35,013 bases of DNA, taken from assembly GCF_001748385.1 (NCBI RefSeq), contig NZ_BCLI01000009.1, positions 1 through 35,013 of the forward strand, in the 5' to 3' direction. Source of the stretch: Vulcanisaeta thermophila. GTDB taxonomy: Archaea > Thermoproteota > Thermoprotei > Thermoproteales > Thermocladiaceae. The notes beneath the pieces are model-generated. The model was not told the origin of the DNA, ran no database searches, and saw nothing but the letters and a program-made list of their open reading frames with translations. Below, in pieces: positions 1 to 35,013 of the stretch (position 1 is the stretch's first letter; every line of letters begins with the position of its first letter). The position numbers were made by a program, and so were the translations under genes.

Positions 1-594
1 TCAAGCACAATAACTGATGGGGCGGCGGCCGTCATACTGGCGAGTGAGGATGTGGCCAGGAAGATAACGGACACGCCCGTTTGGATCAGGTCCATTGGCG
101 TGGCCACGGGCACAGCAAACCTAAGCAAGAGGAGTGACTTCATAGGGCTTGAGGCGGCCCAGAGAGCTGCTGAGGAGGCCTTTAGGAGATTGGGCATTGA
201 GCATAGGGAGACCTGGAGGTACTTCGACGTTGCCGACGTGCATGACTGCTTCACAATAGCCGAGGTAATGGCCTACGAGGACCTGGGATTTGCGGAGAGG
301 GGCATGGGCATTCAGTTAATTAGGAATGAGCAGACGTACAAGGGAGGCCTAATACCCGTTAACCTAGACGGTGGGCTAAAGGCCAAGGGACACCCCATAG
401 GCGCCACTGGGATTGGTATGGCCGTGGAGATGACCAAGCAGTTGAGGCAGTCAGTGGAGCCCAGGGATAGGCAGGCGGACATATACGTGGGCTGGGCCCT
501 AAGCCACAACGTGGGTGGTACAGGGCACTACGCATACGTAACCACGTACTCACTGGATAAGGACTCACAACCAAGGACCAAGCCCAAGAGGTGA
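1..594 (+). CDS. SCP2-type thiolase (acetyl-CoA acetyltransferase family), 5' end outside window
   Basis: The frame is open from base 1, so this is the C-terminal ~197 residues of a longer protein (family about 390). It starts with a thiolase-like DGAAAVIL stretch, followed by VHDCFTIAE, the SCP2-type position of a catalytic histidine, then KGHPIGATG, the conserved C-terminal thiolase motif. The usual C-terminal Cys motif is replaced by NVGGTG, as in archaeal SCP2-like thiolases, which work with a separate DUF35 protein. That partner follows directly, with its start overlapping or just after this stop. Likely reaction: thiolytic cleavage or Claisen condensation of acyl-CoA in the cytoplasm. 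The substrate cannot be read from sequence. An internal GTG at 52 is not the true start because homology continues upstream of it. Confidence 0.93.
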   Translation, partial: SSTITDGAAAVILASEDVARKITDTPVWIRSIGVATGTANLSKRSDFIGLEAAQRAAEEAFRRLGIEHRETWRYFDVADVHDCFTIAEVMAYEDLGFAERGMGIQLIRNEQTYKGGLIPVNLDGGLKAKGHPIGATGIGMAVEMTKQLRQSVEPRDRQADIYVGWALSHNVGGTGHYAYVTTYSLDKDSQPRTKPKR

Positions 595-599
595 GGGGC

Positions 600-1133
600 A
601 TGTCCCTCGAGCCTAGGTATGAGGATCAGTGGAGGCAAATGATAAGGCAGTTGGAGAGTGTTGTTAAGTCCACGGGACTGCCCGTGGCGCCTGACGAGAA
701 GGGTCAGTACAGCCTTTGGTATGACGTTAGGGAGCTCAGGCTCAGGTACTCAGTGAGTGTGGAGAGGATTAAGAGGTTCTTTGAGGGGTTGAGGGAGGGC
801 AGGGTATACGCAACCAGGTGCAGGAGGTGCGGTAGGTACTACTTCCCACCCCAGGCGGACTGCCCATACTGCAGGGTCAGCGATATGGAGTGGGTCGAGG
901 TAAGTGGTGAGGGTGAGTTGCTCACGTACACGGTAATAAACACAAAACCACTCACATTTTCCCACTACCCAGACTACATAGTGGCCATTGCCAGGATGAG
1001 GGAGGGATTTAACGTACTAGCCTGGCTCAGGGCTGACCCGGGGAAGGTTAGGATTGGAATGAAGGTTAAGCTGCAGGTGGTTAGGAGGGAGCCCGAGGGT
1101 TACCTAACGTATGAGTTCATACCCATGGAGTGA
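600..1133 (+). CDS. DUF35 zinc-ribbon/OB-fold protein, thiolase partner
   Basis: A 177-residue protein with a rubredoxin-like zinc ribbon (CRRCG, then CPYC 12 residues on) followed by an OB-fold segment (GEGELLTYTVI, ending near FNVLAWL). This is the DUF35 / acyl-CoA-associated OB-fold family, which in archaea bridges thiolase and HMG-CoA synthase or partners SCP2 thiolases. The ~75-residue helical N-terminus is usual for the family. ATG at 600 is chosen because GGTGAGG lies just before it; GTG at 591, overlapping the thiolase stop, is the alternative. It is the second gene of a three-gene operon. The role as an acyl-CoA channelling partner is inferred from family and neighbours. Confidence 0.92.
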   Translation: MSLEPRYEDQWRQMIRQLESVVKSTGLPVAPDEKGQYSLWYDVRELRLRYSVSVERIKRFFEGLREGRVYATRCRRCGRYYFPPQADCPYCRVSDMEWVEVSGEGELLTYTVINTKPLTFSHYPDYIVAIARMREGFNVLAWLRADPGKVRIGMKVKLQVVRREPEGYLTYEFIPME

Positions 1134-1138
1134 TGGCC

Positions 1139-1903
1139 ATGTACAAGCACCTACTCATTGAGGAGAGGGGACCGATAACCATATTCACACTCAACAGGCC
1201 CGATAGACTCAATGCATTGAATGATGAATTAAGGAGTGAATTACTGGACGCGCTTAGGAGGTTTAATGGGGACCCAACCAAGAGGGTCGGTATAATAACC
1301 GGCAGTGGCAGGGCATTCTCCTCCGGCGCCGACATCTCAACAAAGCCCACTGGCGAGGTGGACCTGGGCTTGGAATTGAGGGAATCCTTCCATAAAATAC
1401 TAAGGGAGATAATACTAAGCAACAAGTTATTCATAGCCGCGGTCAACGGCGTAGCAGCGGGTGCTGGCATAAGCATAGCCCTAGCCTGCGACTTCACGTT
1501 TGCCAAGAAGGGGGCCAGGTTTGTGATGGCCTTCCAAAACATAGCCATTGTGCCAGACACGGGCTTAATCCTAATAATGCTCAGGAAGGCAGGGGCTAGG
1601 GCACTGAAGTACCTAATAATGGGTGGGGAATTCACAGCAGAGGATGCCGAGGCCATGGGGCTCCTGGTAACCGTCGAAAACCCACTCGATGAGGCATTGA
1701 AACTAGCCAATGAGTTGGTTCAGGGACCGTTCATGGCATACTCCTACGCCAAGAGGTTGGTCAACGAGGTACTATACGGGGACCTTGATCAATTCCTAAA
1801 CATGGAGGCTGAGCTACAGTCCCAGTTGGGTAGAACTAGGGATTTTGTGGAGGGGGTCACGGCATTCCTAGAGAAGAGGAGGCCCAGGTTCATGGGGGTT
1901 TAG
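1139..1903 (+). CDS. Enoyl-CoA hydratase/isomerase family protein, PaaG-like
   Basis: A 254-residue crotonase-fold protein. The oxyanion-hole signatures are FSSGADI near residue 62 and NGVAAGAG near 103-110. At the two usual catalytic glutamate positions it carries Gln (AFQNIA, about residue 133) and Asp (VPDTG, about 140). Loss of the first acid and Asp at the second is typical of PaaG-type isomerases rather than classical hydratases, so double-bond or ring isomerisation of an acyl-CoA is plausible. The start is uncertain: ATG 1139 has GGAG at a good distance, while ATG 1133 overlaps the upstream TGA. With the thiolase and DUF35 protein it forms a beta-oxidation-like operon. Aromatic versus fatty substrate cannot be decided. 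Confidence 0.9.
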   Translation: MYKHLLIEERGPITIFTLNRPDRLNALNDELRSELLDALRRFNGDPTKRVGIITGSGRAFSSGADISTKPTGEVDLGLELRESFHKILREIILSNKLFIAAVNGVAAGAGISIALACDFTFAKKGARFVMAFQNIAIVPDTGLILIMLRKAGARALKYLIMGGEFTAEDAEAMGLLVTVENPLDEALKLANELVQGPFMAYSYAKRLVNEVLYGDLDQFLNMEAELQSQLGRTRDFVEGVTAFLEKRRPRFMGV

Positions 1904-1907
1904 AGGA

Positions 1908-2795
1908 TTAGGGCATTGGGGTCTTCTCCCTAAAACTCTCTATGAGCCAGATACCAAGCTCCCTAGCCCTATCCACAGCATCCGGGTAGGCATAGAAGCA
2001 ATAAAGCACCCTAACAACCCTGCCCCTAAACCTATCGGGCCACCTCCTCATGGCCTCATCAACCTTAGACACAAACCTATCAACAATACTAACGCCAACC
2101 CTAACCTTAGCCTCACCAATTATAGTCAAATCACCAGCCACACAGTAAACATCAAACTCATAATCATGATCAAGAAACAACCTCTCGGGACTACACTGAA
2201 TACCCCTCTGCCTCAATAACCAACCCACAGCCTCCCTGGACTCCTCCTCAATGGTCATTGTTATGTTCTCAATCTGCTCCTTAGTAGCCATCCTATTCTC
2301 AATACTGGTTACTCTATTCTCAACATTTGTTATTCTATTTTCTATATTTGTTACCCTATTCTCAATAATGGATAGTTTATTCTCAACAATTGATAATCTA
2401 CCCTCAACACTTGTTAGTCTATTTTCAACATTTGATAGCTTACTTTCAACATTTGCTAATCTATTCTCAACAATCGATAGCCTATTTTCGACATTCGCCA
2501 GTCTATTCTTAACATCTGATAATTCTTTCTCAACAGTTGATAGTCTACTCTCAACAGTTGTGATCCTATCCTCAACCCTCTTGATGTCATCCTTAGTGGC
2601 TAGGTTTAATGGTATGGCCAGCCCACTGGCTATTTCGCTGAGTAACTCCGCCCTTGCCTTTGGACTACTTAGTATTAGTTTTACTATTTCCTCGGCAATG
2701 GAACCATCACCTGAAATGGCACCTAGAATAATGTCCCTTAGGAACTCCCTATCCTCCCTGAGCAGCCTCCTCAGCAACTCCTTAAGCTCCTCCAT
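1908..2795 (-). CDS. Coiled-coil protein with C-terminal PD-(D/E)XK nuclease-like domain (DUF3782-like)
   Basis: A 295-residue protein in three parts. Residues 1-70 are a helical head with LLREDREF. Residues 74-171 are about 14 uninterrupted heptads of the type VENRLSN, a long coiled coil. Residues 190-290 look like a PD-(D/E)XK fold: D215 in YEFDVY, then E228 and K230 in IGEAKV, followed by a helix. This matches the archaeal DUF3782 family known in Sulfolobales and Thermoproteales. A second member with the same architecture lies at 20788. Function is unknown; DNA cleavage is inferred from the catalytic triad only. ATG 2795 matches the N-terminus of the paralogue. A TATA-like ATTTAAAA lies around 2823-2830. 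Confidence 0.85.
   Translation of the reverse strand: MEELKELLRRLLREDREFLRDIILGAISGDGSIAEEIVKLILSSPKARAELLSEIASGLAIPLNLATKDDIKRVEDRITTVESRLSTVEKELSDVKNRLANVENRLSIVENRLANVESKLSNVENRLTSVEGRLSIVENKLSIIENRVTNIENRITNVENRVTSIENRMATKEQIENITMTIEEESREAVGWLLRQRGIQCSPERLFLDHDYEFDVYCVAGDLTIIGEAKVRVGVSIVDRFVSKVDEAMRRWPDRFRGRVVRVLYCFYAYPDAVDRARELGIWLIESFREKTPMP
2283..2576 (-). repeat. About 14 degenerate 21-bp tandem repeats encoding heptads
   Basis: Inside the gene at 1908-2795 the DNA repeats every 21 bases, with units resembling CTATTCTCAACAATTGATA. Each unit encodes one heptad (V/I-E-N-R-L/V-S/T-N). The repeat is seen both in DNA and in protein and probably expands or contracts by slippage. Confidence 0.85.
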
Positions 2796-2798
2796 CCC

Positions 2799-3146
2799 TC
2801 AATCAATTAAATGGGCAGGTGGATTTAAAAAGCCTTTAATAGTCCTGGTCTCCGGTTCCTGCTTAATGAACGTACCCCTCTCGAGCTCCTCAAAGGCCCT
2901 CCTTATTTCGTCCCAGGTATTCATGACTATTGGTCCATACCAGGCTATGGGCTCCTCCAGGGGCTTACCCACGAGTAGTATGAACCTAGCACCCCCACTG
3001 GTGCTCACCCTAATTGTCTCACCCTCACGGGAGTAAATTACCAACTCCCCAGCCCTAGCCACGTGGTTAAACCCATCAAAGGCTCCTTTAGGTGTAATGA
3101 CTATAGTAAGGTTTGAAGGGGATTCTATGCTAATGTCTACGGCCAC
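2799..3146 (-). pseudogene. Orphan pirin C-terminal domain (N-terminal cupin missing)
   Basis: The 115 residues match the C-terminal cupin half of pirin: FNHVARAGELV, ARFILLVGKPLEEPI, WYGPIVMNTWDEI and a closing helix with ERGTF. Intact pirins are about 230-300 residues with a metal-binding N-terminal cupin, which is absent here. An in-frame TAG lies only two codons before the GTG at 3146, no clear promoter sits 26 bases upstream, and a divergent gene starts 45 bases away. So the N-terminal half cannot be nearby on this strand. It is most likely a gene remnant; a stand-alone domain protein cannot be excluded. The metal-binding residues of pirin lie in the missing half, so quercetinase-type activity is not expected. 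Confidence 0.6.
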
Positions 3147-3191
3147 AGGCTATTCTTCTGCTGTGGCGATCATTACAGGAGGTTCCTAAGC

Positions 3192-3377
3192 ATGGTGCGT
3201 GAGATTAAGGAGAGGACCGGGGTTGATAATATTGAGGAGCTCCACATAGCAACGGCCACGGGGGAGGTCCTGGTCAAGGGGTCTAATGGATACTTCAGGG
3301 TCTACCCGAGCCCCTGGATTTTTGAGGATGAGAATAGGCGTAGGGTACTGGTGGAGCCACTGGGTAAGTTAGGTTAG
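3192..3377 (+). CDS. Small protein of unknown function, 61 aa
   Basis: ATG 3192 is preceded by GGAGGT at 3179-3184, an unusually strong ribosome binding site here. The 61 residues (EIKERTGVDNIEELHI at the start, then GEVLVKGSNGYFRVYPSPW) have normal codon use and a plausible small alpha/beta pattern with no membrane segment. No family is recognised. It is divergent from the pirin remnant, and its stop overlaps the stop of the glycosyltransferase on the other strand by 4 bases. Real coding status is likely but not proven. Confidence 0.5.
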   Translation: MVREIKERTGVDNIEELHIATATGEVLVKGSNGYFRVYPSPWIFEDENRRRVLVEPLGKLG

Positions 3378-4621
3378 ATCACCCTCTTCACGAGCTCCAT
3401 TAGCCTGCTCACGAAGTTGTCAAAGGCTATGTCCCTAACCCTCTCCAGGGACTTACCTGAGTAGTAACCCCAGGACTTACCATCAGTGAGTAGTTTGGCC
3501 AGGGACTCCACGGCATCATCAACACCCACATAACCAAGCCCCACCTGGCCCTCCAGGGCCAGGTCCGTCCAGGCGCCACCGCTCCTGTGCACAATAATGG
3601 GTAGTCCCCTGGCCATGGCCTCGGCAATGGCTATCCCCCAGTGCTCATTAACCGTGGCGTGTAGGAAGGCCCTGGCCATGTCCATCACCCTATTAATCTC
3701 GTCCCTGGGCGCATTAAGCCTAAGAAGTACCTGGGCATCACCACCTAGCTTACCAGTCACATCGCCCTGCAAAACCTCGACCCTAAGCCCCACCCTCCTG
3801 GCAATACCCTCAACCCTACCCACGTAACTCAACTGCGTCCTTGTGGTGGCGCCGCCGAATATCACCAGCTTGGCGTTGGGTACCTCCCTGAGGAGCCTCG
3901 GCATTAACTCACCAAGGACCCAGTGGTAGCGCTTCTCCTCACTAAACCTACCAAGCATAACGATTAAAGGAAGCCTCTCGCTAAAGGGCCTGGGCTCAGT
4001 GACCAAGTGCGTGTTGGGTGGTATGGGTGGGTTGAGCACGGTGGGTTTCTCACCATAAACAACCCTAGCCACCTCGGCGGTCCATTGGGAATTCGTAAGC
4101 ACAAGATCAGCGGCGTTGAATGGGTTATCCCTGAGGTACCTTGGGAGTAACCGCGTGAAGGCCCCCCAGTAAATGTTCAGGGGGAACCTACCATACCTCT
4201 CCCTAATGTATGGATCCTCACCACCACTAAGGCCCATCCTCTGAAACTCCTCCCTAACGTAAACCTCCAGTGGGAAGTGTATGTACTCGATTATCCTAAG
4301 CCCACGGCGCCTAAAACCCAATAGGGGCTTGTACGCAGGCTCATCAGTGAAGAGGGGCCCGGCACCAACCCTTTGTAAAACCCTCAACGCAGGCCTCCAA
4401 ACAAACAACCTACTCCAAAGGCCAAAGGCCTTGATGCCGAGGGGCATGAGGACCTCCACGCCGTACTTACTAATGTCGATGCCGTACCAATCAACGTAGG
4501 CCCTGGGGTCAAACCTAAAGGTGCCCGTGAGGATGGGCTCAAAACCAAGCCCATCAAGGGCCACCGCAGCCGATGCGCAGACCAACTGACCACCCCCTGG
4601 GCTCCCCCAATAGCGATGCAT
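3374..4621 (-). CDS. GT4-family glycosyltransferase, ALG11-like
   Basis: A GT-B enzyme of about 415 residues. A glycine-rich N-terminal loop (WGSPGGGQLV) begins the acceptor domain. YIHFPLE, NSQWTAEV and VLNPPIP lead into the C-terminal domain with GRFSEEKRYHWVL (nucleotide-binding region), and the GT4 E-x7-E region is NEHWGIAIAEAMARGLP followed by HRSGG. The form NEHWGI...HRSGG recalls ALG11-type mannosyltransferases, so addition of mannose or a similar sugar to a lipid-linked glycan at the cytoplasmic membrane face is inferred. The start is ATG 4621; GTG 4636 adds five residues. It opens a glycosyltransferase cluster and is divergent from a broken GT4 gene at 4725. Confidence 0.88.
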   Translation of the reverse strand: MHRYWGSPGGGQLVCASAAVALDGLGFEPILTGTFRFDPRAYVDWYGIDISKYGVEVLMPLGIKAFGLWSRLFVWRPALRVLQRVGAGPLFTDEPAYKPLLGFRRRGLRIIEYIHFPLEVYVREEFQRMGLSGGEDPYIRERYGRFPLNIYWGAFTRLLPRYLRDNPFNAADLVLTNSQWTAEVARVVYGEKPTVLNPPIPPNTHLVTEPRPFSERLPLIVMLGRFSEEKRYHWVLGELMPRLLREVPNAKLVIFGGATTRTQLSYVGRVEGIARRVGLRVEVLQGDVTGKLGGDAQVLLRLNAPRDEINRVMDMARAFLHATVNEHWGIAIAEAMARGLPIIVHRSGGAWTDLALEGQVGLGYVGVDDAVESLAKLLTDGKSWGYYSGKSLERVRDIAFDNFVSRLMELVKRVI

Positions 4622-4693
4622 AATTATTGAATGCACAGCCAGTCATAACCAATGCGTAACTGGGTTAATTAAGGGTAACCCATCATAAGCACA

Positions 4694-4703
4694 GCTTTAA
4701 TAC
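4694..4703 (+). promoter_or_regulatory. TATA box of the broken GT4 gene
   Basis: GCTTTAATAC is centred 26-27 bases before ATG 4725. The promoter is intact although the coding frame is broken. Confidence 0.55.
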
Positions 4704-4724
4704 CCACGCCACATCAATGACTTA

Positions 4725-5647
4725 ATGAGGGCGCCTGTTTACTGGGCCCTGGGCGGCATTGGCGGTATTCAAAGGATGTACCCATTCACAATAAACGCAC
4801 TCCAGAGGTGCGGGTATGAGGTACACGTGGCCACAAGCCACGAAATAAACCCCAGGGAAGTGATGGAGTACCACGGAACCCAGCTGGGCAATGTCAGGGT
4901 CATTAAGTTCCCAAGATTACACTGCAGGGCATGGAACATGCCCTGCGACCTCGTGAATGCCACGGTCTCCGCAACGAAGTTCCTAAGCCTCGTAAAGCAC
5001 TACGACCTAATAAGGCGCGCACGCACTGTACTAGCCAATAGCAAGTACACGGCGTACATAACGGAGGCGTCAAACCCAGGGTTCTCTACCCACCGGTAGA
5101 TGTGGACCTAGTGAGCAAGCACAGATCAAGCGAGAGGGAGGATGCACTGGTCTTCTTCGCCAGGTTATCAAGGGCCAAGGGCCCCGAACAAGCAATAAGG
5201 GTAACCAGGGAATTGGTGAAACGCGGGTTGAAGGTCAAGACCTACATAATGGGTTCAGTGAGTGATCAAGTAGGTGCTACATATGTGAGGGGGTTAATGA
5301 AGCTTGTGAGCGATCTTGGGATTAACCGCAACGTGACCTTCATAATAAACTCATCAATAAGGGAAGCCTACACCTCAGAGAGCGGGAGCCCTTTGGTATC
5401 GTCATTGTTGAGGCCATGGCAGCGGGCGCGGTCCCCGTGGTCCCCAGGTCAGGGGCCCCATGGCATGACATAATTGAGTATGGTAAGTACGGCGTTGCGT
5501 ACTCATCGGAGGATGAATTAATAAAGTCCGTGGAACCTACTAAATGGCGGTTACGAGGAGTACGCAACAAAGGCCATGTCAAGGGCCTGGGCATTTAGTG
5601 TTAATGAGTTTATTAGGGGATTATGCGAGGCCGTGATGCATGAGTAA
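4725..5647 (+). pseudogene. Broken GT4 glycosyltransferase (three frameshifts)
   Basis: Three reading frames together spell one GT4 protein. Frame A (4725-5099) has GGIGGIQRMYPF at the N-terminus and VLANSKYTAYI. Frame B continues from VLYPPVDVDL through FFARLSRAKGPEQAI. Frame C gives REPFGIVIVEAMAAGAVPV, the GT4 catalytic region. Switching again restores a C-terminal tail (GGYEEYATKAMSRAWAF) that ends at TAA 5645-5647. Shifts lie near 5081, 5380 and 5537. The joined length of about 305 codons is short for GT4 (350-400), and the jump from VKHYDLI to RARTVLANS suggests an internal deletion. The promoter is still present. Sequencing error is unlikely to explain three shifts in one gene. Confidence 0.8.
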
Positions 5648-5773
5648 GACTCAACTTGGAGTTAAGCCCACGAAATACGAGTTCCTAACGGGGTAGGAAA
5701 AATACGTGGGAACATGCCCAGCATGTGATTGACCCTTAAGTTATACGCATAGCAATAAGGGGCTAAGTTCGTA

Positions 5774-6703
5774 CTAGAGTGAATTAAGTATGATAGCGTA
5801 GATGGTACCAAGCAACCTGGGGACAGTGCCTCTCCTCATTACGGCCAGGTTAGCAGCTAGGTAAGCCAGCGGCGACACACCGGCGCCGAGCCTCCTTAGC
5901 CTAAAGAACATACTGGCCCTATCAAACTGCAGCCAAAACTCGCCCCAAAAACCTCCCCTCCTAGTTAGGGATTCCCTATGACTCTCAATGTGCCATGCAA
6001 TGGGCGCCATGGACTCGTCTATCACGTGGTACGAATTAAACCCCCTCTTAACCACGTAATAGGCGAGGAAGGCCTCGAAATGAAAGGCCCTTTTACTAAA
6101 GTGCTCCTTCTCAAGATCAATGTTCATAATGAGGTCCCTCCTAAACCCCATATTGGTGCCATTGAGTAGTACAGACCTTATTAATGGACCATCACATTTC
6201 TTTGAACCGGGATAACCGCTCACGGATAACCACCTACAGTAATCACTAAGTTCACTCAATGGCTTTCTGTAAAACACGGCCTTAGTCTCCTCATTACCAA
6301 ACAGTGAATCCCTGGTGAGCATTAAAGAGCCATTGACCAGGTAAGCCTTGTAAGTCAGTCCACCTATAGCCCCTGCATCCTTAAGCTCATTGAATAATCT
6401 CACGTAACGCTCAACCCAGTCCCTACGTGGTACCGCATCATCATCAATAAAAAGCACCAAGTCACCGCTTGCCTCCCTAATGCCCAGTGTGTATGCCCTG
6501 GGTGCAAAATCCCTGTCTTGAATCACAAGCCTTATGTTCAGGTGTTCACGGTAACGTTCAATAACCTTCTCACTACCATCACCACTGGGCTTGAGTACGA
6601 TGACCACCTCATCGGGCTTTACGGTCTGCTCCATAAGGCCATTTAGTAAATACGGCAATGACCAAGCCCTCCTGTATGTGATGACCACCACGGAAGTCCT
6701 CAT
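5774..6703 (-). CDS. GT2-family glycosyltransferase (GT-A fold)
   Basis: A 309-residue enzyme starting with SVVVITYRRAWSLPYLL, the nucleotide-binding beta strand of GT2. The metal-binding FIDDDAVPRRDW motif lies at residues 85-95, and an ED-like region follows. The C-terminus has short hydrophobic helices (SPLAYLAANLAV). It transfers a sugar from an NDP- or GDP-sugar to an acceptor; which sugar is unknown. ATG 6703 is 9 bases after the stop of the upstream gene at 6713-7558, so the two form an operon from the promoter at 7580. It probably builds the surface glycan with the neighbouring transferases. Confidence 0.88.
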   Translation of the reverse strand: MRTSVVVITYRRAWSLPYLLNGLMEQTVKPDEVVIVLKPSGDGSEKVIERYREHLNIRLVIQDRDFAPRAYTLGIREASGDLVLFIDDDAVPRRDWVERYVRLFNELKDAGAIGGLTYKAYLVNGSLMLTRDSLFGNEETKAVFYRKPLSELSDYCRWLSVSGYPGSKKCDGPLIRSVLLNGTNMGFRRDLIMNIDLEKEHFSKRAFHFEAFLAYYVVKRGFNSYHVIDESMAPIAWHIESHRESLTRRGGFWGEFWLQFDRASMFFRLRRLGAGVSPLAYLAANLAVMRRGTVPRLLGTIYAIILNSL

Positions 6704-6712
6704 GGGTAACCC

Positions 6713-7558
6713 CTAGAAAATGCTCCTGATGTTCTTCAACGAAGACAGGAGGTACTTAAGGGTGTACCTCCTAAACCCCCAACCACCGAACTCCCTAACC
6801 AAACCCCTGCCAAGCTGGTAATGGGCAGCCGCAACCAACAACTTAGTGGCTTTGCCAGGGGTTGAACCGTGGTGGTGATGATGACTGGCTATGGTCCAGG
6901 GAACCCACTCAAAGCCCATTAGGTGCGCTATGATGCCTAGGAGTGTCTCATCACTTATGTAATTCCTAAGCCAGGGATCCACCCTACCAAGCGCCCTCTC
7001 AACCCTACTGAGCAACTCAATGTCGGGGAGCCTTGAGAAGGAAACCACCTGCTTAGGGCCTATGAAGAACACGGAGCCTCCGCGGAACATGCCACCCAGT
7101 GAATCATCATATACCCTGTACTCGTACAGGGGCAGGGCAGTGTTACTCAGCTTTAAATCACCAACTCTTCTACTCCTAATGAGGAAATGCCTTGGACCCC
7201 TATCCCAGGCCTCCCTATCGAGTATTGTGTATAGGCCACGACTCCTCAACTGCCCATGAACCTCCACTAACACAGGCTCCACAATGTTATCACTATCCAC
7301 AACCATGATGTCATCATTGAATGCGTGGAAGTCCCTGAGCATGGTTAGCCAGGTATTGTTCCTATTACGCCAATTACCAACCCTAACCTCCACATCACTG
7401 GGGAGAACCTTGGCTAGGATTTCCCTCTGTCCCTCACGGTACACATTATCGACATAGACCACCGCGGCCCTGGGCTTAACAACCTCCACATTCCTCATAA
7501 AGTACTCAGCAACCTCATGAACCCTATAAAACGGCAGGTACGTAACCAAGACAACCAT
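6713..7558 (-). CDS. Probable GT-A type glycosyltransferase, unassigned family
   Basis: A 281-residue protein that opens with VVLVTYLPFYRVHEVAEYF and reaches MVVDSDNIVEP at residues 85-95, which looks like a DxD metal site of a GT-A fold. ISDETLLGIIAHLMGFEW further on resembles the acceptor-side acid region. No exact family is recognised. Residues 226-230 are a natural run of five histidines (ASHHHHHG). It is first in an operon with the GT2 gene 9 bases downstream. ATG 7558 sits 26-27 bases from a clear TATA box, so the mRNA is probably leaderless. Confidence 0.7.
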   Translation of the reverse strand: MVVLVTYLPFYRVHEVAEYFMRNVEVVKPRAAVVYVDNVYREGQREILAKVLPSDVEVRVGNWRNRNNTWLTMLRDFHAFNDDIMVVDSDNIVEPVLVEVHGQLRSRGLYTILDREAWDRGPRHFLIRSRRVGDLKLSNTALPLYEYRVYDDSLGGMFRGGSVFFIGPKQVVSFSRLPDIELLSRVERALGRVDPWLRNYISDETLLGIIAHLMGFEWVPWTIASHHHHHGSTPGKATKLLVAAAHYQLGRGLVREFGGWGFRRYTLKYLLSSLKNIRSIF

Positions 7559-7579
7559 TAGTAATAGGGGTGAATGGGG

Positions 7580-7589
7580 ATTTATAAAG
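7580..7589 (-). promoter_or_regulatory. TATA box of the glycosyltransferase operon 7558-5774
   Basis: ATTTATAAAG (plus-strand reading) is centred 26-27 bases from ATG 7558, the spacing of a leaderless transcript. Confidence 0.7.
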
Positions 7590-7606
7590 AATCCCTCAAC
7601 CAGGGA

Positions 7607-8077
7607 TTAACCACCAAGGGTTCTCTCAGCCAGGCCCACAATATCCTCGATATACTCCACATCAAGGCTAACCTGCCCAGGATCCAGCTTAGCCTCGTGA
7701 AAACCCTCCACGTGAAGGAACCAGGCAACCCTCCACCAAAGCCTAAACTCCTTAACACCAAGCCTAGCGCTTATGGAATCCACCGCGTGGAATAGGAGCT
7801 CCGCGGTCCACCTACCAGCCTTTGCGGCCCTTTCAGCTTCGTCGAGACCCAGCCTAATGGCCAAGGCCTTCACAGCCTCCTCAGCAGCCTTGTAGAGTTT
7901 CTCACTGGCCTGAACAGGGTCCTTATACACCAATGCCTTGCCCTCCTCAAGGAATTTCCTAGCGAGCTCTAGGTGAGCCCTGTACCTCTGGCTCGGGTCC
8001 AGGTTGAGCGCTGTAGATAGTAGGTCAACGACGTCAATACCCTCATCAATAGCCCTCCTAACCAATTGATCAATCAC
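7607..8077 (-). CDS. PaREP1 family protein
   Basis: A 156-residue all-helical protein of the PaREP1 family, which is expanded in Pyrobaculum and other Thermoproteales. Signatures are YRAHLELARKFLEEGKAL, DPVQASEKLYKAAEEAVKAL and a C-terminal WFLHVEGFHE. The helices resemble HEPN-like or TPR-like bundles. Biochemical function is unknown. The start is GTG 8077. It is a monocistronic gene set inside the glycosyltransferase cluster. A second PaREP1 protein is at 11438. Confidence 0.85.
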   Translation of the reverse strand: MIDQLVRRAIDEGIDVVDLLSTALNLDPSQRYRAHLELARKFLEEGKALVYKDPVQASEKLYKAAEEAVKALAIRLGLDEAERAAKAGRWTAELLFHAVDSISARLGVKEFRLWWRVAWFLHVEGFHEAKLDPGQVSLDVEYIEDIVGLAERTLGG

Positions 8078-8131
8078 ATCATAACTAATTAATGACCACC
8101 CAATTCACAAGGGGTGGTGCCCTTAAATCTC

Positions 8132-9149
8132 TTAATCATTGGGCACCCTAATGTACCTCCGTAGGTACTTAATATGCGTGGATACCCTGGAGATGTGCAT
8201 TGAGAGTGTCGGTAATAATGCCCTAGTAATATAGTGAGTTACTGGGAACTCTATATGTACGGTTTTCTCCAAATCCATAATGCCCGCCTTATCCCTGACC
8301 AACCTGGATAGATTCATGCCCTCCTCAATAATGGATTTATTGACTAACCTATAATACATGTAAATCCTCTCACGATAGATATTAAACAGGAACTGCAACC
8401 TACACCTCATATTTTCCCAAAGGGCGATCCTAGCCCTTAAGCCGTGCTTATACGTTACCGACTTAAACCTTTCCCTATATATGCCTCGTTGTTGCACTAC
8501 CGTAGTGTATCCCTTCTTTAACTGGGACATAAGCTACACGGAACCCACGGTTCCACATCATGAGGCCCAGGTAATTATCGTCAAATCCAGCAAAGGTTTC
8601 CGGTATGAAGGGTAGTTTATCGGGCATTTTGTTTATGGCGTCAACGGAGTAGAGCATGTACGAGCCTATGGGGAACGTTATGTAGTACGGCTCGTCCAAC
8701 GGGCAATCACTTATGGAGTACCACCGCATATGCTGACTACCCTGGCAAACTCGTCATGCATCATACCAGCATTCCCAATGAGCCCATCGGGTCTCAGCTC
8801 AAGTCCCTGAACTCCTGTATACTCATTCTTTACCAGGTAATCGAACATTCTCCTTAGGCTGTCGGGCTCTGCTATGAAGTCATTGTTCATGAAAACCACG
8901 TAATCGGCACCCAACACATTAACAGCGTACTTATAACCCTCCACATTATTGCCCGCGTAACCACCATTACCATCAAGCCTTATGAAGTATACATTGGGCT
9001 TCCCCTCCACCTCATTCCTTATTAACTCAGGGGATGCATCAGTGGAGTGACCATCCACAATGAGCACGGACTTCCTGAAATTACCCACCTCAAGGTTCAA
9101 CGCAGACCTTAGGGGGGCCTTGCGATATCGTTCCAAATACCCTGGCCAT
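8132..9149 (-). pseudogene. Broken GT2 (rhamnosyltransferase-like) glycosyltransferase
   Basis: Consecutive frames spell one GT2 protein. The first has VLIVDGHSTDASPELI, NGGYAGNNVEGYKYAV and VVFMNNDFIAEPDSL, typical of rhamnosyltransferase-like GT2. The second frame (8475-8729) gives PIGSYMLYSVDAI and FAGFDDNYLGLMMWNRGFRVAYVP. The third gives a helical C-terminal tail rich in Arg and Tyr. Shifts lie near 8730 and 8485. ATG 9149 is in another frame and the N-terminal GT strand (usually VSIIIPTYN) is missing, so a deletion near the start is likely. A TATA-like TATTTAAAT lies near 9188 upstream. Broken beyond reasonable sequencing error. Confidence 0.78.
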
Positions 9150-9217
9150 TATAATTAAGCCATATAACCACGACGTGAACCACGATTTAAATAGTTATGA
9201 ATAATTTTAAAGTTTAA

Positions 9218-10489
9218 CTAAGGAGGAGCATTAACGCTTACTCCCTTACCCGTTTCAATACCCCTCACAAACCAGGCAGCACTGGCTAGGAGGCTTGTTC
9301 CGAATAGTGCTGTGCTTAGTGCCAGGTATGTGCTCAGCGGTAAGTAGGCCAGTAGGGCCAGCGTGGGTATTGCCAGGAAGAATGCCAGGGATCTTACCAG
9401 GGCTGTGAAGAATCCCCTCCTCAACGTGGGCCAAACCTCGGATTTCAGGGCATCCTCACTGAGCCAGTAAACATTCATGGACGCCGAGGTTAGTAGGTAG
9501 AGGGTCCAGAAGAGCCATGGGTGGCCCCGCCAGTAATGACTGGTTAGTATTAGCGTGCTCATTAATGCCGTGGTCAGGGCTGACGAGGTCAGCAACAACC
9601 AACGCCTACTCAGTGAATCAGCCCACAGGCCCAGGAAACCGGATGCGAAGGATGCTGCTGAGAATGCCATTATTAACCAACTGGTCATGCTTGGGAAGTA
9701 GTAGGGGCCCAGGGTGAGGGCTATGGAGCTAAGCCCGATGACGTAGGAGTAACTCAGAACCACGCCCACAATCACCCTGAACCAAACGGGCAAGCGCGCA
9801 GTGCTTGGCTTGGGGTTGCTTCCTCGCCATGTGCCTGCTCGGTTCACGTAATCCCCGAAGTACCTAGTTAATTCGTTAGTTGCGTCCAAGCCCTTACCCT
9901 CCATCCAGGGTATGGACTCGGGGATCCTAAGCCTAATAATGAAAATAACAATCAAGGCCACAGCGAGGGTTAACCCAAGGGCCAGCCTCTGCGTGGTGGG
10001 TGACGTGGCCACTACGGTAACGAGGGAGGCAATGACCCCACCAAGGTTTGCGAAGTTCATTATTAAGTAGAAGGACCTACTCCTAACCCTCCTGGGGAAT
10101 ATCTCATGAGCAACCACAAGCACGGTATTGTACTCACCACCAACGGCCATTAATAACAGGGATAGGGAGGCCAGGAGGGTAGCGGCGTTGAGGCTTAGTA
10201 TGAGTAGTGAGGTTCCGATTACGTATAGGGACCAGGTAATGTAGAGGGACCTCTTCCTACCCAGGGCATCAGCCATGGGGCCACTAACCAGCGCACCTAT
10301 ACTGAGCCAGATCAGGGGCCATACGGAGAACACAACCAATAACCACCTGGGCATTGGGAACCAATTAACCGTCAGGTAAGCCAGGGAGTACACATAAGCC
10401 TCCACCGCAGTACCCAGGGAGAGGGCCGTGAAGGCTAGTGTGTGGACCTTGGTCCAGGGCATTTCCTCGGCGATTCCTGAGGACATCAT
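9218..10489 (-). CDS. MFS transporter
   Basis: About 423 residues with roughly 12 hydrophobic segments and a polar central loop (near WMEGKGLDATNELTRYFGD). The MFS motif A lies in the loop after helix 2 as GPMADALGRKRS. Such permeases move small solutes across the cytoplasmic membrane; the substrate is not evident (sugar/acid symporter-like layout). The start is set at ATG 10489 or ATG 10486, both about 26 bases from the TATA box, rather than TTG 10501, which would lie inside the promoter spacing. Stand-alone gene with no operon partner. Confidence 0.88.
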   Translation of the reverse strand: MMSSGIAEEMPWTKVHTLAFTALSLGTAVEAYVYSLAYLTVNWFPMPRWLLVVFSVWPLIWLSIGALVSGPMADALGRKRSLYITWSLYVIGTSLLILSLNAATLLASLSLLLMAVGGEYNTVLVVAHEIFPRRVRSRSFYLIMNFANLGGVIASLVTVVATSPTTQRLALGLTLAVALIVIFIIRLRIPESIPWMEGKGLDATNELTRYFGDYVNRAGTWRGSNPKPSTARLPVWFRVIVGVVLSYSYVIGLSSIALTLGPYYFPSMTSWLIMAFSAASFASGFLGLWADSLSRRWLLLTSSALTTALMSTLILTSHYWRGHPWLFWTLYLLTSASMNVYWLSEDALKSEVWPTLRRGFFTALVRSLAFFLAIPTLALLAYLPLSTYLALSTALFGTSLLASAAWFVRGIETGKGVSVNAPP

Positions 10490-10507
10490 GGTAGGATGCA
10501 AAGCCTA

Positions 10508-10516
10508 CTTATAAGA
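10508..10516 (-). promoter_or_regulatory. TATA box of the MFS gene
   Basis: CTTATAAGA is centred 26 bases from ATG 10486 on the minus strand. The rest of the 10517-10760 gap shows no convincing gene. Confidence 0.6.
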
Positions 10517-10760
10517 ACTACGCCCAGTCGCAAACCCTCAGCGCTTTTAACCTACATCACCCATCAACCAGCCCAGTCTCATCATCAACAAACCAAGGGA
10601 TGGGCTGAATAATAAACATTACTCGATTACACACCCTACACGCCCAACCTCCACCCATGGTAGGGGTATTAATTCAATCCTCAAAGGAGCCGCGGGGATT
10701 GTCTCATGGGTTGAAATGGAAATTGAATTGTAAAGGAGGGGTCCGTAGGATAATGGGGGT

Positions 10761-11189
10761 TTACCAGTACTGTGGTGCCTCGGAGCGCCTCACCGTGCCC
10801 TCCGGGTCATCCGCGAACCTCCACCTCCCACTACCAGCGGCTAGTATGACTATGCCAAGCTCCTCAGAGAGCTTATCATTAATAATAACCTCCTCCTCAA
10901 TATGCGATACAATCACGTCACAAGTCACTGCCCTGGACTCCCTATCACTGGTGATCACGGTGATCTCCACGGAATTTGGGATCACGTACTCCCTAATGGG
11001 TCCACCGGCAGTTCCAAGTTCAACAATGTAAGCATCACCCGTGGGTGGCCATAGTTTAAGCACCCTGGCTAGGTTCAGGGGTATTAATACCTGGGGCCTC
11101 TCGGTCTCAAACCCAGTGTTGACTAATGCCGAGGTTAATACCTCAACAGAACCACTACTCCTTAACCTGACCCTCACCCTCACAGCCAC
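10761..11189 (-). CDS. Retropepsin-like (clan AA) protein of archaeal type
   Basis: A 142-residue protein whose layout matches archaeal retropepsin-like proteins: ALVNTGFE near residue 21, PLNLARVLKLWPP, then a second lobe with SHIEEEVIINDKLSEELGI and GRWRF near the C-terminus. The catalytic Asp-Thr-Gly of aspartic proteases is Asn-Thr-Gly here, so protease activity is doubtful; related archaeal proteins may share this change. The start is GTG 11189 (GTG 11183 is possible). Two copies of a 16-bp repeat containing TATA-like sequence lie just upstream. Moderately sure of the family, unsure of the function. Confidence 0.6.
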   Translation of the reverse strand: MAVRVRVRLRSSGSVEVLTSALVNTGFETERPQVLIPLNLARVLKLWPPTGDAYIVELGTAGGPIREYVIPNSVEITVITSDRESRAVTCDVIVSHIEEEVIINDKLSEELGIVILAAGSGRWRFADDPEGTVRRSEAPQYW

Positions 11190-11203
11190 TCTTAATCACC
11201 CAA

Positions 11204-11249
11204 ATATGCCCAACCCTACGCCTGATAACATATATATGCCCAACCCTAC
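11204..11249. repeat. Pair of 16-bp direct repeats upstream of the retropepsin-like gene
   Basis: ATATGCCCAACCCTAC occurs at 11204-11219 and again exactly at 11234-11249, a 30-bp period (about three helical turns). Both carry a TATATG/AATATG edge that could be promoter sequence for the minus-strand gene starting at 11189. Confidence 0.7.
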
Positions 11250-11437
11250 CCTTAATCCTACCCACATTAATCCATACACAGACCCTCCCTTTAAATTTTA
11301 GGATCCATAGCGATTATTCACGGCATTAACCTACCCAACGTATTAACACACCACCGAACCTATGGTTAAGATAAGCTCTCCCCAGGGTGGAGAGGGTATA
11401 GAGGAAACATAATTTAGCCTAATTAGGGCACGTGGGG

Positions 11438-11902
11438 TTAACGGCCCTCAAGGAGCCTCCTTAACTTATCCATCAACTTAATAACGGCATCCCTATGAAT
11501 ATCGAACTCGCCCTTGGACATGAAGTTATGGTAGAAATTAGCATGTAACCCCTCAGCTAGTCTAAAACCAACCACCAATTCCCCATCCCCAGTCTCCCCA
11601 TAGAGCCTATCCACAATGACGGCGTAATCCCTATGGCTATAGTGCTCCCAACCCCTCAACTCCGCAATGGCATTGAGAAGAGCCGTAACAGCACCCCAGT
11701 ACTTCTCACCAGCCTGGACCAAGTCACCCCTGGCGTAGAGTCCCTCAGCCTCCCTCAGGTAGGCGTTATGGAGCTCCAGGTAAACCTCAACCCTACGCTT
11801 AGGGTCCAGCCTCTCCGCGACTAAGTCAGCAATGAATGCCTCAATATCCCTATCCCCAGCCAACTCCCTGAGTACCCTCAAAACACCCTCCGATAGGCAC
11901 AT
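11438..11902 (-). CDS. PaREP1 family protein
   Basis: A 154-residue helical protein related in pattern to the one at 7607: RRVEVYLELHNAYLREAEGL, LVQAGEKYWGAVTALLNAIAEL and a C-terminal AEGLHANFYHNFM. This is the PaREP1 arrangement (helix pair with AxEKxxxA, then LHxNF/H). Function unknown. ATG 11902 is preferred over GTG 11905 because it is 26-27 bases from the TATA box. Sequence identity to the other copy is low, so the two are old paralogues rather than a recent duplication. Confidence 0.82.
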   Translation of the reverse strand: MCLSEGVLRVLRELAGDRDIEAFIADLVAERLDPKRRVEVYLELHNAYLREAEGLYARGDLVQAGEKYWGAVTALLNAIAELRGWEHYSHRDYAVIVDRLYGETGDGELVVGFRLAEGLHANFYHNFMSKGEFDIHRDAVIKLMDKLRRLLEGR

Positions 11903-11923
11903 CACATTATGGCTTTGAAGCTA

Positions 11924-11933
11924 GGTTAAAAAT
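11924..11933 (-). promoter_or_regulatory. TATA box of the second PaREP1 gene
   Basis: GGTTAAAAAT is centred 26-27 bases from ATG 11902. Confidence 0.6.
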
Positions 11934-12031
11934 CCCTTTGGCATTTCATGAGAGGGGAAGGAGAGGAAGGAGGAAGGGAAAGAAGGGAGGAATTTTAAGG
12001 GTTTTAGGGGGATTTTAAGCGATTAATGGGC

Positions 12032-15000
12032 TTACTTCGGCGGACCCAGCAAGCCAGCGAGCCTCCTTCTCCTCCAGTTGTTGTACTCTATCAGGGCTAT
12101 TACTATCAGTATTATCACTATGATTATTATCACAGCCAGCAGTATGAAGGTGCTCAGCGGCACAAAGCCCACACCAGGTATGTAGTACCCACTCACGGGT
12201 ATCGTCAGCGTCACGGTCTCGGTCTGCCCAGCCATTGCGCTGGTCAGCGTTAGTGAGGTGCTGGCGCTCTTACCATAGCTGTAGCCAGTCACTGTGCATG
12301 ATATGGAGCCACTGCTCGGTATTGGAACAACCACGGTCTGACTACCAACACCACTGGCCAGGGTCACGCCGGCGCACGTGACATTCACAGTGGCCTCACT
12401 GCTCAATGGGGCACCACTGGCACTCACTGGGTTAACTGTCAACTCCACAGCGGGAACACTAATCTGGAGTGGCGTTGTGGCGTTGCTGCTGGTCACGTAG
12501 TACGTGTACGTGTAGCCAAGGGATATGCCCTTCCAGGACTTCACAGTCACGGTGACCTCGGCAGCAAACGGTGAAACAGGCGTCACGAATGTCGCCGTGG
12601 TCAATTGACCCTGGGCATTGGTCGTGCCACTACCAGTAACCGCGGTGACTAACTTACAAGTGCTTGGTGATGGAACTAAGGGCGTTACACTGTACACATA
12701 ACCAACAATCGAGGCCGCAGTGGGCACCTGCGTAATAGTCACTGGGCACTCGGGCTCACTCACACTATAGCTCAGTGAGACACCAGGTGCTGGGCCAAAG
12801 CTCGATAGGACTACTACTATGTTGGCGGTGGTGAGTATGTTACTCAGCGTGAAGGATTCTACAGCCTCCGTAGCCGTAACAGTCCTCTGTATGCTGAAGG
12901 TATTCTCAAACACAGGCACCAGGTACAACGGTGAGTGTGAGGCAATGGCCTTCTCCACCTGGCTCCAGGTCAGTGGTGTGCCGTTGGCATTGTAGTAAGC
13001 CACTAGGTAGTAGTTAGTTGGCGGTAACTGGCTAGTGCCTGGTGGGTAGATCCTGAAATCAACGGGCGTTATTGAACCATCAGTGCCAGTCACATTGAAG
13101 CCCAGGAATTCATTACCTGTGCCGGGCTGATCAAACACCACAACAAGGGCACCAGGTATACCGGCACCGGCGGGCGTCCTTAGGTAGATCGTGGCTGGGA
13201 TCACGTGGGTCTCCACAGTGGACACCTCAAGGGCATTACCCAGCGTCTGCACATCAGTCAGTATGCTCGTATCGTAGATGTTGATGTACGGCACGGCACC
13301 ACCGGTTATCGTGTACAGTAGGCAGCTGTCGTACCAGTACACCACAGTCCTGCTATTGACGGGCATTGGCTGTAGCAACTTACCATTAGCGCCACTGAAG
13401 TCAATGGCCAGTGGTGCGGTGCCTGCGCAGAGCACGGGCGATGTGCCAGTACCGTAACCAACAATCATCTGGTTGGGCAGTGGCCTACCATCCCAGTCCT
13501 CAATGGTTGTCAAAGGTATCGTTGGGTATGTGAAGAATAGCTTGGCCTCGGTATCATTACTGGCACTGGGCAGTGGGCCTGTGTAACCAGCAATGTCCCA
13601 TTCACCACTCACTGGGTATGGCTTGTGATCATAAGCGAAGCTCTGGGCACCAACTATAGAGCTTGTGTAGTTGTAGTAGTACTCACCATACTGTGGTGTG
13701 GTTGTTGGATACTCAGGCACTGTCACGGTGGTATTCACGCTCGTCAACTCACTACCGGCATATAGTGTTGTGAAGTTAATGAACACGGGCTTCAGTGGGG
13801 CCTCAAGCTGCGTTATACTATACTTGTACGGACCAATCGAAACCGTACCATTCGGATACACCGTGAATGGCAGGGCGGTTCCGTTGGCTAGGTAGAATGT
13901 GGCGTTGGGTGGTGCGTAGTAGAACTTACCAGATAGGTCGGGTATGTACGGCGTGAAGTTGCCGAGGTCGCACCACTTAGCTGTGAACTCATAACTACTG
14001 CCGTAGATGTACTTAACAGGCACATCAACTATCGATCCAGATGGTATATACACCACCGATGTTGGTAACGTGACTGTGCCGCTTGGCTCGGAGTACGTCA
14101 CTCCATACAGGAACACTGGGAATGATGCGTTGTTGTAAATCTCCACACTCTCGAGGGCCGTGGTCCTCAGGTTGTAAACACCCCTAACAGCCTGTATTGC
14201 GTCTAGGGTCACATTCCACAGGTTCTCTGAGAATAGGGTGTCAAACTTTAGCATCGGTGCTGATGTGCCGCCGGTCCCGGCGCCGATTGCCGTCATGTAC
14301 AGCTGACCACTGCTTGAGACAACACCAGGCGGTAACTCACCAGTGTACACCTCAGTGGCGCCTTGCGTCGGCGTTATGTAGTTAAGCAGCACATAACTAC
14401 TCACGGCGTACTTGGGCAGTGGTGATATGCCGCCCGCCACGTACGGGGCTGGGGTTATGCTGCCAAAGCCAACATTTGTCGTGCCCGTGGTGCCCATCAC
14501 CCAGAACCTGGCAATCCTAGTACCATAGGCGCCGGTGGTTGGTGCCCACCATGGTAAGTCGAATGTAGCCTCTCCATTGGAGCCAACGGGTATTATCACG
14601 GTCAATGGGCTGCCGAAGTATGGATACCACGTGGCGTTCACGGTTGGGTACGTGAAGGTTACTTTCTTAGTGGTGCCTGTGGATGTCACGTAGAGGTTCT
14701 TAGTGTAGTAATTCACAACACCGCCGAAGCCACTGCTAATCACTGGGTACTCAAGGTGCACGTGGTCGGCAGATGCCGCTGGCGGTAGCACGTAGTACGT
14801 ACCACTACCATACACATAAAGCACCACGGCCAACTTAGTGGGTGACTGCACCTTGCTCGATATTGCCGCGTAGTTGAGGTACACATACAGCGGTATTGTC
14901 CTCACCATGGCCTCCTGGAACTCCTTGGTCACGTTAACACTGTACACGTAGTACCAACCAGTGCTGTTGGCCGCGTATATGGCTATGGTTGCGTTGGTCA

Positions 15001-18000
15001 CGGAGGTCATGCCAGTGGCGTTGACGTAGGCCTCCCACAACCTATAACTGGCGGCGTTGGGCACCAGGTAGTATGTGAAGTTGAGCGTACTGCTGTATTT
15101 CTGTGTAACCCCCACAGCATACGTTGGCGGATACACCCCACTTAACTCAGATGGTGTAACTGCTGAACCATTTAGTGTAACCTTGGTGGGCTCCATCAAC
15201 GACTCATTAACCAACAGCCTATACTCACTATAGGCGGCACTTGGCGCGTACAGGAATGTATCGTTGGGGTATGCAGTTGCGGTAATGGTGGTACCCACGT
15301 GTGTATATACTGGCAGGCCCATGGTTAGGTTGAAGGCAACCGCAGAAGGCGTGGTGTTGAACACGTTCGGGTATATACTGGTCATGTATAGTGGCGTTAA
15401 ACTCGTTGTTGGGCTTGTGGAGTTGACGAAGAAGCCCATTAGGTTGGGCAGCACGTAACCAGCCATGGAATACACATTGTTAATTAACTCCTGACTGGCC
15501 ACGGCCGCTGGGTTGTAGTCAAATGTCATACCATTGTAAGTCTCAGTGATGGCCTTAGCACCCTGCGTCAGCAATTCAAGCTTGGTAACATTAAGTATGC
15601 CGAAGCTGCCGACGTTGAATGGATAAGCTAGGTTGTTTATGAACCCTAGGGCAGTTGATGTACTTAATGCTGAACCGGGCATCACGTACTCCCTGTACAG
15701 CACGTCGGTGAATGTGAGGCCTATGTACGTGTTACCCACTGGGTATAGCCCGCTCTTGCTGGTCACGTTGAATGTAACTGGGTAGACGCTGGCCTCTATG
15801 ATTACTGTGCCGTTCGGCGGTATTGTGACTGGTGAGCCAGCTACGTAGACAGTGACTGGGCTTGTGGTGTAGGTCACCTGCCCAGTGGGCGTGACTATGA
15901 CATTCTCGTTAGGTTGTGGTACAGGTACTAACTGGTTGAACACCTCCTGCCCTAGGTAGTACACCTTGAAGTAGAACTTCTGCCCTGGCATGAAGAGCCT
16001 AACGAATATTGTACCCTCGTGAGGCACTATCGATGGGAAGTTGAATATGGCGAATGGCGATGCGGTGCTGTAATTGGCCAGCAAGGCGGCTAGTAGGTAG
16101 TAGCTGTAGTTGCCCGTGTACCATATCGTGTACTGCGTTAGGCTAATGGCACCGCTCTGGTATGCTGCCTGACTGGCCGCCATTAATGACTGGAACTCTG
16201 ACTCCAGGGCCTTATACTGAGGCTGCATCCAGGTCTGCCCAACAACCCTGAAGTCAGTGAGGTTGAGGTAGTACGTGAACTGTGGCGTTGTTGTTAACCA
16301 CTGGCTGGCTAGGTAGTACGGGCTGTACTGGTCAACGAGGACCAGGGTTACGTTGTAGTAGAATGATGGGCAGTACGTGGGTATACTGCATGGATAAACC
16401 GGCTGGCTGCTCAGGACATTGCCCTTAAGGTCGGTCACCACTATGTGTAGGGTCTCCACGGGCACCGTTACTGGGAACACCTGGCCACAGTACGTGGTGG
16501 GTGGCACGGCAAATGGCTTGTAGTAGATAACTAGGTCCTCATCAAATGGACCCCTGGTACCCAGCGTGTATGCATAATACTCGCTGGGTATGCCTAGGGC
16601 GGCTGCATAGTTCTCATAGGTCTGGCCGTACTTAGAAGACACCGGTGCGTATGAGTAGGCTTTGTCAGTGGCTGGGCTTATGGTCCTAACCTTAAGCATC
16701 ACGTAAGCCTTACCACTGGGCTGTATGTAACTGACGTTCAGGGGCACGTTCATTACGTAGACCATACCGCTGGAGTTGGTTATTGCATGCCACATCTCAA
16801 AGGTCCCATTGTAGTTGTAAACACTCACTGCGAAGCCCCACAACGGATACTGCGGCGTTGTCTGGCTCAGCACCTCAACGTTAACGTCAATCAATGGGAA
16901 GTAGACCACGTTAATTATGCCGGGTGTTAGCTTAATGTTGTAAATGGGCTGCCTAGTGGCGTAGCTAACACTGGGCATTACGTAGCCGTAGTAGTTCAGT
17001 GTGAAGTTGAAGACGGGGGTCATGGTCTCAATGTATGGAACGCCGGAGACGGAGCTCACCTCAAGGGCTATGGGCGCGGTTATCTTCATAACGTAAGCAT
17101 AGGAGCTCAACTGAACAGGTGGTAATGTAACGGTTACACCACTGGGCGTTAACTCAGTGGCGTAGACTGTGCCTGTGGTTATTGTCTCATTGCATAGGTT
17201 GAGGAATTGAACATTATAGACCGTGTACGTGGCTGCTATGAAGGCCCTCTCCACAGTAACATTTGCAAACACAATAGTCCCACTTGGCTTAACACCGGTG
17301 GGCGTCATAACAGCTAACTCAGAGGCGCTATCATAGAAGGATAATAGCGTGGTGTTGCCATTAGTCACCGGGTTGAATATTGGCTTCTCAGGTGTTGAGA
17401 CACCATACTGCTCATTATAGATGGAACCTGGCTTGTAACCCAGCTCATAAATGCCGAAGCCCACCGTCATGCCCTTGTACACAAGCCAGAAGGAGTAGTA
17501 GTAATACTGGGTGGTGACTGTGTAATTACTCTGCGTGAGTTTAGTCCAAGTACTGTTCACGCTTATTGATGCAGTTAGTGGTGGTGCTGGGAACCAATTA
17601 ACCTCTGGAGTAACCAACACGCCGGATATTGAGGACTCCTCGAAGGGTGGGAACTGGGCTATTGCGGCTGGGTAGTAAGTACCGTAGGTGGTCTTGTTAG
17701 TCCAGACCTGCTCCTCATAGTAAAGCACTCCGGAAACGGCGCCGCTTGGTGGTGTCGTGCTTATTATGGGCGTTGTTGAGAATGCGTAGTAGGCGGTTAT
17801 GTAGGGTACCTGGTTGGGACTCAGCGGTAACTGCTTCGAGGCGTTCACGCCTGGTGAGTACTGGGTTATGTTTATGAAGACGGGCATCACGGCCACGGTT
17901 ATATTATTAATTGTTGTCTCGGTTATTCCTGGCTTGACGGTGATTGTGGCTGTGAATACGGGCTCATTCTCATAGAATATCATGACCGCAGGTGGTGCCT

Positions 18001-19456
18001 GGGTGAATTGGGTAAACTTTGGTGCGCCTGGTCCCGTGCCCGTGAACTGACCCACCGGTACCAGGGCTGGCGTGACCTCGTAGTAAGGTAGGTAGTCCTC
18101 ACTAACCACTGTGGCGGTTGGTGTGGTCTCTAGGAGCCACTTCACGTAGAGCTTACCGGCGAGTATTGGGTTAGGTATGTAGGTGGCATTCTTAATTATT
18201 AAGTTGCCCTTAAGGTCGTAAACAGAACCAATATAGAACTCCACAACAGGGACACCAACCACTAAGGCTGGTGATGTACCGCTGGCATTATCCAGGGCTG
18301 TTAAAGCCCATTGCCCTTGAGAGCGGAAGTCGTAGGCGACCGCCACGTTGTACGAGGTCGGTGTTGTAGAGTTATTCTTTACGGCGGTCTTGTAGCTGAA
18401 TAGCGTGACTGACTGACCGCTTGGGTACACGTAACTAATGGTTATTGTAATGGGCTCCGCCGTAACACTTGGGTAGTTGTGATCGGCGGAGTTTAGGCCG
18501 CTGAATTCATTGGTTACATAGTAAATGGGGCCAAAACCTGTGTAGGTAGTACCGAAAATGTTCTGGGAGGCACTTGTAACGGTGGAGTTATAGGTCGAGG
18601 GACCAAAGGTTGTCACGCCAGTGCCTAGGGTCACTGAGGCCTTTAACTGGGGTGATGGCGATAATGGGCTTGGGGTTGTTGTGGTTGTTGTTGCACCCAC
18701 GTATAGGAAGAAGAAGTATAGGTCTGGGAGCACAACATAGAGGCCGGTAGATGTGCCCCACACGGGCCTGAATAAGTAGTAGGCGTAGTTTCCATCTGAC
18801 AGCTTCGTCTTTAAGTTTAAGGCATTTGCTATTGTTGGTGATACCTCCACGTAACTATCAAGTGATACTGTTGTTAGGTTTTTCATTAAGCTGTATAGGC
18901 TTGATTTTACTGTTGTCACGTTGAAGACCATCCAATTGGCCCCACCGTAGTTATTTAGCACTATTACCACCGTCCAGTTGGCATAGACCTCGCTTGGTGT
19001 TACTCCATTACTTAGTGTGGTGCTTACGGTCCAGGTCACGCCTCCCGTGCTGTTTGCTGTCGCCGTTGCCGTCATTAGTACTGGGTTTCCTAGGGTTGTG
19101 CCCGTGGAAGTTACGTAGTACACGTCCGAGGCATTGGCTATGTATATTGTGAAGGTCTTACCGGCGGTGAAGTACCAAGGCGTCATAGTCTTAATTAAAT
19201 TGTTATATACTGTTGAGATTGTTCCAGTAGGAAGCGTGTAAGTGGTGGTTAGTCTTGCGTCTGTTAGGTTCCAGTGCAGTGTGTATGTGTATGTTACCGG
19301 TGGTACTGGGACTGATGTGGGTCCGTACGGTCCATACGTTACGCCTTGTGCCAGGGCTGGGTGTCCCAGCCCGGTTACTACTCCTATTATTATTAGTAGT
19401 GTTACTACCAGTGGTGTTATTGTTGGTTTCCAGTTATGGGTTTTTGACCCGGTCAT
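12032..19456 (-). CDS. Giant membrane-anchored surface protein, 2474 aa
   Basis: One uninterrupted 7.4-kb gene. Residues 1-36 form a Sec signal peptide (TPLVVTLLIIIGVV...PALAQ). The body is very rich in Thr, Ser, Tyr, Val and Pro, poor in Lys and Arg, and full of N-x-S/T sequons. Near the C-terminus a single hydrophobic segment (FILLAVIIIIVIILIVIALI) is followed by NNWRRRRLAGLL, a stop-transfer anchor. The last ~300 residues before it look like beta-sandwich repeats (VTAVTGSGTTNAQGQL, VNVTCAGVTLASG). It should be an exported, glycosylated cell-surface protein: an S-layer component, giant adhesin or surface fibre. No enzymatic motif was seen. A TATA box 27 bases from ATG 19456 suggests its own leaderless mRNA, although the pilin-like gene ends only 126 bases upstream. 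Confidence 0.85.
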   Translation of the reverse strand: MTGSKTHNWKPTITPLVVTLLIIIGVVTGLGHPALAQGVTYGPYGPTSVPVPPVTYTYTLHWNLTDARLTTTYTLPTGTISTVYNNLIKTMTPWYFTAGKTFTIYIANASDVYYVTSTGTTLGNPVLMTATATANSTGGVTWTVSTTLSNGVTPSEVYANWTVVIVLNNYGGANWMVFNVTTVKSSLYSLMKNLTTVSLDSYVEVSPTIANALNLKTKLSDGNYAYYLFRPVWGTSTGLYVVLPDLYFFFLYVGATTTTTTPSPLSPSPQLKASVTLGTGVTTFGPSTYNSTVTSASQNIFGTTYTGFGPIYYVTNEFSGLNSADHNYPSVTAEPITITISYVYPSGQSVTLFSYKTAVKNNSTTPTSYNVAVAYDFRSQGQWALTALDNASGTSPALVVGVPVVEFYIGSVYDLKGNLIIKNATYIPNPILAGKLYVKWLLETTPTATVVSEDYLPYYEVTPALVPVGQFTGTGPGAPKFTQFTQAPPAVMIFYENEPVFTATITVKPGITETTINNITVAVMPVFINITQYSPGVNASKQLPLSPNQVPYITAYYAFSTTPIISTTPPSGAVSGVLYYEEQVWTNKTTYGTYYPAAIAQFPPFEESSISGVLVTPEVNWFPAPPLTASISVNSTWTKLTQSNYTVTTQYYYYSFWLVYKGMTVGFGIYELGYKPGSIYNEQYGVSTPEKPIFNPVTNGNTTLLSFYDSASELAVMTPTGVKPSGTIVFANVTVERAFIAATYTVYNVQFLNLCNETITTGTVYATELTPSGVTVTLPPVQLSSYAYVMKITAPIALEVSSVSGVPYIETMTPVFNFTLNYYGYVMPSVSYATRQPIYNIKLTPGIINVVYFPLIDVNVEVLSQTTPQYPLWGFAVSVYNYNGTFEMWHAITNSSGMVYVMNVPLNVSYIQPSGKAYVMLKVRTISPATDKAYSYAPVSSKYGQTYENYAAALGIPSEYYAYTLGTRGPFDEDLVIYYKPFAVPPTTYCGQVFPVTVPVETLHIVVTDLKGNVLSSQPVYPCSIPTYCPSFYYNVTLVLVDQYSPYYLASQWLTTTPQFTYYLNLTDFRVVGQTWMQPQYKALESEFQSLMAASQAAYQSGAISLTQYTIWYTGNYSYYLLAALLANYSTASPFAIFNFPSIVPHEGTIFVRLFMPGQKFYFKVYYLGQEVFNQLVPVPQPNENVIVTPTGQVTYTTSPVTVYVAGSPVTIPPNGTVIIEASVYPVTFNVTSKSGLYPVGNTYIGLTFTDVLYREYVMPGSALSTSTALGFINNLAYPFNVGSFGILNVTKLELLTQGAKAITETYNGMTFDYNPAAVASQELINNVYSMAGYVLPNLMGFFVNSTSPTTSLTPLYMTSIYPNVFNTTPSAVAFNLTMGLPVYTHVGTTITATAYPNDTFLYAPSAAYSEYRLLVNESLMEPTKVTLNGSAVTPSELSGVYPPTYAVGVTQKYSSTLNFTYYLVPNAASYRLWEAYVNATGMTSVTNATIAIYAANSTGWYYVYSVNVTKEFQEAMVRTIPLYVYLNYAAISSKVQSPTKLAVVLYVYGSGTYYVLPPAASADHVHLEYPVISSGFGGVVNYYTKNLYVTSTGTTKKVTFTYPTVNATWYPYFGSPLTVIIPVGSNGEATFDLPWWAPTTGAYGTRIARFWVMGTTGTTNVGFGSITPAPYVAGGISPLPKYAVSSYVLLNYITPTQGATEVYTGELPPGVVSSSGQLYMTAIGAGTGGTSAPMLKFDTLFSENLWNVTLDAIQAVRGVYNLRTTALESVEIYNNASFPVFLYGVTYSEPSGTVTLPTSVVYIPSGSIVDVPVKYIYGSSYEFTAKWCDLGNFTPYIPDLSGKFYYAPPNATFYLANGTALPFTVYPNGTVSIGPYKYSITQLEAPLKPVFINFTTLYAGSELTSVNTTVTVPEYPTTTPQYGEYYYNYTSSIVGAQSFAYDHKPYPVSGEWDIAGYTGPLPSASNDTEAKLFFTYPTIPLTTIEDWDGRPLPNQMIVGYGTGTSPVLCAGTAPLAIDFSGANGKLLQPMPVNSRTVVYWYDSCLLYTITGGAVPYINIYDTSILTDVQTLGNALEVSTVETHVIPATIYLRTPAGAGIPGALVVVFDQPGTGNEFLGFNVTGTDGSITPVDFRIYPPGTSQLPPTNYYLVAYYNANGTPLTWSQVEKAIASHSPLYLVPVFENTFSIQRTVTATEAVESFTLSNILTTANIVVVLSSFGPAPGVSLSYSVSEPECPVTITQVPTAASIVGYVYSVTPLVPSPSTCKLVTAVTGSGTTNAQGQLTTATFVTPVSPFAAEVTVTVKSWKGISLGYTYTYYVTSSNATTPLQISVPAVELTVNPVSASGAPLSSEATVNVTCAGVTLASGVGSQTVVVPIPSSGSISCTVTGYSYGKSASTSLTLTSAMAGQTETVTLTIPVSGYYIPGVGFVPLSTFILLAVIIIIVIILIVIALIEYNNWRRRRLAGLLGPPK

Positions 19457-19478
19457 CGCTGAAGCCCTGGTGTTTGGG

Positions 19479-19488
19479 GTTTTTAAGG
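19479..19488 (-). promoter_or_regulatory. TATA box of the giant surface-protein gene
   Basis: GTTTTTAAGG (plus-strand reading) is centred 27 bases from ATG 19456. More AT-rich TATA-like sequence near 19540-19555 may give a second, longer-leader start. Confidence 0.55.
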
Positions 19489-19582
19489 GACTCGTTTGGA
19501 ATTCCCTGGAACAAAGCCCTGGGATTTTATGTTCGTTGGAACTTATAAATATTATATTTATAATTCTCCGTGGAATATATAT

Positions 19583-20701
19583 TTAGCCATTGGGTGCCTG
19601 TTGGTAGTACGTGGGGGGTGCACTTATCGTGAGCCAGTTTGGGGGTTGGGCTTTCAGGCCGTTTATGTCCCATATAAACCACCCGGTTTTTTGCCCCGAC
19701 GCCAAATCAAACCTAATAACCATTATTAGGTAGTACTCGCCGTTAGGTACATGGTTTATTACTACCTTTATGGTGTTATTGCTTGTGTACTTCCATGGGT
19801 ATTGACAGTTAGTTAGGGGTACTAGGGACCCATTGTTAAGTACTGCGGCGCACTGTATATTGGCCCAGTGTGGGAGGGTGCTGCTTAGTGATAAGACGTT
19901 GAAGTAAACATACTCCACTGGGACGTGGAATGTTCCGTTGTAGAAGTCTATGGTGTATATGAACGCCGTGCTGTTTACGGGGGTTACTGTTATGCTGGGC
20001 CAATAACCGTAGTAGAATGATGAACTGTATAGTGGCCACCAACCAATGCTCAGGGGGCCTGGTACTGGGGCTGGGCAGCTACTACCCTGGGGAACATAGG
20101 GGTTAAAGGTGGCGTAGTTATAGTAGTTTATGCATGCCTGTGCGCCGGCCCCGTAGTCCTTGGTTACGTAGAAGTTCCCGTTGGTTAGTGGATCCACTAC
20201 GTAGTTTGGGTCTATGTGTAGTAGGTAGTACGTGCCCGATGGTGCCTGGAGTATTATTCCTCCGTAGTTCCCGCCGGGGCTTGTGCCGTTTAGTGTTGTG
20301 ATGCTTACCCAGTGGTATAGGTAATTGCTTAGGTAGTAGTCGTTGTAGTTGCTTGTTTGTGGGTCTATGAGTATGGGCCCTGCGTTGGTTAGTAGTAGTA
20401 CTGGGTTGCTGTCCTGTGGTGTGTATGTGGTGGTGGTTTCGTTGATCCACTCAAGCCCCCTGTTGGTTATTGCGGCGATTATTGTTATGGGCCCCTTGGT
20501 ACTCATTAACTGACCATTACTCATTACAATACCCGAGTATAGGCTCTCCACCTCGCCGGTTCTCTGTACATGAGTTGCCGCTGCCTGGCTTAGTGATAGT
20601 ATTAGTGAGTATAGGCTTAGTGTCATTACCAGTGCCATGCCCAGTGCCATGAGTACTAGGATTCCCGCCATTATTGTTGATAGTGAACCCTTACTCCCCA
20701 T
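19583..20701 (-). CDS. Exported protein with pilin-like N-terminus, 372 aa
   Basis: The N-terminus MGSKGSLSTIMAGILVLMAL has a short charged head, Lys-Gly, then a ~25-residue hydrophobic helix, as in archaeal class III (type IV pilin-like) signal peptides; an uncleaved N-terminal anchor is the alternative. The remaining ~320 residues are Tyr/Asn/Pro/Thr-rich and extracellular in character (sequons, YYLLHIDPNYVVDP, two Cys near the middle and two near the end). ATG 20701 is chosen over TTG 20704 because it is 26-27 bases from the TATA box. It lies directly upstream of the giant surface protein on the same strand, so the two may assemble together. No known family recognised. Confidence 0.75.
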   Translation of the reverse strand: MGSKGSLSTIMAGILVLMALGMALVMTLSLYSLILSLSQAAATHVQRTGEVESLYSGIVMSNGQLMSTKGPITIIAAITNRGLEWINETTTTYTPQDSNPVLLLTNAGPILIDPQTSNYNDYYLSNYLYHWVSITTLNGTSPGGNYGGIILQAPSGTYYLLHIDPNYVVDPLTNGNFYVTKDYGAGAQACINYYNYATFNPYVPQGSSCPAPVPGPLSIGWWPLYSSSFYYGYWPSITVTPVNSTAFIYTIDFYNGTFHVPVEYVYFNVLSLSSTLPHWANIQCAAVLNNGSLVPLTNCQYPWKYTSNNTIKVVINHVPNGEYYLIMVIRFDLASGQKTGWFIWDINGLKAQPPNWLTISAPPTYYQQAPNG

Positions 20702-20722
20702 CAAACCTTAATCACCAACTAA

Positions 20723-20763
20723 CCTTATAAGGCACTCATGGCGCTAATTAAAAGGTTTATAAT
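20723..20763. promoter_or_regulatory. Divergent promoter pair
   Basis: CCTTATAAGG at 20723-20732 is centred 26-27 bases from ATG 20701 on the minus strand. GGTTTATAAT at 20754-20763 serves the plus-strand gene at 20788, about 29 bases away. The first box is itself palindromic. Confidence 0.7.
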
Positions 20764-20787
20764 ACTCCAGCCGTGGTAAAACCTGTA

Positions 20788-21531
20788 ATGGGGCTTAAGG
20801 AGGACATACTGAGACTGCTTAGGGAGGATGAGGAGTTTAGGCTTGCGGTGGCTGGTTTGCTGGGTTTGGACTCAATACTGAATGAACTCAGGAAGTTGAG
20901 GGAGGATTTCAACAGGTTCGTTGAGACCGAAAACAGGAGGTGGGAGGCTTGGTACGAAACATGGAAGAGGTTCCTCGAGGACTACGAAAAAAGATGGAGA
21001 GAAAACGAGAAGAGATGGGAGGAGAACCAAAAGAGGTGGGAAGAAAATGAGAAAAGATGGAGAGAGGAAGAAGAAAGATGGAAGGCATGGTTTGAAACAT
21101 GGAAAAAATTCCTAGAAGACTACGAGATAAGATGGAAGGAAAATGAGGAGAGGTGGGAGGAGGCTAATAAGAGGTTTTCTAGGATTGAGCTTGAGCTTGG
21201 TGCCCTTTCTGAGAGTGTTTATTCTAGGTATGTCTGGGAGGATCTTAGGGAGGAGTTTGGCGCGAGGGGTGAGGCTGTTATTGAGAGGGTTAGGAATGCC
21301 CGTGTTGATAATGTGGACATTGACCTATTGGTGATCACCAACAGGGCTGCCTATGTGGTTGAGGTTAAGGTGAAGCCCAGGATAACCGATGTGGGCGCCC
21401 TGCTGGCCAAGGCTGACTTGGTGAGGAAGAAGTTCGGTAAGGATGTGGTTCCCATGCTCGTGGGTGTTTACGTCTCTGGTGATGTGGAGGAGTACGCGGT
21501 TAGTAAGGGTGTTAGGGTGCTTAAGTACTGA
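20788..21531 (+). CDS. Coiled-coil protein with PD-(D/E)XK nuclease-like domain (DUF3782-like), second copy
   Basis: A 247-residue protein with the same plan as the gene at 1908: a head with LLREDEEF, a charged coiled coil at residues 45-130, then a nuclease-like domain with D179 (VDIDLLV), E192 and K194 (VVEVKVKP). The coil is made of different units, RWxENEK and EAWYETWKRFLEDYE, rich in Trp, Arg and Glu. ATG 20788 aligns with the start of the paralogue and suits the TATA box; GTG 20773 would fall too close to it. Function is unknown. Its coil DNA is A-rich compared with its neighbours. Confidence 0.83.
   Translation: MGLKEDILRLLREDEEFRLAVAGLLGLDSILNELRKLREDFNRFVETENRRWEAWYETWKRFLEDYEKRWRENEKRWEENQKRWEENEKRWREEEERWKAWFETWKKFLEDYEIRWKENEERWEEANKRFSRIELELGALSESVYSRYVWEDLREEFGARGEAVIERVRNARVDNVDIDLLVITNRAAYVVEVKVKPRITDVGALLAKADLVRKKFGKDVVPMLVGVYVSGDVEEYAVSKGVRVLKY
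20938..21165 (+). repeat. Internal duplication in the coiled coil
   Basis: Residues 51-80 and 97-126 of the protein at 20788 are the same 30-residue unit (23 of 30 identical by eye), separated by short RW-EN-EK repeats. It arose by internal duplication. Confidence 0.8.
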
Positions 21532-21623
21532 TGCATGTACATTACTGGTGTTGGAATTACTGACGTTGGTGGTTACGTGGGTAGTGTATGGGTTTATGTG
21601 TTTGGTTGCTGGCTTGCCGTGAA

Positions 21624-22607
21624 CTAATATGGTTCGTCTCGTTTGAAGAATTCATCACTTATGAGGGGTTCCCACCACCAGCGGTTTTCCTTGTACCATT
21701 TAACGGTTTCTTTAATGCCAAGTTCAAAGGAGGTTTTGGCTCTCCAGCCTAGGGCTGATATTTTAGTTGTGTTGAGTAGGTAACGGGCGTCCTGAACTGG
21801 GCGGTCTTTAACGAACTTAATCTTTGGTTCAACGCCCAGTATTTTCGCTATAGTTTCCACAACCTCCACTACGTTTTTTTCCTCATTGCTTGCTATGTTA
21901 TAGATCTCGCCCTTTACACCCCTTTGGGCAAGCAGTAGTAACGCATCTACTAGATCTTCCACGTAAGTCCATGTGCGCCTTTGCCTTCCCGTGCCGTGGA
22001 TTGGTACGTGCATGCCCAGTAATAGCCTAATTATGGCCTTTGGTATAAGCTTCTCTGGATGTTGCCTAGGTCCATAGGCATTACTGGGCCTTGCGATAAC
22101 CACGTCTAAGCCATACGTGATGTAGTAACTATGGGCTATTAAATCACCACCAGCTTTACTTGCTGCATAGGGAGATGTGGGGTGAAGCGCGTCGGATTCT
22201 GAATAGGGCGTGTCTAGAGCTGGTCCGTAAACCTCGTCGGTGGATACATGAATAATGCGCGCACCATCGTCATACCTCCTTATGGCCTCAAGTAATGAAT
22301 GCGTTCCTAATACATTGGTTCTTGTGAATACAAGCGGGTCGTGAAATGACCTATCTACGTGAGATTCAGCTGCAAGATGGTAAATGATTGATGGCTTATA
22401 GATCCTGATTACCTTGGATAGCTGTTCAAAATCAACTAAATCTATAGGCATGAGCTTGGTACCCCCTGGAAGGTTCTCTATACGACCAGCATAGGTGAGT
22501 TTATCTACCACAATTACCTCTTGACCCAAATTAACTAGTCGGTGAACCAATGCCGAACCTATAAAGCCAGCACCGCCGGTGACTAGGATCAAATTTCCAT
22601 TACCCAA
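21624..22607 (-). CDS. rmlB: dTDP-glucose 4,6-dehydratase
   Basis: A 327-residue extended short-chain dehydrogenase. VTGGAGFIG at residues 9-17 binds NAD, HLAAESHVDRS near 77-87 is diagnostic of RmlB, STDEVYG at 122-128 supplies the Asp-Glu dehydration pair, and Y147/K151 (YAASK) are the catalytic dyad. It converts dTDP-glucose to dTDP-4-keto-6-deoxyglucose. It starts inside the end of rmlA: TTG 22607 has GGTGAGGG just before it; TTG 22592, overlapping the rmlA stop, is the alternative. It is translationally coupled to rmlA. RmlC and RmlD are not in this window, so the final deoxysugar is unknown. Confidence 0.95.
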   Translation of the reverse strand: MGNGNLILVTGGAGFIGSALVHRLVNLGQEVIVVDKLTYAGRIENLPGGTKLMPIDLVDFEQLSKVIRIYKPSIIYHLAAESHVDRSFHDPLVFTRTNVLGTHSLLEAIRRYDDGARIIHVSTDEVYGPALDTPYSESDALHPTSPYAASKAGGDLIAHSYYITYGLDVVIARPSNAYGPRQHPEKLIPKAIIRLLLGMHVPIHGTGRQRRTWTYVEDLVDALLLLAQRGVKGEIYNIASNEEKNVVEVVETIAKILGVEPKIKFVKDRPVQDARYLLNTTKISALGWRAKTSFELGIKETVKWYKENRWWWEPLISDEFFKRDEPY

Positions 22608-23650
22608 TTACCCTCACCAATGACCATCCTATGCCTACCGTTTTTAAGCACTACATATGACTTGGGCCCTATCACCGAGTCCGTGAGCCTCGCCTTGCCA
22701 AGGCTTAGTACTGCCCCCTCTAGCACGAGGCTCCTGGATACACTACCGCTCTCCAGCCTGGCGCCCTCCTCAAGGCTTACGAAGTGCTCCACCTCAGCAT
22801 CCCTACCCACGTGGGTGTTCCTGCCTATGTAAGCTGGCCCATGGACAGAGCCCTCAACAACGGCACCCCTCTCAATAATCACCCTACCACTAACCTCACC
22901 CCTCACCTCACCCTCAACCCTGGGCCTCACCTCATCAAGCATTAACTGGACTAGGTCCACGAGGTCCTCCGGCGTCCCCATGTCCTTCCACCAACCCGTG
23001 GTTACTGCGTAACCAACCCTGTAATTATTGTCTATGAACCATTGTATTAAGTCCGTAATCTCATACTCACCACGGGCCGAGGGCCTGAGGGTCCTGAAGG
23101 CCTTCTCCACCAGGTCTGGGTCCCTGAAGAAGTAGAGGCCCGTGAGTACGTAGGAGTTTGGTGGTGGTTGGCTTGGCTTCTCAACGAGCCTAACCACCCT
23201 GCCACCCTCAACCACGGCATTACCAAAGCGTTGGGGTTGTGGGTGCCTTGTGAGGACTATGTATGCGTCGAAGCCACCCTCCAGGAAGCCCTCAACAAAG
23301 CCCCTGAAGGACTCTGAGAAGTAGTTATCGCCCAGGGCCACCACAAAGGGCTCCCTGAGGAAGCCCTCCTCAATACCCCTATGAATTGCGTGGGCAATCC
23401 CAAGGCGCCTCTCCTGCCTTATGTAGGTTATGGAGACACCGAGACTTGAACCATCACCGAAGCGGTCCATGAACAACTCACCAAACCTACCAACTACAAA
23501 GCCCACCCTCTCAACACCAACCTCCCTAAGCTTACCCAAGGTGTAGGCAACCAGGGGCTTACCAAGGACGGAAATAAGGGGCTTGGGTATGGAGTAGGAG
23601 AGAGGCCTCATCCTCTCACCAAGACCAGCAACCAAAACAAGACCAAGCAT
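22589..23650 (-). CDS. rmlA: Glucose-1-phosphate thymidylyltransferase (long archaeal type)
   Basis: A 353-residue nucleotidyltransferase. LVLVAGLGERMRPLSYSIPKPL holds the GxGxRM-P...KP signature, VALGDNYF is the metal-binding region, and GEYEITDLIQWFID and TGWWKDMGTPEDL complete the sugar site. The last ~100 residues are left-handed beta-helix turns (VIIERGAVVEGSVHGPAYIG), as in the Sulfolobus-type bifunctional enzymes, so acetyltransferase activity is possible but not shown. ATG 23650 is set by the TATA box 25-26 bases away; upstream in-frame ATGs lie beyond the promoter. First gene of the rmlA-rmlB operon, feeding the neighbouring glycosyltransferases. Confidence 0.93.
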   Translation of the reverse strand: MLGLVLVAGLGERMRPLSYSIPKPLISVLGKPLVAYTLGKLREVGVERVGFVVGRFGELFMDRFGDGSSLGVSITYIRQERRLGIAHAIHRGIEEGFLREPFVVALGDNYFSESFRGFVEGFLEGGFDAYIVLTRHPQPQRFGNAVVEGGRVVRLVEKPSQPPPNSYVLTGLYFFRDPDLVEKAFRTLRPSARGEYEITDLIQWFIDNNYRVGYAVTTGWWKDMGTPEDLVDLVQLMLDEVRPRVEGEVRGEVSGRVIIERGAVVEGSVHGPAYIGRNTHVGRDAEVEHFVSLEEGARLESGSVSRSLVLEGAVLSLGKARLTDSVIGPKSYVVLKNGRHRMVIGEGNWVMEI

Positions 23651-23670
23651 TAACAACAAAAAACATAAGG

Positions 23671-23680
23671 ATTTATAAGC
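23671..23680 (-). promoter_or_regulatory. TATA box of rmlA-rmlB
   Basis: ATTTATAAGC is centred 25-26 bases from ATG 23650, indicating a leaderless rmlA message. Confidence 0.75.
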
Positions 23681-23910
23681 AACAACCCCATCCACCACAG
23701 GCCACGGTGAATAATAAACACGGAGACCTGTTCCAGCACTAACCATGGGCGAATTACGGGTCACCGAAGTAATGCCTACCTAGGCAGAAACCTAGCTGTA
23801 GTAGTGACCATGAAGGGTCGTGCCTTTACACCACAGTGACTATAATGACCACAGAAACCCACAGTCACGGATGTAATTACGAAAACCAACAATACACCCA
23901 TAGATCCCCC
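23681..23910. other. Non-coding gap with inverted repeats and a possible plus-strand promoter
   Basis: No gene seen. GGTCAC at 23759-23764 pairs with GTGACC at 23804-23809, enclosing a smaller hairpin TGCCTA/TAGGCA at 23773-23786. CCACAGTGAC and CCACAGTCAC are near-direct repeats around 23831-23868. TATAAT at 23841 would start a transcript near 23869 that runs into the tRNA fragment at 23911. Confidence 0.4.
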
Positions 23911-23938
23911 TCGGGTTCAAATCCCGGCCGGTCCACCA
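23911..23938 (+). pseudogene. Orphan 3' end of a tRNA-Ala gene (T-arm, acceptor strand, CCA)
   Basis: TCGGG-TTCAAAT-CCCGG forms a complete T-arm (positions 49-65), followed by CCGGTCC as the 3' acceptor strand, A73 and encoded CCA. U at position 70 with A73 fits the G3:U70 identity pair of tRNA-Ala. No matching 5' strand (GGGCCGG), D-arm or anticodon arm is found in the preceding 250 bases. It could be an attachment-site remnant from integration into a tRNA-Ala gene, the 3' piece of a split tRNA (known in Caldivirga), or a decayed tRNA gene. Confidence 0.75.
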
Positions 23939-23987
23939 AAACTCCCTTCTCACGAAACCGCCCTCACGTGGTTCATGGACCATCACA

Positions 23988-25109
23988 TTAGAAGGCTGCC
24001 CTTTGACCCTTTATGCCCGTTAATTCCCGCCTATTTGCTCTGAAGGGGTTTGGTAGTGTCTTTTCTCTGCCGTACTTTATCAACTCGGTTATTATCCTTG
24101 CAAAGGCGGGTGCCAGTTTGAATCCGTGGCCGCTCAGTCCCACGCAGATTATTAAATTCCTCATGGGCCTGTCTATAATTGGCATCCAGTCCCTGGTCAC
24201 GTCGTAAAGCCCCTGCCAACCGCCCAGGAATTGGGCGTTCTCCATGAATGGGAACCTCCTGGCCGCGGACTCCATAACCTTAAGCGCGTATTGAATGTCT
24301 GGCGGTGTTAATGTTGGGAATGTGTCTGGGTCCTCCCAAGTATCCTCTGGTGGGTACAGCATACCCATTAATGCTTGCTCACTTCCCTCGGGTCTCACGT
24401 AGTAGTTGTGTACGTAGTCGAAGACTATGGGCAGGGCCCTACTCACACGGGCCCTCACAACCCTCTCAATGACATTCTTAATACCCAGCCCAAGCCATGG
24501 GGCGTATTTATTACTCCAGACATTAACGGCCCAGACGTACTCCCCAGCCCTCACCACCCCACTTTCCCTGGTCCTAAGGCCCACCACTTCATTACCCTCA
24601 ATGATGGGTGACGCCTCATCAATTAATAACCTAACCCCTAACTCCTGGGCCCTCCTCATCACCGTGTTTACGTAAAGGCCCGTGTCCACGTAACCCGCAT
24701 CCTCCTCCCAAATACCCACCTCATCATCACTGACCACGGCTTCCCCTAGTAATTCCTTTATATCCCTGGGCTGCAGGAGCCTCACCCTAGCATTCAATCC
24801 CCTGAGCATCCCATAGGCGCCCTCCATGGCCTCGGCATCATTACTAATGACCACGAGCCCGGTCCTCGTGAAGACGCCCGTGCCGAAATACCTTTCAAAG
24901 TTTAGGAAGAACTCATGCGAGTAACGGGCCAGTTCAGCCACATCTTTATTGGTGTAGTAACTCCTCACTATACCTAGTGAGTATGCGGTCATTCCCTGCC
25001 CCACACCACGTTTATCAATCACAACAACCCTGAAACCCTCCCTGGCCAATTCATATGCCGTGGTAACCCCCGTGGAACCTGCGCCCACTATGGCCACGTC
25101 ATACTCCAT
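23988..25109 (-). CDS. FAD-dependent oxidoreductase (DAO / sarcosine oxidase beta-like)
   Basis: A 373-residue flavoprotein. VAIVGAGSTGVTTAYELA at the N-terminus is the FAD-binding GxGxxG helix, with VVVIDKRG as the ribose-binding strand end. The C-terminus has WQGLYDVTRDWMPIIDRP and ICVGLSGHGFKLAP, typical of the D-amino-acid / sarcosine / proline oxidase group. It oxidises an amine or amino acid; the substrate is unknown. ATG 25109 lies 26 bases from a TATA box and starts exactly at the Rossmann strand, so the 25 extra residues of the longer frame are not used. It is divergent from the molybdopterin oxidoreductase gene. Confidence 0.9.
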   Translation of the reverse strand: MEYDVAIVGAGSTGVTTAYELAREGFRVVVIDKRGVGQGMTAYSLGIVRSYYTNKDVAELARYSHEFFLNFERYFGTGVFTRTGLVVISNDAEAMEGAYGMLRGLNARVRLLQPRDIKELLGEAVVSDDEVGIWEEDAGYVDTGLYVNTVMRRAQELGVRLLIDEASPIIEGNEVVGLRTRESGVVRAGEYVWAVNVWSNKYAPWLGLGIKNVIERVVRARVSRALPIVFDYVHNYYVRPEGSEQALMGMLYPPEDTWEDPDTFPTLTPPDIQYALKVMESAARRFPFMENAQFLGGWQGLYDVTRDWMPIIDRPMRNLIICVGLSGHGFKLAPAFARIITELIKYGREKTLPNPFRANRRELTGIKGQRAAF

Positions 25110-25130
25110 AAATAAGCATGCACCCAATCC

Positions 25131-25182
25131 CCTTAAAAACGTATTGTCCCCGGACACTGGACACTGCAGAATGCTTTTTAAC
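25131..25182. promoter_or_regulatory. Divergent promoters of the FAD and molybdopterin oxidoreductases
   Basis: CCTTAAAAAC at 25131-25140 serves the minus-strand ATG 25109 (26 bases). GCTTTTTAAC at 25173-25182 serves the plus-strand GTG 25204 (26-27 bases). Three ACACTG words lie around 25154-25186. Confidence 0.7.
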
Positions 25183-25188
25183 ACTGGT

Positions 25189-25220
25189 ATTGCATGCCCT
25201 GATGTGGTTATTGCATGCCC
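25189..25220. repeat. 11-bp direct repeats flanking the start of the molybdopterin gene
   Basis: ATTGCATGCCC occurs at 25189-25199 and 25210-25220, a 21-bp period (two helical turns), between the TATA box and just inside the coding start. Each contains the palindrome GCATGC. It may be an operator; part of the second copy also encodes the first Cys of the Fe-S motif. Confidence 0.6.
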
Positions 25221-26994
25221 CAGGGATTGTTATGATACCTGCATATTCAATGAGAAGTACAAACCACTCAACGTATTCCCAATAAATGGATTCACATGTG
25301 CAAGGGGGAGGGCTGACCTAAGGAGGAATGAGGTGAATAGGGTTAGGGAGGCTTACGTGGATGGTAAGGAGGTGGATCTAGACACGGCCATTGAGCGTGT
25401 CGCCAAGTTGATAAGGGAGGAGTTGAGGAGGGGGCCCGAGAGGGTCCTCCACGTGGATTATGACGGGAACCAGGGCTTGTTGACGTGGTACTACCCAGCG
25501 AGGCTCTTCAACGCCGTGGGAGCCGCCTCCACCGATTACTCCATATGCTCCGCCGAGGGCCACGCGGCCATTAGGGCTCACTACGGAACCAGCGCCGGCG
25601 CCAGGCCGGAGGATCTGTTGAGGTATGACTCAGCCGTTCTCTGGGCATTCCCAGCGAGCACATCGGCAATCCACATATGGCATATCTTAGTGAGGAGGAG
25701 GATGTACAGGGTCTCCATTGACGTTAGGCTTAGTGATACGGCTAGGAGGTCTGAGAGGGCCATAATAGTTAGGCCGGGCACCGACGTGTTCCTCGCCATT
25801 GGGGTGATTAAGTTATTGATTGAGAATGGGTGGGTGGAGGGTAGGGTTAGGCACTTTGAGGACTTGGCATCCTTCGTGGGTAGGTATGACATTGGGCAAT
25901 TAAGTGAGGTAAGTGGCGTGCCCGTGGATGATATTAAATGGCTCACTGAGTTCTACCATGAGAGGAAACCCATAACCCTCATAGGATTTGCCCTGGGTAG
26001 GACCCTCAATGGTGGTGACGCCATCGGCCTCATCTCACTGATACCGGCATTACTTGGTTTGAAGCGGGGCTTCTACTACTCAAATACGTACGGTTGGGGA
26101 ATAGACTTTGATTACCTGAGGGGTCTGCACATGGGTAAGCCCTCGGTTGTGGTGCCCATGGCCAGGTTTGGGGATTACATCGAGGAGGGTAGGGTGGGCC
26201 TCGTCTATGTTTGGAACTCAAACCCACTATTAACACTGCCCCACGGGGGTGCGCTCAGGGATGCTGTGGAGGAGGGTAGGGTTAGGCTCATTGTTCACGA
26301 CCCATTCTGGTCAGACACGGCTAAGATAGCGGATGTGGTCATACCAGCCCCCACGTTCCTTGAGAAGTACGATGTGGTTTATAGTTACTGGCATGATTAC
26401 CTGGTGTACAATGAACCCGTGAGAAGGCCCCTGGGAATCCCCGAGTACGAGCTTATTAGGCGTATAGCCAAGGCCATGGGTCTCGACCACCCATTGCTCA
26501 CGGAGGATCCCTGGCACGCCGTTGATGTAGCCATAAGGGGTGCTGGAGTAACGTTGGAGGAGTTAGTGAGGAGGAAGTTCGTTAAGATAAGCCCCAGGTA
26601 CGTGAACGAGGACTCGGAACCAGACGCGCACCCACTACCCAACCCCACACCACCAAACAGGTTGGGTGTTGACGAGGCTTACCTGGTCTTCGCATCACAC
26701 CCACTCTACACCAATACCCAATTCCGTGAGGTCTATGGTGAGCTGAGGCCCGTGGTTTATACACATGATTATGAGGGATTGGTTAAGCTGGAGACCGAGT
26801 ACTCAAGCATCACTGTTAGGGCTGTGCGTGACCCAGGCATACCACCTGGGGTTATACTCATGTACAAGAACTCCCTGAGGGATTTAGGGGGTAGGTTCGT
26901 TAATGATTTAATGAGACCAGAAATGGGTAGGTACGGTGGAACACCGAGGATCAACGGTGTTAGGGTCAGGGTCCGTGTAATAAAGACAAGTTAA
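25204..26994 (+). CDS. Molybdopterin (Mo/W) oxidoreductase catalytic subunit
   Basis: A 596-residue member of the DMSO reductase/formate dehydrogenase superfamily. C5, C9, C13 and C32 (CPRDCYDTC...CARG) form the N-terminal 4Fe-4S site. C115 in YSICSAEG is the probable metal ligand. VVIPAPTFLEKYDVVYSY and a C-terminal cofactor-binding domain (FASHPLYTNTQFREVYG) follow. No Tat signal, so it is cytoplasmic. No Fe-S electron-transfer or membrane subunit lies next to it, which is odd for respiratory enzymes. GTG 25204 is 26-27 bases from the TATA box; the longer frame overlaps the divergent gene and its promoter. Electron donor and acceptor are unknown. Confidence 0.9.
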   Translation: MVIACPRDCYDTCIFNEKYKPLNVFPINGFTCARGRADLRRNEVNRVREAYVDGKEVDLDTAIERVAKLIREELRRGPERVLHVDYDGNQGLLTWYYPARLFNAVGAASTDYSICSAEGHAAIRAHYGTSAGARPEDLLRYDSAVLWAFPASTSAIHIWHILVRRRMYRVSIDVRLSDTARRSERAIIVRPGTDVFLAIGVIKLLIENGWVEGRVRHFEDLASFVGRYDIGQLSEVSGVPVDDIKWLTEFYHERKPITLIGFALGRTLNGGDAIGLISLIPALLGLKRGFYYSNTYGWGIDFDYLRGLHMGKPSVVVPMARFGDYIEEGRVGLVYVWNSNPLLTLPHGGALRDAVEEGRVRLIVHDPFWSDTAKIADVVIPAPTFLEKYDVVYSYWHDYLVYNEPVRRPLGIPEYELIRRIAKAMGLDHPLLTEDPWHAVDVAIRGAGVTLEELVRRKFVKISPRYVNEDSEPDAHPLPNPTPPNRLGVDEAYLVFASHPLYTNTQFREVYGELRPVVYTHDYEGLVKLETEYSSITVRAVRDPGIPPGVILMYKNSLRDLGGRFVNDLMRPEMGRYGGTPRINGVRVRVRVIKTS

Positions 26995-27088
26995 TGCATA
27001 ATTTATGGTTTGATAGACACTGCAATTATCATTACAATGCAAATAATGCCTATTCCCCTCCGTATCCTCATGATAAATTGCCGGTTAT

Positions 27089-27098
27089 GTTTTAAAGG
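27089..27098 (+). promoter_or_regulatory. TATA box of the gene at 27120
   Basis: GTTTTAAAGG is centred 26-27 bases before ATG 27120, indicating a leaderless message. Confidence 0.65.
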
Positions 27099-27119
27099 GG
27101 TTAATTATACGTCAGGGAA

Positions 27120-27521
27120 ATGTCCACCGAATTACTAAAGGCTGAGGTGGGTAGGATCAGGAGGGTCGTTAGATCCGTGGGTTTTAGAAAGGGTGCGTGC
27201 CTTGACAGTTTCGAGGTCTTTGATGCCATTCATAAAATTGAGGATAGATCAAGGCGTGGGTTGTGGGTTCTTGGCTGGAATGAGTATTCCGTGGGTGGTG
27301 GGTTGGTCATGTTTATTAGGTTGGTTAATGAGGATGGTTATCAATTCCTAGTGAGGGTTAGGTTCAACATTGGTACACTGAGCCTCGAGGTACCCCTGGA
27401 CAGCATGTACTCCCTGGGTGAGTTTAGGGGTATAACCGCCGTGAGGGTTGGTGACCACGTCCAAATAGTGGGTAGAATTTACTGTGTGGAGGATGTGCGC
27501 ATTAGGCGGTTAAGGTGGTGA
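27120..27521 (+). CDS. Protein of unknown function, 133 aa
   Basis: A soluble alpha/beta protein: an N-terminal basic helix ([21 protein letters not shown]), a region with [12 protein letters not shown], then alternating beta strands ([34 protein letters not shown]) that look like a small beta-barrel. Two Cys residues lie far apart. No family is recognised. ATG 27120 has a TATA box at the leaderless spacing, supporting a real gene. Its end overlaps the radical SAM gene on the opposite strand by 12 bases. Confidence 0.7.
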
Positions 27522-28658
27522 TGAGCCAGTCTTAACGTGAACCTTACTCCTCAACTCCTCAATTTGCTCCCTGGTTATCCTGGTATAGCGTGAGAAGAGT
27601 TGTATGGGTACGTAGGCAAACCTCTCACCCAGCTTCCACGTGGGTTGAACCTTACCCGCAATACTCACCTTGGCACCGCAGAACTTGCACCTGCCGTCCT
27701 CCGTGAGGTTCACCTCAAGTATTTCAAACCCCCTTCTCCTAATAACCACCCTACCGCAGTTGGGGCAGTACGTATTCTCCAGGGGGTGCCCCAAGACATT
27801 GCCTATGTACACGTACCTAAGGCCCTCCCTCTTGGCTAACTCTGCGTGTTTCTCCAGGGTCTCCACGGGCGTGGACGGGAGGTAATCAAGCTTGTAGTCT
27901 GGGTGGAATCTTAGGAAGTGTATTGGTGTGTCGGGCCCCAGGTTATCGTAAACCCACCTAACGAGTTTACGTGCATACTCAAGGTTATCGCCAATCTCTG
28001 GAACCACCAGATCCGTTATCTCTACGTAGATCCCCCTCCTCCTCATCTCAAGGATTGTTTCGAAAATGGGCTCAGGATCGGGGACTAACGCGTACTTCCT
28101 GAGGAACCTGGGGTCTGCATTCCCCTTAAAGTCCACCGTAGCTGCGTCGAGGAATTTAGAGAGGTAGTCCACGGCTTCGTCGGTCATGTAGCCGTTGGTT
28201 ACGAATGTGTTGAATAAACCGTGCTTCCTCGCCAGGGTACCCACGTCGTAGGCGAACTCGGCGAATATGCTTGGTTCGTTGTATGTGTACGTGATTCCCT
28301 GGGCCCCGTAGGCCTCTGCTAACTCCACGAGTTGCTCAGGGGTTACCTCGAAGCCCTCCAGGACCCTCCTTTGGCTTATGTCGAAGTTCTGGCAGTATTG
28401 GCATGCCCAGGAGCACCCGTAGGTGGAGAAGGAGAGCACCATGGATCCTGGGTTGAAGTGGTAAAGGGGTTTCTTCTCTATGGGGTCCACGGCAATGGCC
28501 GATATCCTACCGTAAACCATTAAGTATAGGGAGCCGCCTACGTTCCACCTGACACCGCAGAAGCCGTACTGACCATCGGACAACTTGCACCTCCTGGCGC
28601 AGGCTAAGCACTCAATCCTCCCATCCGGTAAATTTCGATAAAGGCTCGCCTGCTTCAC
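27510..28658 (-). CDS. AmmeMemoRadiSam-type radical SAM enzyme
   Basis: About 382 residues. An N-terminal four-Cys segment (C17, C20, C24, C34: CLACARRC...GFCGVR) precedes the radical SAM cluster C82-x3-C86-x2-C89 (GCSWACQYC). [14 protein letters not shown] and TVDFKGN are typical of the PFL-activase-like AmrS group, and a C-terminal zinc ribbon (YCPNCG...CKFCG) is also seen. It uses S-adenosylmethionine to form a radical; AmrS usually acts with AmrA/AmrB, which are not in this window. GTG 28658 is chosen because it begins the conserved region and sits about 27 bases from a TATA box. Longer starts such as ATG 28751 overlap the eS26 promoter. Likely pathway: modification or metabolism linked to Memo-like proteins; uncertain. 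Confidence 0.87.
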
Positions 28659-28680
28659 AACACAGAATGGCTTTGGCCTC

Positions 28681-28740
28681 GTTATAAAACTTAGCCCGTG
28701 TTTCAGTGCAGTGATGTATGAGGGGGTATGTTTTATAAAT
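28681..28740. promoter_or_regulatory. Promoters of the radical SAM gene (-) and eS26 gene (+)
   Basis: GTTATAAAAC at 28681-28690 is about 27 bases from the minus-strand GTG 28658. TTTTATAAAT at 28731-28740 is 26-27 bases before ATG 28762. Confidence 0.65.
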
Positions 28741-28761
28741 TGCTGAGTCATCGTTACCTGT

Positions 28762-29184
28762 ATGCCGAAGAAGAGGAAGAACCGTGGTCGCCACAAGGGT
28801 GATAAGGGTAAAGAACCAATGGTTTACTGTGACAACTGCGGTAAGCTGGTCCCCAGGTCAAAGGCTGTTAGGGTCACCGTGCCCTACTCACCAGTGCCCA
28901 CTGACCTTGCCAGGGAGTTGGAGAAGCAGGGTGCCATAGTGCCCAGGTACTACGTAACAAAGACCTACTGCATAAACTGCGCCATTTACCTGGGAATACT
29001 CAAGGTTAGGGCCGAGGATGAGAGGAAGAAGAGGGAGAGTATCGCCAGGGTACCCATACGTAGGGAGGTTAGTACCGTGGCCGCCGCAGCCACGAACCAA
29101 CCCAGGCCGGCCCAGCCCTCCACAGCGCCAGCTCCCAATCAACCACAGCAGGCGGGTCAGGAGCAGGGTGGGGTTAAACCTTAA
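28762..29184 (+). CDS. rps26e: Small ribosomal subunit protein eS26
   Basis: A 140-residue protein starting [19 protein letters not shown], the hallmark of archaeal S26e. The zinc-binding cysteines are CDNC near residue 21 and CINC near 71, and [10 protein letters not shown] ends the conserved domain at about residue 95. It belongs to the small subunit near the mRNA exit. It has an extra ~45-residue tail rich in Ala, Pro and Gln ([17 protein letters not shown]), longer than I expect for the family. ATG 28762 is 26-27 bases from a TATA box. It is unusual only in its tail; this gene is the best archaeal marker in the window. Confidence 0.95.
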
Positions 29185-29220
29185 CCTTTAAATTACCCCC
29201 CTTAAGACACTGTTTTGTTT

Positions 29221-29622
29221 ATGGCTAATAAAACGGACAGGAACATTGACACAGAGAGGATTGAGTACCTAAGCACTGAGACGTCTAGGAGGGTGCCCAC
29301 TAAGTTGGAGTTATTATTCGTGGATAACCCACAGAACTTCATGAAGGATTTCAGGGTGGTGTTTGATCTATCCGTCATTAAGGAGATAACCCTGGGCAGG
29401 AGCCCCGAGAATATGGTGGTTATCCCAGACCCCACGGTATCCAGGAAGCACGCCGTGATCACGGTGGTCAATGATGAGGGTTTGATAAAGGATCTCAACA
29501 GCACCAATGGAACCTACGTGCTGGAGAATGGGTCATTCCACAGGATTAATGAGTATAGGTTTAGGAGTGAGGTTGTGGTCAGGCTTGGTTACTACACGGT
29601 GATAAAGCTTTCATTGATGTAG
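29221..29622 (+). CDS. FHA-domain protein
   Basis: A 133-residue protein with an N-terminal 35-residue leader and one FHA domain: ITLGRSPEN, IPDPTVSRKHAVI and IKDLNSTNGTYV are the conserved phosphothreonine-binding loops, with the Arg, Ser-Arg-x-His and Asn-Gly residues all present. FHA domains bind phosphothreonine peptides. The leader has Thr-rich TERIEYLSTETSRR, a plausible kinase target. It is convergent with the membrane kinase at 29611, and their 3' ends overlap by 12 bases, so the two probably act in one signalling pair. ATG 29221 is preferred over TTG 29215. TATA-like CTTTAAATT lies about 31 bases upstream. Confidence 0.92.
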   Translation: MANKTDRNIDTERIEYLSTETSRRVPTKLELLFVDNPQNFMKDFRVVFDLSVIKEITLGRSPENMVVIPDPTVSRKHAVITVVNDEGLIKDLNSTNGTYVLENGSFHRINEYRFRSEVVVRLGYYTVIKLSLM

Positions 29623-31266
29623 TGAGTTCATTAGTGAGGATATAACGGTGAGGTACTCACTAACGGATTGGGGCCTCCTGTCCGGGTTCAACTCCAGCCC
29701 CTTCATCACCACATCGGCGAGCTGTGGCGGTACGTCAACCCTGAACCTGGTAATGGGCGGCACCAAAACCTGCCCTGTGGTTAGCCTATGCATGTGCGGG
29801 TTCACCCCCGTGAGCATTTCATAGAGGATGCATGATAGTGAGTAGATGTCCGACCTAACATCCGCAATGCCCCTACTAACCTCGGGTGCTGAGTAGGCTA
29901 TGGAGAATTGAGACACGTAGGACTTACCACCAATCATGATCTTGGCAGCGCCCAAATCACCGAGCTTAACAATGCTCCTCTCCTTATCCTTAAATAGTAT
30001 ATTCTCAGGCTTCAGGTCTAGGTGTAGTATATTCATACTGTGGAGCTCCGAGAGGGCCATGGCGATTGAATGGGCAACCCTAAGGAATTGGGGCAGGTCC
30101 AACGGCCCCTTCTCACGGAGTAGGTCCCTCAATGAGCCACCCTCCATGTACTCCATGACCAGGTAGGGAGGGTCCTCTAGGTAGCTCTCCAGGGATTTAT
30201 AGGGTATCTTATCATCGGAGGGTATGTGAACCTCAAAGACCCTAACAATCCTGGGGCTATCAATGAGCAGGTACTCACTCATCTCCTTCCTGAATGAGTT
30301 GAGGACCCTTTGATCATTAGCCAGCGGGTTCCCCCTGGAGTCCCTGTCCTTAAGGACCTTGATTGCGTAGACCCTACCACTCTCATCCCTACCCTTCAAA
30401 ACGTAGCTAAAGCCACCCACTGCAATGACCCCCTCGATTAAGTACTTACCACCTATCCACGCACCAATCCAGGAAAGCGGCGGTGCCAATCCCCTAATAT
30501 ACCTAAGCTTGGGCGATCTTAGGTATAGTATGATTAGTACCAGGGCCGTTATTGACGTTAACACCCAGTAAACGTTTGTTATGGAGTAGAACATCCTAAC
30601 TAGGATGAGTAGGGCTGTTATCATGGCAATGTAATTGGTGAATCTCCTGAGCATGACCATTGAGGAGAGGGCGGCGGGTAATTCGAGGAAGACCGCCGTG
30701 TAACTATTATGCATATAGTACAACTGCAGTGCCATGGGTACTACTAACACCATGCCCAGGTAAATCATTACCCAATCCATGACATCCTCAGGGAGATTAA
30801 CATTGTACATAAGCACCGAGTTCCTTAGGTTTATTATTATGGATGCCATGAAGATGAGGGCGGCATTAACAAGTAGGTAATAACTGGGTAGTAAAATCAA
30901 TGAGTAGCCCTGGTACAGGAGGTATGATAGGTAAACAGCCAATAATGCACTGGACACCCTAATGTCCAAGCCCCTGAGGCCGAGAATAACTATCGAGAGT
31001 CCCAGTACAACGGCTAGTGTGTACTGTATCTCGGCGAATGAGCTATAAAGCGCGAAACCCAGTGCCAGTACTATCTCGGTTATTAGGGGTATCGAGATCC
31101 AGGAAGACCTGAGTGGGTACCTACGGAACAGGTTGTACGAGAGCACGAAGAGCGCGATTAGTAGCATCATTGAGTTGAAATTGACACCAATGATGGGAAG
31201 GAGGCTAAGATAGAGTATGGTACCGGGCAGCGCCTTTATTACCTTATCCGCATTAATCGAAACCAC
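29611..31266 (-). CDS. Membrane-bound Ser/Thr protein kinase
   Basis: About 551 residues. The first ~255 form roughly 8-10 hydrophobic segments (for example IVLALGFALYSS, VMIYLGMVLVVPMAL, VLTSITALVLIILYL). The rest is a Hanks-type kinase: VGGFSYVLKG glycine loop, K303 (YAIKVL), EYMEGGSL hinge, D417 in HLDLKPEN (HRD replaced by HLD), D437 in GDLGAAK (DFG as DLG), and SAPE. All catalytic residues are present, so it should be active, with the kinase in the cytoplasm. The membrane part could sense a signal; no known sensor domain was seen. GTG 31266 is 27 bases from a TATA box, so it is preferred to TTG 31275. Its likely partner or substrate is the convergent FHA protein. Confidence 0.9.
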   Translation of the reverse strand: MVSINADKVIKALPGTILYLSLLPIIGVNFNSMMLLIALFVLSYNLFRRYPLRSSWISIPLITEIVLALGFALYSSFAEIQYTLAVVLGLSIVILGLRGLDIRVSSALLAVYLSYLLYQGYSLILLPSYYLLVNAALIFMASIIINLRNSVLMYNVNLPEDVMDWVMIYLGMVLVVPMALQLYYMHNSYTAVFLELPAALSSMVMLRRFTNYIAMITALLILVRMFYSITNVYWVLTSITALVLIILYLRSPKLRYIRGLAPPLSWIGAWIGGKYLIEGVIAVGGFSYVLKGRDESGRVYAIKVLKDRDSRGNPLANDQRVLNSFRKEMSEYLLIDSPRIVRVFEVHIPSDDKIPYKSLESYLEDPPYLVMEYMEGGSLRDLLREKGPLDLPQFLRVAHSIAMALSELHSMNILHLDLKPENILFKDKERSIVKLGDLGAAKIMIGGKSYVSQFSIAYSAPEVSRGIADVRSDIYSLSCILYEMLTGVNPHMHRLTTGQVLVPPITRFRVDVPPQLADVVMKGLELNPDRRPQSVSEYLTVISSLMNSLHQ

Positions 31267-31277
31267 GCAAAGCAAGT

Positions 31278-31297
31278 GTAATAAAGGGCATATAAAG
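31278..31297. promoter_or_regulatory. Overlapping divergent promoters (kinase and acylphosphatase)
   Basis: GTAATAAAGG at 31278-31287 is 26-27 bases before ATG 31309. CATATAAAG at 31289-31297 is 27 bases from the minus-strand GTG 31266. The boxes cross, so the two transcription starts should compete. Confidence 0.65.
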
Positions 31298-31308
31298 TTG
31301 AGCCATTA

Positions 31309-31590
31309 ATGGGGATCAGGAGGGTCCACGTGTTAGTAAGGGGTCTGGTCCAGGGCGTGGGTTTCAGGGCCTTTGTTGCCAGGAATGCCAGGAGGTTGGG
31401 CGTTAAGGGCTTCGTTAGGAACCTACCCGATGGGTTCACCGTCGAGGTTGTGGCCGAGGGTGAGGAGGACAGCGTGAACAAACTCCTGGAACTAATTAGG
31501 AGGGGGCCGCCGGGCGCCGTGGTGGAGGACGTGGAGGTGATTGATGAAACACCCACTGGTGAATTCCAGGACTTCCAAATAACGTATTAA
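31309..31590 (+). CDS. acyP: Acylphosphatase
   Basis: A 93-residue protein with the complete acylphosphatase signature: HVLVRGLVQGVGFRAFVARNA contains the phosphate-binding loop and the catalytic Arg (GFR), GFVRNLPDGFTVEVVAEG holds the catalytic Asn, and the C-terminus is QDFQITY. Length and layout are normal for the family (about 90-100). It hydrolyses acyl phosphates such as acetyl phosphate or 1,3-bisphosphoglycerate. It is transcribed alone, divergent from the kinase; its stop overlaps the Nudix stop by 4 bases. Confidence 0.95.
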   Translation: MGIRRVHVLVRGLVQGVGFRAFVARNARRLGVKGFVRNLPDGFTVEVVAEGEEDSVNKLLELIRRGPPGAVVEDVEVIDETPTGEFQDFQITY

Positions 31591-32051
31591 ACACACCTCA
31601 TTAAACCACCACGGCAGGGTTTGAAACCGTTCCTAACAAGGTCCATTAACAACTGCCTTGCCGTGTCCGTTAAATCCAGCCTCATGGCCTCATCAACACT
31701 GAATATGCCCAGATCCACCGCATCACTGGAGGCCCTGGGCTCACCACCCAGTGGCTCGATTAGGTAGTCCAGGAGGAGGAAGTGGTACTTAACGGCCCCA
31801 TTACTATCCCTCTCGATGTATTGGTAAATACCAAAGAGCCCAGTGACCCTGCCCCTAACCCCCGTCTCCTCGTACAACTCCCTTAGCACCGCCTCCTCAG
31901 GGTTCTCGCCAGCCTCGACCATGCCGCCGGGAATGGACCACTTACCCGCATTGGGTTCACTACCCCTCTTAATCAGTAGTATCCTGTTACCCTCGTAAAC
32001 AACCACAGCACCAACACCAACCAATGGGTACCTTGGGTACTCCCTAGACAC
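31587..32051 (-). CDS. Nudix hydrolase (ADP-ribose pyrophosphatase-like)
   Basis: A 154-residue protein. The Nudix box is GGMVEAGENPEEAVLRELYEETGV (read as two parts, GGMVEAGENPEEAV and LRELYEETGV), with all catalytic Glu residues present. Strand VVVYEGNRILLIKRG before it and a KYHFLLLDYLIEP strand after it are usual for the ADP-ribose/NADH pyrophosphatase type. The C-terminus is extended slightly past the fold (CRGGLMRCV). GTG 32051 lies 25-26 bases from a TATA box and begins the conserved domain; the longer ATG frame crosses the divergent gene's promoter. Exact nucleotide substrate unknown. Confidence 0.92.
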   Translation of the reverse strand: MSREYPRYPLVGVGAVVVYEGNRILLIKRGSEPNAGKWSIPGGMVEAGENPEEAVLRELYEETGVRGRVTGLFGIYQYIERDSNGAVKYHFLLLDYLIEPLGGEPRASSDAVDLGIFSVDEAMRLDLTDTARQLLMDLVRNGFKPCRGGLMRCV

Positions 32052-32071
32052 CGGTGTGGCTTTGCTCGTGA

Positions 32072-32105
32072 CTTTTAAATTTTGCCGAGGGCAAAGCTTT
32101 TTACC
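32072..32105. promoter_or_regulatory. Divergent promoters (Nudix gene and gene at 32125)
   Basis: CTTTTAAATT at 32072-32081 serves the minus-strand GTG 32051. GCTTTTTACC at 32096-32105 serves the plus-strand GTG 32125, about 25 bases away. Confidence 0.6.
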
Positions 32106-32124
32106 AAGCCCCAGTACCCACCGT

Positions 32125-32376
32125 GTGGAGTGCAATAATGAGTATGTGAGGAGGATTGTGAATGAATTAATGAACACAGAGCCCATAGAAGCCTACCAGA
32201 CCCTGATAGAGGAGGGGTGCTTTGGGAGGGCCATGATTTACGAGGTTGGTGGTAAGTACGTAATCTACATGAAGGACGAGGAGAATGCCTGCGTGGAGGA
32301 GACCCAATCCCTAGATAGGGCTAGGGAATTGGCTAGGGCATTCACCGACTCCGTGTGTAGCGGCCATGAGGATTAA
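32125..32376 (+). CDS. Protein of unknown function, 83 aa
   Basis: A small acidic alpha/beta protein: helix VRRIVNELMNTEPIEAYQTLI, strands MIYEVGGKYVIYMKDEE, and a C-terminal helix RARELARAFTDSV. Four Cys residues are present but not in a known metal motif. No family is recognised. GTG 32125 fits the promoter spacing; the frame is open further upstream but overlaps the divergent Nudix promoter. Its end overlaps the MoaD-like gene by 11 bases, so they are one operon and may work together. Confidence 0.65.
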   Translation: MECNNEYVRRIVNELMNTEPIEAYQTLIEEGCFGRAMIYEVGGKYVIYMKDEENACVEETQSLDRARELARAFTDSVCSGHED

Positions 32377-32647
32377 CGTAGTATTCTCGGGCGTTTTCCA
32401 CGAGGTGATGGGGACCATAGAGTTAGTGGTGGAGCTTAGGGATGGGTCTACGGTTAGGGACCTAGTGAATAAGTTGATTGAGATTAATGGTAGGGTTAAG
32501 GAGATGTTATTGAGTGATGATGGATCGTTAAGGCAGGAATGCCTAATAATAATTAATGGTAGGGATATACACTGGCTTAGGGGTCTCGATACCGAGCTCC
32601 ACAGTGACGACAAAGTACTCATAGCCCATAGGGTGTTCCTCGCATAA
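32366..32647 (+). CDS. MoaD/ThiS-like ubiquitin-fold protein without C-terminal Gly-Gly
   Basis: A 93-residue beta-grasp protein: INVVFSGVFHEVMG, the central GSTVRDLVNKLIEI, then IIINGRDIHWLRGLDTELHSDDKVLIAHRVFLA. The NGRDI...LDTELHSDDKV stretch is typical of MoaD/ThiS. The essential C-terminal Gly-Gly is missing (ends RVFLA), so it cannot carry a thiocarboxylate unless it is processed or works in another way. It overlaps the 83-aa gene by 11 bases. Role in molybdopterin or sulfur transfer is therefore uncertain; a regulatory or binding role is possible. The Mo enzyme at 25204 is 5 kb away. Confidence 0.8.
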   Translation: MRINVVFSGVFHEVMGTIELVVELRDGSTVRDLVNKLIEINGRVKEMLLSDDGSLRQECLIIINGRDIHWLRGLDTELHSDDKVLIAHRVFLA

Positions 32648-32679
32648 AACTTATTTACACAATGAATCACTACTTTATT

Positions 32680-33498
32680 ATGGCGAGGAGTAAGTTAATG
32701 AGTATTGATGAGGCCCTGGAATTAATAATTGATGGTGATGAAATAGCAATTGGGGGTATGTCATTCCATAGAAATCCCATGGCGCTCGCAATAGCCATAG
32801 CCAAGTCCAACAAGAGGGATTTGAAATTAATCGATAGGGAGCCTGGGCTTGCCTTTGACTTATTAACAATATCGGGTAGAGTCAAGAGCGTTAGGGCGGC
32901 CATGGTCTCCTTCGAGTACTACGGAACAGCACCAGGCTTTAGGAGGGCTGTGGAGAGCGGTGAGGTGGAGTTCATAGAGGATGCGTGCGAGGGCATAATG
33001 GCTGGGTTAAGGGCCGGCGCCTACGGAATACCCTTCATGCCATCGGCAATAGCCCTCGAGAGCGACCTAGTGAGGATAAACGTAAATAGGGGACTGTGGA
33101 AGATAGGCAAGAACCCATTTAACGAGAGTGAGGAATTGGTGTTTGTTAAGGCCATTAGGCCCGACGTGGCTTTGATACATGCACATAGGGCTGATGAGAG
33201 GGGTAATGTGGAGTTAATGGGGCCCAAGTACGAGGACATACTGAAGATACAAGCGTCAAGGAAGGTGATAATTAGTGTGGAGGAGGTGGTGCCCACGGAA
33301 TACTTCAGAAGGAACCCCGAGAAACTGACAATACCCGGGTTCCTGGTGACCGCCGTGGTTCACGCACCCAGGGGCGCATGGCCCACGTCAATGTATGGGC
33401 TATACCAGGCTGATTACGACGTCATTTCCAAGTACGTAAACCTGGTAAAAAGTGGTTACGGGATTAACGAGGTACTGAAGGTGTTCAGCAATGGCTAG
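32680..33498 (+). CDS. CoA-transferase subunit A (glutaconate CoA-transferase family)
   Basis: About 272 residues of the class I CoA-transferase alpha fold: DGDEIAIGGMSFHRNPMALA near the N-terminus, GLRAGAYGIPFMPS, PDVALIHAHRADERGNVELMG and a C-terminal segment with GAWPTSMYGLYQADY. The GctA/IpdA branch of the family fits best. It would move CoA between an acyl-CoA and an acid, or act as a hydrolase of a cyclic acyl-CoA if IpdAB-like. ATG 32680 is chosen from a TATA-like CTTATTTA about 27 bases upstream; ATG 32662 and 32698 are alternatives. It overlaps subunit B by 8 bases. Confidence 0.88.
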   Translation: MARSKLMSIDEALELIIDGDEIAIGGMSFHRNPMALAIAIAKSNKRDLKLIDREPGLAFDLLTISGRVKSVRAAMVSFEYYGTAPGFRRAVESGEVEFIEDACEGIMAGLRAGAYGIPFMPSAIALESDLVRINVNRGLWKIGKNPFNESEELVFVKAIRPDVALIHAHRADERGNVELMGPKYEDILKIQASRKVIISVEEVVPTEYFRRNPEKLTIPGFLVTAVVHAPRGAWPTSMYGLYQADYDVISKYVNLVKSGYGINEVLKVFSNG

Positions 33499-34222
33499 GG
33501 TTGACGACTTGATAAAATGCATGGCGAGTCAGTTAAGGGATGGGGATGTGGTTTACGTGGGCCTATCCTCAATACAGGCATTGCTAGCTGTCATGCTGGC
33601 GAGGGCGTGGGGCAGGGACGTGGAGTTTCTAAATGTTGCCGAGATATACAACCCCGAGGACGTGGTAATAACGCCATCATCGGGGGACCCATTCACATTT
33701 AAGGGTGGCGTGGGTATCGTAACCAGCCTAGACTCCTTCGACCTAGCCAGGAGGGGCTTACTGGACGTGATGTTCTTCTCAGCCGCCCAGGTGGATCGTA
33801 GGGGCAACATGAACCTATCAGTGATAGGACCCTATGAGAAGCCCAGGGTCAGACTCCCTGGGGGTGCCGCGGCGGCTTACCTGTACAGGAGGGCCCGTAG
33901 GGTGATAATGTGGTTGATGGAACACAGCAGGAGGAACCTAGTGGAGAGGGTGGACTTCATAACGGCGCCGGGGCCCACCAGAAACGGCCCCGAACTGGTG
34001 GTGTGCACACCCATGGCATTGTTCAGGTTTGACCCTGAGGTAAATGAATTAGTGCTTGAGGGTGTTTACGAGGATTTATCACTGGGTGATGTCATTGATA
34101 ATATGGGCTTTAAACCCAGGGTTAGGGAGCCGTTGACGAGGCTTAGAAAGGCCACTGAGGAAGAAATCAACATACTGAATAGGTGGGATCCCAACGGGCT
34201 TCGTTACGGTAGGAGACCCTGA
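33491..34222 (+). CDS. CoA-transferase subunit B (glutaconate CoA-transferase family)
   Basis: A 243-residue beta subunit: DGDVVYVGLSSIQALLAVMLA, LNVAEIYNPEDV, FFSAAQVDRRGNMNLSVIG and RLPGGAAAAYLYRRARRVIMW are family features. The catalytic Glu motif of GctB/SCOT (SENG type) is not obvious; the nearest candidate is the Glu in VAEIYNP. If that is not equivalent, the pair may be IpdAB-like, which lacks it. It is translationally coupled to subunit A by an 8-base overlap. The acyl-CoA cluster at the left edge of the window is far away, so a shared pathway is only a guess. Confidence 0.87.
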   Translation: MARVDDLIKCMASQLRDGDVVYVGLSSIQALLAVMLARAWGRDVEFLNVAEIYNPEDVVITPSSGDPFTFKGGVGIVTSLDSFDLARRGLLDVMFFSAAQVDRRGNMNLSVIGPYEKPRVRLPGGAAAAYLYRRARRVIMWLMEHSRRNLVERVDFITAPGPTRNGPELVVCTPMALFRFDPEVNELVLEGVYEDLSLGDVIDNMGFKPRVREPLTRLRKATEEEINILNRWDPNGLRYGRRP

Positions 34223-34231
34223 GAAAGCTCT

Positions 34232-34307
34232 TGGTGGACCAGCCGGAATTCAAACCCGGAACCTCCCGCTTACGAGGCGATTACTCTACCGAGGTTTACA
34301 TGGTTCC
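34232..34307 (-). tRNA. Degenerate tRNA-Thr(CGU)-like gene
   Basis: Read on the minus strand, 76 bases fit tRNA numbering exactly: U8, G18-G19 and A21 in the D region, anticodon loop CTCGTAA (anticodon CGU, Thr) at 32-38, T-arm at 49-65, A73 and encoded CCA. But the 5' side does not fit: acceptor bases 4, 6 and 7 fail to pair with CTGGTCC, D-stem 10-13 (TAAA) does not pair with 22-25 (GAGT), 27:43 is A:G, and the invariant C56 is T. A TATA box lies 27 bases from the first G. A decayed tRNA gene, the 3' part of a split tRNA, or an unusual tRNA are the options. Confidence 0.55.
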
Positions 34308-34329
34308 GTGCTTCTTACTAACGCCCCGG

Positions 34330-34339
34330 CTTTATAGTG
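34330..34339 (-). promoter_or_regulatory. TATA box of the tRNA-like gene
   Basis: CTTTATAGTG (plus-strand reading) is centred 27 bases from 34307, the spacing expected if transcription starts at tRNA position 1. Confidence 0.55.
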
Positions 34340-34554
34340 TGGAGAATAGTTTAGGGCCAATCGTTTCTAGGCAAATACTTCTTTCCGCTCCCCAATGCAA
34401 GCGGTCTTTCCGTGGTTTTCCTAGTGAGATGGAGCTTGCGGTTTCTCGTGACCCATCATTTCACACATTATACTAGGGCGTGTATTTGCGAGACTCTTAT
34501 TCTACCCATTCCACATTGGTGTAAAATGACCCTTTTAAGGCGCCTCAATGTGTA
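34340..34554. other. Non-coding stretch, no gene seen
   Basis: No supported coding region on either strand. A TATA-like CCTTTTAAGG near 34531-34540 may serve the small frame at 34555. Confidence 0.4.
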
Positions 34555-34642
34555 ATGGTGATTCACGTGAAGTGCAGGACTGTTAGGGTCACTGGGGACG
34601 TTTACGATGCGTCAATTCAACCAGCCAGCAAGGGGTTTGGTG

Positions 34643-34660
34643 GGGTTTCTCGAGAAACCC
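34643..34660. promoter_or_regulatory. Perfect 18-bp palindrome next to a TATA box
   Basis: GGGTTTCTC-GAGAAACCC is perfectly self-complementary with no spacer. Its right arm forms the BRE position directly before the TATA box at 34659-34668, so a dimeric regulator bound here would block or help TFB/TBP. Confidence 0.75.
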
Positions 34661-34668
34661 TTATAAGC
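34659..34668 (+). promoter_or_regulatory. Strong TATA box of the right-end transcript
   Basis: CCTTATAAGC with GAGAAA just upstream as a BRE-like element. The predicted transcription start is about 34690. Only a 10-codon frame (ATG 34703) follows, so the product should be an RNA. Confidence 0.65.
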
Positions 34669-34689
34669 CCCTCCATTTCAACCTCCTAT

Positions 34690-34873
34690 TAATAATCACA
34701 CAATGAGTCCCCGAGATTCAGCCACCCCCGTTTAGCTGGGAAGGCAAGACTCGGGGATGATTAAACCAAGCCCACGTGGGATTGTGGAAAGCGTGGGTTA
34801 TGTTTAGCGGCAAAAAGTGGCCCTGGGTTCCCTGCCTCAAACCCCCTCTCCCTCCCCATCCCTGTTTTTTGTT
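34690..34873 (+). ncRNA. Predicted structured non-coding RNA, unidentified
   Basis: The transcript starting near 34690 has no long frame. TCCCCGAG at 34708-34715 pairs perfectly with CTCGGGGA at 34750-34757, and CAGC/GCTG (34719-34722 and 34735-34738) form an inner stem with purine-rich GGGAAGGCAAGA between the strands, which could form sheared G-A pairs. A run of six T at 34865-34870 could end transcription; otherwise the RNA continues to the window end. It is not SRP RNA (no GGAA tetraloop arm seen), and no RNase P or C/D-box signature was found. It may be the leader of an rRNA operon. Confidence 0.4.
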
Positions 34874-35013
34874 CAAGTCCCTCGTGGGGGCTGCCCATGA
34901 AGGGATAGGGCCCCTCGCGAGGGGGGCCTGGGCCTGGGCTGGGACCCAGCAATGAGGGATGAGGGAGCTGGGCAACCCAACCCAGGCTGGCCCAAGGACC
35001 CGTACAATGAGGG
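34874..35013. other. GC-rich, hairpin-rich non-coding end of the window
   Basis: CCCCTCGCGAGGGG at 34911-34924 is a perfect 14-bp palindrome, followed by CTGGG/CCCAG pairs near 34934-34949. The stretch is clearly richer in G+C than the protein genes, as stable RNAs and their leaders are in hyperthermophiles. No coding frame is convincing. A 16S rRNA start is not within the window. Confidence 0.4.

What the first reader, a model, noticed from the sequence alone, without database searches (positions are those of the whole stretch)
12032..20701. Giant 2474-residue surface protein with a pilin-like partner
A 7.4-kb gene encodes an exported, sequon-rich, C-terminally anchored protein. Directly upstream is a 372-residue protein with a class III signal-like N-terminus. 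I recognise neither as a known S-layer or pilus family. They could form a new surface layer, adhesive thread or cell-contact system, served by the nearby sugar genes.
Basis: partly seen in the sequence, partly recalled or inferred. Interest (0 to 1): 0.65.

Follow-up and report, generated by a model that had tools for sequence, protein, structure and literature searches.

The report
Giant surface-layer protein of Vulcanisaeta
The giant gene most likely encodes the glycosylated, membrane-anchored protein that builds the crystalline coat of these heat-loving archaea; it belongs to a family found across the whole order, already proposed once in Thermoproteus tenax, while its pilin-like neighbour occurs only in this genus and is not a fixed partner.

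Summary
The 2474-aa ORF 12032-19456(-) is real, exported, strongly sequon-rich (57 vs 25.9±4.5 in shuffles) and C-terminally anchored. The 372-aa ORF (ATG at 20701, -) lies directly upstream. Neither has a significant Pfam, NCBIfam or PDB sequence match.

"Unrecognised" does not hold for the giant. Colinear homologues exist in all eight genera sampled of the order (Vulcanisaeta, Caldivirga, Thermoproteus, Pyrobaculum and others). The T. tenax homologue is exactly 2663 aa, the length of TTX_1887, named in 2011 as S-layer candidate. Shorter relatives (about 1500-1900 aa) with the same anchor occur elsewhere in the class. The family has a near-invariant C-terminal TM-plus-EYxxWRRxRL tail, an Ig-like stalk of variable length, conserved sequons and its own conserved promoter. 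Best reading: single-component S-layer glycoprotein.

The 372-aa protein is Vulcanisaeta-specific, adjacent to the giant in 7 of 9 carrying genomes and separated in 2. Other genera have unrelated exported proteins in that slot. Its class III signal is only partly conserved and its fold model is poor. The two genes have separate conserved promoters. The nearby rmlAB genes are not syntenic in relatives. S-layer function remains inferred: no proteomic or structural proof was found.

The parts
12032..19456 (-). 2474-aa giant exported, C-terminally anchored protein: predicted S-layer glycoprotein
19346..19456 (-). giant residues 1-37: Sec-type signal peptide (GLGHPALAQ)
   Evidence: hydrophobic segment 9-39; conserved in relatives
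15701..17119 (-). giant residues 780-1252: best-conserved core, modelled as beta-sandwich domains plus two long helices
   Evidence: AF2 pLDDT 87.4, pTM 0.82; 24-44% identity across families
13022..13516 (-). giant residues 1981-2145: second conserved block (PL....DW..RPL.NQ)
   Evidence: invariant columns in 16 giants
12035..12163 (-). giant residues 2432-2474: C-terminal TM helix and near-invariant cytoplasmic tail IEYNNWRRRRLAGLLGPPK
19477..19493 (-). conserved promoter-like element (GAGTCCCTTAAAAACCC; relatives GAGTCCCTTATAAACCC) 28 nt before the giant's ATG, consistent with a leaderless transcript
   Evidence: alignment of five Vulcanisaeta loci
19537..19565 (-). conserved AT-rich element (AATTATAAATAT..TATTTAT..GTTCCA) upstream of the giant's promoter
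19583..20701 (-). 372-aa pilin-like, N-terminally anchored, beta-rich protein, Vulcanisaeta-specific
20723..20736 (-). conserved TATA-like element (AGTGCCTTATAAGG) 26 nt before the small gene's ATG

Best explanation
The giant is the S-layer glycoprotein of this Vulcanisaeta species, the local member of an order-wide family that includes T. tenax TTX_1887. Steps shown from sequence: Sec-type export signal, many conserved N-glycosylation sequons, a beta-rich core, a C-terminal Ig-like region of variable length, one C-terminal TM helix with a near-invariant basic cytoplasmic tail, and a private conserved promoter. Steps inferred: the N-terminal ~2000 residues form the p6 lattice seen in this order by electron microscopy; the C-terminal Ig-like string is the pillar that crosses the ~25 nm quasi-periplasmic space; the TM helix holds the canopy without a separate SlaB-type anchor subunit. 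The upstream 372-aa protein is a separately transcribed, genus-specific exported protein held by an N-terminal helix (pilin-like). It is an accessory or a neighbour in a variable surface-gene slot, not a required second subunit.
For: Homologues in 40 of 45 genomes and 8 of 8 genera of the order (24 of 25 good-quality genomes), one full-length copy each where assemblies are complete. Colinear over full length with 158 invariant columns in 16 giants. The T. [quoted passage not shown] Near-invariant C-terminal tail. Distant relatives of about 1480-1860 aa with the same anchor in other families of the class and phylum. Sequon enrichment and conservation. Ig-like Pfam hits in relatives: CarboxypepD_reg 5/13, Big_1 4/13, PEGA, Fn3-like. 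Stalk modules vary in number, most in Caldivirga. Core model is confident and beta-rich; best PDB matches are adhesin and ancillary-pilin beta proteins, with a Sulfolobus SlaA-SlaB assembly chain among weaker ones. Private conserved promoter. Thermoproteales have p6 S-layers with ~30 nm spacing, pillars to the membrane and a 25 nm interspace (PMC5744192). Six 264-kDa protomers per 30-nm cell equal a ~2.5 nm protein sheet, compatible with a delicate lattice.
Against: No proteomic, glycoproteomic or structural identification of this family as the lattice protein was found. Codon usage gives no sign of exceptional expression (rank 56 of 150). No profile match to any solved S-layer protein sequence, and PDB fold matches have low TM-scores. 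Only residues 780-1252 were modelled. Five genomes lack a hit; all five are fragmented drafts.
Confidence: 0.82

Rival explanations
1. The giant and the 372-aa protein form a dedicated two-component surface system: the small protein, cut by a prepilin peptidase or left as an N-terminal anchor, is a stalk or thread subunit that works with the giant.
For: Adjacent, same strand, in 7 of 9 carrying genomes. Both exported. Crenarchaeal S-layers with two proteins are known (PMC5744192). Thermoproteus/Pyrobaculum have an N-anchored ~640-aa protein in the same slot.
Against: Small protein absent from all other genera that have the giant. Separated from the giant in two genomes, one with ~18 kb between, one beside a ribosomal protein S4-like gene. 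Separate promoters. No profile similarity to the Thermoproteaceae slot protein. Caldivirga has a sedolisin-like protein there.
Confidence: 0.12
2. The giant is a surface adhesin or cell-contact thread rather than the lattice protein, and another protein forms the S-layer.
For: Core fold matches are mostly bacterial adhesins and ancillary pilins. Codon usage not exceptional.
Against: Order-wide, near-universal, single full-length copy, colinear conservation and conserved anchor, unlike patchy, fast-changing adhesins. No rival order-wide candidate was seen, though none was sought systematically.
Confidence: 0.1
3. About the 372-aa protein only: it is an ordinary major or minor type IV pilin or pilus adhesin assembled by a pilus machine encoded elsewhere; its place beside the S-layer gene is incidental.
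For: Short leader ending in G, hydrophobic helix 7-55, then beta strands. Stand-alone pilin genes are common in archaea and V. distributa has seven pilus ATPases (PMC4858521).
Against: No Pfam/NCBIfam pilin hit; -2 residue not always basic and +1 is Ser; no pilus ATPase or TadC gene among the neighbours tested; model confidence low (pLDDT 47).
Confidence: 0.4

Closest known systems
Thermoproteus tenax TTX_1887 (S-layer candidate, PMC3189178)
   Same: Colinear homologue; S/T/N-rich, signal sequence, C-terminal TM, same tail EYSNWRRRRL..PPK; one full-length copy
   Different: About 27% identical; 2663 vs 2474 aa; longer C-terminal stalk region; different upstream neighbour
Sulfolobales SlaA/SlaB two-component S-layer
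   Same: Large beta-rich, N-glycosylated surface protein over a quasi-periplasmic space (known); a SlaA-SlaB assembly chain is among weaker fold matches of the core
   Different: No profile match to PDB SlaA/SlaB sequences; the giant has its own TM anchor, so no separate anchor subunit is needed
1500-1900-residue anchored proteins of Thermofilum-type genomes
   Same: Same conserved blocks in order, one per genome, TM plus HEYxxWRRRRLA-like tail
   Different: About 700 residues shorter; low overall similarity
Archaeal type IV pilins (PilA-like)
   Same: Short leader, N-terminal hydrophobic helix then beta-rich head in the 372-aa protein
   Different: 372 aa, no family hit, imperfect cleavage motif, no pilus genes beside it

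Membership tests
TTX_1887 giant family of Thermoproteales | Full-length colinear similarity | tested here: met
   27% identity to the T. tenax protein, 158 invariant columns in 16 members
TTX_1887 giant family of Thermoproteales | C-terminal TM plus EYxxWRRxRL tail | tested here: met
Archaeal S-layer protein (functional class) | Export signal and membrane anchor | tested here: met
   hydropathy and sequence
Archaeal S-layer protein (functional class) | Enriched, conserved N-glycosylation sequons | tested here: met
   57 vs 25.9±4.5; 40 shared by four species; actual glycosylation not testable here
Archaeal S-layer protein (functional class) | Tandem Ig-like / beta-sandwich domains | tested here: inconclusive
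   Beta-rich confident core, Ig-like Pfam hits in relatives, but only one region modelled and no strong S-layer fold match
Archaeal S-layer protein (functional class) | Very high expression | tested here: inconclusive
   Codon usage rank 56/150; conserved promoter
Archaeal S-layer protein (functional class) | Forms a 2D lattice on the cell | not testable with these tools
   needs microscopy and proteomics
Sulfolobales SlaA/SlaB | Sequence homology to SlaA or SlaB | tested here: not met
   Profile search of PDB sequences to E=10 gave no S-layer chain
Type IV pilin (372-aa protein) | Class III signal with basic -2 and G/A -1 before a hydrophobic helix | tested here: inconclusive
   G(-1) invariant; -2 is K,S,R,R,K,A
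Type IV pilin (372-aa protein) | Match to a pilin family model | tested here: not met
Type IV pilin (372-aa protein) | Pilin fold: long N-terminal helix and beta head | tested here: inconclusive
   Helix 7-55 then strands, but pLDDT 47
Type IV pilin (372-aa protein) | Cleavage by prepilin peptidase | not testable with these tools
   needs an assay

The most novel reading that the evidence does not exclude
Vulcanisaeta has a two-component envelope in which a prepilin-peptidase-processed, pilin-like protein is a structural partner of the giant S-layer protein, a design I know of in no described archaeal S-layer.
Probability: 0.08. Interest if true: 0.7.

Novelty: new member of a known kind. Interest (0 to 1): 0.4.

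Why it matters
In the papers found here, the S-layer of Thermoproteales has been imaged for decades without its protein being proven. This work ties the single published candidate to an order-wide family with defined anatomy (lattice part, variable stalk, conserved anchor and tail) and relatives across the class. That gives direct targets for proteomics, cryo-tomography and glycoproteomics. The near-invariant cytoplasmic tail is an unexplained feature that may show how these coats attach to something inside the cell.

Tried and rejected
Pfam, NCBIfam and PDB sequence searches of both proteins gave only sub-threshold, unrelated hits. A viral-contig scan for the giant found nothing. Codon adaptation as a proxy for expression was uninformative. 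The fold model of the 372-aa protein is too poor for a fold search, so none was run. Homology of the 372-aa protein to the N-anchored ~640-aa protein in the same slot of Thermoproteus/Pyrobaculum was tested by profile comparison and rejected. The sugar genes as a conserved part of the locus were rejected.

Full report
What is there. The giant ORF is 12032-19456(-), 2474 aa; the small ORF is 372 aa from ATG 20701(-) or 373 aa from TTG.

Anatomy of the giant. It has one N-terminal hydrophobic segment ending ALAQ, one C-terminal TM helix, then EYNNWRRRRLAGLLGPPK. Composition is rich in T, S, Y, V and P with few charges (K+R 3.6%). It has 57 sequons against 25.9±4.5 in shuffles. Forty are at the same alignment column in four Vulcanisaeta giants, and sequon Asn are kept more often than other Asn (53/57 vs 51/74). 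Mature mass is about 264 kDa, pI 5.0.

Family. In 45 genomes of the order, 40 have homologues, in 8 of 8 genera and 24 of 25 good-quality genomes. Sixteen complete giants of 2474-2938 aa align colinearly: 74-77% identity to the window protein within the genus, 34% to Caldivirga, 24-27% to Thermoproteus/Pyrobaculum, with 158 invariant columns. A profile of the core block finds relatives in Thermofilum-type genomes (1676-1857 aa; genus assigned from genome size and my own knowledge) and some other families. Most of these share the conserved blocks in order and a TM plus EYxxWRRxRLA-like tail.

Fold. Residues 780-1252, aligned with 28 relatives, were modelled with pLDDT 87.4 and pTM 0.82: beta-sandwich domains plus two long helices. 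The best PDB matches are a Bacillus surface protein, a streptococcal ancillary pilin and a Bacteroides adhesin; a chain of the Sulfolobus SlaA-SlaB assembly ranks fifth (E 2.8e-3). TM-scores are low throughout, so this supports a surface beta protein, not a specific family. Relatives carry Ig-like Pfam domains, and the membrane-proximal module is repeated a variable number of times, most in Caldivirga.

The small protein. It exists only in Vulcanisaeta: 9 of 81 genomes of the class, 1 of 30 genera. It lies directly upstream of the giant in seven genomes (G000, G015, G017, G018, G019, G020, G021). In G016 about 18 kb with a sedolisin-like gene and other surface-protein genes lies between them. 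In G022 it sits beside a ribosomal protein S4-like gene with no giant downstream. The GSLSTI motif is invariant; the residue before that Gly varies. The model suggests a long N-terminal helix and beta strands but is poor. The slot upstream of the giant is variable: a ~640-aa N-anchored protein with a T/P-rich linker in Thermoproteus/Pyrobaculum and a sedolisin-like protein in Caldivirga/Thermocladium.

Expression and surroundings. A GAGTCCCTTATAAACCC-type element 28 nt before the giant's ATG and an AT-rich element upstream are conserved in five Vulcanisaeta loci. The small gene has its own TATA-like element. Codon usage is unremarkable. The rmlA/rmlB genes are not near the giant in any relative examined; the two glycosyltransferases recur near it in one.

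Mechanism. Thermoproteales have p6 S-layers with ~30 nm spacing, pillar-like protrusions and a 25-nm interspace (PMC5744192). Inference: the large N-terminal part forms the lattice, the Ig-like C-terminal string forms the pillar, and the TM helix anchors it. Six 264-kDa copies per 30-nm cell equal a ~2.5-nm sheet, compatible with a thin network. Shown: export signal, anchor, sequons, conservation, core fold class, promoter conservation. Inferred: lattice formation, pillar, glycosylation. Not shown: abundance.

Verdict. The giant is a new member of a known kind, with the published candidate now tied to an order-wide family. The pilin-like partner is a genus-level accessory or neighbour.

Noticed in passing
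G000:C8:1542-2006 (L003/L079); relatives in nearly every Vulcanisaeta genome searched: A stand-alone copy of the giant's C-terminal module (signal peptide, one Ig-like domain, TM, same basic tail; ~172-190 aa, 45-54% identical), between an HDAC-family gene and MobA-like genes, about 15-20 kb from the giant in complete genomes.
   Followed up: partly
G000:C1:459332-460321 (L078:8964-10346): A 460-aa protein related to the giant's N-terminal domain (33% over 20-357) is transcribed divergently from a pilus-type (VirB11-like) ATPase gene; the same arrangement occurs in G017.
   Followed up: partly
L056:9055-11400, L057:4603-6537, L059:5930-8059: A sedolisin-like exported protein sits directly upstream of the giant in Caldivirga and a related genus; a relative lies between the pilin-like gene and the giant in G016.
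   Followed up: partly
L063:12387-14363 and equivalents in all complete Thermoproteus/Pyrobaculum genomes examined: A ~640-aa protein with an N-terminal TM, T/P-rich linker and beta-rich body lies directly upstream of the giant: a possible second S-layer component of that family.
   Followed up: partly
C-terminal tail of the giants (window 12035-12091): The cytoplasmic tail EYxxWRRxRL is among the most conserved stretches of a fast-evolving surface protein, which suggests an unknown intracellular partner.
   Followed up: no
window 29611-31275 (-): 554-aa protein with a C-terminal Ser/Thr protein kinase domain.
   Followed up: no

What the first reader, a model, noticed from the sequence alone, without database searches (positions are those of the whole stretch)
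23911..23938. Orphan tRNA-Ala 3' end with CCA and no 5' half
A perfect T-arm plus acceptor strand, with U70 and A73 of tRNA-Ala, stands alone in a 337-bp gap. Caldivirga is known for split and tri-split tRNAs, and archaeal integrases leave tRNA 3' ends as att remnants. Either explanation is informative: a split-tRNA piece or the right edge of an integrated island. A TATA-like box at 23841 could drive it.
Basis: partly seen in the sequence, partly recalled or inferred. Interest (0 to 1): 0.65.

Follow-up and report, generated by a model that had tools for sequence, protein, structure and literature searches.

The report
Broken tRNA-Ala end at rearrangement breakpoint
The lone piece of a transfer-RNA gene is real, but it is most likely the leftover tail of an ordinary alanine tRNA gene that was cut when a piece of this heat-loving archaeon's chromosome flipped over, not a working split-tRNA part.

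Summary
In detail: window 23911-23938 is the T-arm, 3' acceptor strand and CCA of tRNA-Ala (U70, A73). A 31-nt stretch (23912-23942) is identical to two intact tRNA-Ala genes of the same genome. It is the only clean orphan among 52 genome-wide T-arm/CCA matches.
The split-tRNA reading fails. The genome has intact Ala-GGC, -CGC and -UGC genes within a complete set of 46 tRNAs, and every Ala-type 5' half belongs to an intact gene. The genus is Vulcanisaeta, not Caldivirga.
The fragment faces an FAD oxidoreductase gene across 49 bp. In 8 of 11 same-genus genomes an intact tRNA-Ala 3' end faces that gene (80 bp to 4.6 kb away), so the fragment is what remains of a tRNA-Ala locus. Upstream lies part of a surface-glycan cluster. 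The rest of that cluster lies beside intact tRNA-Ala(UGC) on another contig, where a neighbouring 22-kb block is inverted relative to a complete relative. An inversion with one breakpoint inside the tRNA explains both junctions.
An integrase att remnant is second choice: no integrase was found, and the copies appear inverted, not direct.
This is a new example of a known kind. A TnpB-like element family parked 3' of tRNA genes is more unusual.

The parts
23911..23938 (+). Orphan tRNA-Ala 3' end: T-arm, 3' acceptor strand, A73, CCA
   Evidence: identical over 23912-23938 to three intact genes
23902..23911 (+). AGATCC (as in tRNA positions 44-49 of the intact genes) followed by four extra bases CCCT; possibly a decayed end of the same tRNA copy, or chance
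   Evidence: read; not tested statistically
23939..23942 (+). AAAC after the CCA, shared with both C7 tRNA-Ala genes, so that the identical stretch is 23912-23942 (31 nt)
23965..23971 (+). CACGTGG at +26 after the CCA, as beside tRNA-Ala(UGC) at C7:41716; vestige of the tRNA-flanking element terminus or of this genome's tRNA flank style
23988..25184 (-). FAD oxidoreductase (DAO, PF01266); faces an intact tRNA-Ala 3' end in 8 of 11 same-genus genomes
25060..34222 (.). Block with conserved gene order (molybdopterin oxidoreductase, radical SAM, S26e, kinase, NUDIX, CoA transferase), collinear with G004:222369-231425
20773..23764 (.). Part of a surface-glycan cluster (epimerase/dehydratase, nucleotidyltransferase); the rest is at C7:26842-40030; one cluster in G004, G008, G011
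34690..35013 (.). One end of the multi-copy TnpB-like element at the contig end; the other end of such an element starts C7

Best explanation
The fragment is a non-functional scar: the stranded 3' end of a tRNA-Ala gene that once stood intact beside the FAD oxidoreductase gene. A chromosomal inversion with one breakpoint inside the T-arm/acceptor part of the tRNA gene separated this 3' end from its 5' half; the intact gene now sits at the other junction with an equivalent 3' end. Shown: identity to intact genes, the ancestral neighbour on the right, other DNA on the left, an altered neighbour and an inverted block beside intact tRNA-Ala(UGC) on contig C7. Inferred: that contigs C9 and C7 join through the element at their ends, that UGC rather than the tRNA at C7:564 was the broken partner, and that recombination over the shared 31-nt repeat, or staggered-break repair, made the flip.
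For: Fragment identical to intact tRNA-Ala genes. FAD gene faces an intact tRNA-Ala 3' end in 8 of 11 same-genus genomes. In complete G004 the order is glycan cluster ... C7:24621-2316 homologues, tRNA-Ala(GGC), C9:34222-23988 homologues, tRNA-Ala(UGC), C7:41870-79252 homologues; on C7 of this genome 2316-24621 lies inverted relative to UGC with cluster genes between. The cluster that is one unit in G004, G008 and G011 is divided between the two junctions. C9 right end and C7 left end are opposite ends of one element, at the place where gene order predicts a join. Complete tRNA set, so no function is required. The fragment's 3' flank is most like the UGC flank among 46.
Against: The C9-C7 join is not proven; other contig ends carry the same element. 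G010 shows a different order, from which a smaller (~11 kb) inversion with the tRNA at C7:564 as partner would also do. The 118 kb between cluster and 199 kb in G004 is missing on C7, the nucleotidyltransferase lies elsewhere within the cluster in relatives, and C9:3374-20704 has mostly no G004 counterpart in the 420 kb compared, so more than one event occurred. 21 of 46 tRNA flanks of this genome resemble the fragment's flank, which weakens the flank argument. Orphan bases show no decay, although nothing is known to preserve them.
Confidence: 0.62

Rival explanations
1. Integrase att remnant: an element integrated into the 3' end of a tRNA-Ala, restored the gene with its own copy, and left the displaced 3' end beside FAD; the element has since been lost or rearranged.
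For: Archaeal integrases prefer tRNA 3' ends and leave the old 3' end at the far edge (PMC8371274, passages), which fits the fragment lying beside the old neighbour. Some genus members have weak PF16795 matches. Most of C9:1-20704 lacks G004 counterparts in the 420 kb compared.
Against: No PF00589 match in this genome, with 14 of 14 controls positive; no PF16795 match here; none of 30 window proteins scanned is a recombinase. att sites are direct repeats: no intact tRNA-Ala lies in the 23.9 kb to the left, and the UGC copy is inverted if C9 and C7 join. DNA beside UGC runs into a native block.
Confidence: 0.2
2. Assembly mis-join at the 31-nt repeat: the orphan is real but lies inside the glycan cluster, and tRNA-Ala(UGC) still faces FAD as in relatives.
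For: Exchanging right flanks at the repeat would restore both the ancestral UGC-FAD order and one undivided cluster.
Against: A 31-nt repeat is shorter than ordinary reads, and the assembly is otherwise good (10 contigs, 99.8% complete). Reads were not available.
Confidence: 0.08
3. Copying or capture of a tRNA 3' end by the TnpB-like element or another mobile element that works beside tRNA genes.
For: The element family sits 3' of several tRNA genes here, and the fragment has CACGTGG at +26 like those tRNAs.
Against: No element DNA beyond the short motif lies at the fragment; it would not explain the ancestral FAD neighbour.
Confidence: 0.06
4. Working 3' half of a split tRNA, trans-spliced to a 5' half elsewhere.
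For: All tRNA features of the 3' part are intact; split tRNAs exist in Caldivirga maquilingensis (PMC4033280, passages).
Against: Three intact tRNA-Ala genes and a complete set; Ala-type 5' halves occur only in intact genes; no tRNA-like box upstream.
Confidence: 0.02

Closest known systems
Synteny break and inversion inside tRNA-Asp(GUC) of Thermosphaera aggregans, and partial tRNA fragments in Aeropyrum pernix and T. aggregans (PMC3218864, passages)
   Same: A tRNA gene of a hyperthermophilic crenarchaeon cut at a synteny break with an inversion; partial tRNA fragments put down to integration or rearrangement
   Different: There both halves remain and are read as a trans-spliced tRNA; here the 5' half exists only in intact genes and the fragment is redundant
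Chromosomal inversions between opposed tRNA genes in Thermococcus, by the pTN3 integrase (PMC5495485, abstract and passages)
   Same: Inversion borders in tRNA genes in opposite orientation
   Different: There two whole tRNA genes recombine over 104 bp or more with a known integrase; here one copy is only a 3' end, the repeat is 31 nt, and no integrase was found
tRNA gene fragments left by integrated elements in Thermococcaceae (PMC9897764, passages; PMC8371274, passages)
   Same: Short non-functional tRNA remnant beside a complete tRNA set; 3' end beside the old neighbour
   Different: There about 9-23 kb of viral DNA separates fragment and intact gene in direct order; this was not seen here

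Membership tests
Split (trans-spliced) tRNA | A separate gene for the matching 5' half | tested here: not met
   Ala-type 5' half occurs 3 times exactly, all in intact genes; 8 looser matches start other tRNA genes
Split (trans-spliced) tRNA | The isoacceptor is not encoded by an intact gene | tested here: not met
   Ala GGC, CGC, UGC intact; 46 isoacceptors present
Split (trans-spliced) tRNA | Transcription and splicing of the pieces | not testable with these tools
   no RNA data; no tRNA-like box upstream
Integrase att remnant (attR in a tRNA 3' end) | Integrase gene in or near the element | tested here: not met
   none by PF00589 or PF16795 in the genome, none among 30 window proteins
Integrase att remnant (attR in a tRNA 3' end) | Intact tRNA in direct orientation at the other edge | tested here: inconclusive
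   none in the 23.9 kb on the left; the DNA beyond the contig is unknown; UGC copy inverted if C9 and C7 join
Inversion scar at a tRNA gene | Gene order broken exactly at the tRNA, old neighbour kept on one side | tested here: met
   FAD neighbour kept in 8 of 11 genomes; other DNA on the left
Inversion scar at a tRNA gene | Repeat copies in inverted orientation on one replicon | tested here: inconclusive
   holds if C9 joins C7 as gene order predicts; the join is inferred

The most novel reading that the evidence does not exclude
tRNA-Ala 3' ends act as short inverted repeats (31 nt) that flip a segment of at least 53 kb and divide a surface-glycan cluster, perhaps reversibly, with a lineage-specific TnpB-like element family that parks 3' of tRNA genes as the agent that makes these sites recombine.
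Probability: 0.08. Interest if true: 0.65.

Novelty: new member of a known kind. Interest (0 to 1): 0.3.

Why it matters
It shows in Vulcanisaeta that a tRNA gene can be the breakpoint of gene order and that a clean tRNA 3' end with CCA need not be a split-tRNA piece or a virus scar. It warns against calling split tRNAs from one orphan end without checking the whole tRNA set and the neighbours in relatives.

Tried and rejected
Split tRNA: rejected on the complete tRNA set and the absence of a lone 5' half. A 5' half within intron distance: rejected. Simple insertion of an island at tRNA-Ala(UGC): disfavoured, because the DNA beside UGC continues into a native block in inverted order. Similarity of the fragment's 3' flank to relatives' tRNA flanks: weak (best G006, 13 of 1000 shuffles reach it; worst G010, 551 of 1000; 8 flanks tried), so not used as evidence. 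A phage source for 23640-24020: no match. A first named-genome scan with the FAD protein found nothing; the second, with the radical SAM protein, gave the genus. Isoacceptors of genes with introns were assigned by eye; ARAGORN misnames or misses several of them. The pseudo-tRNA at 34232-34279 gave no Rfam match. Literature: searches; PMC5495485 abstract, outline and passages; PMC3218864, PMC4033280, PMC8371274, PMC9897764 passages only. The tRNA position numbers, the att logic in outline and the TnpB motif names beyond the Pfam hit are from general knowledge.

Full report
What is there. The window is the whole of contig C9 (35,013 bases) of a 2.02-Mb, 10-contig genome that is 99.8% complete. 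Named matches to a window protein place it with Vulcanisaeta: 78-85% identity in the best segment for eight Vulcanisaeta records, 68% and 74% for two Caldivirga records. At 23911-23938 lies a T-arm, the 3' acceptor strand, A73 and CCA of tRNA-Ala. The 27 bases 23912-23938 are identical to three intact tRNA-Ala genes at C4:23975 (GGC), C7:564 (CGC) and C7:41716 (UGC). With the two C7 genes the identity runs on through AAAC to 23942.

Is it an orphan. A genome-wide T-arm plus CCA pattern gives 52 matches; compared by hand, 44 belong to known tRNA genes, 7 are loose chance matches and one is this fragment. In the genus the 22-nt 3' end occurs 30 times, in 10 of 12 genomes. 26 of the 30 have the exact 5' half within 140 bases upstream. 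Of the other four, two are cut by a contig end (L142, L150), one still shows its D-arm and anticodon arm with extra introns (L145), and the last is this fragment.

Is it needed. Rfam finds 46 tRNA genes. Reading them gives 46 isoacceptors, Ala GGC, CGC and UGC included (genes with introns by eye). The Ala-type 5' half occurs exactly three times, always in the intact genes; eight further matches with 1-3 mismatches start other tRNA genes. A split tRNA-Ala is neither needed nor has a partner.

What the neighbours say. The FAD oxidoreductase gene (23988-25184, minus) has a match in all 11 other genomes of the genus. In 8 of these 11 an intact tRNA-Ala 3' end faces it: G010 at about 80 bp, G004 at 2.1 kb, G009 and G003 at 2.5-2.6 kb, G006, G008, G002 and G005 at 4.1-4.6 kb (in G006 the tRNA runs off the contig). 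G011 has none within the 9 kb inspected, and in G001 and G007 the contig ends close to the gene. The gene is UGC in all but G010, where it is GGC (G006 not readable). So the right-hand side of the fragment is the old downstream side of a tRNA-Ala gene.

The other side. In complete G004 the order is: glycan cluster (65-81 kb); at 199-221 kb the homologues of C7:24621-2316; tRNA-Ala(GGC); homologues of C9:34222-23988 with the FAD gene last; tRNA-Ala(UGC); homologues of C7:41870-79252. In this genome C7 reads 2316 to 24621, cluster genes 26842-40030, tRNA-Ala(UGC), then 41870 onward. C9 reads cluster genes 20773-23764, the fragment, FAD and on to 34222. The cluster, one unit in G004, G008 and G011, is thus divided between the two junctions, and the block 2316-24621 is inverted relative to UGC. 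One inversion, with breakpoints in the tRNA and in the cluster, gives both junctions. Other changes have occurred too: the nucleotidyltransferase lies inside the cluster in relatives, G004 has about 118 kb between the cluster and 199 kb that C7 lacks, and most genes at C9:3374-20704 have no counterpart in the 420 kb of G004 compared.

How it may have happened. C9 right end and C7 left end are opposite ends of one multi-copy element, which fits the join that gene order predicts; several other contig ends carry this element, so the join is an inference. After the join, fragment and UGC are inverted copies about 53 kb apart plus the gap. Either an older orphan end in the cluster recombined with UGC over the 31-nt repeat, or a staggered break was filled in and so copied the 3' end. 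The fragment's 36-nt 3' flank is most like the UGC flank among 46 (score 12; 0 of 2000 shuffles reach it), but 21 of 46 flanks of this genome beat their own shuffles, so tRNA flanks here share a style. A smaller inversion (about 11 kb) from a G010-like order, with the tRNA at C7:564 as partner, is not excluded. On a small tree the genome falls outside the other genus members, next to outgroup rows with few genes, so the ancestral order is not certain.

Why not an integrase. PF00589 gives no match in this genome and rings in 14 of 14 control genomes. PF16795 gives none here, while 7 of 12 genus genomes have at least a weak match. No recombinase appears among 30 window proteins scanned with Pfam. 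An element that has left or decayed cannot be excluded.

Place among known things. PMC3218864 (passages) reports a tRNA-Asp split and inverted at a synteny break, partial tRNA fragments in two species, and synteny breaks beside 20 of 45 tRNA pairs. PMC5495485 (abstract and passages) shows inversions between opposed tRNA genes in Thermococcus. The fragments in PMC9897764 (passages) come mostly from integration. This finding is a further case of that kind; it differs in the short repeat, in the lack of a found integrase and in the absence of a lone 5' half.

A side finding. Seven matches to a TnpB-like protein (Cas12f1-like TNB domain) occur in this genome and none in the 11 other genus members. 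Six of the seven lie 3' of a tRNA gene (Asn, Phe, Gln, Cys, Leu-CAA, Ala-CGC), with the 3' end of the protein gene towards the tRNA; the seventh is about 400 bp on the 5' side of tRNA-Ser. Several copies are broken by stops.

Noticed in passing
window 34690-35013; C7:3-329; C7:79440-80522; C1:314820-315743; C1:645051-646112; C5:68970-69890; C4:634427-634756; C6:95423-96406: A TnpB-like element family (Cas12f1-like TNB domain) found in this genome only within the genus (7 matches against 0 in 11 others); [quoted passage not shown] One terminus, CCCCACGTGGGG..., often begins 20-29 nt after the tRNA CCA. A paper search for TnpB, tRNA and Thermoproteales found none.
   Followed up: partly
3' flanks of the 46 tRNA genes of the genome: CACGTG lies within 70 nt after 10 of 46 tRNA genes, where about 1-2 would be expected from its density in the window and C7 (0.49 and 0.31 per kb); many flanks also start AAAC and hold a TTCATGAA palindrome.
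   Followed up: partly
window 34232-34279 (minus): A second, degenerate tRNA piece: 4 mismatches in 27 to the tRNA-Ala 3' end but an anticodon arm like tRNA-Thr(CGU); no Rfam match. It lies close to where tRNA-Ala(GGC) stands in relatives, in the opposite orientation.
   Followed up: partly
C4:23975-24068 and C7:564-657: The Ala-GGC and Ala-CGC genes seem to have changed places: the C4 site, GGC here, carries CGC in G004, G008 and G009; the C7 site, CGC here, carries GGC in relatives and is turned round.
   Followed up: partly
L129 and L138 (G011): The CGC and UGC tRNA-Ala genes of G011 share nearly identical 3' flanks over about 60 nt although far apart, which suggests exchange between tRNA-Ala genes in that species.
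   Followed up: no
window 12032-19456 (minus): A 2474-aa protein with an N-terminal hydrophobic stretch and no Pfam match above its cut-off, beside glycosyltransferase and PaREP1 genes.
   Followed up: no
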